Program-made: the position numbers and the translations under genes | Notes under the pieces: model-generated | Database searches by the model: none | What the model was told of the DNA's origin: nothing | The model's input: the letters and a program-made list of their open reading frames with translations, nothing else | In this document: piece after piece, positions 1 through 64,000 of the stretch | How positions within the stretch are numbered: position 1 is the first letter of the stretch | How the letters are laid out: each line of letters starts with the position of its first letter | DNA from: Kiritimatiellales bacterium | GTDB taxonomy: Bacteria; Verrucomicrobiota; Kiritimatiellia; Kiritimatiellales; Pontiellaceae | Direction: 5' to 3' | Length of the DNA stretch: 64,000 nt | Assembly (NCBI GenBank): GCA_003246265.1 | Contig: QKAU01000029.1 | Span: 1 to 64,000, forward strand

Positions 1-2
1 CC

Positions 3-1832
3 GCAGACCAATGGCTCTATCTGGGCGACGGTCAAAAGCGATTGCCGAAGCGCAGCAAGAAGGTTGAATACGACGTGGCGGTCATCGGGGCGGGCATGGC
101 GGGCATTTCGGCCGCTGTCGCCGCCGCCCGCAACGGTGCCAAGACCGTGCTCATCCAGGACCGGCCGGTCCTGGGCGGCAACGCCTCGAGCGAGATGCGC
201 GTCACCGTCAACGGGGTGCAGGCGCTCAAGGGAGGCAAGGTTCCGCCCGTCGAGCGCGAAACGGGCATCGTCGAGGAGATCCTGATCGAGAACTGGCACT
301 ACAACCCGCAGGAATCCTATCCGGTGTGGGACCATGTGCTCTACAACTACTGCATGCGCCAGCCCAACCTGGAGGTGATGCCCAACACGCAGGCGCTCGA
401 AGCCGTGATGGAGGGCAATACCATCCAGGCCGCCCGCTGCTGGCAATCCACCACGGAAACCGAACTGCTCGTCGGCGCCAGGCAGTTCATCGATTGCTCG
501 GGCGACGGACTGCTCGCCGCGACCGCCGGTGCCGAATACCGTACCGGCCGCGAGGGCCGGGCCGAATTCAACGAATCCTACGCTCCCGAGCAGCCCGACG
601 GATGGGTCATGGGCGATTGCATCATGATGATCACAAGGGACCTGGGTCGGCCCATCCCCTTCCATCCGCCCGAATACGCCCTCCCGTTCGACCATGAACG
701 GGCCTTCAGGGACAAGCATCGGCGGATCAGTCAGCTCAAGGAGGGCTTCTGGTGGATCGAGGTCGGCAGCGACGGCGACATCATTGCCGAACGCGACGCG
801 ATCCGCCACAAGCTGATGGCCTACTTCTACGGCGTATGGGACTACATCAAGAACTCCGGCGACTTTCCCGAGGCGGCAAACCTCGCGCTGGACTGGGTGG
901 GCTCCATTCCCGGCCGCCGCGAGTCGCGCCGATTCATGGGCGACTACCTGCTGAACCAGAACGACCTGCTCGGGTACCGCCACTTCGACGACGCGATAGC
1001 CTACGGAGGCTGGTCGCTCGACGAACACAATCCCGGGGGCATCGAGAACCTCGACGAACCGGCAAGCTACTTCCACGAAGGGTTTACCAGGCTCTACGAA
1101 ATCCCCTACCGGTGCCTCTACTCGCGGAACATCGCCAACCTCCATTTTGCCGGCCGCAACGCCAGCGTCACCCATATCGCCCTCTCATCGACCCGGGTAC
1201 AGGCTACTTGCGCCATGATGGGCCAGGCCGCCGGTACCGCGGCGGCCCTGTGCGTGGCGCACGGCGTCGCACCGCGCGCCCTGGGGCAATCCCGCATCGC
1301 CGACCTGCAGGAGCAGCTCCTGCGCGACGATTCGTTCATCCCCAACCGGCCAGCCAACGATCCGAAGGAACTGGTCCGCCGCAACGGAAGGCTCTTCGCC
1401 TCCCCGACCGCCTCGGGCGCCGTCGAGCTGCTGGTCGACGGCATTTCGCGCGACCTCTACGGAGAGGTCCACCACTGGCAATCCTCGGGGCTGCCGGCCG
1501 AGGTCCAGGTGGTATGGGAAAATCCCGTCACGCTGGCGAAGGTGGAAATCAAGGCCGACACGGACCTGCACAAGAAACTCATGATGCACAAGGATCCCGC
1601 CAAGAACGCCGGCCAGCACACCTGCGTACCGCCCGAACTGGTCAAGACCTTGACGGTCGAGGCCCAGGTGGATGGGAAATGGCGCCAGGTCGCCAGGGTG
1701 GAAAACAACCTGGCGCGGCTGGTCAGGACGTCCTTCCCTGCGGTCCAGGCGACCGCGCTGCGGCTGACCATCCTTGAAACCCACGGAAAACCCGCAGCAA
1801 AGCTCTTCGAAATCCGGGCATACGAGGCTTAG
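3..1832 (+). CDS. FAD-dependent oxidoreductase, 5' end probably outside the window
   Basis: The protein has an N-terminal dinucleotide-binding fold with the motif GAGMAG followed by an acidic-ended second strand (TVLIQD) and the GGNAS segment typical of the large FAD-dependent oxidoreductase family PF12831. The catalytic fold fills about 470 residues. The last 130 residues look like a beta-rich accessory domain. The substrate is unknown; in PVC bacteria such proteins often sit near sulfatases and other carbohydrate genes, as here. The frame is open back to base 3 with no stop and reads like normal protein (ADQWLYLGDG), so the in-frame TTG at 42 is probably not the true start. The next gene begins 2 bases after the stop. 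Family assignment is firm, reaction is not. Confidence 0.8.
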   Translation, partial: ADQWLYLGDGQKRLPKRSKKVEYDVAVIGAGMAGISAAVAAARNGAKTVLIQDRPVLGGNASSEMRVTVNGVQALKGGKVPPVERETGIVEEILIENWHYNPQESYPVWDHVLYNYCMRQPNLEVMPNTQALEAVMEGNTIQAARCWQSTTETELLVGARQFIDCSGDGLLAATAGAEYRTGREGRAEFNESYAPEQPDGWVMGDCIMMITRDLGRPIPFHPPEYALPFDHERAFRDKHRRISQLKEGFWWIEVGSDGDIIAERDAIRHKLMAYFYGVWDYIKNSGDFPEAANLALDWVGSIPGRRESRRFMGDYLLNQNDLLGYRHFDDAIAYGGWSLDEHNPGGIENLDEPASYFHEGFTRLYEIPYRCLYSRNIANLHFAGRNASVTHIALSSTRVQATCAMMGQAAGTAAALCVAHGVAPRALGQSRIADLQEQLLRDDSFIPNRPANDPKELVRRNGRLFASPTASGAVELLVDGISRDLYGEVHHWQSSGLPAEVQVVWENPVTLAKVEIKADTDLHKKLMMHKDPAKNAGQHTCVPPELVKTLTVEAQVDGKWRQVARVENNLARLVRTSFPAVQATALRLTILETHGKPAAKLFEIRAYEA

Positions 1833-1834
1833 GC

Positions 1835-2956
1835 ATGCACCGCAGGCAGCAGAGTTGGGGATACCGGCGCCGCAGGACGGCACTGCGCATCCTTTTCGGT
1901 TTCGCGGCGGGCTGCGCTTTTGCCGATGCGGCAAACCCCATCATGGTGGATGCGGCCATACCCGGCATGGATCCTTCGCTGGTTCGGGAGCGCCCCATGA
2001 CGCGCAACACCGCGGGCGAATATTCCATGGAGGTCGAATCGGTCGCCTGCCTCGACGGGCAATGCAAGGTCCAGGCGGTGCGGCTCTACTGGGATGAACT
2101 GGGCCGCTACCGCCGCTACGAGCTCGCCCCCGGAACCGTCCTGGAAAAGACCGAAGGGAAGCCGTTCACCGACGAGGACTACGCAAAACTCCACGACATC
2201 CTCTCCGACTCCGCCTCGCCGCTCGCCGATGTCGACATCAAGACCATGATGGGGAAACCCGCCGCGGACGACGGGGTCGATGTCATGTCGGGAGCCACGG
2301 CCACCGTTCCGGATTCCGCGGTCGTCAAGGGTGCTTCATGGACCTGCCATACGCTCTGGCACTGGGCCCATGGCGCGCCGAGCAAAATCATCCGGCGCAC
2401 GACCGGGCGCTCGATGTCGCTGGACGACCTTCACCAGGTGCTGGCGGAGGGCTCGGCCGAATATCGACTCCTCGCCCTCGAGGAGCTCAACCTGCGCAGG
2501 AGCTACGACGATGCCACGGCGCAACGGGTGGCCACCCTGGCCCCGACGGCCGACATGGATGCCGCCGGCCCGTTGATCGAATACGCCTTCCACGCCCCCG
2601 CCGACCGGCAATCCCCCATTGCGGAATCCCTGTTCCACTCCGGAAGCGCCCTCCTGCGCGCTTGCATCCTGGATCAACTGAAACGCAATCCCGCACCGCT
2701 GGACGAAGAGTTCGCAGAGTGGTTGTCCCGCGAACTGGCGGGGATGCAAAGCTACATGGAGGTCGATTCGATCCTCGAACTCCTTGGAACCAGGCAACCG
2801 GTGCCTGCCCCCATCCTGCACCGCGCGGCCATCCTGCTGGACCGCGACGATTTCCTGTCGGCCCGCCGCGCCTATTGGTTCCTGCAGGCCCAGACCCTGC
2901 CGTACAACCTCGAAGAGCAGGTGAAGGCCTTCCACGATCAACATCCCGGGCTGTAG
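1835..2956 (+). CDS. Exported protein with FMN-attachment-like motif DxxSGAT
   Basis: This 373-residue protein begins with a basic segment and a hydrophobic stretch (LRILFGFAAGCAFA), consistent with export. Residues 149-155 read DVMSGAT, followed by AT. This fits the D-x-x-S/T-G-A-T sequence on which ApbE-type flavin transferases attach FMN to threonine in NqrC/RnfG proteins. The C-terminal half (from about residue 195) is helical, with alternating leucine-rich segments that resemble HEAT-like repeats. It lies 2 bases after the oxidoreductase gene and 25 bases before the sulfatase, so the three probably form one operon. I do not recognise a named family. A redox or flavin role is inference from the motif alone. 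Confidence 0.6.
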   Translation: MHRRQQSWGYRRRRTALRILFGFAAGCAFADAANPIMVDAAIPGMDPSLVRERPMTRNTAGEYSMEVESVACLDGQCKVQAVRLYWDELGRYRRYELAPGTVLEKTEGKPFTDEDYAKLHDILSDSASPLADVDIKTMMGKPAADDGVDVMSGATATVPDSAVVKGASWTCHTLWHWAHGAPSKIIRRTTGRSMSLDDLHQVLAEGSAEYRLLALEELNLRRSYDDATAQRVATLAPTADMDAAGPLIEYAFHAPADRQSPIAESLFHSGSALLRACILDQLKRNPAPLDEEFAEWLSRELAGMQSYMEVDSILELLGTRQPVPAPILHRAAILLDRDDFLSARRAYWFLQAQTLPYNLEEQVKAFHDQHPGL

Positions 2957-2981
2957 AAGAACAATCCCCTTGGAGGAACCG

Positions 2982-4496
2982 ATGAATCCTAGAGCATGTC
3001 TGCTGGCGGCGATGGCCGCCGCTACGCCTCTCCTGGCCGCTGGGGCGGCACAGGAACCCGGACGACCCAACATCGTCTTCATCCTGGTCGACGACCTTGG
3101 TTTTGCCGACGTCGGGTTCAACGGCTCGGTCTATTATGAAACCCCCAACATCGACCGGTTGGCGAAAAGCGGCCTCGTGCTTGAAAACGCCTACATGTAT
3201 CCCACCTGCTCCCCGTCGCGCACCGCACTGGCCACCGGAAAGCAGTCGTTCCGCACCGGCGTATACACCGTGCCCGTGCTGGAGCAGGGCGACGACCAGG
3301 AAAACCTCTTCTCGCGCTGGACCGTCGGCGACGAACATCCCATGTACAGCCAACCGCTGGCCGCGGCGGGGTACCAGTCGATCTTCATCGGCAAGTGGCA
3401 TCTCGTCGGCCCCTATCCCCAGGAGGAGCTCGATGGCCCATGGCCGCGCAAGGAACAGCTGGGCCAGCCCGACCCATGGGACTTCAGCTGGGTCGGGGAC
3501 CACCGGAAGAAGTTCATGAAGTACTATCCCGAGGGGCGCGGCTACCTGCGCAACGTCGCCGGCACCTACCGCGGCGATCCCGCGCTCGAGGTGGGCGGCT
3601 ACCAGAGCGAAACCGGCGGCTACTTCGCCCCGTTCAGCAATCCCTTCATGGACGAGCGCAATCCGAAGGACACGTGGCTGACCGACCACCTCACCACCGT
3701 AGCCATCGACTTCATGAAGGAGCACAAGGACGGCCCGTTCCTCGTCGACCTGCACTACTACACGGTCCATGCCCCGCTGCGGGCCCGCAGCCCGGAACTG
3801 CTGGAGAAATACCTGGCCAAGCCCGGCGATCCGCGGACGGGCCAGGGTTTGGAACCGGGCAAGCGGCACGAGCACGAAGCCATCTATGCCTCGATGATCG
3901 AATCGCTCGACGACAACGTCGGCCGCATCGTCGAGTTCCTGGACAGGAACGGCCTGCGCGACAACACGGTGATCGTGTTCACCTCCGACAACGGGCAGAG
4001 CGGCAAGCGCAACGACACCCTGCGCGGCTCGAAGGGCTACATCTACGAAGGCGGCATCCGCGTACCCACCTTCGTCAACTGGCCGGGCAAGGTGGCACCG
4101 CGCCGTACCGGCACCCCCGTGCATGCCGTCGATTTCTTCCCGACGTTCATGGAGATGGCCGGCATCGACTACCAGGGGCTGCTCGACGGCCAGTCGTTCG
4201 CCCCGCTCTTCGCCGGCGACGATCCCCCGGCGCTGCGCGACCGGCCCCTCTTCTGGCAGCTCTCCAGCCAATGGAAGCAAGGAACCTGTTCCGTCATCCG
4301 CAAGGGCGACTTCAAGCTCATCCAGTTTCTCGCCACCGGCGAACTGGAGCTCTACGACCTGCGGAAGGACCCCAGGGAAGAACACAACATTGCCGGCAGG
4401 CATCCCGAAACGACCGAACGCCTCCTGGGCGAACTCACGGCATGGCGCAAGGCCAACCAGGTGCCCCTGCCCCCCAATGCCGTAGTCGGGGAATAG
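2982..4496 (+). CDS. Secreted sulfatase of the formylglycine type
   Basis: The 504-residue product starts with a signal peptide ending near AAGAA. The mature part opens with RPNIVFILVDDLG, where the two Asp are metal ligands. Residues 76-80 are CSPSR, the sulfatase signature in which the Cys is converted to formylglycine, followed by TALATGK. A second metal-binding segment reads TSDNG. Enzymes of this family remove sulfate from sulfated carbohydrates in the periplasm or outside the cell. The start at 2982 is chosen because GGAGG lies 5 bases upstream; an in-frame TTG at 2970 has no such site. No sulfatase-maturing enzyme is seen in the window. Confidence 0.93.
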   Translation: MNPRACLLAAMAAATPLLAAGAAQEPGRPNIVFILVDDLGFADVGFNGSVYYETPNIDRLAKSGLVLENAYMYPTCSPSRTALATGKQSFRTGVYTVPVLEQGDDQENLFSRWTVGDEHPMYSQPLAAAGYQSIFIGKWHLVGPYPQEELDGPWPRKEQLGQPDPWDFSWVGDHRKKFMKYYPEGRGYLRNVAGTYRGDPALEVGGYQSETGGYFAPFSNPFMDERNPKDTWLTDHLTTVAIDFMKEHKDGPFLVDLHYYTVHAPLRARSPELLEKYLAKPGDPRTGQGLEPGKRHEHEAIYASMIESLDDNVGRIVEFLDRNGLRDNTVIVFTSDNGQSGKRNDTLRGSKGYIYEGGIRVPTFVNWPGKVAPRRTGTPVHAVDFFPTFMEMAGIDYQGLLDGQSFAPLFAGDDPPALRDRPLFWQLSSQWKQGTCSVIRKGDFKLIQFLATGELELYDLRKDPREEHNIAGRHPETTERLLGELTAWRKANQVPLPPNAVVGE

Positions 4497-4589
4497 CGGT
4501 GCAGGGGTTGCCGCCCCTTCCCTTCCGGGCCATACGCCGCCAGCACTCCGAAAATCCCGCGAACACCTGGCAGGGTTTCCAAATGGGCA

Positions 4590-4607
4590 CCCTTGACAAA
4601 TCAAGGG
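4590..4607. promoter_or_regulatory. Perfect inverted repeat overlapping a TTGACA hexamer
   Basis: The sequence CCCTTGA-CAAA-TCAAGGG is a perfect 7-bp inverted repeat with a 4-base spacer. It contains TTGACA, which equals the consensus -35 hexamer, in the 259-base gap between the sulfatase and the vWA-like gene. A convincing -10 hexamer at 17 bases is not present. It could be an operator or an RNA hairpin. A second short hairpin, GCGGG-CAA-CCCGC, lies about 80 bases further on. Role unproven. Confidence 0.35.
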
Positions 4608-4755
4608 CTTCCAATGAACATGGCTACGCTGGATGGAGTGCCTCCACGTACAGGAGAGGCTTCCCGCAGGTGGTACACTGGCGGGCAACCCGCATGGGGC
4701 GCGGTTGCGCATAGCCCGACTGAGATCAAGTAACCCTCGATGGGGGAGTTTGCCC

Positions 4756-6126
4756 ATGCCGACCAGGAAACGTTTTTTCGCCAGCCATGCCAAATCCAGC
4801 GCGGCCATCATCAGCCTCGCCATCCACGCCATCTTCCTGGTCGTCGCCCTGACCTTCGTGGCCGTCACGGTCATCAAGAAGGAGGAGACGAAATGGGAGG
4901 CCAAGCAGGTAACCCGTCCCAAAATGACGCTCAAGCGGCTGCAGGTGCCGGTCAACGTCAAGAAGCAGGCCCCGAAGCCGAAGATCCGCAAGCGCATCGT
5001 CGTGAAGCCCAGGGTCAACCAGAACATGCCGGACATCAGGATGCCTGAGGTATCCGGCGTCAAGGGCGGGCTTGGCAACGCGGGCGGCGGCGGATTCGGG
5101 GCGTCGGGTTCGGTCGGCTTCACCATGCCGGAAATCAACATCTTCGGCGTCAAGGGCAAGGGGGAGAAGATCATCCTGGTCCTGGACGCCAGCGCCGACA
5201 TGATGGAGGACAAGCGGGGCGGCATACCGGCCTACACCATCATCAAGCAGGAACTGGTGCGGATCGTGGAGGAGCTCCCTCCGACCGCGCTGTTCAACGT
5301 CCTGGTCTTCGACTGGAACAATGTCGCCATGGCCTTTCCCTCGCTGGTTCCCGCATCCGATGCCAACGCGGCGCAGCTCAAGAGCTGGCTCATGCCGCTG
5401 AACGGATCGGTGGAGCAGGGTTTCTCGGGACAGGTCGGCCTCCAGACGCTGGGCAAGGGCGGGTCAATGTATGGCGACCGGAACGACCTCTTCATCGGCC
5501 CCTTCAAGCATGTGAAACAGGTGGGGGGTTCCGGCAAGGCCGATGTGCGCCAGTGGTTCTGGCCCGCCATGCTCGCCCAGAAGCTCCAGGCCGACAGCAT
5601 CTTCATCCTGACCGACGACTGGGACATCCAGCGGGTGGGAACAACGACGGCCGGCATGTCGCGCGAGGAGTGGGACAAGACGGCCGCCGGCATCCGGTGG
5701 AAGGAAAAATACAGGGAGGGCCTCAAGCTGCTGGATGAAGAAAACGCCAAGCGGCGGGCCGCCGGCAAGGATATCAAGGTTCTTCCCCGCAACGAATGGT
5801 CCGTCAACAAGGAGTATTTTCCCGACATCGAGAAGCCGCCGCACGGCACGGACTACTACTACACGCCCAAGGATTTCGCCTATGCGTTTGAACTGTTGCG
5901 CGATGCCCATGGACCCCAGTCCATCCAGACCACCAGTGGAATCGGCAAGAAACGGAGTTCGAAGTCCGACAGCTCGGTCAACATCATCATCTTCACGCCC
6001 AAGGGCCAGCAGGCCTCGCAAGGAACCGAAGGCAACTTCAAGGCGCTGACCGGTTTGTGCAACGGCCAGTACAAGACGATCGCCGGCCTCGAGGCCATCC
6101 AGAGCTATGTGGCGAAGGCCGATTAG
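4756..6126 (+). CDS. Membrane-anchored protein with Pro/Gly module and degenerate vWA domain
   Basis: The 456-residue product has one membrane helix at residues 16-40, then a basic proline- and glycine-rich stretch (about 54-136) and a vWA-like domain from about 137. The domain opens with IILVLDASADMM. The expected metal site DxSxS is changed to DxSxD, so metal binding is uncertain. The 54-136 stretch closely resembles residues 213-289 of the anti-sigma/vWA protein at 54091-56868 (shared KKLQVP/KRLQVP, RRIV/KRIV, MPE-SG, SVGF-MPEI and FG-KG). The start at 4756 follows GGGGGAG. It ends 2 bases from the convergent DUF5060 gene. Function unknown. Confidence 0.7.
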   Translation: MPTRKRFFASHAKSSAAIISLAIHAIFLVVALTFVAVTVIKKEETKWEAKQVTRPKMTLKRLQVPVNVKKQAPKPKIRKRIVVKPRVNQNMPDIRMPEVSGVKGGLGNAGGGGFGASGSVGFTMPEINIFGVKGKGEKIILVLDASADMMEDKRGGIPAYTIIKQELVRIVEELPPTALFNVLVFDWNNVAMAFPSLVPASDANAAQLKSWLMPLNGSVEQGFSGQVGLQTLGKGGSMYGDRNDLFIGPFKHVKQVGGSGKADVRQWFWPAMLAQKLQADSIFILTDDWDIQRVGTTTAGMSREEWDKTAAGIRWKEKYREGLKLLDEENAKRRAAGKDIKVLPRNEWSVNKEYFPDIEKPPHGTDYYYTPKDFAYAFELLRDAHGPQSIQTTSGIGKKRSSKSDSSVNIIIFTPKGQQASQGTEGNFKALTGLCNGQYKTIAGLEAIQSYVAKAD

Positions 6127-6128
6127 CG

Positions 6129-7955
6129 CTACCGCACGGCCTCGACCAGCACCACCCAATCCTTGTCCGGATCGGCAGGGGGCTGGCCGAGCGGCACGAA
6201 GCCATTGCCGCCATCGACCTTGCTGGACGAACCGGGGCGGAGCGCCCCGCCGTGGCGCGGATCGAACCAGCGGACCGTGTAGCGCCCCTTCTCCAGGCTG
6301 AGCTCAGGCGCAACGCCGGCAGGGAGGTAGGCCACATAGGCCTGGCCCGGCTTCGCCAGGCAGAAGCCGTCGCGCACCAGCTTGCCGTTCGGCTCCATCT
6401 CCCAGTAGGGAATGTTGTTGGAGCGGAAGAATTCAAGCAGGTAGCGGCAGTAGTCCCAGAAGCGGTCGCGCGAGCGGTAGTCCTGGCAGGTCATGTCCGA
6501 GTGGGGAAACTTGTAGCCGAAATACCATTCGACCCCCCACCCCCCATTGAGGAACGTGCCCCACAGCGCGTTCTTCCGCGCATTGTAGTGGATGATCCCG
6601 TCGTCGCTGGCGTCGGGGACGAGGGACTGCTGGGCATCGCCGGGCTCGTCGCACGCCACGGCCCACTTCTTGCCGGCCTTTTCGGACAAGGTGTACCATC
6701 GCAGCACCGCCCCCGGCACCTGGCTGAAATCGGTCTTGGAGGTCTGCACCGAAACGCCGGTATACATGCTCTCCGGCCCGAGCAGGTCGTCGAACTGGAC
6801 GCCGTTGTGGATCACGATGTGGTGGTGGTAGGGATCGTGGTCGTGGAAATACTGCGCGCAGGCGAGCCGGTCGGGGGTTTCCTGCGGCGGGGTGGGCAGC
6901 TTGCCCCACTCGCCGCTCTCTTCGCAGATGTTCCAGTTCATGGCCAGATGGTGGCCGAAGCGGGCGATCATCTCGCGGTAGTAGAGCTTGGTCCGCGCAC
7001 CGACCGCACCGTTGTCGAGCAACCCCTGGTTCTCGACCTCCATCAGCTTGAAGTGCAGGAAGATGCCCAGCTGCTGGGCATGGCGGAATACCACTTCCCA
7101 CTGGTCGAGCTTGGAGACATCCATGCGGTCCAGCGTATCGTAGTCGATGTAGGGGAAGACGTTCTGGTCGTCGCCGACGATGTTCAGGGTCAGGAACGAG
7201 ACGGAGTCGAGCCCTTCCGAGGCGATGTAGTTCAGCGCCCCGATGATCGCCTTGCCCTTGCCATCCTTCCACGTCGGATCGCCTTTGCGGTAGTCCTTGA
7301 GGTGGGCTTCCCAGGTTTTCACCAGGTCGTCCTTGTGCCCGTCGTTATGGAAGGTGCCGTCGAAATCCGCATAGGCCAGGAAGTTCTCGGGGGCGTCGGG
7401 ACCGGACTTCAGGAACCATTCGCCGGTTTCGGCCAGGCGCAGATAGTGCTCGCCGACATACTCCAGCCGGCCGCGCGCCCGGAAGTCGGGGTAGGCCTTG
7501 TCGGAGGGGGCAATCTCGAACCGGCCCTGTTCGCCGTCCATGAACTCCGCGCTCTTGCCGCTCTTCTCCTTGCTGCTGATGGCGGTCCAGTCGCCCATGC
7601 GGAAGCTTACGGCATAGGTCCATTCCCCGGTCTGGTCCGGGGCGAAGTGGACCCGCCACTTGTTCCCCTTGGTGGCCGAGGTGTTGCCGGCATCGCCGTC
7701 GGCCGCGAAGTAGCCCGGCACGAGATACTGCTTCCCGGAGGCCGCGTGGCTGAACAGCACGTTGAGCCGGTAGTGGTAGAACGGATTGACCTTGTCGGTT
7801 TCCGATGCCTCCGGTCCGTCGAAGGTCAACGTGACCGTGTGCCACTTCTTCAGCTCGCCGCCGACATCCGTGGCGGCGAACGCCGCCGTGCCCATGGCCA
7901 GTACCGCCAGCGCAGCCAGCCTCCGCGCAATGCCCGATCCGATATTCGTCTTCAT
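6129..7955 (-). CDS. Secreted DUF5060-domain glycoside-hydrolase-like protein
   Basis: The product has 608 residues with a clear signal peptide ending AAFA. The first 90 mature residues (WHTVTLTFDGP ... WRVHFAPDQTGEWTY) form the DUF5060 beta-sandwich. The middle part is a TIM-barrel-like region with the fragments FLKSGPDAPENFLAY and NICEESGEW, as in DUF4038-type putative glycoside hydrolases. The C-terminal 90 residues resemble the collagen-binding-like domain PF12904 (YTVRWFDPRHGG). Related proteins act outside the cytoplasm on polysaccharides, but no substrate is established. Its start lies 34 bases after the acetolactate decarboxylase gene, so the two are likely co-transcribed. An AGGA site lies 8 bases before the ATG. 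Confidence 0.8.
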   Translation of the reverse strand: MKTNIGSGIARRLAALAVLAMGTAAFAATDVGGELKKWHTVTLTFDGPEASETDKVNPFYHYRLNVLFSHAASGKQYLVPGYFAADGDAGNTSATKGNKWRVHFAPDQTGEWTYAVSFRMGDWTAISSKEKSGKSAEFMDGEQGRFEIAPSDKAYPDFRARGRLEYVGEHYLRLAETGEWFLKSGPDAPENFLAYADFDGTFHNDGHKDDLVKTWEAHLKDYRKGDPTWKDGKGKAIIGALNYIASEGLDSVSFLTLNIVGDDQNVFPYIDYDTLDRMDVSKLDQWEVVFRHAQQLGIFLHFKLMEVENQGLLDNGAVGARTKLYYREMIARFGHHLAMNWNICEESGEWGKLPTPPQETPDRLACAQYFHDHDPYHHHIVIHNGVQFDDLLGPESMYTGVSVQTSKTDFSQVPGAVLRWYTLSEKAGKKWAVACDEPGDAQQSLVPDASDDGIIHYNARKNALWGTFLNGGWGVEWYFGYKFPHSDMTCQDYRSRDRFWDYCRYLLEFFRSNNIPYWEMEPNGKLVRDGFCLAKPGQAYVAYLPAGVAPELSLEKGRYTVRWFDPRHGGALRPGSSSKVDGGNGFVPLGQPPADPDKDWVVLVEAVR

Positions 7956-7989
7956 GATCCCATCCTTTTCCTGTTGAAACCCTGCCTCC

Positions 7990-8811
7990 CTAGCGGCTGC
8001 GGTTCACGCTCATCACCTCGGCGGAGCGATCCTTGTTGAGATCCGCCTGCCTTGCCGCCTCGCTGTCGGGAATGAAAACCATCAGGCGCGTGCAGCGATC
8101 CACCCGGGCCACGCTCCCCTCGCCGGTCGTAAAGCCCAGGACATGGCCGCCAAAGGCCCGGTCGTCGCTCAAAAAGTGGCAATGGAATCCGGGCACGTTG
8201 AAGGCGCCGGCATAGGCGGGGTAGCGGAAACCAACCACGGTCCCCGGCATGCCCTCCGCCTCGAAGATGGCCTGTCCCTTGGCGATCTCCGCCAGCGGCG
8301 GATAGGGCTTGGACTGGGCCGGCACGCTGCGGCATTTGATCCGGCTGAAGAGGCCGTCGATCCGCACGGCATGGGGCGCGTTCGGGTTTTCGAGCTTGCC
8401 CTCGATCAGCCGGGTCGCCTCGTCGTAGGAAAGGCCGGGCGGCAGGGGAATCTCCTGGTCGGCATGGAAATGGGCCAGCGTCGCGTAGGGCGTGGTGCAC
8501 GAGCGGTCCATGACGTTGACGTGGCCCGCGAAGTCGATCTGGTAGACGATGCCGTCGAGCATCACCATCTCGCCGTCCATCTTATCGAAGGTTCCCAGAC
8601 CAAAGTCGCCGTAGGGTTCCAGCTCCGCGTAGGAGATGTCGCCGTCGTAGAGCGAGGCCAGCAGCCCGTTGTAGGACGAAAACTGGGTAATCGCATCATG
8701 CTCGAACACGCTGCCGGCATCATGGGTGGCGCACCCCGCCAGCATGATCCCGATCGTCACGAAACCGCATACCCGCAAGCCTGCCTTCAACACCGGGAAC
8801 CTCCTTGCCAT
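7990..8811 (-). CDS. Lipoprotein alpha-acetolactate decarboxylase
   Basis: The 273-residue protein matches alpha-acetolactate decarboxylase (EC 4.1.1.5) throughout: SLYDGDISYAEL, DFGLGTFDKMDGEMVMLDG, and the zinc site PGFHCHFLSDDRAFGGH, with the HxH and the third His 11 residues later. The enzyme converts acetolactate to acetoin and is cytoplasmic in fermenting bacteria. Here it starts with a lipoprotein signal (GIMLAGC), so it should be anchored in a membrane outside the cytoplasm. The ATG at 8811 gives a compact signal peptide; the frame remains open upstream to 8910, but that extension would spoil the signal. No acetolactate synthase gene is nearby. Confidence 0.85.
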   Translation of the reverse strand: MARRFPVLKAGLRVCGFVTIGIMLAGCATHDAGSVFEHDAITQFSSYNGLLASLYDGDISYAELEPYGDFGLGTFDKMDGEMVMLDGIVYQIDFAGHVNVMDRSCTTPYATLAHFHADQEIPLPPGLSYDEATRLIEGKLENPNAPHAVRIDGLFSRIKCRSVPAQSKPYPPLAEIAKGQAIFEAEGMPGTVVGFRYPAYAGAFNVPGFHCHFLSDDRAFGGHVLGFTTGEGSVARVDRCTRLMVFIPDSEAARQADLNKDRSAEVMSVNRSR

Positions 8812-8988
8812 CCTGATCGATTTAACCTTTGAATGTGGGCCATTTCGGCGTCCAAGGCAATCCACGATTCGCATCAACAGCGCCGCGGGCCCAAACCTGC
8901 CGGTACGCAACCAGGATGAAGGGCCGGCCAGGAACCCAACTGCAAAGCGACCGAAGGGGGCTGCGGAAGCGGAGGGCGAAGCTGGCGG

Positions 8989-10197
8989 TCAGGCGTGGTG
9001 GCTCTTCCGGTATTTCGCCGGGGTGATGCCCATCCACTTGCGGAACTGCTTGATGAAGTAGCTCTGGTCGCCGAAGCCGGTTTCGTAGGCGATGTCGGTG
9101 CAGGAGAGATCGCTCTGTTCCAGCAGGCGGCGCGCCTCCTGGATGCGCAGGTAGTGGATGTTCTGCAGCGCGGTCTTGCCGGTCGCCTCCTTGAGCAGAT
9201 GCGCGATCCGGAAGGTGCTCAGGCCCGAGGCTTCCGCGATCTCCTCCAGGGTGATGGCGTCGGTGTAGTTCGCGGCGATGTAGTCGAGCGCCCGGCCTAC
9301 CGCCGGATTGACCGGATTCGCCCCCTGCAGGAAGATGCTGTTCATGAAGTCGTCGAGCGCCTCGCGCAGCACGGTGCACAGGTCGTCGAAATCCTGCGTC
9401 TCGACGATCTGCTCGATCCACTTCATGTGGCGTTCGAGCAGCGGTTCCATGAGCGGGCTGTCCTCCACGGCGGTGCGCACGAGGTAGCCCATCATCTCGA
9501 TGGCGCGGGCACGGACGACGACCGGCTTGGGCGAATAGAGGAACATCGCCGCCAGCATCTTGTTGAACATCTTGCGCGCCCCGGCCCGGTCGCCGACCCG
9601 GATCAGCGAGAGCAGGATGCGCTCGTCGTCGTAGGGGTAGGCCCGGTTCTGCTCCACCTTGCGCTGGTGGATCTCCTCGGCGATCTGCCGCTGCTGCTGC
9701 ATCTGGTCGCGGTTGCGCCGGAGCAGGAGCGGATTCCATCCGCTGTACTGGTAGAAGATCGCGTAGAGCGTGTCGGCCACCTCGCGCACGCCGCCCCGGG
9801 TCCAGGGCCGGAGCGGCTGGATGAATTCCACGGCATCCTTGCGCCGGGCCCCCTCCCCGACCAGGTAGTTGACCGCCGCGTTGACGGAGGCCGGATCGTC
9901 CTCGAGCAGGATGAAGCCCCCGCACAGCCCCCCTTTCAGCTCCTCCCGCTCCACCAGCGGGACGATCCAGCTCATGATCCCCGGCGCGGCGAAGTAGACC
10001 TGCGGCTCGCCCCACCGCACCGCCTCGCCCAGGTTGTGGCAGCGCAGCCGGCAGAGCGTGGGCAGCCGGTCGATGCGTCCAGCCGTTTCGGGCAGGCACA
10101 CGCGCCCCTCGCCATCGATGAGACTGAGGGACAGGCCAAAGCGCTTGCGGTAGTCCCGACCCACGGAATCGAACAGCCTTTTCGACAAGATCGCCAT
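8989..10197 (-). CDS. AraC-family regulator with PocR sensory domain
   Basis: The 402-residue product has an N-terminal PocR-type ligand domain (about 5-150; LFDSVGRDYRKRFGLSLSLID, then CRLRCHNLGEAVRWGEPQ, then GGLCGGFIL). A helical linker follows, and a C-terminal AraC DNA-binding domain with two helix-turn-helix motifs (ITLEEIAEASGLS and DIAYETGFGDQSYFIKQFRKWMGITPAKYR). PocR domains are thought to bind small organic or hydrocarbon-like ligands. The gene is divergent from folD across 164 bases. That gap holds one of four CAGCAAGA-type boxes, so this protein is a good candidate activator of the C1 cluster. The start at 10197 places the PocR domain at the N-terminus. The regulatory link is inference. 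Confidence 0.85.
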   Translation of the reverse strand: MAILSKRLFDSVGRDYRKRFGLSLSLIDGEGRVCLPETAGRIDRLPTLCRLRCHNLGEAVRWGEPQVYFAAPGIMSWIVPLVEREELKGGLCGGFILLEDDPASVNAAVNYLVGEGARRKDAVEFIQPLRPWTRGGVREVADTLYAIFYQYSGWNPLLLRRNRDQMQQQRQIAEEIHQRKVEQNRAYPYDDERILLSLIRVGDRAGARKMFNKMLAAMFLYSPKPVVVRARAIEMMGYLVRTAVEDSPLMEPLLERHMKWIEQIVETQDFDDLCTVLREALDDFMNSIFLQGANPVNPAVGRALDYIAANYTDAITLEEIAEASGLSTFRIAHLLKEATGKTALQNIHYLRIQEARRLLEQSDLSCTDIAYETGFGDQSYFIKQFRKWMGITPAKYRKSHHA

Positions 10198-10256
10198 ATG
10201 GAACCCCGGCCAGACCGGCCAAACATGTTTAATGTAGCCGCATTTAGTCATCATCA

Positions 10257-10298
10257 CAGCAAGAATGCAATACTGTAGAAGGATTCACTCCTATTCTT
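10257..10298 (+). promoter_or_regulatory. C1-cluster promoter box upstream of folD
   Basis: CAGCAAGAATGC begins at 10257, and CTATTCTT begins exactly 34 bases later at 10291, 63 bases before the folD ATG. The same arrangement is seen upstream of three other C1 genes. The expected -35 position is poor, as is usual for activator-dependent promoters. Confidence 0.5.
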
Positions 10299-10361
10299 CC
10301 GCCGCCCGCCTCCCTACCATGGCCCCCTCTAAACGAAAACCACCGGACACGGGAGACGCCC

Positions 10362-11264
10362 ATGGAACATCTGAACATCGACGGCCGCGCCATAGCCCAG
10401 GGCATGCTCGGGAAGACCGCGGCGCAGGTGGCCCTGCTCAAGCAGGAGCACTGGTACCCCAGGCTGGTTTCGATCAAGGTGGGAGAGAACCCGGCGATCG
10501 ACCGCTACATCCGCAACCAGAGGCGCAACGCGGAGCAGGTCGGCATCGAGTTCGAGGAGCGCCACTTCCCCGCCGAAATCTCCGCCGAGGAGGTATCGGC
10601 GACCATCGCCCACCTCAACGTCGACCCCGCGGTGACCGGCATCATCCTCCAGCGCCCCGTCCCCGAACATATCCCCATCAAGGCGATGCAGGAGACGATC
10701 CATCCGCTGAAGGACGTGGAGGGGATGCATCCGAAATCGATCGGCAACATCGTCTACCGCGAACTCGAGCTCGGCCCCTGCACGGCCATGGCCGCCGTCG
10801 AGCTGCTGAAGAGCACCGGCATGAAGCTCCAGGGGCTCGAAGCCACCGTGATCGGCCACTCCGAGATTGTCGGCAAGCCCATCGCCTTCCTGCTGATGGC
10901 CGAGGGGGCCACCGTCACCGTCTGCCACCACATGACCCGCGAGGTGGCCATCCACTCCCGCCGCGCGGATGCCGTCTTCGTCGCAGTAGGCAAGGCGGGG
11001 CTGCTGACCGGCGGAATGATCAAGCCGGGCGCGGTGGTGATCGATATCGGCATCAACGTCATCCAGGCCGATGACGGCAGCGAACGGCTGGTGGGCGACT
11101 GCGACTACGCCTCCTGCATCACGACCGCCGGATGGATCACGCCCGTGCCCGGGGGCGTGGGACCGGTCACGGTCGCGATCCTGATGCGCAACACCCTGGT
11201 CGCCGCCCAGCGGTTGCGAGAACACTATGTACGGCACTTCCAGACCGGCGAGGAATCGCTCTAG
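10362..11264 (+). CDS. folD: FolD-like methylene-THF dehydrogenase with altered catalytic lysine
   Basis: The 300-residue protein aligns along its length with FolD, which interconverts methylene-, methenyl- and formyl-tetrahydrofolate. Conserved signatures include PLKDVEGMHP, the cofactor loop VIGHSEIVGKP and ITPVPGGVGPVT. In E. coli the active-site segment is YVASK, with Lys54 required for cyclohydrolase activity. Here the ungapped equivalent is YIRNQ, so the lysine is Gln53 (codon CAG at 10518). The Gln of ILQRP and the Asp of KDVEG are kept. In human MTHFD1, replacing the equivalent Lys56 removes cyclohydrolase but not dehydrogenase activity. This enzyme may therefore be only a dehydrogenase. 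GGGAG precedes the ATG. Confidence 0.92.
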   Translation: MEHLNIDGRAIAQGMLGKTAAQVALLKQEHWYPRLVSIKVGENPAIDRYIRNQRRNAEQVGIEFEERHFPAEISAEEVSATIAHLNVDPAVTGIILQRPVPEHIPIKAMQETIHPLKDVEGMHPKSIGNIVYRELELGPCTAMAAVELLKSTGMKLQGLEATVIGHSEIVGKPIAFLLMAEGATVTVCHHMTREVAIHSRRADAVFVAVGKAGLLTGGMIKPGAVVIDIGINVIQADDGSERLVGDCDYASCITTAGWITPVPGGVGPVTVAILMRNTLVAAQRLREHYVRHFQTGEESL

Positions 11265-11269
11265 CTTGG

Positions 11270-11311
11270 CGGCAAGATCAGCACATCCATCGGTTAAAAT
11301 GGGCCTTAAAT
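11270..11311 (+). promoter_or_regulatory. C1-cluster promoter box upstream of the MetF fusion gene
   Basis: CGGCAAGATCAG at 11270 matches the shared box CAGCAAGATCGT in 9 of 12 positions. A -10-like TTAAAT lies at 11306, one base off the spacing seen at the other three sites. The gene start is 122 bases further. This is the weakest of the four copies. Confidence 0.35.
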
Positions 11312-11433
11312 TCGGCGAATCCGACACAAAACGGGAAAAACACAGCAATATCCGACCATTTTTATCGGCTATGCGACTATCGCATTTCCGCGCACCGTGG
11401 CAACCTGCACCACCATCGAGAAAGGCCATTTGC

Positions 11434-13860
11434 ATGAAACGTCTGAAGGAGAGCCTGGGGAACGAAGCCGTGTTCACCGTCATCGCCGAGCTGGTCTCGG
11501 GGCGCGGGTACAGCATGGCGCCCATCATCAAGTTCCTGGCGGCACACAAGGAATCGGCCGGCGCGGGCATCCCCGGCGCCTTCGATTTCGCCGGCATCGC
11601 CCTGCCCCAGAACCCGGGCGGCGTGTCGAACCTCGACCCCGGCGACGTCATGGCCCAGCTTGCCGGCACCGGCCTGCTGGACGGGCTCGACTTCATCCCC
11701 CACCTGAGCTGCAAGGACCACAACAAGTCGGCGCTCAACTCCATCCTCGTCGGCTACAAGCAGCGCGGCGTGCAGAGCGTGCTGGCCCTTACCGGCGACA
11801 AGCCGGCCTCGGCCAAGGGGGTCTTCGAGCTGGAATCGGTCGGCCTGCTGCAGCTCATCTCCAAGATGAACCGCAAGGAGCTGCTGGGCGCGAAGGCCGG
11901 TGAACTCGATGGCCTGTCGACCTTCTTCCCCGGCGCGGCGGTCTCGCCGTTCAAGTACACGGAACCCTCCCAGCTGCAGCAGTACTTCAAGATGGAGAAG
12001 AAGGTGGCCTGCGGCGCCCGCTTCCTGGTCACCCAGGTCGGCTGGGACTGGAAGAAGTCGCTGGAACTGAAGCTCTATATGGAGGAGGCGCGGCTCCGGG
12101 TGCCCGTGCTGGGCAACGTCTACTTCCTCACCACCACCAACGCTGCGCCCCGCCTCATGAACAGCGGGAAGCTGCCGGGCTGCCACGTCAGCGACGCCTT
12201 CCTCGCGAAACTCCAGTCGGAGTCGCTGGACGAGCATATCGAACGCGCCGCCCAGCAGGTGGCGATGTACCGCTCGCTCGGCTACGCCGGGGCCGACATC
12301 GGTGGCGTCCACGACTACCCCAGCTTCCTCCGGATCCTCCAGCGGGCCGACGAGATCGGCGAAGGCTGGACCGATCACCGCGACAACCTCTGCTGGGCGC
12401 CGGAACAAGCGTTCTACCTCTACGACCAGCAGGGTGGACGGCAGGAGCCGGAACCCGGCAAGCCCACCCTGCACGACCGCTGGTTCAACGCCGTGCACAA
12501 CGCCCTGCTGGAACCCGACCGCAGGGGATTCCACGCCTTCCGTAAGGTGATGGAAAGAAGCAAGCCCGGCGGCGCGGCGCAGAAAACCCTCTTCGCCGTG
12601 GAGCGGGTCGTCAAGCATGCGGCCTTCTCGTGCGAGGAGTGCGGCGACTGCTACCTCTTCGAGAACTTCGGCTACTGCACCATGGGCGGCTGCGCCAAGG
12701 GGCTGGCCAACGCGCCGTGCGGCGACGCCAAGCCCGACGGCACCTGCGGCAACGAGGACGGCGTACCCTGCCGGGGCGAACAGATCTACCGCGCGGCCAA
12801 GGCCCAGGCGGGCGGACTCGCGCGCCTGCGCCAGACCATCAACAAACCCCGCATCGCTTCGCTGGAGCACACCTCGTCGATCTTGAACTACCTATTCGGA
12901 AAGGACCATACCATGAAAAACGCCATCATCACCATCGGCGAGGACATCCACGCCTCCATCCCCAAGCACGGCGCCGTCATGCGCGACCTCCACGCCCTGG
13001 GCGCGGAGGCCTACGAAAAGGAGAGCCCCCAGCTCGACTACGTCCGCGCCCTCATCGAGAACCAGGCGGCGGAAGGCGCCGACTACATCGCCATCAACGT
13101 CGACGCCTTCGGCGAGTCCGATCCGGCCCTGGCGGCGCGGATCATGGTGGAATACGTCAAGCTGGTCCGCAGGTGGGGCGGGACCGTGCCGGCCTGCATC
13201 GACAGCTCGGACGACAGCGTGCTGATCGCCGGGCTGAAGGAGTGGTACAATACCAAGGATCCCGTCAAGGCCCCGCTGGTCAACTCGATCAAGACCTACA
13301 CCGCCGACCGCATGATGCCCCTGAAGAAGGAGTACGACTTTGCCTTCATCGGCCTGCTGATGAGCGAAGAGGCGGCCGCGCCCGGCGCCATGCAGTCGGT
13401 CGACGACCTGGTCCGGCTGGCCAAGGAGCTCTTCGGCAAGGCGATGCGGCACGGCTTCAAGCCGCAGGAGATCTTCTTCGACACCACCGTATTCCCCCTG
13501 GCCATCGACATGCCGATGCAGCCGGGCGTGCCGGGCTATACCTACCGCGCCTTCGAGACCATCAAGGCCATCAAGGGCGATCCGGCCATGGAGGGCGTCC
13601 ACTTCTCGATGGGCGTGAGCAACTGCTGCCGCGACCTGCCCGGCCGCAAGATCGGCATCTGCCGCGCCTACGTGCAGAAGGCGATGGAGTACGGCCTCGA
13701 CGCCGGCATCGTCAACGCCGCCCACAAGTACGGCACGAAGCCGGCCGATCCCGAGCTGGTCGAGCTGGTCTCCGCCTACGCCGCCATGGACGGCGACATG
13801 GAAAAGACCAACGATGCCATCGAGCTGATGGCCGATTTCTGCGACAACATCCGCGGCTAG
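11434..13860 (+). CDS. Fused methylene-THF reductase (MetF-MetV) and methyl-THF:corrinoid methyltransferase
   Basis: One open frame of 808 residues joins three parts. Residues 1 to about 385 are a methylenetetrahydrofolate reductase barrel (LSCKDHNKSALNS, LALTGDKPAS). Residues of about 395-450 form the cysteine-rich MTHFR_C/MetV domain (CEECGDCYLFENFGYC and more Cys). Residues 494-808 form a pterin-binding methyltransferase (ACIDSSDDSVL, PLVNSIK, GVSN), like the enzymes that move methyl groups between corrinoid proteins and tetrahydrofolate. Normally these are two or three separate genes. GGAAAGGA followed by an in-frame ATG lies at the third junction, so a free methyltransferase may also be made. 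The main start at 11434 follows GAAAGG. The likely role is oxidation or reduction of methyl-THF. Confidence 0.85.
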   Translation: MKRLKESLGNEAVFTVIAELVSGRGYSMAPIIKFLAAHKESAGAGIPGAFDFAGIALPQNPGGVSNLDPGDVMAQLAGTGLLDGLDFIPHLSCKDHNKSALNSILVGYKQRGVQSVLALTGDKPASAKGVFELESVGLLQLISKMNRKELLGAKAGELDGLSTFFPGAAVSPFKYTEPSQLQQYFKMEKKVACGARFLVTQVGWDWKKSLELKLYMEEARLRVPVLGNVYFLTTTNAAPRLMNSGKLPGCHVSDAFLAKLQSESLDEHIERAAQQVAMYRSLGYAGADIGGVHDYPSFLRILQRADEIGEGWTDHRDNLCWAPEQAFYLYDQQGGRQEPEPGKPTLHDRWFNAVHNALLEPDRRGFHAFRKVMERSKPGGAAQKTLFAVERVVKHAAFSCEECGDCYLFENFGYCTMGGCAKGLANAPCGDAKPDGTCGNEDGVPCRGEQIYRAAKAQAGGLARLRQTINKPRIASLEHTSSILNYLFGKDHTMKNAIITIGEDIHASIPKHGAVMRDLHALGAEAYEKESPQLDYVRALIENQAAEGADYIAINVDAFGESDPALAARIMVEYVKLVRRWGGTVPACIDSSDDSVLIAGLKEWYNTKDPVKAPLVNSIKTYTADRMMPLKKEYDFAFIGLLMSEEAAAPGAMQSVDDLVRLAKELFGKAMRHGFKPQEIFFDTTVFPLAIDMPMQPGVPGYTYRAFETIKAIKGDPAMEGVHFSMGVSNCCRDLPGRKIGICRAYVQKAMEYGLDAGIVNAAHKYGTKPADPELVELVSAYAAMDGDMEKTNDAIELMADFCDNIRG
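12898..12915 (+). promoter_or_regulatory. Internal ribosome binding site and ATG at the fusion joint
   Basis: GGAAAGGA (12898-12905) is followed 7 bases later by ATG (12913), in frame with the methyltransferase domain. It looks like the start signal of a formerly separate gene and may still work. This is sequence-based inference. Confidence 0.45.
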
Positions 13861-13888
13861 CCGGCCGCAGCCACAAGGGGATTGCCAC

Positions 13889-14737
13889 ATGGACGACACG
13901 AGATACGACGCCTACGTACCCGCCGAGATGGCCCGCCGCGCCGAGGCTTCCGCGATCCGCAAGGCCAACCGCGACATCGTCAGCGCCTTCTTCCTGGCGG
14001 TGCAGGCCGGCTCCTTCATCGCCCTGGCCGCCGCCTTCTTCACGCATGTGGTCCACGACTGCACGCTGGGCGTCGGCATCGCCAAGCTGATCGGAGGGGC
14101 CTGCTTCTCGCTCGGCCTGGTCCTGGTCATCATCGCCGGCGCCGACCTCTTCACCGGGGATACGCTGATGGTGATGGGCTGCTTCACCGGGCGGATCACG
14201 GTCGGCCGGATGCTGCGCGGCTGGGTCTTCGTCTTCCTCGGCAACCTCGCCGGCTCGCTGGCGGTGGTGGCGATGGTCTGGGCCAGCGGCCACTGGTCCG
14301 GCAACGGCGGGGCGGTGGGCATCGCCGCGGTGAAGATCGCCAACGCCAAGGTCAACCTGACCTTCCTCCAGGCCTTCGCCAGCGGGATGCTCTGCAACAT
14401 CCTCGTCTGCCTCGCCATCTGGCTCTGCTACAGCGCCCGCTCCGTCACCGACAAGATCATGGCGATCATCTTCCCCATCACCGCCTTCGTGGCCATGGGC
14501 TTCGAACACTCGATCGCCAACATGTACTTCATCCCCGCCGGCCTCGCGGCCCGCCGCAACCCGGATATCTTGAAGCTGCTCGGCGAAGCCGACCTCTCGC
14601 ACCTGACCATTCCCGGCTTCCTCCACAACCTGCTCCCCGTCACCATCGGGAACATGGTCGGCGGCGCCATTTTCGTTGGAACCATCTACTGGCTGCTCTA
14701 CCTTCGCGAACCCATCCAAACCGGAGACAACACATGA
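13889..14737 (+). CDS. focA: Formate/nitrite channel of the FocA family
   Basis: The 282-residue membrane protein has the six-helix FNT fold. It shows [12 protein letters not shown] after the second helix and the family signature [15 protein letters not shown] near residue 210. FNT channels carry formate, nitrite or related small anions across the inner membrane. The gene lies 28 bases after the MetF fusion and overlaps the formate-THF ligase gene by ATGA. Formate is therefore the most likely substrate, and export fits a pathway that ends at Fhs. AAGGGG precedes the ATG. Substrate choice is inferred from context. Confidence 0.92.
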
Positions 14738-16497
14738 AGCTCGATCCCACCAAGATGGCGGACTGGCAGATCGCCGAGGCCGCCGAGGCAACCATCAAAC
14801 CCATCGCCGAGATCGGCCGGAAGCTCGGCCTCCAGGAGGGCGAACTGATCCCCATGGGGCGCAATGTCGCCAAGATCGACTACAACAAGACCTGGAACCG
14901 CGTGAAGGAACTGCCGGTCGGCAAATATGTCGACGTCACGGCCATTACCCCCACCCCGCTCGGGGAGGGCAAGACCACCACCACGATGGGCCTCGTCGAA
15001 GGCCTCGGAAGGATCGGCAAGAAACCGGTCGGGGCCATCCGCCAGCCGAGCGGCGGCCCCACCTTCAACATCAAGGGCTCCGCCGCCGGCGGCGGCCTGG
15101 CGCAGTGCATCCCGCTCGCCCCCTTTTCCCTCGGCCTGACCGGCGACATCGACGCCATCACCAACGCCCACAACCTCTGCATGGTCGCGCTGACCGCGCG
15201 CATGCAGCACGAGGACAATTACGACGACGAGAAGCTTGCCGCCCTGGGGCTGAAGCGGCTCGACATCGACCCCGCGCGCGTCCAGATGAAATGGGCCATC
15301 GACTTCTGCGCCCAGGCGCTGCGCAACATCACCATCGGCAAGGGGGGGAAGATGGACGGCTTCGAGATGGAGTCGGGCTTCCAGATCACCGTCTCCAGCG
15401 AAATCATGGCGATCCTCGCCATCTCCACCAGCCTGAAGGACCTGCGCGGGCGGATCGGAAAAATGGTTGTGGCCTACAGCCGCGCCGGCCAGGCGGTCAC
15501 CACCGCCGACCTCGAGGTGGACGGCGCCATGACCGCGCTGATGGTCGAAGCGCTCAACCCCACGCTGGTGCAGACCATCGAGGGGAATCCCGTCCTGGTG
15601 CATGCCGGCCCCTTCGCCAACATCGCGATCGGCCAGAACTCGATCATCGCCGACAAGCTCGGCATCCGCATGGGCGAATACCTCGTTACCGAAAGCGGAT
15701 TCGGCGCGGACATCGGCTATGAGAAGTTCTGGAACCTGAAGTGCCGCTACTCGGGGTTGAAGCCCGACGCCGTGGTCATCGTGGCCACCGTCCGCGCCCT
15801 CAAGATGCATGGCGGCGGCCCGACCGTGAAGCCCGGCAAGCCGCTCGACAAGGCCTACACCGCGGAAAACCTGGAGTTGCTGCGCGAGGGCTGTTCCAAC
15901 CTCGTCGCCCACATCAACACCGTCAAGCTCAGCGGCGCGAACCCGGTGGTCTGCATCAACGGCTTCTATACCGACACGCCGGCCGAGCATGCGCTCGTGC
16001 GCAAGATCGCCGAGGAGCACGGCGCGCGCTGCGCGGTCTCGGAGCACTGGCTCAAGGGCGGCGAGGGGGCGGTCGAGCTGGCCGAGGCCGTGGTGGCCGC
16101 CTGCGAGGAGGAGAACCATTTCCACCACCTCTACGACCTCGACATGCCCTTCAAGGAGCGCGTCCACGCCATCGCCACCAGGATCTACGGGGCCTCGGGC
16201 GTCGAGTGGTCCGAGGAGGCCGAACGCAAGATCAAGCTCTACGAGTCCGACCCCGAAACCCGCGCCATGGGCATGTGCATGGTGAAGACCCACCTCAGCC
16301 TGTCGCACAATCCCGACTTCAAGGGCGCGCCGAGGGATTGGATCCTGCCGATCCGCGACGTGCTGATCTACAAGGGGGCGGGCTTCATCGTCCCCGTGGC
16401 CGGCGACATCAAGCTGCTGCCCGGCACCGGATCCAATCCGGGGTTCCGCAACATCGACGTCGATGTGGAAACCGGGAAGGTGACAGGATTGTTCTAG
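14734..16497 (+). CDS. fhs: Formate-tetrahydrofolate ligase
   Basis: The 587-residue protein is a full-length formyltetrahydrofolate synthetase (EC 6.3.4.3). It has the nucleotide loop [13 protein letters not shown], followed by [14 protein letters not shown], and [12 protein letters not shown]. The enzyme joins formate and THF using ATP, or runs backwards to make ATP and formate from formyl-THF. The ATG overlaps the focA stop (ATGA), so translation is probably coupled. Placed between the formate channel and the corrinoid genes, it probably closes the methyl-to-formate route; the direction cannot be read from sequence. A GGGGG/CCCCC hairpin lies about 26 bases after the stop. Confidence 0.97.
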
Positions 16498-16522
16498 GAT
16501 ACGCGGATCAGGCGGGGAATAC

Positions 16523-16538
16523 GGGGGATATAACCCCC
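16523..16538 (+). terminator. Short GC hairpin after fhs
   Basis: GGGGG-atataa-CCCCC forms a 5-bp hairpin 26 bases after the fhs stop. It is followed by only a weak pyrimidine run. It may be a weak terminator or attenuator separating fhs from the next promoter. Confidence 0.3.
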
Positions 16539-16563
16539 TCTTCCGGCCCGGGACGCGGAAATG

Positions 16564-16605
16564 CAGCAAGATCGTCCGGTATTTTAGCGCATTTGTTCTA
16601 TACGG
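16564..16605 (+). promoter_or_regulatory. C1-cluster promoter box upstream of the corrinoid protein gene
   Basis: CAGCAAGATCGT at 16564 is followed 34 bases later by CTATACGG at 16598. Both elements and their spacing are identical at 25458/25492. GCGG also lies 9 bases upstream of the box at both sites. The start codon is 73 bases downstream. Confidence 0.6.
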
Positions 16606-16678
16606 CATTGAACGATATGGCTAAATAGGCATCATCCTGATTTGCAGGCAGACAACCAACCAACCGAGGGAAGTGGAT

Positions 16679-17305
16679 ATGGCAAGAAACGAAGCATTGT
16701 TCGAAGCAGTACTGAAGGGGAAGCGCAAGGACGTGGCCGCGCTGGTCCAGACCGCCATTGACGAAGGGACCAACCTGGAGAGCATCCTGATGGACTCGAT
16801 GGTGCCGGCCATGGCCGAGATCGGCGACCGCTTTTCGCGCAACGAAGCCTACGTGCCGGAAATGCTCATTGCCGCCCGCGCCATGCAGGCCGGGCTCGAC
16901 CTGCTCGATCCGCTGTTGCAGGCCGCCGGACACAAGGCGATCGGCAAGGTGGCCATCGGCACCGTCAAGGGCGACCTCCACGACATCGGCAAGAACCTGG
17001 TGGCCATGATGCTCAAGGGCGCTGGCTTCGAGGTGCTGGACCTCGGCGTCGACTGCGATGTGGAAAAGTACCGCGACGCCGTGGAAAAGGGCGCACAGGC
17101 GATCCTGCTCAGCGCGCTGCTCACCACCACCATGCCCTATATGAAGACGGTGGTCGAAGGCCTCAAGGGCAGCAGCGCAAAGATCCTGATCGGCGGCGCC
17201 CCGGTGACGCAGGCCTATGCCGACGAGATCGGCGCAGATGGATATTCCGACGACGCGAACACCGCGGTCAAGGCCACCAAGGTCGCGCTCGGCATCGCCG
17301 CCTGA
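16679..17305 (+). CDS. Corrinoid methyl-carrier protein (MtaC/MtbC type)
   Basis: The 208-residue protein has the N-terminal helical cap of B12-binding methyl carriers (about 1-85). The Rossmann-like B12 domain follows, with D99-L-H101-D-I-G104; His101 would be the lower axial ligand of cobalt. Further conserved parts are LGVDCD, SALLTTTMPYM and IGGAPVT. Such proteins take methyl groups from a substrate methyltransferase and deliver them to a second one. The ATG at 16679 is preferred over GTG at 16673 because GAGGG lies 8 bases before it. The reactivator gene begins 2 bases after the stop. The substrate methyltransferase that charges it is not certain. Confidence 0.95.
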   Translation: MARNEALFEAVLKGKRKDVAALVQTAIDEGTNLESILMDSMVPAMAEIGDRFSRNEAYVPEMLIAARAMQAGLDLLDPLLQAAGHKAIGKVAIGTVKGDLHDIGKNLVAMMLKGAGFEVLDLGVDCDVEKYRDAVEKGAQAILLSALLTTTMPYMKTVVEGLKGSSAKILIGGAPVTQAYADEIGADGYSDDANTAVKATKVALGIAA

Positions 17306-17307
17306 CC

Positions 17308-18948
17308 ATGGCTGTAAAGATCCATTTCGATGGACGGACGGTCGCTGTCGACAACGGCAGCGGCCGTTCCATTTTGGAGCTGGCCCGCACGGCCGGCTGG
17401 CATATCGAAGCCCAATGCGGGGGCCGCGGCTCCTGCGCCAGCTGCAACGTGATGCTCGGCCCCGGACGCTACCGCGTCTTCGACGAGGAGATCGAGGTCC
17501 AGCCCGAGCAACGCCTCGAGGTGCTCTCCTGCCAGGCGCAGGTGCTCGGCGACGAGGCGGAAGTCTTCCTCCCCCGCGCCTCCGTCATTTCGTTCGAAGG
17601 CGCGCGCATCGCCGACGAGATGGAGATCCCCGAACACGCCTTCGACCCCCGTTCCAAGCGTGGCTTCGGCCTGGCCGTCGATGTCGGCACCACCACCGTG
17701 GTGGCCGCGCTGGTCGACCTGGGCACCGGCGAGGTGGTGGCCCGCGAGTCGCTCTACAACCAGCAGATCCTCAAGGCCGACGACGTGGTCTCGCGCATCT
17801 CCCTGTGCAACACCGAAGGGCAGCTCGAACAGCTCCAGGAACTGGTGGTCGGGCATACCCTCAACCCGCTCATCCACAAGCTCTGCGCCGGAACCGGTGC
17901 ATCCGGATGCGACATTGTCCACGTCGTCCTTTCGGGCAACACGGTGATGATGCATATCTTCTTCGGCGTCTCCCCGGCGCCGATCGGGGTGATCCCGTTC
18001 AAGCCGGCCAGCCGCACCTTCGAGGCGACCGCCGGCGAACTGCGCATCGACATCCGGCCCGACGCCCCCGTCGAGGCGGTACCCGCCATCTCCGGCTACG
18101 TCGGCGGCGACATCACCTCCGACCTGCATGTCTCGAAGCCGTGGAACATGGACGGCCTCGTGGCGCTGATCGATATCGGCACCAACGGGGAGATGGTCGC
18201 CTGCCACGGCGGGCGGATGCATGCCTGCGCCACGGCCGCCGGGCCGGCCTTCGAGGGGGCCGGACTGCTCCATGGAACCCGCGCCGCCAGCCGCGCCATC
18301 GATTCCGTCCAGTACGACGAGAACCTCGACTTCGAACTCGGCGTGATCGGCGACCCCACCCCCATGGGCCTCTGCGGCTCGGCCATCATCGACTTCATCG
18401 CCGAAGGCTTCCGCTGCGGGCTGATCAACGCCTACGGCCGCTACGACCTGGACATGCTGAAGCGCAACGGCCGCTACGAGCGGGTCTGCGGCATGCATGC
18501 CTGCATGCTGGTGGCGCCGGAGCTTTCGGCCACCGGCGAATCGATCACCGTGACGGAGGGCGATATCGCCGAAGTGCTCAAGGCCAAGGCGGCGATCTAC
18601 GGCGGGTTGAAGTCGCTGCTGGCGGAGCTGGGCAAGGGGGTGCGGGAACTCGACCATGTCGTGCTGGCCGGCGGCTTTGCCAAGCACATCAATCTCGAGA
18701 ACGCCATCTGCATCGGTCTGCTGCCCGACATCCGCATCGAAAAATACAAGGTCATCGGCAACGGCTCGCTGGCCGGAGCCGCCCTTGCCCTGCTCGACCG
18801 GTCGACCGGGCCCGCCTACCTGGAGCTTATCGACCGCCTCCAGATCGTCACCCTCAACAAGACCGCGCACTTCATCAACCATTTCCAGGAAGCCCTCGCG
18901 ATCCCCAACCTTGAAACCGATGATTTCCCGTCCGTGGCCGGCCGATGA
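17308..18948 (+). CDS. Corrinoid-activating ferredoxin/ASKHA ATPase (RACo/RamA-like)
   Basis: The 546-residue protein starts with a [2Fe-2S] ferredoxin domain. The cluster ligands are Cys37, Cys43, Cys46 and Cys75 (CGGRGSC, SC, LSC). From about residue 120 comes an ASKHA/DUF4445 ATPase fold with VDVGTTTVVAAL, DIGTNGEM, CGSAIID and VVLAGGFAKH. Such proteins use ATP to reduce inactive cob(II)alamin back to cob(I)alamin on corrinoid proteins. Its position directly after the corrinoid protein supports this partner. It overlaps the DUF1638 gene by ATGA. Confidence 0.95.
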   Translation: MAVKIHFDGRTVAVDNGSGRSILELARTAGWHIEAQCGGRGSCASCNVMLGPGRYRVFDEEIEVQPEQRLEVLSCQAQVLGDEAEVFLPRASVISFEGARIADEMEIPEHAFDPRSKRGFGLAVDVGTTTVVAALVDLGTGEVVARESLYNQQILKADDVVSRISLCNTEGQLEQLQELVVGHTLNPLIHKLCAGTGASGCDIVHVVLSGNTVMMHIFFGVSPAPIGVIPFKPASRTFEATAGELRIDIRPDAPVEAVPAISGYVGGDITSDLHVSKPWNMDGLVALIDIGTNGEMVACHGGRMHACATAAGPAFEGAGLLHGTRAASRAIDSVQYDENLDFELGVIGDPTPMGLCGSAIIDFIAEGFRCGLINAYGRYDLDMLKRNGRYERVCGMHACMLVAPELSATGESITVTEGDIAEVLKAKAAIYGGLKSLLAELGKGVRELDHVVLAGGFAKHINLENAICIGLLPDIRIEKYKVIGNGSLAGAALALLDRSTGPAYLELIDRLQIVTLNKTAHFINHFQEALAIPNLETDDFPSVAGR

Positions 18949-19691
18949 ACCTGAAGCTGGTCAGCTGCGAGATCTTCTTCCGGGAGATGGAATTCCTGCT
19001 GGAGCAATCGCCCCACGCCATCGACGTGGCGTTCCTGCAGAAGGGGCTGCACGACATCCCCGCGGACGAAATGCTCAAGCGCATCCAGGCCCGGGTGGAC
19101 GAGGCGTCGGAGGGTCCTTACGATGCCGTGCTGCTCGGCTACGGCCTCTGCAACAACGGCCTTGTTGGCCTGCGGGCCCGCACCATCCCACTGGTGCTGC
19201 CGCGGGCCCACGACTGCATCACCCTCTTCTTCGGTAGCCGCCAACGCTACCAGACCTACTTCGACGCCCATCCCGGAACCTATTTCAAGACCACCGGCTG
19301 GATCGAGCGCGATGCGGTGGCCGAAGAGCTTAAGCAGCTTTCCATCCCCAGCCGGATGGGGATGGACATGACCTATGAACAACTGGTGGAGCAGTACGGC
19401 GAGGACAACGCCGAATTCCTCTGGGAGGAACTCTGCGACACCAGGAGGAACTACTCCCGCCTCGCCTTCATCGAGATGGGCGTCGAGCCCGACAACCGTT
19501 TCGAGAAGATCGCCGAGCAGGAGGCCCGCGAAAGGAACTGGGTCTACGAGAAGACCGCCGGCGACCTCACCCTGATCCGAAGGCTGCTCAACGGCGACTG
19601 GGACGACGAGGATTTCCTGGTCGTCCCGCCCGGGGCGGCCATCTCCGCGGACCACTCGGAACGCATCGTGCGCATCAGGCCAGATGCTTGA
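18945..19691 (+). CDS. DUF1638 protein
   Basis: The 248-residue product matches DUF1638 by CEIFFREM near the N-terminus, LGYGLCNNG, and PRAHDCITLFFGSRQRY. The family is common beside corrinoid methyltransferase genes, but its reaction is unknown; conserved Cys and His residues could bind metal or cobalamin. The start overlaps the reactivator stop by ATGA, indicating a three-gene operon with the corrinoid protein. Its last 17 bases overlap the end of the convergent AraC gene. Confidence 0.88.
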   Translation: MNLKLVSCEIFFREMEFLLEQSPHAIDVAFLQKGLHDIPADEMLKRIQARVDEASEGPYDAVLLGYGLCNNGLVGLRARTIPLVLPRAHDCITLFFGSRQRYQTYFDAHPGTYFKTTGWIERDAVAEELKQLSIPSRMGMDMTYEQLVEQYGEDNAEFLWEELCDTRRNYSRLAFIEMGVEPDNRFEKIAEQEARERNWVYEKTAGDLTLIRRLLNGDWDDEDFLVVPPGAAISADHSERIVRIRPDA

Positions 19692-20616
19692 ATAGCTCGG
19701 CACGCCGCAGTTCGTCGTCGATCGTCCGCGCTTCCGGATGGCTCCAGTTGTTCGCCATGATCGCATCGAGTTGCGGCAGGTGCCTGCGGTAGTCCGACGG
19801 GGTCATCCGCGAGAACCCCTTGAAGGTTTCCGCAAAGTACTGGCTCGAGTTGTAGCCGCATTCGAAGGCGATGTCCGTAATGGACTTTTCGGTTTCCCTC
19901 AGCAGTTCGCAGGCCTTCTCGAAGCGGATGCGGCTCAGATACAGCATGGGCGGATAGCCGGAAAGCTGTTTGCACAGGTTGGCCAGTTGCGTACGCTTGA
20001 CCGAACAGGCATCCGCCATTCCGTCCAGTGTCCATGGATGGTCCAGGGTGCCGAACAGGCTCGCCAGGAACCGTTCCACCCGCCGGGTCGATTCCGGGAG
20101 GCGGCAGCCGGGACCGGTCGCCGCTTGGCTGACGATCCCGGCGAGCTCCACCACGAGCGCGCGTAGCAACGACCGGGCGGCCATCGCATCGATCTCCGAT
20201 GTGCCGTCGAGCCTGCGGACCAGCTTGGGGAACAGCTCCTTGAGCAAGGTGGAGGCGGGCCAGGAGTGGCGCCGGGCGGGGACCAGGATCCGGCCCAGCA
20301 TCTCCTCCTCTTCGGAACTGAAACCCAGCGAAGGCGGCAAACCGAGGTGGTTGCCGGCTGGCCTGTCCAGCTGGTTCAGCGGAAACAGGACGAAGAAGAT
20401 GCGGTTGCGGGGCTCCTGCAAGGTCAGGCTTCCATGCACCTGCCAGGGCAAGGTGAAAAAGACCGACCCGGGATTGAGCACCTCGGGCCGCTGCTCTACC
20501 GCCCAGTCGAGATGCCCCTGTTCCACGAGAACGATCTCCATCCCCGGATTCCGGTGCGGATGCATCAACCGGTTCTCGATGTGGCCATGGCAGATGATGT
20601 CGGGCAACACGTTCAT
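19675..20616 (-). CDS. AraC-family regulator with cupin-like sensor
   Basis: The 313-residue product begins with a cupin-like AraC sensing domain (HPHRNPGMEIVLVEQGHLDW, then NPGSVFFTLPWQVHG). It ends in a typical two-HTH AraC domain (WTLDGMADACSVKRTQLANLCKQL; SITDIAFECGYNSSQYFAETFKGFSRMTPSDYRRH). The ATG at 20616 is preferred to a GTG at 20637 because GGGG lies just upstream. The gene is divergent from the SSS transporter across 110 bases and probably controls that operon in response to its substrate. The ligand is unknown. Confidence 0.88.
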   Translation of the reverse strand: MNVLPDIICHGHIENRLMHPHRNPGMEIVLVEQGHLDWAVEQRPEVLNPGSVFFTLPWQVHGSLTLQEPRNRIFFVLFPLNQLDRPAGNHLGLPPSLGFSSEEEEMLGRILVPARRHSWPASTLLKELFPKLVRRLDGTSEIDAMAARSLLRALVVELAGIVSQAATGPGCRLPESTRRVERFLASLFGTLDHPWTLDGMADACSVKRTQLANLCKQLSGYPPMLYLSRIRFEKACELLRETEKSITDIAFECGYNSSQYFAETFKGFSRMTPSDYRRHLPQLDAIMANNWSHPEARTIDDELRRAELFKHLA

Positions 20617-20726
20617 ATGACCCCGGACATTTACCACCGCGAGAATGCGGACGCAAGTTGGTGTCGACCATGTTATTCGTACATGGAAACGGGAATGGGA
20701 TTACTGCGCACAGGGAAGGGGAACCC

Positions 20727-22334
20727 ATGAAGATTCAAATTGCAGGCATGGACCTGGTCATATTGACGGTGTATCTCGTCGGCATTGTGGCGCTTGGCTG
20801 CCTGGCCGGAATATGGCGGAAGAAGAAAACATCGGGCGACGGAGAAAGCTACTTTCTGGCGGGTGGCGCACTCAAGTGGCCGATGATTGGCCTGGCACTG
20901 TTTTCTACCAACATTTCGACCGTCCATCTGGTGAGTCTAGCCGAAGAGGGCTACAAGAACGGGTTGGCCTACGGCAACTTCGAATGGATGGCGCCTTTCA
21001 CGCTGATCATCCTCGCGCTCTTTTTCGCACCGTTCTACATCCGTGCCCGCGTCGCCACCCTGCCTGACTTCCTGGAGCGTCGCTACAGCAAGGCCAGCCG
21101 CAACTGGCTCTCCGGCCTCTCCATTATTTCGGCCATCTTCATCCATATCGGCTTCAGCCTCTATGCGGGCGCGATCGTCCTGGAAGGCCTCTTCGGCATC
21201 CCCCTGATGGCCAGCATCGTCGGCATTGCCGTCCTCACCGGCATCTACACCATGGTTGGCGGACTGATGGCGGTGGTGCTGACCGAGTCGGTGCAGACCA
21301 TTGTGCTGCTCGTCGGTGCAATGATCCTGACCGGCAGTGCGCTCGTGAAGGTCGGCGGATGGGAGGGACTCACGGAAAGCATCGACCCGCACATGCTCCG
21401 TGTGCTGCGTCCGAAGGGCGATCCCTCCGGCCTGCCGTGGTATGCCATCCTGCTCGGCTATCCGGTGATCGGCATCTGGTACTGGTGCACAGACCAGACC
21501 ATCGTCCAGCGCGTGCTTGGAGCAAAGGATGAACAGCACGCCCGCATCGGCCCGTTGTTTGCCGGCTTCCTGAAGATCCTCCCCGTCTTCATCTTCGTGC
21601 TGCCCGGTCTCATCGCCCAGGCGCTGATCATGCAGGGCAAGCTGCCACAAATCGGAAAGTCGGCGGATGTCTATTCGGTGATGATCGCCCACCTGCTGCC
21701 GGTCGGCTTGAAAGGCCTGGTCGCCGCCGCGCTGATGGCGGCGCTCATGAGCACGGTTTCCGGCGCACTCAACTCCGCCGCCACCCTTTTCTCGTACGAC
21801 CTCTACAAACAGATGAAACCTACTGCCAGCGAAGCAGGCCTCGTTCGCGTCGGCCGCATTGTGACGATTGTCGGTATGGTTCTGGCGATCGCATGGTCGC
21901 CGTTCCTTGGCCGCTACCCGACCATCTTCCAAGGCATCAACGCGGCAATCTGCTACATTTCGCCGCCGATCACCGCCGTCTTTGTTTTTGGTGTCTTCTG
22001 GAAAAAGGCGTCGTCGTTTGGGTCCATCACCACGCTTTGCATCGGCTCCGCACTGGGCTTCATTGTCTTCGGGCTGGACTTCTTCAAGGATTCCACGGGA
22101 TGGGACATTCCCTTCATGATGTCCGGTTTCTACCTTTTCTGCATCTGCTCTGTGGTCATGGTTGCCGCGTCCTTGATGCACCCCGAAGAATTGACCGCAG
22201 AGCGCAATGCCTTCATCTGGCATCATCCGTTCGACGCCCTGCGCGAACCGGGGCTGAAGGGCATCGGAAACTACAAGTTCCTATCGCTTCTTCTATTGGT
22301 AGTCATGGTCATTCTCTACACCATCTTCCACTAA
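20727..22334 (+). CDS. Sodium:solute symporter (SSS family)
   Basis: The 535-residue protein has about 13-14 predicted membrane helices and the SSS pattern SYFLAGGALKWPMIGLALFSTNIS near the N-terminus, with LMSTVSGALNSAATLFSYDLY in the later part. Members take up sugars, organic acids or vitamins with Na+. The next gene encodes a mutarotase-like protein, which favours a sugar, and an URO-D-family protein follows. GAAGGGGAA precedes the ATG. No substrate can be read from sequence. Confidence 0.93.
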   Translation: MKIQIAGMDLVILTVYLVGIVALGCLAGIWRKKKTSGDGESYFLAGGALKWPMIGLALFSTNISTVHLVSLAEEGYKNGLAYGNFEWMAPFTLIILALFFAPFYIRARVATLPDFLERRYSKASRNWLSGLSIISAIFIHIGFSLYAGAIVLEGLFGIPLMASIVGIAVLTGIYTMVGGLMAVVLTESVQTIVLLVGAMILTGSALVKVGGWEGLTESIDPHMLRVLRPKGDPSGLPWYAILLGYPVIGIWYWCTDQTIVQRVLGAKDEQHARIGPLFAGFLKILPVFIFVLPGLIAQALIMQGKLPQIGKSADVYSVMIAHLLPVGLKGLVAAALMAALMSTVSGALNSAATLFSYDLYKQMKPTASEAGLVRVGRIVTIVGMVLAIAWSPFLGRYPTIFQGINAAICYISPPITAVFVFGVFWKKASSFGSITTLCIGSALGFIVFGLDFFKDSTGWDIPFMMSGFYLFCICSVVMVAASLMHPEELTAERNAFIWHHPFDALREPGLKGIGNYKFLSLLLLVVMVILYTIFH

Positions 22335-22347
22335 CAGGAGTCTCGTG

Positions 22348-23127
22348 ATGAAACGTACTGCATTCATTGCGGCCATCGCGCTGTCCGCCACCGCGTTTGG
22401 TTTTTCCCCCTATGAGAACCGCCTGCTCTCCGGCCAGCAGACCCATGTCGCATTGCTTGCCTCGGCCGTGGATGGCACGACTAACGAGTTGGCGGGTGCC
22501 TTTGAAAGGCTGAACGAGAACAAGGTGGCCAAGGCCTTCCGGGAAATCGACATCTCCAACGTCAGCGTCTACTCGAAGACGTTGCAGGGCAAGGTCTGGT
22601 ACCTGGTCTATTTCGACTACGATGGCGACAACTATCTCGATGCCGTCAAGGCTTTCGAATCCGTCGAAGCCGTTAAGGCAATGAAGCCTTTGATGGCCCC
22701 CCATCCCCGGGCGAAGGCAAACGGGACCACGTGGCTCCAGCTGGAATGGATCAACTACATCCACGGAGCCAAACCCAGCGGGAACACCCCAAATCGATTC
22801 TCCATGGTCACGCGCCTTAGGCCCGAAAAGGAAGAGGAATACCGCTGGCTCCATCAAAGTACATGGCCTGGGGTTGTCGACCGCATGACCCGCATGCAGT
22901 ATCACAACTTCTCCATCTTCCTCGTCGAGCTCAACGACGAGATCTATGAATTCTTCTATGTCGAATTCATCGGAACCGATGCCACGAAAGACCAGATGGG
23001 CAGTCTCGCCGATCCCACCTACGAGCGCTGGATCAAGAACACCGACCCCTGCCAGAACCCGCTGCCGGATGCCGACGGCATCTGGTCGATGATGAACCCC
23101 GTTTCAAAATCAAGGACAGAAGAATGA
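22348..23127 (+). CDS. Secreted protein with two L-rhamnose-mutarotase-like domains
   Basis: The 259-residue product has a signal peptide (IAAIALSATAFGF). The second half is a good RhaM/DUF718 domain: FSMVTRLRPEKEEEYRWLHQ, then FSIFLVELNDEIYEFFYVEF and DPTYERW. The first half (about 50-130) repeats the fold more loosely: VSVYSKTLQGKVWYLVYFDY, then MKPLMAPHP. RhaM itself interconverts rhamnose anomers in the cytoplasm, so an exported tandem version is unusual. AGGAG lies 7 bases before this ATG. The stop overlaps the next start by ATGA. Enzymatic activity is not certain. Confidence 0.75.
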   Translation: MKRTAFIAAIALSATAFGFSPYENRLLSGQQTHVALLASAVDGTTNELAGAFERLNENKVAKAFREIDISNVSVYSKTLQGKVWYLVYFDYDGDNYLDAVKAFESVEAVKAMKPLMAPHPRAKANGTTWLQLEWINYIHGAKPSGNTPNRFSMVTRLRPEKEEEYRWLHQSTWPGVVDRMTRMQYHNFSIFLVELNDEIYEFFYVEFIGTDATKDQMGSLADPTYERWIKNTDPCQNPLPDADGIWSMMNPVSKSRTEE

Positions 23128-24365
23128 CTTCCAGAGAGCGCGTACTCGCAGCCATCAACCACCAGGCCGTCGACCGGATTCCGGTCGACCTCGGCTCGAA
23201 CCCCAGCTCGGGCATATCGGCCATGGGCTACAACAAGCTGAAGAAGGCGCTGGGCATCACGGGTGGCCACACCCGCATCTACGACGTGGTCCAGCAGCTC
23301 GCCCAGCCGGAAGACGACGTGCTCGCCGCACTCGGGTGCGACGTGCTCGACATCGGCCGCACCTTCAACACCTTGGACAATGATTGGTACGCCATCACCC
23401 TGCCGGACGGATCGCCCGCGCAGTACCCGGCATGGTTCCGGCCCCTCCGCCGCGCCGACGGCGCATGGGAGGTCGAGAAGAACGGACAGGTCATCGCCCG
23501 CATGCCGCCCGGCGGCGCCTTCTTCGACCAGACGATTTTCCCCTACGAAGAGGGATACCCCAAGAGCTACGAGAACCTCGAAGACGCGATGGGCTTGGTC
23601 CTCTGGCAAGCGCTCGCCCATAGTCCGTGGGACAGCGCGGCCGAACCGGGCTTCTGGACGAAACTGCGCGAGAACACCCTGCGCCTGCGCGAAAACTCCG
23701 ACAAGGCGCTGATGATCGTCTGCGGCTGCAACCTGTTCGAGTGGGGCACCTTCCTGCGCAAGCTGGACAACTTCCTCATGGATCTGCTCGCCGAGCCGGA
23801 AGAGGTGGAACGACTGCTCGAAGCGCTCATGGAACGCCACCTCCGTACGTTGGAGAAGGTCTGCGAAGCCGTCGGCGACTGCTGCGACATCCTCCGTTTC
23901 GGCGACGACCTCGGCACCACCGGAGGCCTCTTCATGCCGCCAAGCACCTACCGCGAGCTCTTCAAGCCCCACCACACGCGGCTCAACGCCTTCGTGCACG
24001 AACACTCGCAGATGAAAACCTTCCTGCATTCGTGCGGGTCGATCTACCGGATCATGCCCGACCTGATCGAAGCCGGATACGATATTATCAACCCCGTCCA
24101 GACCAACTGCCTGGAGATGGAGCCGGAAAAACTCAAGGCCGAGTTCGGCGGCCGCATTACCTTCTGGGGCGGCGGGTGCGATACCGCCTCCATTCTCAAC
24201 AAGGCTGCGCCGGAGCAAGTCCGGGCCCACGTGCTCGAACGCTGCGAGACGTTCGCGCCGGGTGGCGGCTTTATCTTCAACACCATCCACAACATCCTTC
24301 CGGAGGTACCGGCGGAAAATACCATCGCCGCTTTCGGGGCCGTGCAGGAATTCAACCTCCGCTGA
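23124..24365 (+). CDS. URO-D-family methyltransferase-like protein
   Basis: The 413-residue protein begins with MTSRERVLAAINHQAVDRIPVD, typical of the uroporphyrinogen-decarboxylase superfamily that includes MtaA/CmuA methyltransferases. The FLHSCGS segment provides the H-x-C zinc motif of those methyltransferases. IINPVQ and FWGGGCDT follow. Residues expected for true porphyrinogen decarboxylase are not evident, and no haem genes lie nearby. It is translationally coupled to the mutarotase-like gene. A role in methyl transfer is plausible because of the adjacent corrinoid genes, but the substrate is unknown. Confidence 0.85.
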   Translation: MTSRERVLAAINHQAVDRIPVDLGSNPSSGISAMGYNKLKKALGITGGHTRIYDVVQQLAQPEDDVLAALGCDVLDIGRTFNTLDNDWYAITLPDGSPAQYPAWFRPLRRADGAWEVEKNGQVIARMPPGGAFFDQTIFPYEEGYPKSYENLEDAMGLVLWQALAHSPWDSAAEPGFWTKLRENTLRLRENSDKALMIVCGCNLFEWGTFLRKLDNFLMDLLAEPEEVERLLEALMERHLRTLEKVCEAVGDCCDILRFGDDLGTTGGLFMPPSTYRELFKPHHTRLNAFVHEHSQMKTFLHSCGSIYRIMPDLIEAGYDIINPVQTNCLEMEPEKLKAEFGGRITFWGGGCDTASILNKAAPEQVRAHVLERCETFAPGGGFIFNTIHNILPEVPAENTIAAFGAVQEFNLR

Positions 24366-24448
24366 CCGGCGGACCCGTATCCGCCCGAAAGGGAAAGCCA
24401 TCCGCGCAAACCGGCATCAAGATGCCCAATTGAACCCAGGAGAACGCC

Positions 24449-25438
24449 ATGCCGAAGGTACCACCGCCGACCGGATTCGGAACACGCAATGCCAAGGGGG
24501 AATGGCGGCCTCCCTACGCCGTACACTATGCACCGCTGTTCCGCTGGCCGCCCCAGGTGAACGCCTTGCTCAAATGGCTGTTCGGGTGGCCCGGATTCAT
24601 CTGGCCGTGGCAGTTGCTGTACTTCGGCGTCGCATGCGCTACCTGGTTCTGGTTCCAGCCGGCACTGGAGCGCTGCGCCACGTTCCAAATCAATTGGATT
24701 GCGCACATGTTCCTGCGCAACCTGGTGTTGATCTGGATCGTGGCCGGCGGCTGGCACCTGGTGCTCTACGTCTTGAAGCTGCAAGGCACGGAACAGAAAT
24801 ATGATCCGCGCTGGCAGGCCAGGAACAACAATAAGTTCCTCTTCAGGAACCAGGTGCTGGACAACATATTCTGGACCTGCGTGAGCTCGGTTCCCGTCTG
24901 GACGGCCTACGAAACCCTGTTCATGTGGGCCTACGCCAACCACAGGATTCCCTATCTGGAATGGGCCATGAATCCGGTCTGGTTCGTTGCGTGGTTCTTC
25001 CTGATCCCTGTCTGGCGCGAGTTCCACTTCTACTGGGTCCACCGCTTCCTGCATTGGAAACCGCTGTTCAAGTTTGCACACTCGCTCCACCACCTCAACG
25101 TGAATCCCGGTCCCTGGGCCGGCTTGGCGATGCATCCCGTGGAAAGCGCGGGCTACTTCAGCGTGATCCTGATCCACTGGATCGTTCCTTCGCACCCGCT
25201 GCACATGCTCTTCAACGCCCAGTTGACCGCCCTCACGCCGGCGGGCGGGCACCACGGCTTCGAAGGACCGATCCTCAACGGCAAGGTGCCGACCGGCTCC
25301 TACTTCCATTACCTGCACCACCGCTACTACCGCTACAACTTCGGCGAGACCCTCATCCCGTTCGACCAATGGTTCGGCACCTTCCACAACGGCTCCTTCG
25401 ACACCGACCCCTCCAGGCCGTGGAATCCGGCCGCCTGA
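24449..25438 (+). CDS. Sterol desaturase / fatty acid hydroxylase family membrane protein
   Basis: The 329-residue protein has several hydrophobic helices and the three His clusters of this di-iron family: HFYWVHRFLH, HSLHHLNVNPGPW and YFHYLHHRYY. Members use O2 to hydroxylate or desaturate lipids in the membrane. An O2-using enzyme is unexpected amid a C1 cluster of anaerobic character. AGGAG precedes the ATG. Upstream is an 83-base gap with no shared C1 box. Lipid substrate unknown. Confidence 0.88.
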   Translation: MPKVPPPTGFGTRNAKGEWRPPYAVHYAPLFRWPPQVNALLKWLFGWPGFIWPWQLLYFGVACATWFWFQPALERCATFQINWIAHMFLRNLVLIWIVAGGWHLVLYVLKLQGTEQKYDPRWQARNNNKFLFRNQVLDNIFWTCVSSVPVWTAYETLFMWAYANHRIPYLEWAMNPVWFVAWFFLIPVWREFHFYWVHRFLHWKPLFKFAHSLHHLNVNPGPWAGLAMHPVESAGYFSVILIHWIVPSHPLHMLFNAQLTALTPAGGHHGFEGPILNGKVPTGSYFHYLHHRYYRYNFGETLIPFDQWFGTFHNGSFDTDPSRPWNPAA

Positions 25439-25457
25439 TCACCTAAGTGCGGCGAGC

Positions 25458-25499
25458 CAGCAAGATCGTTCCATTCCATACCCGTAACACCCTATACGG
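25458..25499 (+). promoter_or_regulatory. C1-cluster promoter box upstream of the URO-D/thioredoxin gene
   Basis: CAGCAAGATCGT at 25458 and CTATACGG at 25492 reproduce exactly the elements and the 34-base offset seen at 16564/16598. The ATG follows 51 bases after the second element. Confidence 0.6.
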
Positions 25500-25550
25500 A
25501 TTTAACCCGATCCCTATCATCGCTCCTCCATTTCAACCAAGGAGTAGCAG

Positions 25551-26927
25551 ATGACCGGAAAACAGATTCTTTTGGACGCAATGAGCGGCAAGGAGACGGC
25601 CCGCCCGGCATGGGTCCCCTTCGTGGGCTGCCACGGGGGTTTCCTGATCGGCAAGACGGCCACGGAGTACCTCAAGTCCGCCGAGCTGCTGGTCGAGGGC
25701 CTGAAGAAAGCAAAATCGCTCTACAACCCCGACGGGCTCCCCATCATGTTCGACCTGCAGGTCGAGGCCGAAATCCTCGGTTGCAACCTGCATTGGGCGG
25801 ACGAAGTGCCTCCCGCGGTCACCAGCCACCCCCTGGCCATGGGCAGGAGCCTGGCCGACCTCCCGAAGCTCGACGCCTCCAAGGGCCGCTTCCCGGTGGT
25901 CACCGCCGCCCTGGAGACGCTGAAGAAGGAGATCGGCGACGACACCGCGCTCTACGGCCTCGTCTGCGGACCCTTCACCCTCGCCCTCCACCTGCTGGGC
26001 AACGACATCTTCCTCGACATGTACGACGAGGAGGAGAAGGTCATCGAGGTGATCACCTACTGCGCCGAGGTCTGCAAGCGATCGGCCGACATCTACCTCG
26101 ACCATGGTGCCGACGTGATCGCCGTGGTCGACCCGATGACCAGCCAGATCTCCCCCGACCATTTCGGCCAGTTTGTCACGCCCGCCATGAACGCGGTCTT
26201 CGACCACATCCGCGGCCGGGGCGGGCTCTCCTCCATCTTTGTCTGCGGCGACGTAACCCGCAACCTCGAAGTCATGACGAAAACCCACGCCGACAACATT
26301 TCGGTGGACGAGCAGATCGACATGGCGCATCTGCGCGACCTCTGCCGGGAACAGGAAAAATCGTTCGGCGGCAACATCAAGTTGACGGCCGTGCTGTTGC
26401 TGGGCGACGAGGATGACGCAAGGATGGAAACGCTCGACATCATGGAAAAAAGTGGGAAGCGCGGATTCATCCTGGCTCCGGGATGCGACCTGCCCTATGC
26501 CGTGCCGGTCAAGAACCTGCAGGCGGTCTCGGAGATGGTGCACGACCAGTACGCGCGCGAAGCGGCGAAGTCGATCCAGGCCAAGGAGGCCGACTCGTTC
26601 GACGACGTCGAGCTGCCGGACTACCGCGGTGCCCGCGCCGTCGTGGTCGACGTGATCACGCTCGACTCCACCTCCTGCGCGCCGTGCCAGTACATGATGG
26701 AAGCGGTCCACAAGGCGGCGGAAAAGGCCCACGTGAAGGTCTGGATCAACGAGCACAAGATCAAGGTGCGCGAAGGCATCGGCGTCATGGTCAAGCTGGG
26801 GGTGCGCAACCTGCCGACCATCTGCATCAACGGCGAACCCGCGTTCGCGTCGATCATCCCCGACCAGACCACGCTGGTGAAGGCGATCGAAAAGGCTGCC
26901 ATCAAGAAGATGGTGGACGAACACTAG
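25551..26927 (+). CDS. MtaA/CmuA-like URO-D methyltransferase fused to thioredoxin
   Basis: The 458-residue protein has an N-terminal URO-D fold of about 350 residues resembling MtaA-type methyltransferases (VCGPFTLALHLLG, the VCGD segment, FILAPGCDLPYAVPVKN). From about residue 370 comes a thioredoxin fold with the redox pair CAPC and a cis-Pro loop NLPT. MtaA enzymes bind zinc by H-x-C and a later Cys. Here the His position reads Phe (FVC), while both Cys are kept. The gene has its own C1-type promoter and AGGAG site. Transfer of methyl groups to or from the corrinoid protein is likely but unproven. Confidence 0.85.
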   Translation: MTGKQILLDAMSGKETARPAWVPFVGCHGGFLIGKTATEYLKSAELLVEGLKKAKSLYNPDGLPIMFDLQVEAEILGCNLHWADEVPPAVTSHPLAMGRSLADLPKLDASKGRFPVVTAALETLKKEIGDDTALYGLVCGPFTLALHLLGNDIFLDMYDEEEKVIEVITYCAEVCKRSADIYLDHGADVIAVVDPMTSQISPDHFGQFVTPAMNAVFDHIRGRGGLSSIFVCGDVTRNLEVMTKTHADNISVDEQIDMAHLRDLCREQEKSFGGNIKLTAVLLLGDEDDARMETLDIMEKSGKRGFILAPGCDLPYAVPVKNLQAVSEMVHDQYAREAAKSIQAKEADSFDDVELPDYRGARAVVVDVITLDSTSCAPCQYMMEAVHKAAEKAHVKVWINEHKIKVREGIGVMVKLGVRNLPTICINGEPAFASIIPDQTTLVKAIEKAAIKKMVDEH

Positions 26928-26993
26928 GCCACCTGTGGTACGGCCGACAAAAGGATGGCGTTGGCATCCGGATGTCTCCGGCGGAGTTGAAGC

Positions 26994-27899
26994 ATGATTC
27001 CCATTTGCCTCATAACCGGTTTCCTCGGAACGGGGAAGACCACCCTGCTGAAGCGCATCGTGGCGGAAAACCGCGACCGCAGATGGATCTACCTGGTCAA
27101 CGAGTTTTCCGCCCTGGACGTGGATGGCGCCATGGTTTCGGAGGAACATCCCGACGTGGTGTCCATCCCGGGCGGCAGCATCTTCTGCAAGTGCCTCGTC
27201 ACCGAGTTCATCGGCCAGATGTCGCGGATCCCCGGGCACCATCCCGATGCCGAAGGGGTGGTGATCGAGGCCAGCGGCATGGCCGATCCGCGCGTGATTG
27301 CCGACATGCTCAGGGAAACCCGGCTCGACCGCTTTTTCACACTGGCCAACATCGTAAGCATCGTCGAGCCGCGCAGCTTCCTGCGCCTGATCCACACGCT
27401 GCCGAACATCATCCACCAAGTCCAGGCGGCCGACCTCGTCCTGCTGAACAAGTGCGACCTGTTCGATGAGGCGCGGTTGCAGGATACCGAGGCGGCGGTG
27501 CGCAACATCAAGCCGAACGTCCAGCTTGTACGCTGCGTGCGCGGCGAAGCCCGCTTCGAGGTTCTCGGGAACGGCGCCTGCCACGACGCGCTGCATGGCG
27601 AATACGCCAAGTGCCGCGACCCGCGCTTTTCCACCTTCACCACGCCGGGCTTCGACGCCGCCGTGCTGCGGCGCTTCATCGAGGCGAACGAAGCGGCGGT
27701 CTACCGCGTCAAGGGCCACGTCCCTTCGGACGGCGGCATGCTCTACTTCGACTACTCCAAGGCCGGATTCGCCACCGCGCCCGCGGCCGGGGGAAGGGAC
27801 CACGGCCTCGCATGGATCGTGCGCGGCGGCGAAGAGGCCTTGGACGGCGAGCGGGTTTGCACCCTAGTCGGCAAACTCGAACGAGGCGATGTTGAATAG
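26994..27899 (+). CDS. CobW/COG0523-family GTPase
   Basis: The 301-residue protein has the P-loop GFLGTGKTT at residues 9-17, the variant metal motif GGSIFCKC in place of CxCC, EASGMADP, and the guanine-specificity loop NKCD. The C-terminal part includes VYRVKGHVP, as in CobW proteins. Family members deliver metals such as zinc or cobalt, or assist cobalamin proteins. Its place 66 bases after the URO-D/thioredoxin gene suggests it serves this B12- and zinc-using methyl transfer system. CGGAG precedes the ATG. Confidence 0.92.
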   Translation: MIPICLITGFLGTGKTTLLKRIVAENRDRRWIYLVNEFSALDVDGAMVSEEHPDVVSIPGGSIFCKCLVTEFIGQMSRIPGHHPDAEGVVIEASGMADPRVIADMLRETRLDRFFTLANIVSIVEPRSFLRLIHTLPNIIHQVQAADLVLLNKCDLFDEARLQDTEAAVRNIKPNVQLVRCVRGEARFEVLGNGACHDALHGEYAKCRDPRFSTFTTPGFDAAVLRRFIEANEAAVYRVKGHVPSDGGMLYFDYSKAGFATAPAAGGRDHGLAWIVRGGEEALDGERVCTLVGKLERGDVE

Positions 27900-27991
27900 G
27901 TAGCCCTCGCCCCCGCACGGTTTTTGCATCAAAGACTGGCCATCAGGGCCAGGGACCGCTAGATATAGTACCGATTTAGTGAGGTTTTCAG

Positions 27992-28411
27992 ATGGCACAG
28001 GACTTGGAAAAACTGCACGCGGCCTACCGGGAAGGCGACACCCAGTTCCGCATCGCGGGCGGCGAAGAGGGCTGCCGGAGGCTGGCCAACGATTTCTACG
28101 ACCAGATGGAGACGCTCCCCGAGGCGCGCCACATCCTGCGGCTGCACAGGCCCGAACTGGCCGAATCGCGCGAAAAGCTTGCGCTCTTCCTCTGCGGCTA
28201 CATGAATGGCCCCGACCGCTACGCCGAGACCTACGGCCCGATCCAGCTCGCCCCGGCCCACGCGCACATCCCGATCACCTCCGCCGACCGCGACGCCTGG
28301 CTGCTCTGCATGCGGAAGGCGCTCGGCCTGCAGCCCTACCCCCAGGAGTTCAAGGATTTCATGATGAAGCGCTTCGCGGTGCCCGCCGAACGCATCCGCA
28401 ACCGCCCGTGA
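27992..28411 (+). CDS. Truncated haemoglobin, group II-like
   Basis: The 139-residue protein fits group II truncated globins: IAGGEEGCRRLANDFYDQMETLP at the N-terminus, KLALFLCGYMNGPDRYAETYGP in the middle, and AHAHIPITSADRDAWLLCMRKAL, where a His of the AHAHIPI segment is the haem ligand. Such globins bind O2 or NO. GAGG precedes the ATG. It lies 92 bases after cobW and converges on gltX. A protective role for the oxygen-sensitive corrinoid system is possible but only inferred. Confidence 0.88.
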   Translation: MAQDLEKLHAAYREGDTQFRIAGGEEGCRRLANDFYDQMETLPEARHILRLHRPELAESREKLALFLCGYMNGPDRYAETYGPIQLAPAHAHIPITSADRDAWLLCMRKALGLQPYPQEFKDFMMKRFAVPAERIRNRP

Positions 28412-28419
28412 ACAGAGGT

Positions 28420-29730
28420 TCAATCCTGCAGGTACGCGCCGATGGTCCGGTCGATGCGCTCCAGCACCTGCCGGCGGCCGAGCACCGACAGCAGCGGCGC
28501 CAGGTCGGGACCGGACTGCTGGCCTGAAACCGCGATCCGCACCGGCGGCATCACCGCCCCGAAGCCAAGCCCTGCCTGCTCGACAAAGCCGTGCAGCGTT
28601 CGGTCGATGTCCGCCTCGTCGAAGGCCGGCAGGGCCTCGAACAGCGCCTTTACCTGCTGCAGAATGCCGCGGACCCCCTCCTTGCGGAGTTTCTTCTCTA
28701 CCGCCTTTTCGTCATAGGAAAAGTCGCCGGAGAAAAAGAACCCGACCATGGGTGCGATGTCGGCCACGGTCTTGACCCGGTCGCGCACCAGGGCGAAAAC
28801 GCGCTGGGCATACTCCGGTTCGGGATCGATCCCCTCTTTTCCGAGCGCGTGGAAACAGATCGCCTCAAACTCCACGGCCGGCAGTTTCTGCATGTATTCA
28901 CCGTTCATCCACGTCAGCTTGCGCAGGTCGACCTGGGCGGGCGACGACTGGCAACGTTCCAGCGTGAACACCTCGACCAACTCTTCGCGCGCCATCACTT
29001 CGCGGTCGTCGCCGGGGGACCAGCCAAGCAAGGCAAGGTAGTTGAAAAGCGCTTCGGGCAGGAACCCCTTCTCGCGGAAATCCCCCACGAAAGCGTCGCC
29101 GTCGCGCTTGGAATAGGGCTTCCCCTGCGCATTGACGATCATCGGCAGGTGGGCGAACTTCGGCACCTCGGCACCCAGCGCCTCGTAGAGGGCGATATGG
29201 CGGAAGGTGTTCTCCACGTGGTCGTCGCCGCGGATGACGTGCGTCACCTCCTGTTCGATGTCGTCGAGCACGTTGGCGAGATGGAAGACCGGCGTGCCGT
29301 TGGAGCGGACTATGACGAAATCCTGCATGTTTGCCGCCGCCTTGGAGAGGGTTCCCTTGATCCCGTCGTCGAAGGAGACATCCTTGCCGGGCATCCGGAA
29401 AACGACGCACTCGCCCTGGCCGGTGCCGCCCTTGTCCTCCTTGTAGGCAAGGCCCTTCTCCAGCAGCGTTTCCGCCGCCGCCAGGTGCGCCTCCATCCGA
29501 GTGCTCTGGTAGAGCGCCTCGCCGTCGAACCCGAGCCCCAGCCAATCCATCGCCTCGAGCAGCGTGCGGATCGCCTCGGGCGTCGAGCGCTCGCGGTCGG
29601 TGTCCTCCACCCGCAGCAGGAATTCGCCGCCGTGGTGGCGCGCAAAGAGCCAATTGTAGATCGCTGCGCGCATGTTGCCGATATGCACATGCCCCGTCGG
29701 GCTCGGCGCGAATCGTGTACGGACTTTCAT
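28420..29730 (-). CDS. gltX: Glutamyl-tRNA synthetase
   Basis: The 436-residue class I synthetase charges tRNA with glutamate. It begins with KVRTRFAPSPTGHVHIGN, which holds the HIGH motif, and has GKPYSKRDGD, the KMSKS equivalent. The start at 29730 gives the standard N-terminus; GGAGAA lies about 8 bases upstream. The length is somewhat shorter than the 470-490 usual for GltX, mainly in the C-terminal anticodon part. Whether it is discriminating or also charges tRNA-Gln cannot be told here. Confidence 0.95.
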   Translation of the reverse strand: MKVRTRFAPSPTGHVHIGNMRAAIYNWLFARHHGGEFLLRVEDTDRERSTPEAIRTLLEAMDWLGLGFDGEALYQSTRMEAHLAAAETLLEKGLAYKEDKGGTGQGECVVFRMPGKDVSFDDGIKGTLSKAAANMQDFVIVRSNGTPVFHLANVLDDIEQEVTHVIRGDDHVENTFRHIALYEALGAEVPKFAHLPMIVNAQGKPYSKRDGDAFVGDFREKGFLPEALFNYLALLGWSPGDDREVMAREELVEVFTLERCQSSPAQVDLRKLTWMNGEYMQKLPAVEFEAICFHALGKEGIDPEPEYAQRVFALVRDRVKTVADIAPMVGFFFSGDFSYDEKAVEKKLRKEGVRGILQQVKALFEALPAFDEADIDRTLHGFVEQAGLGFGAVMPPVRIAVSGQQSGPDLAPLLSVLGRRQVLERIDRTIGAYLQD

Positions 29731-29843
29731 CTTCCATTCTCCGGCATGGCGTGTTCCCGACGGCGCACCGTGATTCTGCCACGTTTCGCGTTCCACGTTC
29801 CACGCATTTGATCTACTGTCCTGAAAACGCCGGAGGCTACCCC

Positions 29844-30386
29844 ATGCGCGCGCACGATGTAAAAGAAATCCTGATCGATAAAACGGCCATCGCCCGGCGC
29901 GTCGACGAGCTGGTCGACGCCATCGTGGCAGCCACCTCCGGCGACCGCCTCGTCGTCATCGGCATCCTCCGGGGAAGCTTCATGTTCCTCGCCGACCTCA
30001 TGCGCAGCCTCCACCGCCACCATATCCACCCGCGCATCGATTTCCTCACCCTCTCCAGCTACGGCACCGGCACGCAATCCTCCGGCGAGGTCCGCATCGT
30101 CCACGACATCCGCGAAGATGTCCGCGGGGCCGATGTGCTGCTGGTCGACGACATCCTCGACACCGGGCGCACCCTCGCCTTCACCAAGGCCCTCATGCTC
30201 GGGCGCGGCGCCCGCTCCGTCCGCTCCTGCGTCCTGCTCGACAAGCAGGCCCACCGCAGCGTCGAATTCGACGCCGACTTCGCCGGCTTCCCCATCGCCG
30301 ACCATTTCGTCGTCGGCTACGGCCTCGACTACGCCAACCTCTACCGCGAACTTCCCCACATCGCCAAGGTCACCTTCCATGAATAA
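29844..30386 (+). CDS. hpt: Hypoxanthine phosphoribosyltransferase
   Basis: The 180-residue protein has the PRPP-binding motif VLLVDDILDTGRTL and the early segment IGILRGSFMFLADLMR, both standard for HPRT. It salvages hypoxanthine and guanine. CGGAGG lies 7 bases before the ATG. The gene is divergent from gltX, with 113 bases between the starts. Confidence 0.95.
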   Translation: MRAHDVKEILIDKTAIARRVDELVDAIVAATSGDRLVVIGILRGSFMFLADLMRSLHRHHIHPRIDFLTLSSYGTGTQSSGEVRIVHDIREDVRGADVLLVDDILDTGRTLAFTKALMLGRGARSVRSCVLLDKQAHRSVEFDADFAGFPIADHFVVGYGLDYANLYRELPHIAKVTFHE

Positions 30387-30533
30387 CCCCGGGGGCATGG
30401 CAACCAAACCCTGCCCGCCTTCGCGCTTTCCCGAGGCCTGGCCGGAAGCTATGCTTGTGCATGAAGGTCAATATTCCAGCCGCCAGGAGAAACCCCTTTG
30501 GACCGCGGTGCCACATCCGCTATTGTTGAAGCT

Positions 30534-31160
30534 ATGAACAGGCTATCGATACTATCCGCATGCATCCTCGCCACCGGAGCCCTGGGCGGTGAAGCACCGG
30601 CAAACCGCCCGGCAACATGGGCGCAACCCGTCGATATGGATGGCCTGCCCAACCTCCACAAGATGAATGCCAACCTCTACCGCAGCGCCCAGCCATCGCG
30701 GACAGGCATGGAGGCTGCGGCTGGCATGGGTATCAAGACGGTCGTAAACCTCCGCTCGTTCCATTCCGATCGCGATGAGATCGGCCATCTACAACTGGCC
30801 CAAGTGCACATCCACATGAAGGCGTGGCATCCAGAATACGCGGAGATCATTGAGTTCCTCAAGGTGGTTGCCGATGCCGACCGCAAGCCTGTCCTTGTCC
30901 ATTGCCAGCACGGGGCCGACCGGACAGGCACCCTATGCGCCGTATACCGCATCGTGGTTGAAGGGTGGACCAGGGAGGAAGCTATCCGGGAAATGACCGA
31001 AGGCGGCTTTGGTTTCCATGAGGTATGGGCGAACCTGCATGGCTGGATCATGCATCTCGATGTCGATTCCATCAGGAAGGAGATCGGCATGGGTTGCGAT
31101 GGAGGGGCACCCCCGGAAGGCGGACCATCCGGAAAAGACCCTCTTGGAGAGTCCCTATGA
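30534..31160 (+). CDS. Exported dual-specificity/tyrosine phosphatase-like protein
   Basis: The 208-residue product has a signal peptide (LSILSACILATGALG). The catalytic loop VHCQHGADRTGT fits HCx5R, with Cys as nucleophile. The segments NLYRSAQPSRTGMEAAAGMGIKTVVNLR and FGFHEVW are like those of DSP/Siw14-type phosphatases. It starts a three-gene set of exported proteins whose members overlap by ATGA. The substrate is unknown; phosphorylated sugars or inositides are possible. The ribosome site before the ATG is weak. Confidence 0.85.
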   Translation: MNRLSILSACILATGALGGEAPANRPATWAQPVDMDGLPNLHKMNANLYRSAQPSRTGMEAAAGMGIKTVVNLRSFHSDRDEIGHLQLAQVHIHMKAWHPEYAEIIEFLKVVADADRKPVLVHCQHGADRTGTLCAVYRIVVEGWTREEAIREMTEGGFGFHEVWANLHGWIMHLDVDSIRKEIGMGCDGGAPPEGGPSGKDPLGESL

Positions 31161-32002
31161 AACCGTTTATCCTCTGTTTCCTGCTGGCCGCTGCCGGCCT
31201 TGCGATGGCGCAGGAGAAGGTGTTTTTCGGCGTCGTGGCGGATGTGCAGTACGCGGACAAGGAGGCCAATGGGTCACGCCATTACAGCGCATCGCTCGGC
31301 AAGCTGGAAGCCTGCGTGGAGGAACTGAACCGGCGGAAACCCGCCTTCACCATCCAGCTTGGCGACCTGATCGACGGCAACGGCACGCCGGAATCGACCC
31401 TCGCCGACCTGGACCGTGTGCTGGCCTCCTACCGCGCGCTCGCCATGCCCACCTACCACGTGGTGGGCAACCACTGCCTTTCCGCAGGAAAGGCGGAGCT
31501 CCGGCAGCGGCTGGGGCTGGCCTCGTTCTACTACGATTTCACCGTACCGGAAGCCAGGGGATGGCGCTTCGTCGTGCTCGATGGCAACGATGCGGGCTAC
31601 GGTCGCATCGGTGAAGAACAGCTCTCTTGGTTGCAGGAACGGTTGACCGAAGCGCGCGCAAACGGGGAAACGGTGGTCGTATTCAACCACTTCCCGCTGG
31701 CCGAGGGCGCGGCGGGCCAGCATCGCATGAACGATGCGGAGCCGCTGCAGCGGATGCTCCGGGATTCGGGCTGCGTCGTCGCGTACATGGCGGGCCACGA
31801 CCACGCCGGCGGGTATGTGCGGCAGGACGGCATCCACCACATCACTATTAAAGGCATGGTGGAAACGCCCAACACCACCGCCTTCGCCCTCGTGGGACTT
31901 TCGGCCGCTTCGCTCACGGAGACCGGCTTCGGCCGGGAACCATCTCGGACACTGCTGCTTGATCAGAGGCCGCAAACCCCATCCCCGGCTGGACAACCAT
32001 GA
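31157..32002 (+). CDS. Exported metallophosphoesterase, ADPRibase-Mn-like
   Basis: The 281-residue product has a signal peptide (FILCFLLAAAGLAMA). The calcineurin-like metal motifs are FGVVADVQYAD, LGDLIDG, VVGNHC, VFNHFPL and AGHDHAGGY. The DVQYAD opening and the spacing resemble manganese-dependent ADP-ribose/CDP-alcohol diphosphatases. The start overlaps the phosphatase stop by ATGA and its stop overlaps the lactonase start the same way. Export suggests scavenging of phosphorylated nucleotides or alcohols. Confidence 0.88.
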   Translation: MKPFILCFLLAAAGLAMAQEKVFFGVVADVQYADKEANGSRHYSASLGKLEACVEELNRRKPAFTIQLGDLIDGNGTPESTLADLDRVLASYRALAMPTYHVVGNHCLSAGKAELRQRLGLASFYYDFTVPEARGWRFVVLDGNDAGYGRIGEEQLSWLQERLTEARANGETVVVFNHFPLAEGAAGQHRMNDAEPLQRMLRDSGCVVAYMAGHDHAGGYVRQDGIHHITIKGMVETPNTTAFALVGLSAASLTETGFGREPSRTLLLDQRPQTPSPAGQP

Positions 32003-33117
32003 AAACACCCCTTCTCGCCGCCCTGTGCGCAGCCGCCCTTTCGGCCCCGACGGCGGGTGCCCAAACCGTGCGTGCCTATTTCGGAACCGATGGCGACGGC
32101 ATCTACGTCGCCGAGCTGGATACCGCCTCCGGCACGCTTGCCCCTCCGGCTCGGGCGATCGAGATCGGCCGCCCTGGCTTCCTGGCCATTCACCCAAACA
32201 AGCGGTTTCTCTACACCATCGCCTACGGCGGACCGCTCGGCAAGCAGGGCGGCGTGGCGGCGATGAAGATCGAGGCCGATGGAACGCTGTCGCTGCTCAA
32301 TGCGCAATCGACAGAGGGGCGCGGCGGATGCCACGTCGGCATCGATGCCACAGGGAAATGCCTGATGGTCGCCTACTACGGCAGCGGCAGCGTGGCCTCG
32401 TTCCGCATCCTCGAGGACGGATCGCTCTCGGAGGCGCAGTCCTACCAGCTGCACGAGGGCTCCGGCAGCCATCCGCATCGCCAGGACAAGCCCTACGCCC
32501 ACTCCATCATCGCCAACCCCTCCGGCACCTACGCCTATGCCTGCGACCTCGGCATCGACAAGGTGATGATCTACCGGCTGGACGCGGACCGCGGAACCCT
32601 TGCACCCGCCGGCGAAGCCGCGGTGCCGGGCGGTTCGATGGGTCCGCGCCACATGAAGTGGTCGGCCGATGGAAAACATGCCTATGTCCTCAACGAGCTC
32701 GACCTGGGCGTCTCGCTCTTCAAGGCGGCGCGCGACGGGCAGATGGAGTTTGTCCGGACGCTTTCCACCCTGCCGGAGGACGTCGGCAAGGACAAAATGA
32801 CCAGCTCCGAACTCCGTATCCATCCCAACGGCCACTTCATCTATGCCGCCAACCGCGACACCACCGGTGCCGGGCGCGATTCCATCACCCTCTTCTCCTG
32901 CTGCGAGGAGGGCTTCCAACGGATCGAAACCATCCCCGCCAGGGTCCGGGTGCCGCGCAACTTCAATATCGATCCCTCCGGAAAATGGCTGCTCGTCGGC
33001 GGCCAGGAATCCCACGACGTCGCCGTCTTCGGGATCGACCCGGCCAACGGGAAGGCAACCTTCACCGGCCAGCGGATCCCCTTCCCCTGCGGCCCCATCT
33101 GCATCGAGTTCCCATGA
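31999..33117 (+). CDS. Exported lactonase-type beta-propeller
   Basis: The 372-residue protein matches the 7-bladed lactonase family PF10282, which includes YbhE-type 6-phosphogluconolactonase. Typical pieces are FLAIHPNKRFLYT, GGCHVGIDATGKCLMVAYYGSGSV, HSIIANPSGTYAYACDLGIDKV and GPRHMKWSADGKHAYVLNEL. A signal peptide ending TAGAQ makes a cytoplasmic pentose-phosphate role unlikely. It is the last gene of the exported three-gene operon. The substrate is unknown. Confidence 0.88.
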   Translation: MKTPLLAALCAAALSAPTAGAQTVRAYFGTDGDGIYVAELDTASGTLAPPARAIEIGRPGFLAIHPNKRFLYTIAYGGPLGKQGGVAAMKIEADGTLSLLNAQSTEGRGGCHVGIDATGKCLMVAYYGSGSVASFRILEDGSLSEAQSYQLHEGSGSHPHRQDKPYAHSIIANPSGTYAYACDLGIDKVMIYRLDADRGTLAPAGEAAVPGGSMGPRHMKWSADGKHAYVLNELDLGVSLFKAARDGQMEFVRTLSTLPEDVGKDKMTSSELRIHPNGHFIYAANRDTTGAGRDSITLFSCCEEGFQRIETIPARVRVPRNFNIDPSGKWLLVGGQESHDVAVFGIDPANGKATFTGQRIPFPCGPICIEFP

Positions 33118-33276
33118 TCGGACCACGTATGCGCACAAGGGTGCTACCGGAATTCGAAAAGCGATCGGCCAAGGTGGCCGGGGCCATGGAACCAAAATGC
33201 TATAAAGTACGGGCTGACCCCGACTTGCCCCCATCGTTTGGACAGAACCTAATGAGAGTCCCGGTAGGTTAGGTTG

Positions 33277-33459
33277 CTGTTCATGGGCGGAACCGAAGCG
33301 GCTTCGGTCCGTTCCGAGCGCGGCGTTCAGGCGGGGACCGAACACCTTTCCCGTGGCAGGAAAACTGGAGATGATTTCCGCATCGGCATGGGCGCAGTAC
33401 GTTTTGTGGATTGCCCGATCGTAGCGCTTGATGGATTCCTGCAGCAGGCGTAGCTGGGC
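33277..33459 (-). pseudogene. Remnant of an IS110-family transposase
   Basis: About 61 codons on the minus strand read like the C-terminal part of IS110 transposases: LRLLQESIKRYDRAIH, then AHADAEIISSFPATGKVFGPRL, then ALGTDRSRF. The rest of the transposase is missing on both sides and no terminal repeats are visible. This fragment lies in the 406-base gap 33118-33523, which otherwise holds no gene I can support. The similarity is judged by eye from the conserved pattern. Confidence 0.55.
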
Positions 33460-33523
33460 ACCAGGGCGAGGTGGTCCGGGTTTTCCGGTTGATTTGAAAT
33501 CTCCGCCCGGTAGTATCCGCCGA

Positions 33524-34138
33524 GTGGTTCGCATTTTGAAAATCGATGCGGCACAGCCTGATACGGCCGTGCTGGAAGAGGCCAGGCGGGTGCTCGCCCG
33601 CAGCGGCCTGGTGATCGTTCCGACGGAAACGGTCTACGGCATCGCCTGCGACCCCGCCGTGGAAGGCGCCATGGCCGCGCTCGCGGCCGCCAAGGGGCGC
33701 GACGGCAACAAGCCGGTCGCCCGGCTGGCCGCCAGCGTGGATCAGGCGAAGGTGCTGGCCAGAAACTGGACCAAGGGATTGCAGGCGCTGGCGGAGGCCT
33801 ACTGGCCCGGACCGCTAACGATCGTGCTCGAAACTGCCGGGGACTGGACGGGTTTCCGCATACCCGCCCACGCGGTGCCGGTGGCGCTGGCCAAGGCTTG
33901 CGGCCGCTCCCTGGCGCTGACAAGCGCCAACCTGAGCGGCGAACCCGACACCCGGACGGCCCAGGAGGCGATGGCCGCGGTCGCCGCGGACCTCGCGCTC
34001 GACAGCGGACCCTCCGCCGAGCAGGCGATTCCCAGCACGGTGGTCAAGGTCGATGGCCGCCGGATCGAATGCCTGCGCGAAGGCCGGATCGCCTTCAATG
34101 AGGTGGAGGCGTGCTTCCGCAGGGGGCTGGAGGCATGA
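33524..34138 (+). CDS. Sua5/YrdC/YciO-family protein (threonylcarbamoyl-AMP synthase)
   Basis: The 204-residue product has the Sua5 hallmarks LVIVPTETVYGIACD, KGRDGNKPVARL, YWPGPLTIVL, SANLSGEP and IPSTVVKVDG. These enzymes make threonylcarbamoyl-AMP for the t6A37 modification of tRNA. The start is uncertain: GTG at 33524 gives a natural N-terminus, but no strong ribosome site is seen and the frame is open upstream to 33428. It overlaps the phosphatase gene by ATGA. Confidence 0.88.
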   Translation: MVRILKIDAAQPDTAVLEEARRVLARSGLVIVPTETVYGIACDPAVEGAMAALAAAKGRDGNKPVARLAASVDQAKVLARNWTKGLQALAEAYWPGPLTIVLETAGDWTGFRIPAHAVPVALAKACGRSLALTSANLSGEPDTRTAQEAMAAVAADLALDSGPSAEQAIPSTVVKVDGRRIECLREGRIAFNEVEACFRRGLEA

Positions 34139-34590
34139 AGACGGTCCTGTTCGTCTGCACCGGCAATACCTGCCGCAGCCCGATGGCGGCGGCCCTCTTC
34201 AACCACCGCATTGGCGCCGACGCCGGCTGGAGGGCCCATTCGGCGGGCCTGTGGGCCGCGCGCGGCGCCCCGGCCAGCCCCAACGCGGTGGACGCCCTGC
34301 GGGAGCTGGGGATCGATCTGGAGGGACACCGCAGCAAGCCCCTTGCCGATGAGGATGTTGCGACAGCCGACCTGATTGTTCCGATGACCGTCGGGCACCG
34401 CGACGGCATCCTCGCCGCCCACCCCGAGGTTGGGGATAGAGTTTTCTTGATTAAGGAATTCGGAACGTCGAAAGTCGCCGCCGATGTCGCCGATCCGTTC
34501 GGCGGAACGCTCGGCATCTATAAAGCGACGCGCGACGAGATCGATCGGGCCCTTTCGGACCTGATCCTTTTTATTCGCACCGGGAAATAA
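34135..34590 (+). CDS. Low-molecular-weight phosphatase, arginine-phosphatase-like
   Basis: The 151-residue protein opens with VLFVCTGNTCRSPMA, the P-loop of LMW protein phosphatases. The residue before CRSP is Thr, as in Bacillus YwlE, where that Thr favours phospho-arginine; tyrosine phosphatases normally have Ile. The Asp of the DPFGG segment supplies the general acid. Gene order Sua5-phosphatase-RpiB is common in Firmicutes and related bacteria. It overlaps the Sua5 gene by ATGA. Arginine phosphatase activity is inferred from this single residue and synteny. Confidence 0.88.
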   Translation: MKTVLFVCTGNTCRSPMAAALFNHRIGADAGWRAHSAGLWAARGAPASPNAVDALRELGIDLEGHRSKPLADEDVATADLIVPMTVGHRDGILAAHPEVGDRVFLIKEFGTSKVAADVADPFGGTLGIYKATRDEIDRALSDLILFIRTGK

Positions 34591-34608
34591 CAACACGAGG
34601 ATTTGATT

Positions 34609-36288
<1,680 letters not shown>

Positions 36289-36310
36289 ACCGCCCCCGCT
36301 GCGGACAAGA

Positions 36311-36347
36311 CGAAGGCGCCCCGCATGCGGAGCGCCTTCGCGCTTTT
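36311..36347 (+). terminator. Rho-independent terminator after rpiB-glyA
   Basis: CGAAGGCGC and GCGCCTTCG form a perfect 9-bp stem with a 12-base loop, followed by CGCTTTT. It lies 23 bases after the stop codon. Confidence 0.8.
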
Positions 36348-36370
36348 CAGGGGGAGGAGAAGGAAGGCGG

Positions 36371-36844
36371 CTATTGCCCGGCTTCTATGCGGCCGACGAA
36401 CTGCACGTCGTCGCCCCTTCCGAAGCGGTTGTCCTGGAAGAGGGGCACGTTGCCGGGCAGGTTGGGATAGGAGATGGTGTTGGTGGAGGTATAGGCGGGT
36501 GCCGTGGTGCGGTCATAGGCCGTGAGCGTGCCGGGGTTGGTGTAGATACCGGTCTGGCTGCGCGCCGAGTGCCGCGCATTGATCCCCACATACTGTAGCG
36601 CCGCGAAGGCGACGAAGAGGGCCGCGATGCCGTAGCGGGGTTCGGCAAAGAACCAGGGCATGTTGAGTTCGAGCAGATCACCCAGGCTCTTGCGCCTGTT
36701 GCGCTGCAGCTCGCGCACCTCGCGCATGATATTCTGCCGATTGCGCACCATTCGGGCCCCGTCCGGACGCTCGTAGCGCTTAAGGTGCATCAACTGTCCG
36801 ACCATGCCGGTCATCCCGCTCGCGCTGTCGATCCCATCCGTCAT
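36371..36844 (-). CDS. Small membrane protein downstream of an ECF sigma factor
   Basis: The 157-residue product has a basic helical N-terminal half (about 20-55, rich in Arg) and one membrane helix near residues 73-90 (IAALFVAFAALQYVGI). The C-terminal tail is Tyr/Thr/Asn-rich. I recognise no family and no zinc-finger motif. Its ATG overlaps the sigma gene stop, so it is the obvious candidate for a membrane-bound partner or anti-sigma factor. That role is inference. Confidence 0.65.
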   Translation of the reverse strand: MTDGIDSASGMTGMVGQLMHLKRYERPDGARMVRNRQNIMREVRELQRNRRKSLGDLLELNMPWFFAEPRYGIAALFVAFAALQYVGINARHSARSQTGIYTNPGTLTAYDRTTAPAYTSTNTISYPNLPGNVPLFQDNRFGRGDDVQFVGRIEAGQ

Positions 36845-37539
36845 TTCATGAACTCCGATAGTTCCGCCTGCATCTGACGCCGCGCATAGAAGAGCCTTGA
36901 ACGAACCGTCCCCACCGACGTCTTCACCATTTTCGCGATTTCCTCATGCGGAATCCCCTGCATATCGTGCAACACCACGACGGTTCTGTGCTTCTCAGAC
37001 AGGTGTTGCAGGGCTTCGTTCAATTTAACCTGAAGCTCCGAAAGGCTCATGTTCCGCAGGGGGGAGCCCTTGGATGTCAAATCGTGGTAGGCCGGATCGG
37101 TCTTGATGTCGTGGTCGAAGGCATCGAGGCTGAGGGCCCGTTTCCGGTTGCGCTTCTTGCGGTAGTTGATGGTCTTGTTGACGGCGATGCGGTAGATCCA
37201 GGTGTAGAAGGAGGACTTCCCCTTGAAGCGCGGAAGGGCTTCGAACGCCTTGACGAACACCTCCTGCGTCAGGTCTTCCGCATCCTCGCGGTTGGAGGTC
37301 ATGTTGTAGGTCAGGGCGTAGATGCGCCCGTGGTAGCGCTCAACCAGCAGGTCGAACGCATGCACGTCCCCCTGTTGCGCCTTGTGGACCAGTTCCTCGT
37401 CGGCGGGGCCTGCCGACTCCCCGGAGTCCGGATCTGGTGGCAGACCCTCCTCTTCCCCAGAGAGATCCTCCAACTCCCCGTCCTCGTCGGATTCCAGCTC
37501 CGGAAAAGCATCGGGACCAAGCTGTTCGTCGTCGACCAT
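36841..37539 (-). CDS. ECF sigma factor with acidic N-terminal extension
   Basis: The 232-residue protein is a sigma-70 region 2/region 4 ECF factor. Region 2 has DLLVERYHGRIYALTYNMTSNREDAEDLTQEVFVKAFEAL; region 4 has LSEKHRTVVVLHDMQGIPHEEIAKMVKTSVGTVRSRLFYAR. The first 45 residues are very rich in Asp and Glu, which is unusual and might mask DNA binding until removed or bound. The downstream membrane protein overlaps by ATGA. No clear ribosome site precedes the ATG. Confidence 0.93.
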   Translation of the reverse strand: MVDDEQLGPDAFPELESDEDGELEDLSGEEEGLPPDPDSGESAGPADEELVHKAQQGDVHAFDLLVERYHGRIYALTYNMTSNREDAEDLTQEVFVKAFEALPRFKGKSSFYTWIYRIAVNKTINYRKKRNRKRALSLDAFDHDIKTDPAYHDLTSKGSPLRNMSLSELQVKLNEALQHLSEKHRTVVVLHDMQGIPHEEIAKMVKTSVGTVRSRLFYARRQMQAELSEFMK

Positions 37540-37617
37540 GTGCGCGCCATGTTAGGGCAAAGCGCCCCCCTTGCCAGCAAAAAGTCCGAAGACATGGAAA
37601 GGGTAATCAACGTTCAA

Positions 37618-38370
37618 TCATTTTCGCGCCGGGGGCTCCCTGCCCAGCTCGGCCAGCACCGCCTGAAGGTCGAGCCATGCCTCTTTCTTCTTGGAAGGGT
37701 CGCGCAGCAGATAGGAGGGATGGAAGGTCGGCATCAGCCTGATCCCGGCGTATTCCTGCCAGATGCCGCGCATGCGCGTAATGGAGACCGGCTGCCCGAG
37801 CAGCCCCTCCATGGCCGTGCCCCCGAGCCCGACGATCACCTTCGGGCGGATCAGGCGGATCTGCTGCCGCAGGTAGGGCAGGCACAACTCCATCTCTTCG
37901 CGGAGCGGCTTGCGGTTGCCCGGCGGGCGGCACTTGACCACGTTGGCGATGAACACCTCCTCGCGGCGGTAGCCCATCGCGTCGATCATCTTGTCGAGCA
38001 ACTTCCCCGCCTTGCCGACGAAGGGGCGCCCCTGCGCATCCTCGTCGGCCCCCGGTCCTTCGCCCACGAAGAGGATGTCCGGCCCATCGCCGTTGCCTTC
38101 GCCCGGAACCGTCCTGGTGCGCTCCTGGCAGAGGCCGCAGTTGCGGCATTGGGCAATGTGGGCCGCGATGGCGTCGAGCGTCGTGAATGCGGCCGGGATC
38201 GGTGCGGCCTCGACCACCAGCATGGCGGGTTCCACCTCCGGCTCCGGCTCCCGCGCCAGCTCCTCCAGCACGGCCCGATCGACCTCCACGCGCTGCACAC
38301 CCTGGTCGCGCAGCGCCTCGAGATACTGCTCCAGGCCCTCAATCAATCCTTCGAAGGTGGGTTCCGCCAT
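37618..38370 (-). CDS. Family 4 uracil-DNA glycosylase with iron-sulfur cluster
   Basis: The 250-residue enzyme removes uracil from DNA. Its catalytic part carries VGEGPGADEDAQGRPFVGKAG and HPSYLLR. Cluster ligands are CRNC and a second pair 16 residues apart (KCRPPGNR through ELC), as in Thermotoga UDG. About 80 extra N-terminal residues, acidic and Pro-rich, precede the core. GGGGAGA lies before the ATG. The rluD stop overlaps this start (TGATG). Confidence 0.93.
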   Translation of the reverse strand: MAEPTFEGLIEGLEQYLEALRDQGVQRVEVDRAVLEELAREPEPEVEPAMLVVEAAPIPAAFTTLDAIAAHIAQCRNCGLCQERTRTVPGEGNGDGPDILFVGEGPGADEDAQGRPFVGKAGKLLDKMIDAMGYRREEVFIANVVKCRPPGNRKPLREEMELCLPYLRQQIRLIRPKVIVGLGGTAMEGLLGQPVSITRMRGIWQEYAGIRLMPTFHPSYLLRDPSKKKEAWLDLQAVLAELGREPPARK

Positions 38371-39287
38371 CACTCTCCCCGCAAGCATTCCAGCAAACGG
38401 CGCATATCCTCGGGCAATGGAGCCTCGATGACCAGCCTTTTCCCGGTCGAGGGATGATCGAAGGCCAACCGCGCCGCATGGAGCATCTGCCGGGACGGTT
38501 CCAGCGGGAGGCGGTTGCGCCGGGCGCGGCCGTAGACGGTGTCGCCCACCACGGGATGGCCGAGGTGGGCCATGTGGACCCGGATCTGGTGGGTCCTCCC
38601 CGTCTCGATGCGAACCCGGACCAGCGCCGCTTCCGTGAACTGCTCCTCCGTGGCGTAGTTCGACGCCGCCGCGCGGCCACCTTCCCCGAGCACCGCCATC
38701 TTCTTGCGCTGCACCGGATGCCGCCCAATCGGCGCCTCGATCCGGCCCTCCGGGGGCGGAGTCCCCCAAACCAGTGCCAGGTACTCCTTCTCCGTCGCGC
38801 GCGCCTTGAACTGCCGCTGGAGCTCGGCCATGGCCGCTTCGCTCTTTGCCACTACCATCACCCCGCTCGTATCCTTGTCGAGCCGGTGCACGATGCCCCC
38901 GCGCTCGACCTTCCCAAACGCCGGATCATGGTAGAGCAGCGCATGGACCAGCGTGCCGGAGTCATTCCCCGCCGCCGGGTGCACCACCATCCCCGGCGGC
39001 TTGTCGAGGACCAGTACCGACGAATCCTCGTACAGGATTTCGAGCGGGATCGCCTCGGGAAGCGGCTCTTCCTGGGCCCGGTCGGGCAGCGACCAATCCA
39101 CGCGGTCGCCCCTGCGCAGCTTCTGGTTCGGCTTGCTGCAGGCTCCGTTGACGGTTACCCGCCCCTCCAGGACCAGCGCCTTCCACATAGAGCGCGACAC
39201 CTCGGGCTCCGCCGCCGCCAAGACGGCATCGAGCCGCAACCCGGCCTGCCCCGCATCCACGCTTAAGGATTGATTCGCCACACTCAT
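38370..39287 (-). CDS. rluD: RluD-family 23S rRNA pseudouridine synthase
   Basis: The 305-residue protein has an N-terminal S4-type RNA-binding domain and the RluA-family catalytic loop GGIVHRLDKDTSGVMVVAK, where the Asp is the nucleophile. GRTHQIRVHMAHLGHPVVGD is also typical. It converts uridines in 23S rRNA to pseudouridine; RluD is the best subfamily guess. The start at 39287 lies 36 bases from the divergent cinA-like start. Confidence 0.93.
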   Translation of the reverse strand: MSVANQSLSVDAGQAGLRLDAVLAAAEPEVSRSMWKALVLEGRVTVNGACSKPNQKLRRGDRVDWSLPDRAQEEPLPEAIPLEILYEDSSVLVLDKPPGMVVHPAAGNDSGTLVHALLYHDPAFGKVERGGIVHRLDKDTSGVMVVAKSEAAMAELQRQFKARATEKEYLALVWGTPPPEGRIEAPIGRHPVQRKKMAVLGEGGRAAASNYATEEQFTEAALVRVRIETGRTHQIRVHMAHLGHPVVGDTVYGRARRNRLPLEPSRQMLHAARLAFDHPSTGKRLVIEAPLPEDMRRLLECLRGE

Positions 39288-39323
39288 CGTCCCAAGATCG
39301 CGCCCTACTGTGGAGGGCGGAAA

Positions 39324-40088
39324 ATGGACATTCAAGCAGAACTCATTTCCATCGGCAACGAACTGCTCAGCGGCCGGACGCTGAACACCCATGGGCGCGA
39401 CCTCGGCGCCGCGCTCTCCGCCATCGGCCTCCACCTGGTGCGCGACACCACCGTGCCCGACGAAACGGCCACCATTGAAGCCGCGACGGCCGACGCCCTG
39501 GCGCGCGTCGACATCGTCTTCGTCAGCGGCGGACTGGGGCCGACGGTCGACGACATCACGCGCGACGCCCTTGCCCGGCTGCTCGACCGCAGGATCGTGA
39601 CGCACCAGCCCACGCTCGACCATCTCGGGGCCTGGTACGCCCGGCGCGGGCGAACGATCACCCCGGCCGGGGCCCGGCAGGCACTGGTCCTGGAGGGTGC
39701 CGTCGTCCTATCCAATTCCGTCGGGGCCGCCCCGGGCGAGCGGATCGATCTCCCGCTAGGAAAAACCCTTTTCGTCCTTCCCGGCCCCCCGAACGAATTC
39801 AATGCGGTGCTCGGCGAGGAGATCATCCCATGGCTCAAGACCCGGCATGCCGGCGTGCGACCGAAACTGGTGCGCATCGTCCAGACTCGCGGCATCGGGG
39901 AGTCGGATATCGTCACCCGGCTCGAAGCGGCCGGATTCCAGCCCGAAGGCATCGCCCTCGGCTTTTATCCCGGCATGGGCCGGGTGGAAATCCGCCTCAC
40001 CGCCAGCGCGGAGCAGGAAGCCGAAATAGCCCAGGCCGAGGAGTGCTTGCTGGATTTGCTGGGCGACCACCTCGATACGACGGGCTAA
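39324..40088 (+). CDS. CinA-like molybdopterin-binding-domain protein, short form
   Basis: The 254-residue protein has the MoCF-binding fold of CinA: AELISIGNELLSGRTLNTHGRDLG, VFVSGGLGPTVDDITRDALA and LPGPPNEF. The C-terminal nicotinamide-nucleotide deamidase domain of full CinA is missing. Short forms can act as ADP-ribose/CoA-type pyrophosphatases. GGAGGGCGG precedes the ATG. It converges on rsmB with a 5-base gap. Confidence 0.9.
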   Translation: MDIQAELISIGNELLSGRTLNTHGRDLGAALSAIGLHLVRDTTVPDETATIEAATADALARVDIVFVSGGLGPTVDDITRDALARLLDRRIVTHQPTLDHLGAWYARRGRTITPAGARQALVLEGAVVLSNSVGAAPGERIDLPLGKTLFVLPGPPNEFNAVLGEEIIPWLKTRHAGVRPKLVRIVQTRGIGESDIVTRLEAAGFQPEGIALGFYPGMGRVEIRLTASAEQEAEIAQAEECLLDLLGDHLDTTG

Positions 40089-40093
40089 CCGGC

Positions 40094-41362
40094 TCATTTC
40101 CGCCGCAGGAGGGCGGCGAAGGCCCCGTCGGTACCCGATTCGGGAGGAAAGGCCTTGCCCGTCTTCACGAGGCGGAATCCAGGATTGCCGCGCAACCAGC
40201 GCGCCACCAGGTCTTCGTTCTCCTCGGCCTCCAGGCTGCAGGTGCTGTAGACGATGCGGCCCTTCTCCTTCAGCAGTCCGGCGCAGGCGGTCAGGAGCTC
40301 GGACTGCAATGCCGCAACGGCTTCGATCCGTTCGGCATCGACGCGCCAGCGGGCGTCGGCGCGTCGGCGCAGCACGCCGGTATTGGTGCAGGGCACGTCG
40401 AGCAGGATGGCGTCGAAGGTCCGCCCCCCCAGCACCCTCTCCGGATGGCGGGCATCGCCCCGGAGGATTTCGATCCAGTCGAGCTTCAGCCGCCTGCGGT
40501 TCTCCTCGAGCACCGCAATCCGGTCGTCGTGCAGATCCACCGCGACCAGGCTGCCCCTGCCGCGCATGCGGCCGGCGATCATGGCGGTCTTGCCGCCGGG
40601 GGCGGCGCAGGCGTCGAGTATGGATTCGCCGGGGCGCGCCGCCAGCAGGTCGGTCGATATCGAGGTGGCGGGGTCCTGGACGGTGAACCATCCCTCGGCG
40701 TAGCCCGGTACACGCCCGACGGCCACGCCGCGCGGCAGGACCAGGAAGATCTCCTTCTCGCTGTAGGGATGCATCAGCGGTTCAATGCCGTCGGCCCGGA
40801 GGCGGTCGATGAAGTCGGCGGCGTCGACGGCCGACTGTTCGATGCGCAGGATGGTATCCGGCGGCTGGTTGTTCCACTCGGCCAGCTGCAGCGCGGCCGG
40901 TTCGCCATACTGCCTGGTCCAGCGCTCCAACAGCAACGATGGATGGGAGAGTCGGATTTCGGCCGGCTGGCGCGCCAGCGCCTCGAGCACCCCCTCCTTC
41001 TCCCGCTGCGCGCGGCGCAGGACAGCATTGACCATCTTCGCCGCGCCGGTCCCGCCCGGCCGGCCTTTGGCGGCTTCGACGGTTTCGTTGAGGGCGGCAT
41101 AAGGTTCGACTGCCATGAAGAGGAGTTGGTAGAGGCCGACCCAGAGCACCGCCCGGAAATAGGACGGCGGCGTCCGCTCCACCCACTCCCGCTCCAGCCA
41201 TTCGAAGATGGCCCGGTTGCGTACGACCCCGTTGACCACCTCCATGACGAAGGCGTGGTTGTCGCGCACCCCCGCCAACTGACGGTCGGGAAAGGCGCCG
41301 GATTCTAGCCATTGGCCGACGATTTCGGCGGCGGTCTGGCGGCTGTTGCTGGATGGGGCCAT
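40094..41362 (-). CDS. rsmB: 16S rRNA m5C methyltransferase RsmB
   Basis: The 422-residue protein combines an N-terminal NusB-like domain with an SAM-dependent m5C methyltransferase. Motifs are DACAAPGGKT for SAM, DVPCTNTGVLRRRADARWR with the first Cys, and YSTCSLEAEEN with the second, catalytic Cys. It methylates C967 of 16S rRNA (E. coli numbering). AAGGAG lies just before the ATG. Confidence 0.95.
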   Translation of the reverse strand: MAPSSNSRQTAAEIVGQWLESGAFPDRQLAGVRDNHAFVMEVVNGVVRNRAIFEWLEREWVERTPPSYFRAVLWVGLYQLLFMAVEPYAALNETVEAAKGRPGGTGAAKMVNAVLRRAQREKEGVLEALARQPAEIRLSHPSLLLERWTRQYGEPAALQLAEWNNQPPDTILRIEQSAVDAADFIDRLRADGIEPLMHPYSEKEIFLVLPRGVAVGRVPGYAEGWFTVQDPATSISTDLLAARPGESILDACAAPGGKTAMIAGRMRGRGSLVAVDLHDDRIAVLEENRRRLKLDWIEILRGDARHPERVLGGRTFDAILLDVPCTNTGVLRRRADARWRVDAERIEAVAALQSELLTACAGLLKEKGRIVYSTCSLEAEENEDLVARWLRGNPGFRLVKTGKAFPPESGTDGAFAALLRRK

Positions 41363-41558
41363 GGTACTCCTTTGGATCGGGGCATTCTTTCCATCGGGGC
41401 GGCAAGGTCAATGCCGCAACATGTAAAAGCGGACACTTTTTCTCATTTTTGCCTAGGGAACAGCTACCCGCGCACCCGGGAAGCCATATGGCATGCAAAA
41501 TGCTTAATTCCCGCATCAGTATTGCAAAACCGAAAAAAAACCTTAGGGGACAAACCGA

Positions 41559-42920
41559 ATGAAGACAAAAATCAAGCCGATCGTATCGTGGGGTATCTGG
41601 GCCGGCGGCCTTTCGCTGGTGATGGGTATCGTGACCCGCCAGCACATGGTTGCGGGTTTCCGCGCGGATGAAACGGGGATGAGCATCGTCATCGCCGCCG
41701 TGTTCGCAGCCGGACTCGTGGTCTCCTTCCTCTCCGCCCTGCAACTGCATGCGGAATGGGGGGAAATGGCCAAGATCAAGGCGAGTGGAAAGCTTCCCAA
41801 GGGAACGGGGCACTCCGACCTCGCCTCCACCTTCCAGAAGCTGTCCGACTACAAGGAAAAGGGCGAAAGGATCGAGATCCAGACCGTGGTGGACAGCTAC
41901 TACGCCAAACACAACTCCCGCGTCCGCTCGGTTTCGATCATGGCGGCGCTCGTCATCTCGATGGGCCTGCTGGGCACGGTCGTCGGCCTGATCATGTCGA
42001 TCTCCGGCCTCGGCGGCATGGTGGAGAACATCGGCCTGTCGCGCGCCACGATGATGGATGCGCTCAAGACGACGGTCGCGGGCATGGGCACCGCCTTCTA
42101 CACCACCTTCTTCGGTGCCCTCGGCGGGCTGATCCTGCGCGCGGTGGCGGTATCGCAGCTCAACTCGCTGTCCGAGCTCTGCGCCGAAGCGACCGAATAT
42201 GCCGACGCCCACCTTGTTCCGCGCTTCGAAAGCAAGGAGGAGGAGCTCAACCAGCAGGTTTCCAAGGTCATTGCCGGCTTCGAAAGGATGCAGCGCGAAA
42301 TCGACGCCCTTTCGCCGCGCATCGCCGCATCCATCGAATCGGCGCTTTCGAAGTTCGGCGAATCGATCGCCTCCATCGGCATCCAGGCCATGGAATCCAC
42401 CCAGGCGGCGGTTGCGGGCATGACCGAGCAGATGGCGGAGTTCAAGGGATCCGTCGGCGACTCCTTCGGGCAGTTCAACGCCGCAATCGGCGAGGCGGGC
42501 GAAGGCCTCCGCGATGCGATGGGGTCGGTCAACGCCGCCATCGGCGCATCGCAGGAGTCGCTGAACAGCTCCTTCGCCAGCCTCAGCGCCACGCTCGGCG
42601 AAGCGGGCGGGCAGGTATCGGAAGCGTTCGGCAGCCTGAACGGATCGGTCAAGCAGGCGAGCGACACGGTTTCCACCTCGCTGGTCGACTTCAAGCTCGC
42701 GATCGAAGGTACCAGCCTGGAACTCAACGAAGCCGTGGGCGAGCTGCACACCGCCATCGGCCGGGCGACCGGTGAAATGTCGACGATGGCCGAGGCCAGG
42801 CTCGACACGGATGCGTCGGCCATCGCCGGCCACCTCTCGCTCGCAGCCGATTCGATCCAGCAGTTCCTGCAGCGCAAGTCCGTCCGTTCAGAAGGCGAAT
42901 CCAACCAGAAGGTGGCGTAA
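41559..42920 (+). CDS. MotA/TolQ/ExbB-type stator protein with long coiled tail (ZorA-like)
   Basis: The 453-residue product has four membrane helices at about 8-26, 41-62, 125-150 and 171-197. Helix 3 has SMGLLGTVVGLIMSISGLGG and helix 4 LKTTVAGMGTAFYTTFFGALGGLILR, the proton-channel signature of ExbB/TolQ/MotA. A 250-residue tail (about 205-453) of Ala/Ser/Glu-rich quasi-repeats with no Pro looks like a long helical rod. Such a tail is seen in ZorA of Zorya systems but not in ExbB or TolQ. TAGGGG precedes the ATG. The next gene overlaps by TAATG. The force-using partner is not known. Confidence 0.85.
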   Translation: MKTKIKPIVSWGIWAGGLSLVMGIVTRQHMVAGFRADETGMSIVIAAVFAAGLVVSFLSALQLHAEWGEMAKIKASGKLPKGTGHSDLASTFQKLSDYKEKGERIEIQTVVDSYYAKHNSRVRSVSIMAALVISMGLLGTVVGLIMSISGLGGMVENIGLSRATMMDALKTTVAGMGTAFYTTFFGALGGLILRAVAVSQLNSLSELCAEATEYADAHLVPRFESKEEELNQQVSKVIAGFERMQREIDALSPRIAASIESALSKFGESIASIGIQAMESTQAAVAGMTEQMAEFKGSVGDSFGQFNAAIGEAGEGLRDAMGSVNAAIGASQESLNSSFASLSATLGEAGGQVSEAFGSLNGSVKQASDTVSTSLVDFKLAIEGTSLELNEAVGELHTAIGRATGEMSTMAEARLDTDASAIAGHLSLAADSIQQFLQRKSVRSEGESNQKVA

Positions 42921-44137
42921 TGCGTGCGGCGGCCCGTCAGGAAGCGCCCTCGGGATCCGAGGGCATCTACGAATCCTTCTCCGACATGGTGCTCTGCACC
43001 GTGATCGTGCTGATCACCCTGGTGGTGGTGCTGGCGCTCAACGTGGTGGAACAGCTCAACGTCTACATCGAGCCCAACCACTTCGGCGGCGGCGCAAACC
43101 GCCCCTGGCTCTACATCCAGGCGCAGAACGCGAACTATGCGAAGACCGCCTCCCCCCAGCTGGCCCTTGAGCGGGCCATCCACGGAGACCGGCCGTTCGT
43201 GATGGTCAACCTCTTCAGCCCTTCCGCCGCCGAATCGTCCACGACCGTCAAGGACGGCCAGACCATCGCCACCCGCGACGACATCTCGTTCAGCGGCCAG
43301 TGCGACCTGACCGCCTACGGCTTCCTCCAGCTGGCGGCGGGTATCGATCCGGGCGCCTTCGCCGTCGAGAACCTCAGGACGGCGCTGATGCTGCCCAAGT
43401 TCTCGCACAAGAGCATCCTGCTCGAACCCGGCGATGCGAACGGCTACACCCTGCAGCCCGAGAACGAGCTGGCGCTCAAGACCATGGCCATGGCCTGGCC
43501 GGTCTACCGCGACAAGCTCTATCCACGCCGCGCGGCCGCCGACTATCTGGACGCCCGCACCAAGATCTATGTCGAGGTGCTCGAGTCGGGCGACGGCCAG
43601 CACCGCATCATGATCGGCCACAGCGTCTTTACGCTGCCCGAGGATGTGCAGAACGGACGCCTCGGCTGGCTGGCGGGCTTTTCTTCCGGCCTGACGGAGG
43701 TGGTCTACCTCGGAACCGCATGGAACGAGCCGGCCAACAAGACCAACAAGCGGATCGCCTTCTTCGAGGAGAACGGCTTCGAAACGGCGGCCGAGGACTA
43801 CCGCACGTTCAGCTTTCCCGGCCAGCCCTCCTCCTACCAGCGCGAACTGATGGCCAAGGCGCAGGCCGCACGGCCCGACATCCCCCGGCGCCAGCTCGAA
43901 ACCTACGTGCGCACGGCCGAGGCGCAGCAGGCCGTATCGCTCGCCATCGCCGAGGGCATGGGCGCCGGATCCTTCCTGCCCCCGCTGCTGCGGCATCGCG
44001 ATGCCTGGACGGCCTATACCGACCACTGCATGAAGGCGGAGCTCGGCAAGACCCCGCCGGATTGGCTGATGAACGAATTCCTCGAACCGCTCGGGTTCAG
44101 CCAGGCGGTCGTGCGCGGACTGCGTTCGGAAGGATGA
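42920..44137 (+). CDS. Stator partner protein with single membrane helix (MotB/ExbD/ZorB position)
   Basis: The 405-residue product has one membrane helix at residues 23-43, preceded by SFSDMVLCT. Asp22 sits at the helix start, where MotB, ExbD and ZorB carry their proton-binding Asp. The 350-residue periplasmic part does not show the OmpA-type peptidoglycan motif of MotB or ZorB and matches no family I know. Overlap by TAATG with the stator gene indicates a two-subunit complex. A strong hairpin terminator follows 23 bases after the stop. Assignment rests on topology and synteny. Confidence 0.7.
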   Translation: MRAAARQEAPSGSEGIYESFSDMVLCTVIVLITLVVVLALNVVEQLNVYIEPNHFGGGANRPWLYIQAQNANYAKTASPQLALERAIHGDRPFVMVNLFSPSAAESSTTVKDGQTIATRDDISFSGQCDLTAYGFLQLAAGIDPGAFAVENLRTALMLPKFSHKSILLEPGDANGYTLQPENELALKTMAMAWPVYRDKLYPRRAAADYLDARTKIYVEVLESGDGQHRIMIGHSVFTLPEDVQNGRLGWLAGFSSGLTEVVYLGTAWNEPANKTNKRIAFFEENGFETAAEDYRTFSFPGQPSSYQRELMAKAQAARPDIPRRQLETYVRTAEAQQAVSLAIAEGMGAGSFLPPLLRHRDAWTAYTDHCMKAELGKTPPDWLMNEFLEPLGFSQAVVRGLRSEG

Positions 44138-44160
44138 ACCCTGCGGTTGCCGGTTGGGGG

Positions 44161-44185
44161 AACGCGCCCCGCCGGGGCGCGTTTT
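44161..44185. terminator. Bidirectional hairpin between the stator operon and htrA
   Basis: AACGCGCCCC-GCC-GGGGCGCGTT is a perfect 10-bp stem with a 3-base loop and short T/A runs on each side. It sits between the convergent genes ending at 44137 and 44190 and could serve both. Confidence 0.75.
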
Positions 44186-44189
44186 GCGT

Positions 44190-45328
<1,139 letters not shown>

Positions 45329-45332
<4 letters not shown>

Positions 45333-45565
45333 TCCTCCACCTCGAACGGGGCTTCCTCCAGTTCGCCATCCTTGTTCTTCACGAGCTTCGCGATCCGCTG
45401 CTCCACGTCGTCGAGCTTCTTCGAGCAGACCTCGACCAGCCGCGTACCCTCCTCGAAATGGCGGATCATCTCCTCCAGCCCCAGGCCGCCGTTCTCCATC
45501 GCCTCGACCAGCTCCTCCAGCCGGGTTAGCGACTCCTCGAAGCCCACGCTCTTCTTTTCAGCCAT
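45329..45565 (-). CDS. xseB: Exodeoxyribonuclease VII small subunit
   Basis: The 78-residue protein fits XseB: FEESLTRLEELVEAMENGGLGLEEMIRHFEEGTRL. It stabilises XseA in exonuclease VII, which cuts single-stranded DNA. AAGGAGG precedes the ATG, 23 bases after the xseA stop. Confidence 0.95.
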
Positions 45566-45588
45566 AGCGGTCCTCCTTGCGCCTATTC

Positions 45589-46920
45589 CTACTCTTTCCC
45601 CTCGACGGTTGAAAGCACCTTGCCATCGGCAAACTGCGTCACCAGGCCATCACCCACGCCGACCTCGCCGGCGCTGAGCACCAGCGTTCCGTCGGCCTTG
45701 CGCGTAAGGCTGTAGCCGCGGCCCAGCACGGCCATCGGGTTGAGCGCACGCAGCTGGCTGGCCATCCGCTGGAGGCGCTGCCGGTCCCGTTCCGCCCCGC
45801 GCTCCATGCGGTGCCGCATCGCCACGCCCAGCTCGTCGATCCGCTGGTGCGCCTGGCGGACGCTTGATTGAAGCAGGTGGACCAGACGCACCTGCGCTGC
45901 GCCGAGGCGTTGCGTCTGTTGCTGCGCACCGAACCGCAGCAGGTCCGCCATCCTCACCTCCGCCGCCGCGAGGTCCCGGCGGTATTGCCGAGCCAGTTGG
46001 GCCGGCTCGCGGAACACATAGCTTTGCGCCTGGCGGTTGAGCCGCAGGCGGAAATCCTGCAGCAGCCCCTTCAGCGCCTGACGGAGGCGGCGGCCGTGCC
46101 GCAGGACCACCTCCTGCAGCTCCGCCTTCACCGGCACCGCCAGCTCGGCGGCGGCCGAGGGCGTCGGCGCCCGCACATCCGCCACGAAATCGGCGATCGT
46201 GTAGTCGATCTCGTGCCCGACCGCCGAGATCACCGGAATCCGCGAGGCCGCGATGGCCCGGGCCACGACCTCCTCGTTGAAGTTCCACAGGTCCTCGATG
46301 CTGCCGCCGCCGCGACCCACGATCATCACGTCAATGTCATCGCGCGTGTTGAGATAGCCGATCGCCTTGGCGATGCCCTGCTCCGCCCCGGCGCCCTGCA
46401 CCTTGACCGGAACCAGCAGGATGCCGATGCCGGGGAAGCGGCGGGCCAGCACCTGGATGATGTCGCGGATGGCCGCGCCGGTCGGCGAGGTCACCACCCC
46501 GATCCGGCGCGGCAGCAACGGAAGCGGCTTCTTGCGCGCGGTGTCGAACAATCCTTCGGCCCCCAGCTTCGCCTTCAGCTTCTCGAACTGCTCCTGGAGG
46601 CTGCCGCGTCCGGCCTCCTCCATCGCCGAGGCGACCAGCTGGTAGCGGCCGCTGGCTTCGTAGAGGCTCGGCCGGGCAAGAAGCTGCACCTTGAGCCCGT
46701 CCTTCGGCCGGAACGCCACGCGCGCGTTGTCGCCGCGGAACATGGCGCAGGAGACGGCCGCCTGCTCGTCCTTGAGCGTAAAGTACCAGTGCCCGCTGGC
46801 GTGGACCGTGAAACGCGACAGCTCGCCCTCCACCCAGACCTCGCCGATGCCGCCTTCCAGCACCGCCCGCGCCTTGCGGTTGACCTCGGTTACCGAATAG
46901 ACTTTCCGTTCACCGCCCAT
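45589..46920 (-). CDS. xseA: Exodeoxyribonuclease VII large subunit
   Basis: The 443-residue protein has an N-terminal OB-fold domain (YSVTEVNRKARAVLE, WVEGELSRFTVHASGHWYFTLKD) and the catalytic part with RIGVVTSPTGAAIRDI, IVGRGGGSIEDLWNFN and PVISAVGHEIDYTIADFVADVRAPTPSAAAEL. A long helical segment follows. It degrades single-stranded DNA to short oligonucleotides together with XseB. The start is 8 bases after the ymdB stop. Confidence 0.95.
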   Translation of the reverse strand: MGGERKVYSVTEVNRKARAVLEGGIGEVWVEGELSRFTVHASGHWYFTLKDEQAAVSCAMFRGDNARVAFRPKDGLKVQLLARPSLYEASGRYQLVASAMEEAGRGSLQEQFEKLKAKLGAEGLFDTARKKPLPLLPRRIGVVTSPTGAAIRDIIQVLARRFPGIGILLVPVKVQGAGAEQGIAKAIGYLNTRDDIDVMIVGRGGGSIEDLWNFNEEVVARAIAASRIPVISAVGHEIDYTIADFVADVRAPTPSAAAELAVPVKAELQEVVLRHGRRLRQALKGLLQDFRLRLNRQAQSYVFREPAQLARQYRRDLAAAEVRMADLLRFGAQQQTQRLGAAQVRLVHLLQSSVRQAHQRIDELGVAMRHRMERGAERDRQRLQRMASQLRALNPMAVLGRGYSLTRKADGTLVLSAGEVGVGDGLVTQFADGKVLSTVEGKE

Positions 46921-46928
46921 TCCAGCAT

Positions 46929-47711
46929 TCAATCTCCCAGTGCAACCCGGATCCGTTCGATGGACCGCGCCATTCCGCTCTTCATGTCGACCTCTACAAT
47001 CGCGCCCTCGAGGGTGGGATTGCCGGTGGCGACGTCGAACTTTTGCGGAACGCCCGTAAGGAACTTCCGGATCACCGGCTCCACCTCGCGGCCAAGCACC
47101 GAGTCCTTCGGTCCCGTCATACCCAGATCGGTGATGTAGGCCGTGCCCTTCGCGAACACGGTCTCGTCGGAGGTCTGGCAGTGGGTGTGGGTGCCGAACA
47201 CCGCGGAGACGCGGCCATCGAGGAAGCGTCCCATGGCCATGCGCTCCGAGGAGGCCTCGCCGTGCAGGTCGACAAACACGACCTTGTCGGACGAAAGCTC
47301 GCCCTTGAGCAGGCGGTCCGCCGCCTGGAACGGGCAATCGGCCGGCGGCATGAAAACGCGGCCCACCAGCTGGAGTACCACCAGGGGACCTTCCGGCGTA
47401 TCGACGCGCACCCATCCCCTGCCCGGCGCACTCCTAGGCCAGTTCGCGGGACGGACGATCCGCTCCTCCATGTCGATACCGGACACCATCTCCTTGCTGT
47501 CCCACGCATGGTCGCCGAGCGTAACCACGTCGGCCCCGGCCTGGATCAGCGCATTGGCGATCTCCGGCGTTGGCCCCCTGCCGGAGGCCGCGTTCTCGCC
47601 GTTGGCGATGACGAAATCGACCGCCCCCTCGTCCTTCAGCTGCCGCACCACCTGCACGAAGGCGTTGCGCCCCGGCTTTCCGACAATATCGCCTACCAAC
47701 AAGACCTTCAT
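46929..47711 (-). CDS. YmdB-family metallophosphoesterase
   Basis: The 260-residue product matches the YmdB family (TIGR00282): MKVLLVGDIVGKPGR, VIANGENAASGRGPTP, LGDHAWDSKE, VDLHGEASSER and GTHTHCQTSDE. Bacillus YmdB hydrolyses 2',3'-cyclic nucleotides and affects biofilm decisions. The ATG at 47711 gives the usual family N-terminus; a GTG at 47717 lies closer to GGAGG and is possible. It heads the ymdB-xseA-xseB-htrA gene string. Confidence 0.93.
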   Translation of the reverse strand: MKVLLVGDIVGKPGRNAFVQVVRQLKDEGAVDFVIANGENAASGRGPTPEIANALIQAGADVVTLGDHAWDSKEMVSGIDMEERIVRPANWPRSAPGRGWVRVDTPEGPLVVLQLVGRVFMPPADCPFQAADRLLKGELSSDKVVFVDLHGEASSERMAMGRFLDGRVSAVFGTHTHCQTSDETVFAKGTAYITDLGMTGPKDSVLGREVEPVIRKFLTGVPQKFDVATGNPTLEGAIVEVDMKSGMARSIERIRVALGD

Positions 47712-47782
47712 GCGCACCGTGCCTCCAATGATTCAGGGCAGTGTACATGAATACCCCGGCGTGTCGAGACCTCCACGGCGGC

Positions 47783-50700
47783 TCAGGGGCGGCGCAGGCG
47801 TGCAACCGCGCCGCCCGCCAGAAGGATCAATCCGATGGAACCGGCCACCACGAAGGTGCGCGCGCCCCGCCCGCCCCGGAGCGGCGACGCGTGGAACGCG
47901 ACCGCCATCTCGGCATCGGGCTGGAGCTGCAGGGTCCGATTGAAACCGAGTTCCGTCCCCTGCCCCGCCATCACCACCCGGATGGGATGGACCTCCACCG
48001 AGGCCGCCTGCTGCTGGTCGAGCATGCGTTCGGCGAGGCCGCCCAGCGCGCTGCTCTCCTTCTCGCCCAGCACCGCCTCCACCTGCTGCACCGTTCCGCC
48101 GGCCTGGGCCTCGAGGTTGTCGGTCGACAGGTTGAGCGTCTGGCGGAGCTGGTTGCGGCGGTCGACCAGGCCCAGCAGGCCCTGCTGCCGCACGAGATTG
48201 CGGTACTGGATCCGCGCATCCTCGTTCAGGTCCTGCTGGCCCTGGGAGTAGGAGATCGCCTTGCGGAGCGCCTTGCGGGCACTGCGCTGGTCGCCGCCCT
48301 GCATATAGTCGTTGCCCGCCAAGAGGCTCTGTTTGGCGCTTTCGCCGAATCGTTGCGCAGTGTCGGTGTTGTAGCTGATGTACTCGGCCTCGCTGTAGGG
48401 ACGAAGCACGGTCCAGGAGCGGCCGTCATCCTCTGCCTGATACTCCATGGTTCCCGCGAAACCGGAATAGCGGTATCCCTCCGGCGCGTAGACCGTCCAG
48501 GCGATGTCGCGCAGCGGCAGGGCGAAGCGCGGCCCTTCGAGCCGGTATGCCCGCCCGAACGCGCCGTCCGTCCGGGAGTGGGCGTAGAACACCTCCACCA
48601 GCGCCGACCGGTCGGCCCCGGGCTCGATCGGCACCAGATAGCGGTCGCCCTCGACCAGCGGACGCACGGCGGTTTCGTTGACGAAGACCGACCAGATCTC
48701 CGCCCCCTCCGGCAGCCGCATCTCGAGGAAGCGGAGAGAACCCGGATCGAGCGTCATCACCATGCTGTCCAGGGTGCAGCCATCCCGCGCCACGAGCGAA
48801 TCGAGCCGGACGAAACGCACTTGGGCCGGCAGGACTTCCGCGGCGGCGTGGCGCACCACGCGCAGCTTCAGTTCGTAGTCCCCCTCGGTGGCCCGGTAGC
48901 AGAGGACGGCGGCCGAGAGGTCGCCCGCCCCGAAGCGCCGCGGAATGCTGCGCGCATCCTCGGGGCGCAGGGAGTCGGGAACCGCCTCGGGCTCCACCTG
49001 CAGCCGGCCGCCCGAAAGGACGACCACATATCCCTTCTGGCCTTCGGTGCCGAGGGTCTCCACGGGGCGGATGGACAGACCCGAACCGGCGTGGTCGAAC
49101 GGGGTCTGGTACATCACCTCCATGCCGTAGCGTTCCTCCACCTTGCCGTGCAGCTCCACCTCCCAGATGCCCTCGTTCTCGTCGACCTTGCGGACCCGCG
49201 CAATGTTCCGGCCGCTGACCTCCAACGCAACCGAGGGATCGGGGGTGCGCAGCCGGAAGGCCTTCACGCCGGCATGTTCGATCTCGTATTGCAGATGGCA
49301 GCGCACCTTGAGCTGGCCCTCGGCCAGGGCGATGCGCTGCAACACTTCGGCCTTCACCTGCGGCGCCATCACCTCGGCATGGAGCTGGACCGTCCAATCG
49401 GGCCGCAGCAGCCGGTAGGCGAGGCTGCCCTCCTGCCGGACGCCAAGCTCGCGCGGGTTGAGTTCGCTCGCGCCATCGCGCTGGACCGTCGTGACGCGAA
49501 TGCCGCGCTCGACCGTTACCGCCATCGTCCCAACATGCTTCAGCGCCCCATCGACCCCGATGCGCGGCATCGTAAGGTCCCGCTCCAGGTCGCGTCCTGA
49601 ACGGCTCAGCACCAGGTTTAATGGCACGGTGCCAAGCACCTGCCGCTTGAAATTGACGACGACCTCGCGCTGGCCCGTGACGACCTCGTCCCAGTGGCTG
49701 ACGGCCTCGCCGCCGAGCGTATCGATGTCGAACCCGTCGGGGATCCGGATCCGCAGCGCGAAGATGCCCGACTTGCCTACACCGACGGACAAGCGGCTGG
49801 TGAGTCGCAGTTGTTCGGCGGCGATGTCCAGGTTCGATTCCTCGACCAGCCGCAGCTCGGGCAGGACGGCATCCGCCGAAACCCGCGCCGCAAAGGGGAG
49901 CCGCCCGTAGCGGAACGCGCGCTTGATCGCCCCGCCGTGCCCAGCCTGGAGCAGCCGCGCGGCGTCATCCACATTGATCCCGCCGAGCTCCTCGGTCGAT
50001 TCGATGTCGACCTGGACGGAGTCTGCGCACGCAATCGCCACCACGCCGCGCTGCATGGCCGCCCCATGCACCGCCAATCCCTCGATGGTCGCGGAGTAGG
50101 GTAGCTTGCCGCATGCGATCTGCGCACCGATACCGAGGTGGCAGTTCCCGGAAGCCGGTGAGGAAAGCAAGACCTCGAGCAGGCGCGAGCCGGGATCGTA
50201 GCGCCACGTCGCCACGTGTTCGCCGCGCACTTCGGTGATGCTCATGCCTTCCGGCACATCGAACGAGAGGTTGCGCAGCTCGCCCTGGGCAATATTGAAA
50301 AGCAGGTCGTGGCGCAGGTCGACCGAACCCGGCCGGAAGTCGGCCAGCGTATTGACGTCGCAGTAGAAGCGGGCCTGCTCCTCGTCCGTCTTGCGCTCTT
50401 CGGGCTTCCAAACCAGGGAGCAGCGCCGATCCTTGCTGGCGAAGAGGATTTCCGCCTGCGCTCCCGCCTGGCGTACGCGGATCGCCTCGGCCGAGGCCAC
50501 GTTCCATCCCGCGACCGGCAGAGTGACCGTGGCCCGGTTCAGCAACGCCTCCGGCAACCACAGTTCCGTGCTCCAGGCCCCGTCCCGGTAGTGCGCCTCC
50601 GCGAGGCAGTCCAGCGCAACGTCATAGCGGCCCCGCCGGTCGATCCGCAGTACGCATCCCCCCTCGCCCACGGCCAGGTCCAGCCGTTTCGAGGAGAGGG

Positions 50701-53700
50701 TGAACGCCTTCAACGTTTGTCCCGGCCCCAGCAGTTGGAAGGTACCCGCGCCATCCGCCTCGAGCTCCATCGCCATGTGCACAGCCACGTTCACGGCAGT
50801 CTCCGTTTCGAACGGTGGCACCTCGACCGAAAGTGCCAGCCGGTTGGCCACGATGGCCTTCCCCTCTTCTCCGCCGGAGTTCCCGCCCAGCGAAGCGCAT
50901 CCGGCCGCCGCCAGCGCCAGGGCGGCGAGGATCAGGCCCATCAGCTTGATCTGCGCCGACCCGTCGGACCCGTCCGCCGGCATCCGCCCGTCGAAGGCCG
51001 GCATCTTGCGCCCGCCGCGGTCGGCCGCACGCTCCCTTCCCGTCCATCGGCCGACCATGAAGCAGAGTACGAAGAGGAGCAACTGGGGCGCCATGCCCAC
51101 GACCCAGGCCAGGCGCGCACTGAAGCTGCACAGCAGGACCGCGAAGGCAAGCGCCGGAAAAAGCCAGCGCCAGCGGCGGGTCGCGATCGACCAGAGCGCG
51201 GGAAGCAGTCCCACCACCCCGAGCAGCCACGCCTTGGCGGTCTCGTATCCCGCACCGGCCAGGGCCAGCTTGACGACCAGATCACCGCCGAATCCCGCCA
51301 CCGATTTGGAGAAGGTCCATTCCGACACGGCTCCGTGCTGCGCGCCCAGGCCGTCCGCCGCAACGGCGGCCATCATGATGCCCATGACTGCCACATCGGC
51401 CAGGCCGAACAGGCCCAGCAGCACCATGCCCAGTGAACCGGCACGCCGCGTTGCGGAAAGGCGCCCCATGAGGGAAAGCACCAGGGCGAGCAGGCCGCCG
51501 GCCACCAGCCAGGGCCCGGCCATGCCGACTCCGACGGCCGGAAGCAGGTCGCCCCACCCGCCGTTGCGGCGCACCAGTTCGCGCGGCGGTTCCATGTTCC
51601 CCTTTGCCCCGGCGAGGCGGTAGCCGTCGGGCAGGCGGAAGTTCCATCGAGCAAAGACCGCCTGGGTCTCGATGCGCGGGGTTTCGAAGACCATCCGGGA
51701 AGCAAGCCCCGGCTCGCGAAACTGCTGGGCGTAGGTCACCTCCACCTTCAGCGGAGCGTTCGGATCGCGCCGTCGCTCCACGGGCACCAGCACCTCGCCA
51801 TCGCCCTTGTCGAGCACCTGGACCTTGGCTTCTTCCACCTTCACCGACCATAGCGCAGCCCCTTCGGGCAGGCGCAGGGGAAGGTACTGGCGGTCGGTGT
51901 TCTTCACATGGTAGGTCGCCAGCGTCACGGCCTCGCCATCCTTCCCGATGGTGGTCTCGATGGTGGTGTGGTCCGCCACCTGGGTCAGCAGCGGCTGGGT
52001 ATCGAACCGCCTGATGCGCACCCGCGCCTCGTGCGGGCCGGCGCCGTACTTGTAGGCATGCATGACCGGGTCGTTCACCAGCAGCGCATACGCCTCGGGA
52101 ATCTCGTCGACGTCAATCGGATAGATGGCCCCCGAATGGCCGATCTCCCCGGCCACCGACAGGTTGGCGGCGCCCGCCAGCGCGATGTAGCCGGTCTCGT
52201 TCTCGATATCCAGCGCGCGGATTCCGCCGACGAGCAGCTCCTCGCCCTGGTAGCGGGCCGGATGGTCGTAGGTGACGAGCAGGGTGTAGTCGCCGATCAC
52301 CTTCTGCTGGAGACGGACGGTCCATTCGTCGCCGTCCTGCGTCCAATTGCGGATGTCGCGCCCGTTGAATTCGATGTTGCGGCAGCCTTCCGGGATCCGC
52401 AGCGCGAAGCTGCGCACCGGTGCGTTGGCGATGTTGTAGGTCACCAGGAAGCTGCCGAACACCCCGCTCTCGCCCAGGGAGACCAGCTGGAAGGATTCGG
52501 CATGGATCGAAGCCATTTCCTGGCGAATGCCGACGCGGCCCGACCACTCCGGCCCCTTGAAGCGGAAGGCCTGGCGCGCGTCTACGATCTGCACCGGAAG
52601 CGATCCGGTGTTCACTTCGCGCAGGCCGGACAGCTCGAGCCCCTCCACGCGCGTGCCCGTCTCCCCGCGCAATACGAGGAAGCCGCGCTCCGACTTGGCG
52701 CTTGCCACCCGGAACCGGGGCATGCGAAACCCGGTGGCACCTTCCGCCAGCGTGCGCTCAAGCCGCAACTGGAGCAGCGTACGGTTCTCGATCGCCTGCT
52801 TGAAATAGATCCGGATCCAGCGGGAACCGTCGCGGTCGCGCACATCGTAATCCGCCACGTTGCCGCCTTCGGCGGCGGTCACGGTCCAATCCAGGGGCAC
52901 CTCCACCTCGACATCGCGCACCGGGGCGTCGCGCACTTCGAGGTCGACCCGCGCATCGAGGGAGGCCTCGTTGTCGCCGAAGGCCAGCACGAGCTGGTCC
53001 TGGGCATGGAGCGAGGTGACGATGTTGTCGGCCGAGAGGGAGAGGGAGAAGGGCATGTTCGCGAACATGTAGGCGTAGAGCCCGCGCTGCGGGAGCGGCA
53101 GGTCGCCCACGCTCAACGAGGCCGGCTCCACTTGGGTCAATCCGCCGAGGTCGTCCACGAGCAGTTTCAGGGTACTGTCGGTACCGACCAGCACTACGCC
53201 GTTGGCGCGGATCACGCCTTCGGGCTCGATCACCGGGAAGCTGAAGGAACAGGGGAAGTCGGCCAGCGGCAGCTCGGCCTGGAGGGCCAGCAGGTAGCGT
53301 CCTTCCTGGGGGCGGCTCAGCTCGACGGCAAGATGCCGGTCTCCTGCCTCGCCGCGCACATCCCACGACAGCACGTCCTCGCCCACCACCTGGATGATGT
53401 TGAGTCCGTCCGGGAGCGCGAGCGAGATGCCCTTCATGCGCCCCTGCGGGATCGCGTAGTCGAAACGCCCCTGCAGCAGCAGGGCGCCAACCTTCGCCGA
53501 GCCTACCAGGGTGCTTTCGCAAGTCGCCACCAGTTCGCCCGACAGCTTCTCCAGCTCGGGCCGCCAGCCGACCCGCAGCGCCCCGGTCGGCGGCAGGAAG
53601 ATGCGGAGGTGCCTGTCGTCCAGCCGCTCCGTCTTCGGGGCATCGGCCACCTCGACCGAGCAGTCCGCATCGGCCGTCTCGACCACCATCTGCCGCACCG

Positions 53701-54052
53701 CGGCGGCCGGCACGCCGAACACCGTGGCCCGCTTCTGCCCCGAGGAGAACACCTTCGCCTCGAAATCGATCGACACCTCCTGCCTGCCGTTCTTTTCAAA
53801 CTCCAGGTAGTAGGCCCCCTCCTCGAGGATCAGCTGCGCGCCGCGCGGAAGCTTCATCTCCGTGGGCAGCACCATCCCGTCGAGCACCAGCATGCGCGCA
53901 GGGGCATCGTCGACCTCCGCCTCGAACCGCAGCCGCAGCGCCAGCTCCTCCTTGGAGATGCGGCCCTCCAGGTCGACCTGCCTGATCCCGACCTCCGCCA
54001 CGGCCCCATGGGCCAGAAGCAATACGACTAGAGCCATCCATGCGCGTTTCAT
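47783..54052 (-). CDS. Giant 2089-residue membrane protein with duplicated beta-rich halves
   Basis: The protein starts with a signal peptide (WMALVVLLLAHGAVA). It has a long beta-rich extracytoplasmic half, a cluster of several membrane helices near residues 830-1010, a second beta-rich half, and a C-terminal helix (FVVAGSIGLILLAGGAVARL). The halves are related: RLPEGAALWSVKVEEA with LVPVE (near 730) resembles RLPEGAEIWSVFVNET with LVPIE (near 1785). A lipobox-like LAAAGC at about residue 1051 lies between them, as if a second gene had been fused. A helical, Gln-rich section occurs near 1900-1980. It follows the anti-sigma/vWA gene by 38 bases, preceded by GAGAGG. Function unknown; a surface or secretion-related role is possible. 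Confidence 0.75.
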   Translation of the reverse strand: MKRAWMALVVLLLAHGAVAEVGIRQVDLEGRISKEELALRLRFEAEVDDAPARMLVLDGMVLPTEMKLPRGAQLILEEGAYYLEFEKNGRQEVSIDFEAKVFSSGQKRATVFGVPAAAVRQMVVETADADCSVEVADAPKTERLDDRHLRIFLPPTGALRVGWRPELEKLSGELVATCESTLVGSAKVGALLLQGRFDYAIPQGRMKGISLALPDGLNIIQVVGEDVLSWDVRGEAGDRHLAVELSRPQEGRYLLALQAELPLADFPCSFSFPVIEPEGVIRANGVVLVGTDSTLKLLVDDLGGLTQVEPASLSVGDLPLPQRGLYAYMFANMPFSLSLSADNIVTSLHAQDQLVLAFGDNEASLDARVDLEVRDAPVRDVEVEVPLDWTVTAAEGGNVADYDVRDRDGSRWIRIYFKQAIENRTLLQLRLERTLAEGATGFRMPRFRVASAKSERGFLVLRGETGTRVEGLELSGLREVNTGSLPVQIVDARQAFRFKGPEWSGRVGIRQEMASIHAESFQLVSLGESGVFGSFLVTYNIANAPVRSFALRIPEGCRNIEFNGRDIRNWTQDGDEWTVRLQQKVIGDYTLLVTYDHPARYQGEELLVGGIRALDIENETGYIALAGAANLSVAGEIGHSGAIYPIDVDEIPEAYALLVNDPVMHAYKYGAGPHEARVRIRRFDTQPLLTQVADHTTIETTIGKDGEAVTLATYHVKNTDRQYLPLRLPEGAALWSVKVEEAKVQVLDKGDGEVLVPVERRRDPNAPLKVEVTYAQQFREPGLASRMVFETPRIETQAVFARWNFRLPDGYRLAGAKGNMEPPRELVRRNGGWGDLLPAVGVGMAGPWLVAGGLLALVLSLMGRLSATRRAGSLGMVLLGLFGLADVAVMGIMMAAVAADGLGAQHGAVSEWTFSKSVAGFGGDLVVKLALAGAGYETAKAWLLGVVGLLPALWSIATRRWRWLFPALAFAVLLCSFSARLAWVVGMAPQLLLFVLCFMVGRWTGRERAADRGGRKMPAFDGRMPADGSDGSAQIKLMGLILAALALAAAGCASLGGNSGGEEGKAIVANRLALSVEVPPFETETAVNVAVHMAMELEADGAGTFQLLGPGQTLKAFTLSSKRLDLAVGEGGCVLRIDRRGRYDVALDCLAEAHYRDGAWSTELWLPEALLNRATVTLPVAGWNVASAEAIRVRQAGAQAEILFASKDRRCSLVWKPEERKTDEEQARFYCDVNTLADFRPGSVDLRHDLLFNIAQGELRNLSFDVPEGMSITEVRGEHVATWRYDPGSRLLEVLLSSPASGNCHLGIGAQIACGKLPYSATIEGLAVHGAAMQRGVVAIACADSVQVDIESTEELGGINVDDAARLLQAGHGGAIKRAFRYGRLPFAARVSADAVLPELRLVEESNLDIAAEQLRLTSRLSVGVGKSGIFALRIRIPDGFDIDTLGGEAVSHWDEVVTGQREVVVNFKRQVLGTVPLNLVLSRSGRDLERDLTMPRIGVDGALKHVGTMAVTVERGIRVTTVQRDGASELNPRELGVRQEGSLAYRLLRPDWTVQLHAEVMAPQVKAEVLQRIALAEGQLKVRCHLQYEIEHAGVKAFRLRTPDPSVALEVSGRNIARVRKVDENEGIWEVELHGKVEERYGMEVMYQTPFDHAGSGLSIRPVETLGTEGQKGYVVVLSGGRLQVEPEAVPDSLRPEDARSIPRRFGAGDLSAAVLCYRATEGDYELKLRVVRHAAAEVLPAQVRFVRLDSLVARDGCTLDSMVMTLDPGSLRFLEMRLPEGAEIWSVFVNETAVRPLVEGDRYLVPIEPGADRSALVEVFYAHSRTDGAFGRAYRLEGPRFALPLRDIAWTVYAPEGYRYSGFAGTMEYQAEDDGRSWTVLRPYSEAEYISYNTDTAQRFGESAKQSLLAGNDYMQGGDQRSARKALRKAISYSQGQQDLNEDARIQYRNLVRQQGLLGLVDRRNQLRQTLNLSTDNLEAQAGGTVQQVEAVLGEKESSALGGLAERMLDQQQAASVEVHPIRVVMAGQGTELGFNRTLQLQPDAEMAVAFHASPLRGGRGARTFVVAGSIGLILLAGGAVARLRRP

Positions 54053-54090
54053 GATCCACCTCTCCATTCCATCGATTCCCGTGCTCGCCG

Positions 54091-56868
54091 CTAGCGCTCC
54101 AGCGCCGCCGCCGTCGAAATCAGCTGCTGCAGTTCCCCCACCTGCCCGTCGAGATCCAGCGCCAGCGCCACCGGCTGCAGGTTTTCGAAGACCTCGTCGA
54201 GCGATGTGCCATCGGCATAGGGATTGCGCCGCAGCTTCTCCGCAAACTCGGCCGCACAGGCCGCCAGCCGGAAGCGCGGATCGGCCTCCTCGAAGCGACC
54301 GGAGCGCTGCGCATCGCCGATGCCGCGGCTGGTCTCCTCCACGGTGCCGTTGTCGCTCCGGCGGTAGCGCACGTGGACGGTGGCGACCGGCTCGCCATCC
54401 GCTTCACCCGGTTTCAGCTCCACCTCATAGAGCGCCGTCACCGATTGGCCGGATCCCACCTCGCCCGCATCCACCGTGTCGTCGCGGAACTGCTCCTTGG
54501 TCAATCGGCGGTTTTCATAGCCGAGTTGGCGGTAGCGCACCACCCGCTCCGGATTGAATTCGACCTGGATCTTCACATCGCTGGCGATCACGTGGAGCGT
54601 GGCGGCCAGCTGGTCGACGAAGAGGCGGCGCGCCTCGTCGAGCGTATCGACGAAGGCATAGGAGCCGTCGCCGCGATTGGCCAGCTGTTCAAGGAGCTCG
54701 TCGTCGTAGGTGCCCTGCCCGAAGCCGAGGACCGAAAGGTAGATGCCCTTCGCCCGGTATTCGGCGACCTGGGCGAGCATCGCCTCCGGATCGAGTTCGC
54801 CCAGGTTGGCCACGCCATCGGAGAGGACGATGATCCGGTTCGAGTCGCCGGGGCCGTAGCCGGCGGAGGCCACCTGGTAGCCCAGCTCCAGCCCCTTGTC
54901 GAACTGGGTCGGGCCGCCCGGCTGGAGGGCATCGATCGCCTCCCGCAGCGCCGCCTTGCCGGAGGCGGGCAGGTGTTCGCGCACCAGCCGCGCATCGCCG
55001 CCGAACTGGACGATGGCCACCCGGTCGTCGGGTCCGAGCTGGTCGAGCAGCAGGGCCAGCGACGCCTTCACGAGGCCAAGGCGGTCGGGGGTGCTCATCG
55101 ATCCGGAGGTGTCGACCACCAGCGTCAACACCGCCCCGCGGTGGTCGTCGCGCCCGATGCGGCGGCCCTTGATCCCGATCTTGAGCAGTTCCATCGGCGG
55201 GCGGAAGGGCGACGGGGCCATCGCCGCATGGACGGCAAAGGTCTGCGCCCCGGCGGGCGGGCGATAGTCGTATTCGAAGCTGTTGATGAACTCTTCGGTC
55301 CGCACGCTTTCGGGAGCGGGCAGGTTGCCGCCCAGCAGCTGCTGCCGGGCCAGCCCGTAGGAGGCGGTATCGACATCGATCGAAAAGGTGGAGAAGGGAT
55401 TTCCGGCCGCCTCCACGTAGGGATTGAACGCCGCGGGTTTGCGTTCGCGAACCCGGCCGAGAGCCTCCAGCTCCTTGTCCGCGGCCTCGCGTTTTTCGCT
55501 AAGCTTGCGGTCGACCGGCTTGGCCTTGGGTTTGAGCAGGGGTTGGGCCGGGGCTGCGGGCGCCGGGGCGGGCTTGGGCTCTTCCGCCATGACGGGACTG
55601 CCGAACAGATCGCCGACCGTGAAATCACCTTCCACCTTGGCACCGCCGGCCCGGTCTCCCAACGCAGGTGCGGCGGCCTTGCCGAGGTCGTTGCCCAATG
55701 CAAGCCGTTGCGCGACGGGCGCGCTGGAAGGGAGTGCATCCGCGGACCAGGCCGGGGTGGCATTCTGCAGATCCAGCTTGAGGGCCCCATCGCCGGAGCC
55801 GCCATGCAATCCAAGCTCGGCGACGCCACGCCCCGAAGCTACCGGGTCGTCGAAGTCCCAGACAGTCTGTGTCGAGCCCGCCGGCTGCGTCTGGCCGGCA
55901 ACAACGGCCGACTGCCGCCCGTTGATGGAGTCGGCGATGGAATCGAGCGCCGCAAAGCCATCGGCCGGCACCTGGGGCTGGGCGGATGGCTGATCGGCCG
56001 CGCCTCCCTTCGCGCCGAAAAATGCTATTTCCGGCATGCTGAACCCCACGCTGGAGCCATCGGCCAGCCCGTAGCTGTCCATGCCGCCAGCGATCCCGCT
56101 CATCTCGGGCATCGCAATCTCCGGTATCGAAATTCCCGCGCCTTTGGCGACGATGCGTCTTGAAGGTTTGGGCGGAGCGCTCTTGGAGATGCTGGCCGGC
56201 ACCTGGAGTTTCTTCATCGCCACCCTGGGCCGGTCGACCGTGGGGGCGGAGAAGGTCGGATCCGCCCCCGCGCCCCCCAATCCACTGTAGTCCCCGCTGC
56301 CCGCAAAGCCGAAGTAGGAGTAGGACAGTTCCTCGCCCGCCATTCCTCCGCCGGCCGCCAGCGCCTCGTCGGCGGCAGGTTCTTCGTAGAGGGCGGCACC
56401 GTAGAGGCGGGATTCGGATGGCGGTCCACTCTTCTTCACCGACACGGACGGCTTCTTCAGTTTCATCTGCGGCCGCGCCATAGGCGTGGGCGGCGTGAAG
56501 CACTGCTCTTCCTTCTGAACGACGGAAAAGACGACGAACATGCCGGAGAACATGAACGCGAAGACGGCAATGACACTGGTGGCGAGGGCGGCCCGGAACT
56601 GGGCGCTGTACCAGATCCGCGCGGCGAGGCTGCCGCGCAGGTTGACCGCGCGTTGGCGGGCGGGCCGCCAGTAGGGCAGCACCGCCGGGGCGGGCGCGGC
56701 GGCGAGGGCTTCGCCCAGCAGCTGCAGCGCCTCGTGCCGGGCCATCAGCTCGGCGCGGCAGGCGGGGCATTGGTCGAGGTGGACCCGCAGCGCGTGGTAG
56801 TCGCGCTCGTAGAGTTCGCCGTGGAGGTAGGCGACGAGCAGCTTTTCAAACCGTTTGCATTCCTTCAT
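54091..56868 (-). CDS. Zinc-finger anti-sigma factor fused to a periplasmic vWA protein
   Basis: The 925-residue protein starts with a zinc-finger anti-sigma domain (HLDQCPAC, residues 30-37). A membrane helix follows at about 93-117. The periplasmic part has Pro/Gly-rich linkers including residues 132-150 and 213-289, then a YfbK-type vWA region: NPFSTFSIDVDTASYG near 490, and the intact metal site VVDTSGSMS near 583. A C-terminal DUF3520-like domain ends the protein. The design suggests that an outside event sensed by the vWA domain is passed through the membrane to free the sigma factor. The sigma gene overlaps by ATGA and the giant gene follows. The mechanism is inference. Confidence 0.85.
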   Translation of the reverse strand: MKECKRFEKLLVAYLHGELYERDYHALRVHLDQCPACRAELMARHEALQLLGEALAAAPAPAVLPYWRPARQRAVNLRGSLAARIWYSAQFRAALATSVIAVFAFMFSGMFVVFSVVQKEEQCFTPPTPMARPQMKLKKPSVSVKKSGPPSESRLYGAALYEEPAADEALAAGGGMAGEELSYSYFGFAGSGDYSGLGGAGADPTFSAPTVDRPRVAMKKLQVPASISKSAPPKPSRRIVAKGAGISIPEIAMPEMSGIAGGMDSYGLADGSSVGFSMPEIAFFGAKGGAADQPSAQPQVPADGFAALDSIADSINGRQSAVVAGQTQPAGSTQTVWDFDDPVASGRGVAELGLHGGSGDGALKLDLQNATPAWSADALPSSAPVAQRLALGNDLGKAAAPALGDRAGGAKVEGDFTVGDLFGSPVMAEEPKPAPAPAAPAQPLLKPKAKPVDRKLSEKREAADKELEALGRVRERKPAAFNPYVEAAGNPFSTFSIDVDTASYGLARQQLLGGNLPAPESVRTEEFINSFEYDYRPPAGAQTFAVHAAMAPSPFRPPMELLKIGIKGRRIGRDDHRGAVLTLVVDTSGSMSTPDRLGLVKASLALLLDQLGPDDRVAIVQFGGDARLVREHLPASGKAALREAIDALQPGGPTQFDKGLELGYQVASAGYGPGDSNRIIVLSDGVANLGELDPEAMLAQVAEYRAKGIYLSVLGFGQGTYDDELLEQLANRGDGSYAFVDTLDEARRLFVDQLAATLHVIASDVKIQVEFNPERVVRYRQLGYENRRLTKEQFRDDTVDAGEVGSGQSVTALYEVELKPGEADGEPVATVHVRYRRSDNGTVEETSRGIGDAQRSGRFEEADPRFRLAACAAEFAEKLRRNPYADGTSLDEVFENLQPVALALDLDGQVGELQQLISTAAALER

Positions 56869-57440
56869 GACAGCACCCCCGCCTTGCGCAGGCTTTGGGT
56901 CAGCTTCCGGGTTGCGGCATGGATGAGCGTGCCGACATAGCCTTCGGATCGGCCGAGCACATCCGCAATCTCCTTGTAGGACATCTCCTCCTGCAGCCGG
57001 AGGACAAGCACCTCCCGCTCCTTCGGCTTCAGGGTGTTGAGGTGGCGCATCACCAGGGCCATGCGTTCGTCGCGGCCGCCGGGATCGCCCGCGCTGCACG
57101 GCGGGGGCGACAGCCTGGACTGCCGTTCGTGGAGCAGCCGCAGGCGAGACTCCTTGCGGATGTAGTCGACCGCCACGTTGTGCGCCGTGCGCATCAGCCA
57201 TCCCCGGAGCGGAACCCCTTTGGCGCGGATCCTTTCCCAGTTCCCATGGAGCCGGATGAAGGTCTCCTGGACGACGTCGTGCGCGGCGGCATCGTTGGCC
57301 AGCACGCGGGCGGCGTAGCGCAGCAAGGCGGATTGGTAGGTCTCCATGGCACCCTCCAGGTCCATGCGGTCCATTTCGCTCTGCCCAGGCTCCGGAAGCC
57401 GTTCGATCATCTGGTGGTCCTTTTTTCCGGGGTCTTTCAT
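56865..57440 (-). CDS. ECF sigma factor
   Basis: The 191-residue protein is an ECF sigma factor. Region 2 contains LLRYAARVLANDAAAHDVVQETFIRLHGNWERIR and region 4 LKPKEREVLVLRLQEEMSYKEIADVLGRSEGYVGTLIHAATRKL. It overlaps the anti-sigma/vWA gene by ATGA and probably directs transcription of its own operon and the giant gene. The start at 57440 lies 140 bases from the divergent glpD start, and promoters for both lie in that gap. Confidence 0.93.
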   Translation of the reverse strand: MKDPGKKDHQMIERLPEPGQSEMDRMDLEGAMETYQSALLRYAARVLANDAAAHDVVQETFIRLHGNWERIRAKGVPLRGWLMRTAHNVAVDYIRKESRLRLLHERQSRLSPPPCSAGDPGGRDERMALVMRHLNTLKPKEREVLVLRLQEEMSYKEIADVLGRSEGYVGTLIHAATRKLTQSLRKAGVLS

Positions 57441-57580
57441 GGCCTATACGCCTGCCGACCGGGGCGCCTTTGAAAAAAATCGGAAAAAACTTCGCACCCC
57501 CTTTTAATTGCTATCCGATACGGGTGGAGGTTTCGAGCACATTGTGGGAACCTTCCCCTGCCAACCGCGGAACATCCGGC

Positions 57581-59095
57581 ATGAACGCCCTGCGCCAGCA
57601 TTGCATCGATCGCGCCTGCGCCGAACCCCTCGACGTCCTCGTCGTCGGGGGCGGGATCAACGGCGCCGTCTCCGCGGCGGCGCTGGCGGCGCGCGGGGCG
57701 AAGGTCGCCCTGGTCGACCAGGGCGACTTCGCTTCATGCACCTCGCAGTCCAGCTCCAACCTGGCGTGGGGCGGCATCAAGTACATGGAGACCTTCGAGT
57801 TCGGGCTGGTCCGCGAACTGTGCCGCTCGCGCAACCGGCTGATGGAGGCCTATCCGCGGCAGGTACAGGAGATCCGCTTCTTCACCAGCATCGCCAAGGG
57901 ATTCCGCAAGCCGCGCTGGATGGTTTTTCTGGGGGCCCTGCTCTACTGGTTGATCGGCGCCTGCCGGACGCGCCCGCCCCGCCTGCTCTCCCGCGCCGCC
58001 ATCCGCCGCGAGGCGCCCATGGTCCGGTCCGATGTCCTGGCCGGGGGCATCGAGTACTCCGACTGCCTGCTGCCCGAAAACGATGCCCGCTTCGTCTTCG
58101 GCTTTGTCCGGCGCGCCCTGGACCGCGGCGGGATGGCGATCAACTATTGCGAGCTCGCCGCCGCCGAACGGCGCGACGGCCTCTGGCACTGCGCGCTGCG
58201 CGACCGCGCCGGCGGCGGTTCCCTGTCGATCCGGGCCCGCTGCATCGTCAACGCGGCCGGGCCGCTGGCGGATGCCCTCAACGCCAAACTGGGCATCGCA
58301 TCGCCCTACCGCCACCTCCTATCCAAGGGAGTGCACATCGTCGTGCCGCGGATCGGCCCGGCCAGCCGCGTCCTCGCCTTCTTCGCCTCGGACGGCAGGC
58401 TTTTCTTCATGATCCCCATGGGCAACCGCACCAGCATCGGCACCACCGACACCCGCGTCGACGATGCGGCCGCCGGACCAACCGAGGAAGACATCGGATT
58501 CCTGCTCGACAATGCCAACGCCCTGCTGGCCCTCGACAACCCGCTGGCCCTGACCGACGTGGTCGCGGTGCGCTGCGGCGTACGCCCGCTGGTGGTCCGC
58601 CGGGACCGCGCAGTGGAGGATGCGGACTGGATGGCCCTTTCGCGCAGGCACGTAATCGACCGCCATCCGGCGGAGGCCGCATGCGCCATCTACGGCGGGA
58701 AGCTGACCGACTGCCTCAACGTCGGCGACGAGGTGGCCGGGGCCATCCGATCGTTCGGCGTGGCGCTGCGGGAACCGGACGGCCCATGGTACGGCGAAGA
58801 ACCGGCCGGAGAGGAGCCGGAGGAGCCCCCCCTGATCGGGGCCTGCACGCGGACACGGCTGCGCCGGATGGCCGAAGGCGAAATGGTCGTACACCTCGAG
58901 GATTTCCTGCGCCGCCGCACCCTGCTTGCACTGGTCTTGGACCACGACGCCCTGCGCACGCACCCCGGGCTGCCGGAAGCCGCGCGCATCCTTTTCGGCG
59001 AGCGGGCGGAGGAAGAGCTCCGGCGCTACTTCGCGCGGGATGCGGAGCCATGGGCCGGGCACCCCCCGCTCGACAAAGACGGATCGATGTGCTAG
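57581..59095 (+). CDS. glpD: FAD-dependent glycerol-3-phosphate dehydrogenase
   Basis: The 504-residue flavoprotein has the FAD loop VVGGGINGA, the GDFASCTSQSSSNLAWGGIKYM segment and MGNRTSIGTTDT, as in GlpD/GlpA. It oxidises glycerol 3-phosphate at the inner membrane, giving dihydroxyacetone phosphate and reduced quinone. The ATG at 57581 gives the normal N-terminus, though the ribosome site is weak. No glycerol kinase or facilitator is nearby. proB starts 34 bases later. Confidence 0.92.
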   Translation: MNALRQHCIDRACAEPLDVLVVGGGINGAVSAAALAARGAKVALVDQGDFASCTSQSSSNLAWGGIKYMETFEFGLVRELCRSRNRLMEAYPRQVQEIRFFTSIAKGFRKPRWMVFLGALLYWLIGACRTRPPRLLSRAAIRREAPMVRSDVLAGGIEYSDCLLPENDARFVFGFVRRALDRGGMAINYCELAAAERRDGLWHCALRDRAGGGSLSIRARCIVNAAGPLADALNAKLGIASPYRHLLSKGVHIVVPRIGPASRVLAFFASDGRLFFMIPMGNRTSIGTTDTRVDDAAAGPTEEDIGFLLDNANALLALDNPLALTDVVAVRCGVRPLVVRRDRAVEDADWMALSRRHVIDRHPAEAACAIYGGKLTDCLNVGDEVAGAIRSFGVALREPDGPWYGEEPAGEEPEEPPLIGACTRTRLRRMAEGEMVVHLEDFLRRRTLLALVLDHDALRTHPGLPEAARILFGERAEEELRRYFARDAEPWAGHPPLDKDGSMC

Positions 59096-59129
59096 CACGT
59101 TTGGCCTGTTTACGGACAACCAGGATCCC

Positions 59130-60233
59130 ATGACGCAAAACCAACAACACAGGGAAGCGCTGCGCAATGCCCGGCGCGTGGTCGTGAAGGCCGGCAGCAA
59201 GGTGCTCGTGCAGCGGACGGGACGGCCCGACAAGCGCCGGCTCAAACTGCTCGTCGACGAGCTCGCCGGCGTCCAGAACGGCGGCGGCGAGGTGGTCTTC
59301 GTCTCCTCCGGCGCGATCGGCGCCGGGCTGGAGGCGCTCGGCCGGAAGACGCGGCCTACCGCCATCCCCGACCTCCAGATGGCCGCCGCCGTCGGGCAGA
59401 TCCGCCTGATGAGCGCCTACGACGAACTCTTCAGCCAGAACCGCTGCCGCATCGGCCAGGTACTCCTCACCCACGATGCGCTCAAGCACCGCGAACGCCA
59501 CCTCAACGCGCGCAACACGCTGCTCAACCTCATCGAGCACCGCATCGTCCCGATCATCAACGAAAACGACACCGTCTCCACGGCGGAGATCAAGTTCGGC
59601 GACAACGACGTGCTTGCGGCGCTCGTCGCCATCCTGGTCGACGCCGACGCGCTGGTGCTGCTCAGCTCCACCGACGGGCTGCGCGAGCCGGCCGAGAATG
59701 GAAGGACCCGCCGCGTGCCCCTCGTCGGCGAGGTCGACGACGGCGTGCTCGGCCTGGTTTCCGACAAGCGCGACACCCTGTCGACCGGCGGCATGGCCTC
59801 GAAGCTGAAGTCGGCGCAGCTCGCCGCGCGCAACGGGATTCCCGTCGTGATCGCCAACGGCCGAAAGACCGGGGCGCTCTCGCGCATCCTGGCCGGGAAG
59901 GACGAAGGGACGCTGCTGGTACCCAGCGAGGGGACCATCTCGAAGCGGAAGCGCTGGATCGCCTTCTTCAACCGCGCCGAGGGCCACGTGGTGGTCGACG
60001 ATGGCGCGGCCGAGGCCCTTCGCAAGGGCAAAAGCCTCCTGCCCGTGGGCATCCGCTCCGTGGCGGGCGACTTCCAGGTCGGCGCGATGGTCGACATCCA
60101 GACACTGGAGGGCCGGCACATCGCCCGCGGGCTGGTCGAATACTCCAGCGCGCAGATCGACGAACTCAAGGGCCGGAAGAGCACGGGCAAGTCCGGCGAA
60201 GTGATCCACAGCGACAACATGGTCGTGCTCTGA
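59130..60233 (+). CDS. proB: Glutamate 5-kinase
   Basis: The 367-residue protein catalyses the first step of proline synthesis. It shows VVVKAGSKVL, VSSGAIGAGL, INENDTVST, FGDNDVLAA and STGGMASKL, and ends in a PUA domain (HVVVDDGAAEALRKGKSLLPVGI). AGGA lies just before the ATG. proA follows after 13 bases. Confidence 0.96.
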   Translation: MTQNQQHREALRNARRVVVKAGSKVLVQRTGRPDKRRLKLLVDELAGVQNGGGEVVFVSSGAIGAGLEALGRKTRPTAIPDLQMAAAVGQIRLMSAYDELFSQNRCRIGQVLLTHDALKHRERHLNARNTLLNLIEHRIVPIINENDTVSTAEIKFGDNDVLAALVAILVDADALVLLSSTDGLREPAENGRTRRVPLVGEVDDGVLGLVSDKRDTLSTGGMASKLKSAQLAARNGIPVVIANGRKTGALSRILAGKDEGTLLVPSEGTISKRKRWIAFFNRAEGHVVVDDGAAEALRKGKSLLPVGIRSVAGDFQVGAMVDIQTLEGRHIARGLVEYSSAQIDELKGRKSTGKSGEVIHSDNMVVL

Positions 60234-60246
60234 GGAGGAAATATCC

Positions 60247-61503
60247 ATGGATGTGAAGGAACAGGTCCTGGAGATCGGCAAGCAGGCCCGGGCGGCCTGC
60301 CGGGAACTCGCGAAGCTTTCCACGCGGAAGAAGAACCTCATCCTCGAAGCGATGGCCGAGGCGCTCGACGCGCAGCGCGCCTTCATACAGTCCGAGAACG
60401 CCAGGGATCTCGCCGCAGGCAGGGAGGCGGGGCTGGCCCCCGCCATGCTCGACCGCCTCGCGCTTACCGATGCGCGCATCGATGCCATGATCAAGGGCCT
60501 GCGCGACGTCGCGGTCCTCAACGATCCCGTCGGCGAGCAGATCAGCACCTGGAACCGTCCCAACGGCCTCGAAATCCGGAAGGTGCGCGTACCGATCGGC
60601 GTGATCGGCATCGTCTTTGAATCGCGCCCCAACGTAACGTGCGATGCCGCGGCGCTCTGCTTCAAGACCTCGAACGCCGTGATCCTGCGCGGCGGCAAGG
60701 AGGCGATCCACTCCAACCTGGCGATCGCCAAGGCCATGCAGGAGGGGGGCGAGGCCAAGGGGATGCCCGCCCACGCGATCCAGCTGATCCCCACCACCGA
60801 CCGCGAGGCGGTCCGGGTGATGTGCCAGATGACCCGATACCTCGACCTGATCATCCCACGCGGCGGCGAGGGGCTGATCCAGGCCGTCACCGAGATGGCG
60901 CACGTCCCGGTGATCAAGCACTACAAGGGGGTCTGCCACACCTATGTCGACGCTGCGGCCGACCTCTCCATGGCGTGGCGGATCTGCGAGAACGCCAAGT
61001 GCCAGCGCCCCGGCGTCTGCAACGCGATGGAGACGCTGCTGGTCCACGAGGCGGTGGCCGAATCCTTCCTGCCGAGGATGGGCGAGATCTTCGCGGCGCG
61101 CGGCGTGGAGCTGCGCGGCGACGAGGAGACGCGCAGATGGATTCCCGACGCCAAGCCCGCCACCGAAGCCGACTGGTACGAGGAGTTCCTCGATCTCGTG
61201 CTGGCGGTCCGCGTGGTGGCGGATGTCGAGGCCGCCGTGGAGCACATCAACACCTACGGCTCGGGCCACTCCGATGCCATCGTGACGGCGGACGAGAAGG
61301 CTGCGAAGACCTTCCTGGCGGAGGTCGATTCGGCGACGGTCTACGTAAACGCGTCAACCCGCTTCACGGACGGCGCGGAGTTCGGCATGGGGGCGGAGAT
61401 CGGCATCAGCACCGACAAGCTCCACGCGCGCGGCCCCATGGGGCTCGAAGAGCTGACCACCTACAAGTTCACGATCAGCGGCAAGGGCCAGGTGCGCGAA
61501 TAG
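60247..61503 (+). CDS. proA: Gamma-glutamyl phosphate reductase
   Basis: The 418-residue enzyme makes glutamate semialdehyde, the second step of proline synthesis. Diagnostic parts are GVIGIVFESRPNVTCDA, ILRGGKEA, the catalytic Cys in AKCQRPGVCNAMETLL, and the C-terminal GPMGLEELTTYK. GAGGA lies 5-10 bases before the ATG. It converges on the next gene with a 6-base gap. Confidence 0.97.
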   Translation: MDVKEQVLEIGKQARAACRELAKLSTRKKNLILEAMAEALDAQRAFIQSENARDLAAGREAGLAPAMLDRLALTDARIDAMIKGLRDVAVLNDPVGEQISTWNRPNGLEIRKVRVPIGVIGIVFESRPNVTCDAAALCFKTSNAVILRGGKEAIHSNLAIAKAMQEGGEAKGMPAHAIQLIPTTDREAVRVMCQMTRYLDLIIPRGGEGLIQAVTEMAHVPVIKHYKGVCHTYVDAAADLSMAWRICENAKCQRPGVCNAMETLLVHEAVAESFLPRMGEIFAARGVELRGDEETRRWIPDAKPATEADWYEEFLDLVLAVRVVADVEAAVEHINTYGSGHSDAIVTADEKAAKTFLAEVDSATVYVNASTRFTDGAEFGMGAEIGISTDKLHARGPMGLEELTTYKFTISGKGQVRE

Positions 61504-61509
61504 CGGCTC

Positions 61510-63453
61510 CTATTCCTTGCCGGTTGCGGCCGTCGCCTCCAGATGAATGCAAAGGTTGCGGCAGTCGATTTCGCGCACGGAGTAGGGCTTGACGATCCCA
61601 CGGCATTCGCCGCGCCCATCCAGGTCGCGCAGCACGAAGACGAAATCGCGCACGAGCAGTCCGCGGGCGTGGCCCAGGGCGATAATGCGAGCGCGCAGGT
61701 CGTCGCTGTAGTGGTGGGTGAAAATCAGTTCGTTGACGTCGTTGTCCTCGATGATTTCCGCCAGCTCGTCGAAGGTGCCGAGGACGGGATAGCCGTAGAC
61801 ATTCTTGTGGTAGAGCGCCGGGTTGTCGTCGATCAGCCCCACGATCCTGCGCGATGCCTTCTGCTGGTCCTCGAAGGTGGATTGGCGCAGATAGAGGATC
61901 GCGTTTTCCCCGGCACCCAGGATGAGGGTCCGCACGTCGTGGTCGCTGCCGACCGAGCAGCGCAGCCAGGCGCCCAGGTCGCGCACCACCCGCATCGAGG
62001 CCCGGATGCCGGCGATGCCCAGTACGGCGACGGCCGAATGCAGCACGAGCGCGATGGCGAGTTCGCCATGGGTGAGGTCGGAGGCCCACAGCAGCGCCAC
62101 GTAGGCCAGCGCCTCGCCGGCGGTGATCTGGAGCACGAGCACCAGCAGCTGGGATACGCGCGAACGGGTCCAGACGACCTTGTAGATGCCGTAGAAGTAG
62201 ACCGTAGCGAAGGGAATGCAGGTGCAGACCGCCAGGTGGAGGACCGAAAAGGCCTTGCCCAGCACAAGGCCGAAGACGAAGTAGGTCGCGAAGGTCAGGC
62301 AGGCGATGTCCCACCCGATGGCCACCAGCAGGCCGACCAGGTTGCGCGGGCGCTTGACGCCCTGCAGTACCACCTGCGTGGTGGTCCAGAGTTCCACCTG
62401 CGCCACCTGGCGCACCACGACATGCAGCACGACGATCATGCCGATCATCAGCAGTGCCACGCGGTTGTTGGTCATCGCCGCGGCGCCGAGCGCGATAGCG
62501 CAGGCGAAGATGGCGGAGATGTAGAGCACCATCGCGGCCTTGCGCTGGGTCATCCCGCTGCGCATCAGCTTGTGGTGGATGTGGTCGAGATCCGGACCGA
62601 AGACCTTGGTGGCCAGCTTGTCCTGGCGGATCAGCCCCACCAGCTTGCGCGCGATGCGCCGCCAGACCGCCATGATGACGTCGAACACGGGTACGCCCAC
62701 GGCCAGCAGCGGAACCAGCAGCGCGACGATGGTCGACTGCTTCACGTTCGCCTTGAGCGAGATCGCCGCGAGCATGAATCCGATGAACATGCTGCCGCAG
62801 TCGCCCAGGAAGATGGAGGCGGGGTTGAAGTTGTAGCGCAGGAAACCGAGGCAGGCGCCCGCCAGGGCAATCAGCACCAGCGCATCGGCCGGACGGTGCA
62901 GCGAGATCAGCATCCCCGCCAGCCCGGCGCTGGCGATCATCCCCAGCCCGGCGCAGGCCCCGTCCATGCCATCGATCAGGTTGAAGGCGTTGATCAGCAG
63001 GGCGAACCAGAAGAGCGTGGCGCCAAGGTCGACAAAGAAGGGCAGCTGGATGCCCAGGACGTTCTCGAACGAGAATCCGCCGCAGAACATCAGCAGCGCG
63101 ACGGCCAGCTGGCCGAGCAGCTTGAACCAGGCCCGCATGCTGAACCGGTCGTCGAAGATCCCCACCAGCAGCAGCACCAGCGATCCGCCCAGGATGAAGC
63201 CCCAGTCGAGCAACTGGATGTTGCCGCCAAGGTTCCGCCAAGGACCGATGAACGCCAGGACCAGGGCCAGGTGGGTTGAGGCAAAGACCGCGATCCCCCC
63301 GCAGCGCGGGATCGGCTTCTTGTGGATGCGCCGCTCGTCGGGCTCGTCGACCAGCCCCATGACCGGGGCGAGCTTCTTGACCAGCGGAACCAGCAGCAGC
63401 GCCGAGCAGAGGCTGGCGGCAAAAACCGCGATGTATTTGATGACCGACTCCAT
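61510..63453 (-). CDS. WecA/TagO-type glycosyl-phosphate transferase fused to a CapD/FlaA1-like Rossmann half
   Basis: The 647-residue protein starts with a polytopic transferase of the MraY/WecA family: GIFDDRF, NAFNLIDGMDG, FLGDCGSMFIGF and DLDHIHHKL. This type moves sugar-1-phosphate from a UDP-sugar to undecaprenyl phosphate and starts O-antigen or exopolysaccharide synthesis. From about residue 365 there are about four more helices and then a Rossmann domain (LILGAGENAILYL, VVGLIDDN-like GLIDDN), like the N-terminal half of CapD/FlaA1-type epimerases but without their catalytic part. The fusion might act as a regulator or as a nucleotide-binding subunit. Confidence 0.88.
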   Translation of the reverse strand: MESVIKYIAVFAASLCSALLLVPLVKKLAPVMGLVDEPDERRIHKKPIPRCGGIAVFASTHLALVLAFIGPWRNLGGNIQLLDWGFILGGSLVLLLVGIFDDRFSMRAWFKLLGQLAVALLMFCGGFSFENVLGIQLPFFVDLGATLFWFALLINAFNLIDGMDGACAGLGMIASAGLAGMLISLHRPADALVLIALAGACLGFLRYNFNPASIFLGDCGSMFIGFMLAAISLKANVKQSTIVALLVPLLAVGVPVFDVIMAVWRRIARKLVGLIRQDKLATKVFGPDLDHIHHKLMRSGMTQRKAAMVLYISAIFACAIALGAAAMTNNRVALLMIGMIVVLHVVVRQVAQVELWTTTQVVLQGVKRPRNLVGLLVAIGWDIACLTFATYFVFGLVLGKAFSVLHLAVCTCIPFATVYFYGIYKVVWTRSRVSQLLVLVLQITAGEALAYVALLWASDLTHGELAIALVLHSAVAVLGIAGIRASMRVVRDLGAWLRCSVGSDHDVRTLILGAGENAILYLRQSTFEDQQKASRRIVGLIDDNPALYHKNVYGYPVLGTFDELAEIIEDNDVNELIFTHHYSDDLRARIIALGHARGLLVRDFVFVLRDLDGRGECRGIVKPYSVREIDCRNLCIHLEATAATGKE

Positions 63454-63618
63454 CGACGCTCCGGAATTTGCGCGGAACCCTAGACGAGACGGCCGGAAAA
63501 ATAAAGTTTCGGAAACGCCGAATTACCACCGCGGGCGAGATGGCGAGGTTTAGGCAAAAAAGATGGAATTTCCACTTGCGCGGAAAATGCAAAACAATAC
63601 TATGTCGGCTCCTTTCAC

Positions 63619-63695
63619 GGGGGCGTAGCTCAATTGGTTAGAGCGCCAGCCTGTCACGCTGGAGGTTGCGGGTTCAAGTCCCGTCGTCCTCGCCA
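63619..63695 (+). tRNA. tRNA-Asp (anticodon GTC)
   Basis: The 77-base sequence folds into a full cloverleaf. The acceptor stem pairs GGGGGCG with CGTCCTC (with G-U pairs). The anticodon stem CCAGC/GCTGG encloses CTGTCAC, giving anticodon GTC. The T-loop is TTCAAGT. The discriminator is G, as expected for Asp, and CCA is encoded. Confidence 0.97.
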
Positions 63696-63699
63696 TTTT

Positions 63700-63726
63700 A
63701 AAGGCCTGCACCAGCAGGCCTTTTTT
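63700..63726 (+). terminator. Terminator after tRNA-Asp
   Basis: AAAGGCCTGC-ACCA-GCAGGCCTTT is a 10-bp stem with a 4-base loop running into six T. It starts 4 bases after the tRNA. Confidence 0.9.
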
Positions 63727-63747
63727 CATACCGGGAACCGGAACGCC

Positions 63748-64000
63748 TTAGAACTCCTGCGCGATGTCGTCGGGCATGAGGTTGTAGAGGGTCGACTCCG
63801 CCGGCCCCTCGTCGACCGGGGCGTTCTGCCGCTTCAGGAACTCCTTGGCCAGGCCGCGGTAGGCCGCCGAGCCGACGCAGGCGGAATCGTACTGCGTGAT
63901 CGGCAGCCCGTGGCTGGGGGCTTCGCTCAGGCGCACATTGCGGGGGATCAGGGTTTCGAAGACGCGGTCGCCGAAGTGGCGCTGCACCTCCTGCACCACC
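63748..64000 (-). CDS. parA: ParA/Soj-type chromosome partitioning ATPase, C-terminal part only
   Basis: About 84 codons reach the window edge; the N-terminal ATP-binding part lies outside. The visible piece VFETLIPRNVRLSEAPSHGLPITQYD is the strongly conserved C-terminal region of ParA/Soj, which segregates chromosomes with ParB. The tail is longer and more acidic than usual. The gene is cut by the window end, not broken. Confidence 0.9.
   Translation of the reverse strand, partial: VVQEVQRHFGDRVFETLIPRNVRLSEAPSHGLPITQYDSACVGSAAYRGLAKEFLKRQNAPVDEGPAESTLYNLMPDDIAQEF

Follow-up and report, generated by a model that had tools for sequence, protein, structure and literature searches.

A MetF–MTHFR_C–methyltransferase fusion in Pontiellaceae: probable origin from overlapping genes, a candidate internal start, and a possible role in corrinoid-dependent methyl oxidation

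The fusion gene and its genomic surroundings

In the window, i.e., the whole 64-kb stretch of DNA analysed here, one stop-free frame of 808 residues joins an MTHFR (MetF) domain, a Cys-rich MetV-type domain, and a methyl-THF:corrinoid methyltransferase in a single chain (Table 1). Such a three-part fusion had been proposed in a sequence-only reading of this DNA, and it is borne out by the translation, by three Pfam domains over threshold, and by two predicted barrels. The Pfam matches to MTHFR (residues 84–274), DUF5981/MTHFR_C (382–465), and Pterin_bind (535–730) all exceed the gathering score.

Table 1. Features of the fusion locus (positions in the window)
Feature	Position	Strand	Remarks
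AraC/PocR-type regulator	8989..10257	-	divergent, conserved with the operon
FolD, methylene-THF dehydrogenase/cyclohydrolase	10362..11264	+	Pfam, synteny
Fusion gene, MTHFR (MetF)–MTHFR_C (MetV-type)–methyl-THF:corrinoid methyltransferase	11434..13860	+	808 aa
MTHFR (beta/alpha)8 barrel	11437..12360	+	residues 2–309; structure match, E. coli MetF alignment
MTHFR_C/DUF5981 domain, Cys-rich	12577..12828	+	residues 382–465; Pfam and alignment
Conserved tail SLEHTSSILNYLFGKDHT	12856..12912	+	about residues 475–493; hinge of the fusion
Shine-Dalgarno-like GGAAAGGA	12898–12905	+	codons GGA AAG GA.
Methyltransferase barrel	12913..13860	+	residues 495–808 by fold match; also candidate free 315-aa product from Met494
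FocA-type formate/nitrite transporter	13889..14737	+	domain match, synteny
Formate-THF ligase (Fhs)	14734..16497	+	start 14734 or 14755
Stand-alone corrinoid protein, MtgC/MtbC-like	16673..17305	+	B12-binding cap and domain
RACo-type corrinoid reductive activator	17308..18948	+	2Fe-2S, RACo middle and C-terminal domains
DUF1638 protein	18945..19691	+	
MtaA-like (URO-D family) methyltransferase	25551..26927	+	C-terminal Thioredoxin_3 domain
CobW-type GTPase	26994..27899	+	adjoins the URO-D methyltransferase

The N-terminal domain belongs to the MTHFR family (PF02219; 64.7 bits against a cut-off of 24, fold Z 23.6), and its residues E19, D122, and Q201 align with the catalytic Glu28, Asp120, and Gln183 of E. 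coli MetF. The middle domain is a MetV/MTHFR_C domain (PF12225; 50.8 bits against a gathering score of 23) with eight cysteines invariant in the family alignment (C400, C403, C406, C415, C420, C429, C438, and C446); since the published ferredoxin-linked MetVF enzymes contain iron (PMC8760232), it is a probable Fe–S electron relay. The C-terminal part is a pterin-binding barrel of the MeTr type (Z 27) with all four active-site residues, D590, N617, D683, and N730 corresponding in the alignment to D75, N96, D160, and N199 of Moorella MeTr. In an alignment of 23 family sequences, all seven catalytic residues of both barrels are invariant.

An AlphaFold2 model built with the 23 family sequences (mean pLDDT 78.7) predicts two complete barrels. 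In a fold search with this model, residues 2–309 matched a solved MTHFR (8eac_B, Z 23.6), and residues 495–808 matched pterin-binding methyltransferases (3k13_C, Z 27.0) including the O-demethylase component 4o1e_A (Z 26.9), so that a barrel border falls at the joint. The hinge (474–495) is predicted with low confidence, pLDDT being below 50 at 474–482 and 488–495. A PDB sequence search with the single MetF-domain sequence gave no match, while profile and fold searches did.

The gene order in Pontiellaceae is a divergent AraC/PocR gene followed by FolD, the fusion, FocA, Fhs, the corrinoid protein, RACo, DUF1638, the URO-D-thioredoxin protein, and CobW; at some loci, FolD is not found beside the fusion. 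DUF1638 is a known genetic partner of RamA/RACo in Phaeobacter (PMC5764234). Within the genus (28 genomes), RACo and the URO-D-thioredoxin protein, the latter 81–87% identical among Pontiellaceae carriers where complete, are almost confined to genomes that have the fusion or what is left of it; one genome (G013), whose assembly is fragmented, has both proteins with no fusion detected. At 22345–24365 of the window, a second URO-D-family protein, a possible substrate methyltransferase with no PDB match by sequence, adjoins an L-rhamnose mutarotase domain protein. A cobalamin riboswitch was not found, the only Rfam match in the 64-kb window being a tRNA.

Distribution and origin of the fusion

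Nine other Pontiellaceae genomes (69–79% identity to the window protein) have uninterrupted fusions running from start to stop, as do about 15 Planctomycetota MAGs (Phycisphaerae, Sedimentisphaerales; 56–64%). A sample of 288 genomes of the window phylum contains seven full fusions, five of which, about 42% identical, are of a more distant type; the two-domain MetF-MTHFR_C protein alone, ending near the joint, is found in about twenty genomes of this sample. The search in related genomes suggested by the sequence-only reading thus yielded intact full-length homologues (57–79% identity) in many independent assemblies, which excludes a sequencing error hiding a stop at the joint, near 12890. The other objection raised there, that relatives might all have separate genes, proved false, though many relatives do encode the parts separately.

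Several loci depart from the intact form. In Pontiella sulfatireligans F21, a type strain (L053, about 11023–11107), the fusion is spread over two frames near residue 342, owing either to a frameshift present in the genome or to a mistake in the assembly. In G027 (L059, G027:C12:505000-524500, about 14120–14380), the operon is kept while the fusion gene is nearly all lost, about 27–38 C-terminal residues remaining between FolD and FocA; in G025, it is likewise reduced to a C-terminal remnant of 46–51 residues. At one Phycisphaerae locus (L055, 10750–11420), additional in-frame stretches break up the N-terminal half of the fusion, whose frame comes to 1069 residues.

The joint bears marks of how the chain was formed. 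Its conserved tail SLEHTSSILNYLFGKDHT corresponds to the C terminus of the unfused MetF-MTHFR_C proteins, which stop at this place with the common tail TSxWxNxxLxRDH, the last part varying as (G)(K/R)DH. A separate methyltransferase gene directly follows the split MetF-MTHFR_C gene in several genomes (G056, G093, G124, G153, G161, and G335). The methyltransferase gene of G056 starts at an ATG within the final codons of the gene before it (GGA GGG CGG GAT CAC C-ATG), and its Shine-Dalgarno sequence shares nucleotides with the codons for the RD motif; the window joint reads GGA AAG GAC CAT ACC ATG. The earlier suggestion that GGAAAGGA and the ATG at the joint are a former start signal is supported by this arrangement, split proteins ending there and G056 having a start and a ribosome-binding site on the same codons. 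Because the overlap of the two G056 genes falls exactly at the position of the joint, the fusion was probably born from overlapping neighbours, metF-MTHFR_C and the methyltransferase gene, brought into one frame. We infer from the two junctions, rather than from a reconstruction of the event, that a frame change between overlapping genes would suffice to create it.

In a maximum-likelihood tree built on the methyltransferase part only, all fused methyltransferases form one clade (support 99.9/98), whose sister group is the split methyltransferases encoded beside a MetF-MTHFR_C gene (joint support 100/100); the two together stand apart from AcsE, MetH, and the alphaproteobacterial MtgD. A single origin of the fusion is well supported by this topology. 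A free methyltransferase of the planctomycete G063 (L079, 4765–5778), encoded next to carbamoyl-phosphate synthase genes, is nested within the fused clade, and thus the methyltransferase part can exist alone again; the G063 fusion itself has no internal ATG.

Codon constraint at the internal start

The ATG at 12913–12915 encodes Met494, and translation from it would give the 315 C-terminal residues. The mere presence of GGAAAGGA upstream is weak evidence, as most of it is already dictated by the G-(K/R)-D motif of the protein, which leaves the choice of codons free. It is this choice that appears constrained. Among ten Pontiellaceae, synonymous-site conservation over the entire gene is highest at codons 489–498 (z 3.4), and with amino acids and tree controlled for, codons 489–499 show 8 synonymous changes against 18.1 expected (P 0.001). 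Of 354 codon segments compared, those at the joint take ranks one, two, four, and five; the segment 726–736 reaches a similar P. GGA489, ACC493, and AAA495 are fixed in all ten, the last two flanking the ATG directly. Gly489 is one of only two single-codon columns among 49 invariant glycines, and the sole one with GGA, a codon that makes up 5–27% of Gly codons in the Pontiellaceae fusion genes, while Lys495, just past the ATG, is the only single-codon column among 15 invariant lysines. The predicted pairing of the internal Shine-Dalgarno sequence (-4.6 kcal/mol) is only moderate, above the median of the other in-frame ATGs though not the best.

Selection thus appears to have kept the former ribosome-binding site and start codon in Pontiellaceae, and on this ground it is about an even chance that a free 315-residue methyltransferase is also made, as had been suggested before. 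The part of that suggestion that held concerns Pontiellaceae, where the nucleotides are constrained; it did not extend to Planctomycetota carriers, which show no synonymous-constraint signal at the joint and of which five (L045, L047, L051, L052, and L054) have no ATG, GTG, or TTG there. The loss of the start codon in these five argues for a relic, with GGAAAGGA forced by the G-(K/R)-D-H tail and no free methyltransferase made, as does the retention of the tail motif in split proteins that end there, including that of G055, which has no directly following methyltransferase. Such an explanation is somewhat short of even odds, since it does not account for codon choice being fixed beyond the residues in Pontiellaceae, where the joint ranks top of all codon segments for synonymous constraint. 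In-frame internal starts giving needed C-terminal products are described, for example, for SpaO (PMC13059759) and Cas11b (PMC11899642).

Possible role and comparison with known systems

The reading preferred here, with a probability of roughly 0.6, is that in Pontiellaceae the fusion takes part in corrinoid-dependent methyl oxidation to formate. By analogy with MtgC, MtgD, and MetF2 of Ruegeria, it would accept the methyl group carried by the corrinoid protein and oxidise the resulting methyl-THF. A substrate methyl group would be passed to the corrinoid protein via the URO-D methyltransferase; the C-terminal barrel would transfer it between corrinoid protein and tetrahydrofolate, and the N-terminal MetF barrel with the MetV-type domain would interconvert methyl-THF and methylene-THF, so both steps would take place on one chain. 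FolD would convert methylene-THF to formyl-THF, from which Fhs would release formate with the gain of ATP, FocA exporting the formate, while RACo and DUF1638 would keep the corrinoid active. The fusion, its conservation and single origin, the operon, the catalytic residues, and the synonymous constraint are shown by the analysis; the direction, substrate, electron acceptor, second product, and channelling are the parts of this model that we infer.

What the carriers lack and possess narrows the choice. Neither CdhC/ACS, in the window genome (G000) and ten other Pontiellaceae carriers tested, nor MttB (PF06253), in the window genome and the genus, was found, so the Pontiellaceae route is neither acetogenic nor betaine-fed, and both an acetogenic (Wood–Ljungdahl) role and MttB-fed betaine catabolism of the MtgBCD type were rejected for this family. 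Elsewhere in the window genome, there are a complete five-domain MetH and a homocysteine methyltransferase-MetF protein, and with a complete MetH, a methionine role for the fusion would be redundant. The two genes lie side by side (L066, contig C80), the housekeeping homocysteine methyltransferase-MetF gene at 6155–8038 and MetH at 7981–11754.

Observations that count against the oxidative reading come from several sides. Since every step is reversible, the genes alone do not fix the direction, and formate-to-methyl flux for some acceptor is possible. With methanol, formate, or H2/CO2, no growth of Pontiella isolates was seen (PMC7356697); strain F21 formed formate only as a minor product on carrageenan (PMC6388578). 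G027, with its operon kept and its fusion nearly lost, and G013, with RACo and the URO-D protein and no fusion, also speak against it. Because the species with minor formate encodes 2-O-methyl-fucosidases (PMC7356697), O-methyl sugars can be guessed as the methyl donor. In favour of the oxidative reading, a methyl-to-formate route is viable in a formatogenic Acetobacterium mutant (PMC10284823).

The picture in Planctomycetota is different in part. The fusion there often lies about 450–500 bases after a ThiD2-ThiE gene, and in Sedimentisphaerales and related genomes (L060, L062, L063, and L065), a protein of about 310–325 residues precedes RACo and is a radical SAM protein in L060, L062, and L065. 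No full-length MetH was seen in most Planctomycetota carriers, a B12 protein of roughly 210 aa and RACo are present, and a second, separate MetF lies in a frame of 620–710 residues, that of G058 being a homocysteine S-methyltransferase/MetF. This pattern fits the folate half of a split B12-dependent methionine synthase, in which the fusion would make methyl-THF and load the stand-alone corrinoid protein, a separate homocysteine methyltransferase would use the latter, and RACo would be the activator; Phaeobacter (PMC5764234) and Ruegeria (PMC12478193) are known to have split synthases that come with RamA and DUF1638. Such a role is likely for many Planctomycetota carriers and unlikely as the main one in Pontiellaceae, and overall this explanation is rather improbable: the window genome does not belong to the split-synthase class, it and its relatives have both a complete MetH and the Hmt-MetF protein, and an Fhs and a formate transporter in the operon are not needed for methionine synthesis.

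Still less probable is that the fusion serves as the methyl branch of a Wood–Ljungdahl or another reductive one-carbon route from formate or CO2 to methyl-corrinoid. Its neighbours at single loci point that way, namely CODH/ACS genes about 4 kb off (L054), Fhs and an NAD-linked formate dehydrogenase on its two sides (L051), or a preceding corrinoid protein, Fhs, and FolD (L080), but besides the Pontiellaceae carriers, 15 of 17 Planctomycetota carriers also have no CdhC/ACS, several of these genomes being incomplete MAGs. The fusion is best regarded as a module that works in both directions between a corrinoid protein and methylene-THF and that serves different pathways. For polysaccharide-degrading Pontiellaceae, a fuller version of the oxidative reading, in which one gene has two selected products (the 808-residue methyl-oxidising chain and the free 315-residue methyltransferase) at the core of a methyl-to-formate pathway, perhaps fed by O-methyl sugars, is offered tentatively and seems doubtful as a whole.

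No description of the three-domain chain or its operon was found in the searchable literature, and nothing specific turned up there on C1 metabolism of Kiritimatiellota, although the parts and the logic of the fusion are already known. The locus suggests that marine Kiritimatiellota have a corrinoid-dependent methyl-to-formate route not recognised before. It offers a concrete example of overlapping genes that fused while an internal start was retained, and provides a single chain on which the channelling of methyl-THF between two active sites could be examined.

The same parts occur in Alphaproteobacteria (Ruegeria, Phaeobacter, Sinorhizobium, and Paracoccus), namely a methyltransferase, a MetF paralogue, MTHFR_C, a corrinoid protein, RACo/RamA, and DUF1638 (PMC12478193, PMC5764234), and in Sinorhizobium and Paracoccus, these and MttB are encoded next to one another. 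In Ruegeria, betaine demethylation and methionine synthesis both require MtgD, the pterin protein, and MtgC, the corrinoid protein; MetF2 is induced there, and oxidation of methyl-THF has been proposed as its role (PMC12478193). In Phaeobacter, DUF4445 (RACo) and DUF1638 support B12 reactivation (PMC5764234). The alphaproteobacterial parts, in contrast to the fusion, are separate genes in the order MTHFR_C-metF-methyltransferase and work with MttB-family methyltransferases, which are absent from the window genome and its genus. Direct descent from that operon was rejected in view of the different gene order, the identity of only 28% between MtgD and the fusion methyltransferase, and their separate clades.

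The MetVF-type MTHFR of acetogens resembles the fusion in combining MetF with a MetV-type Cys-rich partner, which implies Fe–S-mediated electron transfer, but MetV is a separate protein there, and none of the MetVF enzymes of PMC8760232 and PMC9012536 has a methyltransferase in the same chain. The methyltransferases of O-demethylase and CODH/ACS systems (4o1e, 2e7f) share fold and active-site residues with the fusion, whereas they are free proteins and about 20–30% identical to its methyltransferase part. The two-domain MetF-MTHFR_C proteins of Verrucomicrobiota are 33–36% identical to the N-terminal 493 residues of the fusion and have the same RDH tail; their chain stops at the joint, and the adjacent methyltransferase, where found, is a separate gene.

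Follow-up and report, generated by a model that had tools for sequence, protein, structure and literature searches.

A ZorA-like gene pair with a long rod tail and a predicted new periplasmic domain in Kiritimatiellales, probably part of an undescribed cell-envelope machine

The 5:2 ion-driven motors known so far serve flagella, the Ton and Tol systems, gliding and type 9 secretion (T9SS), and Zorya. The general scheme of these motors has been reviewed (PMC9389320), and ZorAB has been described as an analogous 5:2 motor, in which the OmpA-type peptidoglycan-binding domain of ZorB is required for Zorya defence (PMC11890865).

A gene pair related to these motors is contained in a 64-kb window, i.e. 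the whole stretch of DNA analysed (64,000 nucleotides), taken from a 3.0-Mb assembly, 96% complete, of a marine, Pontiella-like bacterium. A first-pass annotation, made from the sequence alone, had read the pair as a stator-like complex of two genes, working on the cell envelope or in defence. The observation was confirmed by the analysis reported here; the interpretation was partly supported, and extended.

The gene pair and the described motors

Both open reading frames of the pair were confirmed, with the following limits.

41559-42920, + strand: ORF A, 453 aa, motor subunit of the MotA/ExbB/ZorA family with a long cytoplasmic tail
42907-42915, + strand: ribosome-binding site of ORF B, within the last codons of ORF A; AGAAGGTGG, containing AAGGTGG
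42920-44137, + strand: ORF B, 405 aa, axle-like subunit with a predicted new periplasmic domain

The frames share a single base (TAATG), and the ribosome-binding site of ORF B lies in the end of ORF A, which indicates that the two are translationally coupled.

ORF A passes the cut-off of the Pfam family MotA_ExbB (PF01618), with 36.5 against 22.9 bits. Profile search of the PDB gave chain 8vvn, a type I ZorA, as the top sequence relative (E 3e-12), and matches to the ZorA models of PADLOC are weak (E 7e-8). The AF2 model resembles the folds of ExbB, TolQ, MotA and ZorA with probabilities up to 1.00 and a best E of 1.2e-3, i.e. just above 0.001. Matches of ORF A to 'Apolipoprotein' were discarded as coiled-helix background. 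Hydropathy reveals four hydrophobic helices, with peaks at residues 8, 43, 127 and 180, so that the topology is like that of MotA and ZorA, unlike the three-helix one of ExbB and TolQ. The ExbB/TolQ helices of the first-pass annotation stand as far as the MotA_ExbB family is concerned, but there are four of them, not three, and the best PDB relative is ZorA.

41577-41633, + strand: transmembrane helix 1 of A, residues 7-25 (hydropathy, AF2 helix)
41685-41741, + strand: transmembrane helix 2 of A, residues 43-61 (hydropathy, AF2 helix 41-76)
41937-42008, + strand: transmembrane helix 3 of A, residues ~127-150 (hydropathy), with the motif GLLGTVVGL including Thr140
42066-42143, + strand: transmembrane helix 4 of A, residues ~170-195 (hydropathy), with Thr172 and the motif GMGTAFYTTF
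42147-42917, + strand: rod tail of A, residues 197-453, acidic and almost proline-free (at most 1 proline)
42780-42866, + strand: tip of the tail, residues 408-436, with A419, A423, L426, A429 and A430 invariant

Thr140 is invariant across three subgroups of relatives, and we take it to be equivalent to the Thr in the second transmembrane helix of ExbB; Thr172 is at least 90% conserved among relatives, in which GMGTAFYTT is nearly invariant. The tail, ~255 residues long, is modelled by AF2 as helical with low confidence. Its hydrophobic residues recur with a period of 3.62 residues, or 3.62-3.65 over every relative tested, and the Fourier power of this period is 15-39, against ~1 expected for a random order. 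The long rod proposed at first is thus upheld. Tail length varies strongly among relatives, and the tip is conserved.

ORF B carries, as initially proposed, a single helix with Asp22 at its start, which hydropathy places at residues 25-43.

42971-42985, + strand: motif E18-S-F-S-D22 of B, ahead of the transmembrane helix
42986-43048, + strand: single transmembrane helix of B, residues 23-43 (hydropathy 2.99, AF2 helix 17-45)
43061-44116, + strand: periplasmic domain of B, residues 48-399 (~350), mixed alpha/beta by AF2

E18, F20 and D22 are invariant in 27/27 relatives and S21 is nearly so (E-x-F-S-D); the transmembrane helix, too, is retained in all 27. The periplasmic domain, modelled by AF2 with a pLDDT of 83 and a pTM of 0.80, has no Pfam, NCBIfam or PADLOC match even at E<=10. 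PDB sequence searches with B and with the B profile gave nothing meaningful, Foldseek found no match at E<=0.001 among PDB structures and viral models, and hhalign of B against the five ExbD/TolR proteins of the same genome gave a probability of 2.1%. On the strength of the model, the domain would have a new fold, 'new' being meant with respect to solved structures and viral models. The first-pass annotation had likewise called the ~350-residue domain new and devoid of the OmpA-type motif.

The sequence features of the motor superfamily are found in the pair, namely PF01618 in A, the Asp22-led transmembrane helix in the adjacent B and the conserved Thr in A. The closest resemblance is to ZorAB (PDB 8VVN, 8VVI), the nearest PDB sequence relative of A, which has the same four transmembrane helices and a long helical cytoplasmic tail. 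B is like ZorB in its short N-terminus, one transmembrane helix and Asp at position 22 (D24/D21 in ZorB, PMC11890865). Unlike Zorya, however, the pair has in B no OmpA-type peptidoglycan-binding domain (no Pfam match at E<=10, no PDB fold match) and is accompanied by no ZorC, ZorD or ZorE, the first sought genome-wide and the other two among the neighbours; it occupies a fixed chromosomal locus and is co-inherited with a PEGA lipoprotein.

With TolQR-TolA-TolB-Pal and ExbBD-TonB the pair shares the ion-channel core and, apparently, an inner-membrane motor working with an outer lipoprotein. It differs from them by the four-helix A with a long tail, by a B without the ExbD/TolR domain (PF02472) and by the lack of TolA/TonB; in addition, the genome has separate Tol-Pal and Ton sets. 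MotAB/PomAB stators also combine a four-helix A with an Asp-led helix in B, but B of the window has neither plug nor OmpA-like domain (no Pfam match) and the tail of A is coiled. In GldLM, of gliding and type 9 secretion, a large periplasmic B-type subunit likewise takes the place of the OmpA domain, whereas here A is of the four-helix MotA_ExbB type with a tail, and B has no significant PDB match by sequence or fold. By the features tested, the A-B pair does not belong to the Zorya, Tol, Ton or Mot systems.

Conservation and genomic setting

The pair is neighboured by rsmB, htrA, xseA and ymdB. ZorC, ZorD, ZorE, TonB and Tol genes do not adjoin it, as the first-pass annotation had also found, and PADLOC gives no specific defence match among the neighbours; its mad2 match (rsmB) and RT-protease match (htrA) were rejected as shared-fold background. 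Elsewhere in the window, two very large ORFs lie next to each other on the - strand (47783-54067 and 54091-57201, 2094 and 1036 aa); the 2094-aa one contains several hydrophobic stretches and, behind them, an internal lipobox-like segment (AAGCASLGG), which gives the impression of a fusion of two membrane proteins.

An intact window-type pair is present in 17/28 genomes of the genus, this one included, with ORF A preceding the window-type B wherever the contig extends far enough. Identity is ~60-73% in the 16 other genomes, and dN/dS values of ~0.1-0.26 denote purifying selection; conservation and selection together argue that the ORFs are not due to chance. B matches no known ExbD/MotB family and its pairing with A is conserved in relatives, the two points on which the first-pass annotation had staked its proposal.

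The pair lies nearly always between rsmB and htrA-xseB-xseA, and rsmB directly adjoins htrA in the genomes devoid of it. A 26-codon relic of B is found between rsmB and htrA in a genome of a sister genus (G028). In G025 the window-type pair has become a pseudogene (L142:4834-6112), with several stops and frameshifts in B, and a second-copy A-B pair is intact. The locus is fixed and passed on vertically, with the pair lost repeatedly.

When 388 genomes of the phylum were searched with the B profile, matches were confined to the genus itself (9 genomes), so that no wider context evidence came from it. The search for relatives added one genome, G039, from another family of the same order; the proposed machine would, as far as seen, be restricted to Kiritimatiellales. 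Phage and plasmid records contained no relatives of the pair.

A profile of the A core detected two remotely related loci in Verrucomicrobiota, whose B-type proteins are of different kinds. At L139:6387-8016, a tail-less A-like protein is followed by a protein that starts, like B, with F-E-S-F-S-D and a transmembrane helix, but has a segment resembling a von Willebrand A domain (DGTGSM); judging from its sequence, this locus suggests that the B head occurs with more than one type of periplasmic domain. At L140:459-3167, a distant A-like gene is followed by two proteins, each starting with an Asp-led transmembrane helix, as if one A were served by two B-type subunits.

A second copy of the pair and a candidate lipoprotein partner

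The same genome contains a diverged second A-B pair on contig C72, with 30% identity in A and 40% in B.

G000:C72:22989-25721 (L043:8972-11824): second A-B pair, with a PEGA lipoprotein gene that overlaps it and continues downstream to L043:7801

The overlapping gene has a GTG start near L043:8952, and its product has PEGA repeats (Pfam PF08308) and the Cys of a lipobox. Such a gene is found directly downstream of B of the C72 type in this genome and in 10 others. The window pair has no adjacent PEGA lipoprotein gene. Two further PEGA lipoproteins are encoded elsewhere in the genome, P0003 on contig C5 and P0004 on contig C62.

L087:7240-8580 (contig C5), - strand: P0003, with 5-6 PEGA repeats and a lipobox, between the pyruvate:ferredoxin oxidoreductase gene (PFOR) and phoH

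Orthologues of P0003 (61-69% identity) occur in exactly 17/17 genomes with the window-type pair and in 0/11 of the others, an agreement in presence and absence over all 28 genomes of the genus; the control lipoprotein P0004 is at odds with the pair in 9/28. With an RpoB tree of 27 genomes as reference, at least 6 changes are needed to explain the pattern of pair and P0003. Independent pairs of genomes on the best tree agree in 6/6 cases, and the pattern is identical. On strongly supported branches 3/3 agree, three concordant pairs being by themselves too few for significance. Independent traits simulated on the tree, in a model that leaves assembly gaps aside, came within 2 genomes of the observed pattern in 0/150,000 cases.

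Decay of the two components also coincides. In G025, P0003 is reduced to its last 67 codons alongside the broken A-B; in G026 the pair is gone, nothing lies between rsmB and htrA, and of P0003 a 39-codon relic is left between PFOR and phoH. The pair of G013 has been relocated to ~6 kb from P0003. The G039 relative of B, the closest to the window type (48-51%), adjoins a PEGA lipoprotein which resembles P0003 (35%) more than it does the C72 type. Against a partnership stand the unlinked position of P0003 and A-B in most genomes and the sister-genus genome G028, which keeps a P0003 homologue (44%), with B found only as the 26-codon relic, in an assembly 79% complete; some of the absences could be gaps in metagenome-assembled genomes (MAGs).

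From this distribution, P0003 is likely to be the partner of the window pair. The lipobox Cys of P0003 has Ala next to it. In E. coli, which belongs to another phylum than the host, Ala after this Cys is an outer-membrane signal (+2 rule). Because of the lipobox and this rule, P0003 is probably anchored in the outer membrane. As PEGA lipoproteins adjoin the pair in the paralogues and in G039, and P0003 is co-inherited with the window-type pair, the system probably comprises more than the two genes assumed at first.

The proposed machine and its alternatives

The reading that we moderately favour is that of an ion-driven 5:2 motor composed of A and B which, together with the PEGA lipoprotein P0003, makes up a trans-envelope machine with a housekeeping task in Pontiellaceae. 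In the sequences, this is based on the family of A, the Asp-led helix of B, the conserved pairing, the purifying selection and the joint inheritance with P0003. By analogy with the described motors, five A subunits would form a ring around a B dimer, with Asp22 in the ion path. Ions would flow past Asp22 of B and a ring of T140 and T172 of A facing it, so that the parts rotate relative to each other or are strained. Via its periplasmic domain, B would hand the force on to P0003, presumably by direct contact and at the outer membrane; rather than binding peptidoglycan as OmpA domains do, the domain would work with the PEGA lipoprotein. The coiled tail of A would reach into the cytoplasm, its conserved tip sensing or acting on a cytoplasmic partner.

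More tentatively, the machine may represent an undescribed trans-envelope class. A ZorA-like motor, equipped with a rod in the cytoplasm, would use a new axle domain to drive a PEGA-repeat lipoprotein in the outer membrane. One mechanical device would then link cytoplasm, periplasm and outer membrane.

Five other ExbB-family loci are present in the genome, including a complete-looking Tol-Pal, so that the machine would add to them, not replace them. The idea of a Tol-Pal replacement was dropped, TolQ-TolR-TolA-TolB-Pal-like genes being found on contig C11. At one of the ExbB loci (L090:5560-6399), two different ExbD genes follow in tandem.

Unlikely, in our judgement, is a motor that exports or places surface proteins, or that serves in the handling of surface polysaccharides, similar to gliding/T9SS, with the PEGA lipoprotein as periplasmic or surface scaffold. 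GldLM provides a precedent, being a motor of the superfamily that drives both secretion and gliding (PMC9389320), and in the small genomes G011 and G016 the genes of A, B and the PEGA lipoprotein are followed by that of an autotransporter, into which the operon continues. The autotransporter is however confined to these two related genomes and absent beside other copies. It measures 1190-1243 aa, with repeated 'W..TSGD'-like units (L049:4787-8359 and L050:4328-8059).

A stand-alone, ZorAB-like anti-phage sensor, which would sense envelope damage and signal through the tail to an unlinked cytoplasmic effector, is distinctly improbable. The weak PADLOC matches to ZorA, the first place of ZorA among PDB relatives and the long tail with its conserved tip point in this direction, but B is without the OmpA-type domain of ZorB and no ZorC-type EH_Signature protein is encoded in the whole genome. 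The neighbours are housekeeping genes without specific defence match, the phage and plasmid records yielded no copies, and the fixed locus tracks the species tree, whereas defence systems are spread patchily. A defence role is held unlikely because adjacent ZorC, ZorD and ZorE genes, a mobile context and a changing locus are all lacking. Between the two tasks offered by the first-pass annotation, the fixed housekeeping locus and the vertical pattern favour envelope work, and the absence of an effector and of phage or plasmid copies speaks against defence.

Finally, it is hardly credible that the pair is an ExbBD/TolQR derivative of an ordinary, lineage-specific sort, B being a strongly diverged ExbD/TolR domain with insertions: Foldseek does list TolR 5by4 for B (non-significant, E 2.6, prob 0.06), but the profile probability of B against the five ExbD/TolR proteins of its own genome is 2%, A has four transmembrane helices and a long tail, and five canonical ExbB-family loci, Tol-Pal included, are already present.

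The A-B-PEGA system is thus probably a previously undescribed cell-envelope machine rather than a virus defence. In the literature covered, subscription papers and preprints being outside its scope, no paper was found that joins PEGA domains with ExbB or a proton channel. Cultured Pontiellaceae isolates (L008, L010, L011) carry the pair, which makes the proposed machine testable in principle. If the proposal is true, the 5:2 motors would have a distinct further output, through a new axle domain and a partner lipoprotein of the PEGA type; the long tail of Zorya type would occur also outside a recognisable defence setting, and PEGA lipoproteins may have a mechanical role.

Follow-up and report, generated by a model that had tools for sequence, protein, structure and literature searches.

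The window analyzed here (the whole stretch of 64,000 nucleotides, from an assembly of 3.0 Mb that is 96% complete) carries the genes for an ECF sigma factor, a membrane anti-sigma factor ending in a YfbK module with a vWA domain, and a very long membrane protein, referred to below as the giant. Pontiella sulfatireligans is among its close relatives, which place it in the phylum Verrucomicrobiota and the class Kiritimatiellia. The question raised by this locus is whether the giant takes part in controlling the sigma factor or is simply made along with it. We propose, with moderate confidence, that the triad is an envelope-sensing ECF switch in which the vWA head works through the giant.

Operon arrangement and the sigma factor

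In the original prediction, the sigma gene overlapped the anti-sigma gene, a 2089-residue membrane protein followed 38 bases on, and the three formed one operon. The arrangement of the genes bears this out. All three ORFs lie on the minus strand, the sequence ATGA (56868–56865) is both the stop of the sigma gene and the start of the anti-sigma gene (a 4-base overlap), and 38 bases separate the anti-sigma/YfbK stop (54091) from ATG 54052, the likely start of the giant, which is preceded by GAGGTGG. Co-transcription is suggested by this layout. The survey of synteny in PVC genomes that had been recommended found the conservation to be real: in HMM maps, sigma, anti-sigma/YfbK and giant genes occur in that order in 34 loci, with the ATGA overlap repeated in many families, so the order is not due to chance. 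After a short gap, the giant is followed by the genes for a YmdB-like phosphoesterase and then xseA, both of which are ordinary. The features of the locus are collected in Table 1.

Table 1. Coordinates of the three-gene locus and of related features in the window
Feature	Position	Strand	Basis or remark
ECF-type promoter-like site CAAAG-N17-CGTAT (−35/−10), upstream of the sigma gene	57446..57472	-	conserved in 7/7 aligned Pontiellaceae loci
ECF sigma factor, ORF of 191 aa (likely 181 aa from 57410)	56865..57440	-	Pfam: Sigma70_r2 1e-18, Sigma70_r4_2 8.6e-13
Anti-sigma/YfbK fusion, 925 aa	54091..56868	-	Pfam domains
zf-HC2, class I anti-sigma domain, HLDQCPAC (Hx3Cx2C)	56755..56859	-	residues 4-38; Pfam 8.1e-8
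Single TM helix, residues 99-117	56518..56574	-	hydropathy 2.58
Pro/Gly-rich periplasmic linker, ~360 residues	55431..56517	-	ends at about residue 480
Linker module also found in the genome's TM-anchored vWA proteins	56014-56232	-	sequence comparison
PF12450 vWF_A	55183..55428	-	Pfam 9.9e-25
VWA domain, intact MIDAS DTSGSM	54643..55128	-	Pfam 7.1e-18
PF12034 YfbK_C	54103..54603	-	Pfam 3.7e-40
Giant periplasmic/membrane protein, 2,089 aa	47783..54052	-	ORF to 54067 = 2,094 aa (longest)
Giant, N-terminal five-domain beta array (predicted periplasmic)	51578..54004	-	AlphaFold2 pLDDT 85
Giant, middle: about six TM helices, Arg-rich loops, between the halves	50882..51523	-	hydropathy
Giant, second five-domain array (C-terminal), homologue of the N-terminal one	48413..50815	-	hhalign; model pLDDT 84
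Giant, conserved helical TPR-like segment, after the second array	48002..48391	-	helices in model
Giant, C-terminal TM anchor	47801..47857	-	hydropathy
HtrA/DegS-like protease, one PDZ domain	44190-45332	-	three genes downstream of the giant
Single-TM protein with the anti-sigma's linker module and a vWA-like domain	4633-6126	+	VWA_3 0.0024; adjoins sulfatase

The sigma factor is an ECF member, as it consists of regions 2 and 4 only in about 180 residues and scores 86.7 bits with TIGR02937 (cut-off 42.9); its closest solved relatives are SigL, SigE and SigW. Translation probably begins at ATG 57410 (MIERLPE..., with AAGGA in front), in agreement with the Pontiella sulfatireligans sigma start MIETKNQ. 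The alternative start at 57440, ten codons earlier, is doubtful because it lies only 5 nt past the putative −10.

The promoter-like site is present in the aligned Pontiellaceae loci whether they bear a giant or not, and other sigma-YfbK operons in the genus are preceded by it too. Its exact form occurs once in the whole 3.0-Mb genome, at the sigma operon, and a second genomic site, with one mismatch to the extended motif, falls inside an apparent DUF4139 reading frame (labelled by eye). A scan for sigma-70 promoters in front of the sigma gene gave no site. This conserved motif and its sole exact match make autoregulation of the sigma factor likely in Pontiellaceae, and the regulon seems narrow. 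No common promoter was recognized outside Pontiellaceae, which counts against the proposed switch. In one relative (G005) the motif also stands upstream of two genes for TM-anchored proteins with the linker and a vWA domain (L188 and L159). It is absent before 11 other TM-linker-vWA genes tested, including the window's own (the entries L153 and WIN of this test being one gene), and the idea that the sigma factor controls all such genes was rejected on that account.

The anti-sigma/YfbK fusion and its linker

The second gene had been described as joining a zinc-finger anti-sigma domain, a membrane helix and an intact vWA domain outside the membrane. All three parts are there; what did not stand is the picture of an isolated vWA domain, as PF12450, VWA and PF12034 follow one another, each over its cut-off, and together make up the full YfbK triad. 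The anti-sigma part spans residues 1 to about 75, and its best solved match is RsiW of the SigW-RsiW complex (E 0.003). With an N-terminal Hx3Cx2C domain over its cut-off (signature as used in PMC7406223), an adjoining sigma gene and a TM helix after the domain, the protein belongs to the class I membrane anti-sigma factors, and one TM region was found in 11 of 12 anti-sigma/YfbK homologues. By homology and from what is known of the family, it is near certain that the sigma factor would bind this anti-sigma factor. Mixed groups in which zinc may be structural have been published (PMC7406223); the loss of zinc ligands in some of the relatives compared here fits with this.

Some relatives divide the parts differently. 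In L060 (6691-10713) and L078 (1560-2662), the HC2 domain is on a short ORF separate from the YfbK part, with a toroid-like stretch in the linker (KSPVIMKGI...NGSWG, recognized by eye), and L078 has a second sigma and HC2 pair about 3 kb upstream. The YfbK protein of L222 (601-2685, minus strand) has no anti-sigma domain and is preceded by an STN/secretin-like stretch, again recognized by eye.

At the metal site, the DxSxS pattern of the MIDAS (D586, S588 and S590 in the window's protein) is intact in 32 of the 32 loci compared. This speaks for the idea, put forward in the original prediction, that ligand binding by the vWA domain could directly control sigma release: the vWA head would be a receptor for an external ligand, such as a sulfated polysaccharide, a cell-wall component or a metal, whose occupancy alone switches the sigma factor, with the giant as a carrier or scaffold. 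Also in line with such a receptor, each of four Pontiellaceae relatives has the linker module at 9-22 places in its genome, mostly in TM-anchored vWA-like proteins, and several of these genes stand beside sulfatase, LacI-type or polysaccharide genes; the motif upstream of two TM-linker-vWA genes in G005 points the same way. However, no sugar-binding domain was found, the triad extends across the phylum, beyond one polysaccharide-degrading lineage, and the promoter-like site is missing from the 11 other TM-vWA genes. We consider an external ligand of this kind improbable.

Linker length differs widely, between roughly 200 and just under 1,000 residues, and some linkers contain pieces resembling envelope proteins. 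PATR matches were found in L087 (6.1e-12), L091 (1.5e-10) and L069 (1.2e-8), a Secretin_N match in L140 (28.3 bits vs a cut-off of 28.2), a pilin-like DUF1559 start in L139 (1e-6) and DUF4159 in L132 (3.5e-32). Secretin-signature peptides below the Pfam cut-off occur in L074 (VPILGDIPLLGRLF) and L082 (VPLLGDMPIVGNLF), and a relaxed form of that signature was observed four times in linkers, compared with 0.02 expected from shuffles. The L128 linker is also among those with envelope-protein-like pieces. These pieces may be bait, adaptors or the mere outcome of recombination among abundant sequences.

As possible bait for quality control, the stretches resembling secretin, autotransporter and pilin parts would suit a giant that acts like RseB, shielding the periplasmic part of the anti-sigma factor from a DegS-like protease until misfolded or mislocalized envelope parts free it. 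A gene for an HtrA/DegS-like protease is indeed nearby, but it is three genes downstream, and its tie to the operon is one of nearness; the window's own linker and most others have no envelope-protein Pfam match. An RseB-like role of the giant is improbable in our judgment. The operon itself contains no protease dedicated to the anti-sigma factor, which also counts against the switch that we favor.

Structure and distribution of the giant

No convincing match to the giant was found in Pfam, NCBIfam, PADLOC or PDB sequences. Its two halves are homologous to each other (hhalign E 2.6e-68 over 772 columns) and pair domain by domain, 1 with 1', 2 with 2' and so on, with domains 2, 3 and 4 also mutually alike; the giant consists of one five-domain beta array duplicated in tandem. 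Nine homologues could be aligned end to end at 31-64% identity, that of P. sulfatireligans being 63-64% identical to the window's giant, and in two of the nine the TPR-like segment gave a TPR_2 match. Because of the signal peptide, the group of about six middle helices with Arg-rich loops and the C-terminal anchor seen in the hydropathy profile, both halves are predicted to be located outside the membrane. A lipobox midway along the protein was considered as a cleavage mark and rejected, as it is not kept in homologues.

Modelled with AlphaFold2, the two halves are predominantly beta; the mean pLDDT values of 85 and 84 and the pTM of 0.42 make the models reliable within domains and not for the arrangement of domains. 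In the N-terminal half, three successive domains (model residues 1-150, 163-325 and 329-495) match the non-catalytic N-terminal domain of M1 aminopeptidases in VIA-align, with Z 11.7-12.4 and rmsd 2.9-3.7 Å over 135-155 residues. Residues 329-760 match Ost1/ribophorin I with Z up to 15, the rmsd of 21 Å meaning that this likeness is domain by domain at best. Both are likenesses of fold only. Unlike these proteins, the giant has about ten domains in two tandem arrays, and the zinc protease motif HExxH is absent in all nine giants, which places them outside the M1 aminopeptidases. Foldseek matches to integrin legs, which aligned over long stretches, were dropped as generic beta-sandwich strings (rmsd 20-35 Å, TM 0.1-0.2).

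In a sample of 387 Verrucomicrobiota genomes, 79 match the giant profile and 133 match PF12034. Fifty-three of the 66 clear giants are directly 3' of a divergent PF12034 gene on the same strand. For another seven the divergent YfbK gene is on a different contig, and the remaining six are in genomes with no PF12034 match (G250, G362, G151, G164, G190 and G214). Contig breaks account for most of these 13 giants without an adjoining YfbK gene: the giants of G250 and G362 are cut by a contig start, and G151 was assigned neither way. Those of G164, G190 and G214 seem truly solitary, which suggests a giant with a role of its own and counts against the proposed switch. The divergent PF12034 genes linked to giants score up to 170 bits, and in this sample no PF12034 gene of at least 180 bits was the nearest neighbor of any giant. 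Among 14 control genomes, PF12034 was matched in E. coli alone.

With the exception of two, labelled PVC group or uncultured bacterium, all the named giant matches in the genome collection come from Kiritimatiellota, Lentisphaerae, Verrucomicrobia or Pontiellaceae; this was a degenerate-pattern scan, and other phyla may also carry giants. For a set of 32 non-redundant loci, the sigma, vWA and giant trees are congruent (Mantel r 0.893, 0.912 and 0.921; none of 2000 permutations as high), which for linked genes shows joint inheritance and not physical contact. Other relatives of the giant were also seen. In L062 (90-5563) and L063 (5317-10778) they are half-size and encoded as gene pairs (646-669 aa and 1,134-1,165 aa), the L062 pair near a response-regulator-like gene. 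In L143, L144 and L145 distant relatives are adjoining long genes (about 1,170-1,240 aa and 1,470-2,580 aa), near which no YfbK or sigma gene was detected.

Probable sensor exchange within the genus and the proposed switch

The sigma/anti-sigma-YfbK pair is more general than the triad, since in 17 of 20 loci with a canonical (high-scoring) YfbK an ECF sigma gene overlaps or adjoins the YfbK start (three of these 17 sigma factors score low, 29-43 bits). Many canonical YfbK proteins have an anti-sigma-like N-terminus, with the zinc ligands present or absent. YfbK was found in 14 genomes of the window's genus. The divergent form is present in four, all of which have the giant, and a full-length giant is found in none of the 10 with canonical YfbK only; such a split would arise by chance once in 1001 among independent genomes, and the independence of these is incomplete.

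Two giant-less Pontiellaceae loci (G005 and G015) combine a sigma factor of the giant-type clade with a vWA domain of the canonical clade (support of that clade 1.0). Their HC2 domains score 106-108 bits on the giant-type profile, as high as those of giant-type loci and compared with at most 28 for other canonical HC2 domains, the profile itself having been built with G015 and G001 included. In G001 (L054, 10170-15103), canonical and divergent anti-sigma/YfbK genes are found in one operon, behind one sigma gene and before the giant. The loci of G000, G021 and G005 occupy the same chromosomal place, before the phosphoesterase gene and xseA. The simplest reading is that the sensor was exchanged and the giant lost (or gained) along with it, while sigma factor, HC2 domain and promoter were retained; the direction of the swap is read from a single sigma tree, whose supports are modest. 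In the original prediction the giant could be either the ligand or the structure under regulation. Because the giant and the divergent vWA are present or absent together in one genus while the sigma factor stays, the evidence favors the giant being a dedicated partner of the divergent vWA.

The same series bears on a simpler explanation, that the sigma factor serves mainly to make the giant, a structure of the envelope, while the vWA domain senses some other ligand and the linkage reflects co-regulation only. Giants without sigma or YfbK in three genomes, distant two-gene relatives located away from YfbK, and canonical pairs that function without a giant all speak for it, and with the sole exact promoter match in the genome at this operon, the giant would be the main target of the sigma factor. 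A pure product, however, need not track the type of sensor, as the giant does while sigma, HC2 and promoter are kept. We regard co-regulation alone as doubtful.

In the envelope-sensing switch that we favor, the single-pass anti-sigma factor would hold the sigma factor in the resting state by means of its HC2 domain in the cytoplasm, as in its homologues. Its periplasmic YfbK/vWA head would use the metal site of the MIDAS to dock on the giant, and the two five-domain beta arrays of the giant would reach into the periplasm. The contact between vWA and giant is suggested by their adjacency and their shared presence and absence. If the giant were missing, displaced or strained, by envelope damage or growth state, the head would be freed and the anti-sigma factor would lose its activity, the simplest route being stepwise proteolysis of the kind that acts on RseA or RsiW. 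The freed sigma factor would then transcribe from its own CAAAG-N17-CGTAT promoter, and more giant and anti-sigma factor would be made until the head is reoccupied, a negative feedback. Such a conserved pairing suggests that the condition of the envelope is signalled to the cell's genes by way of the giant. The more specific version, a metal-gated periplasmic switch in which the MIDAS vWA reads strain or assembly of the ten-domain giant and passes it to the ECF sigma factor with no diffusible ligand, is unlikely to hold in full.

Like SigW-RsiW and SigE-RseA, the system has an ECF sigma factor, a single TM helix, a periplasmic C-terminus and adjoining genes, and it shares the N-terminal Hx3Cx2C domain with RsiW. 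Unlike both, it carries its YfbK/vWA head at the end of a long linker, is joined by a conserved third partner of 2,089 residues, and has no recognized RseB homologue or protease in the operon. The PF12450-VWA-PF12034 order and the intact MIDAS are those of the YfbK family, which includes E. coli YfbK; what differs is that the module is here the extracellular end of an anti-sigma factor, in a divergent clade tied to the giant. The canonical Verrucomicrobiota pairs have the same two-gene arrangement, but no giant, a vWA domain of another clade and an anti-sigma domain often without zinc ligands. Among the BatA/BatB/BatD aerotolerance proteins, too, genes for vWA membrane proteins adjoin one for a membrane protein rich in beta structure. 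The NCBIfam model of BatA, which is Leptospira-specific, gave 29.6 bits here against a cut-off of 380, outside that family, and the giant has no BatD family match.

No description of the triad was found in the part of the open literature that was covered. Beyond the original prediction, the analysis adds the YfbK identity of the sensor, the duplication and fold of the giant, the conserved promoter-like site and the sigma/anti-sigma-YfbK pairs without a giant. Regulation in Verrucomicrobiota is little explored, and the triad provides a phylum-wide signalling unit with an undescribed family of giant proteins. The natural series of sensor exchange within one genus separates the parts of this unit: sensor and giant change as a pair, and sigma factor, anti-sigma domain and promoter are retained. 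The YfbK module, on which little work has been done, thereby gains a concrete role, as the probable sensing end of an anti-sigma factor, with a partner that can be tested.
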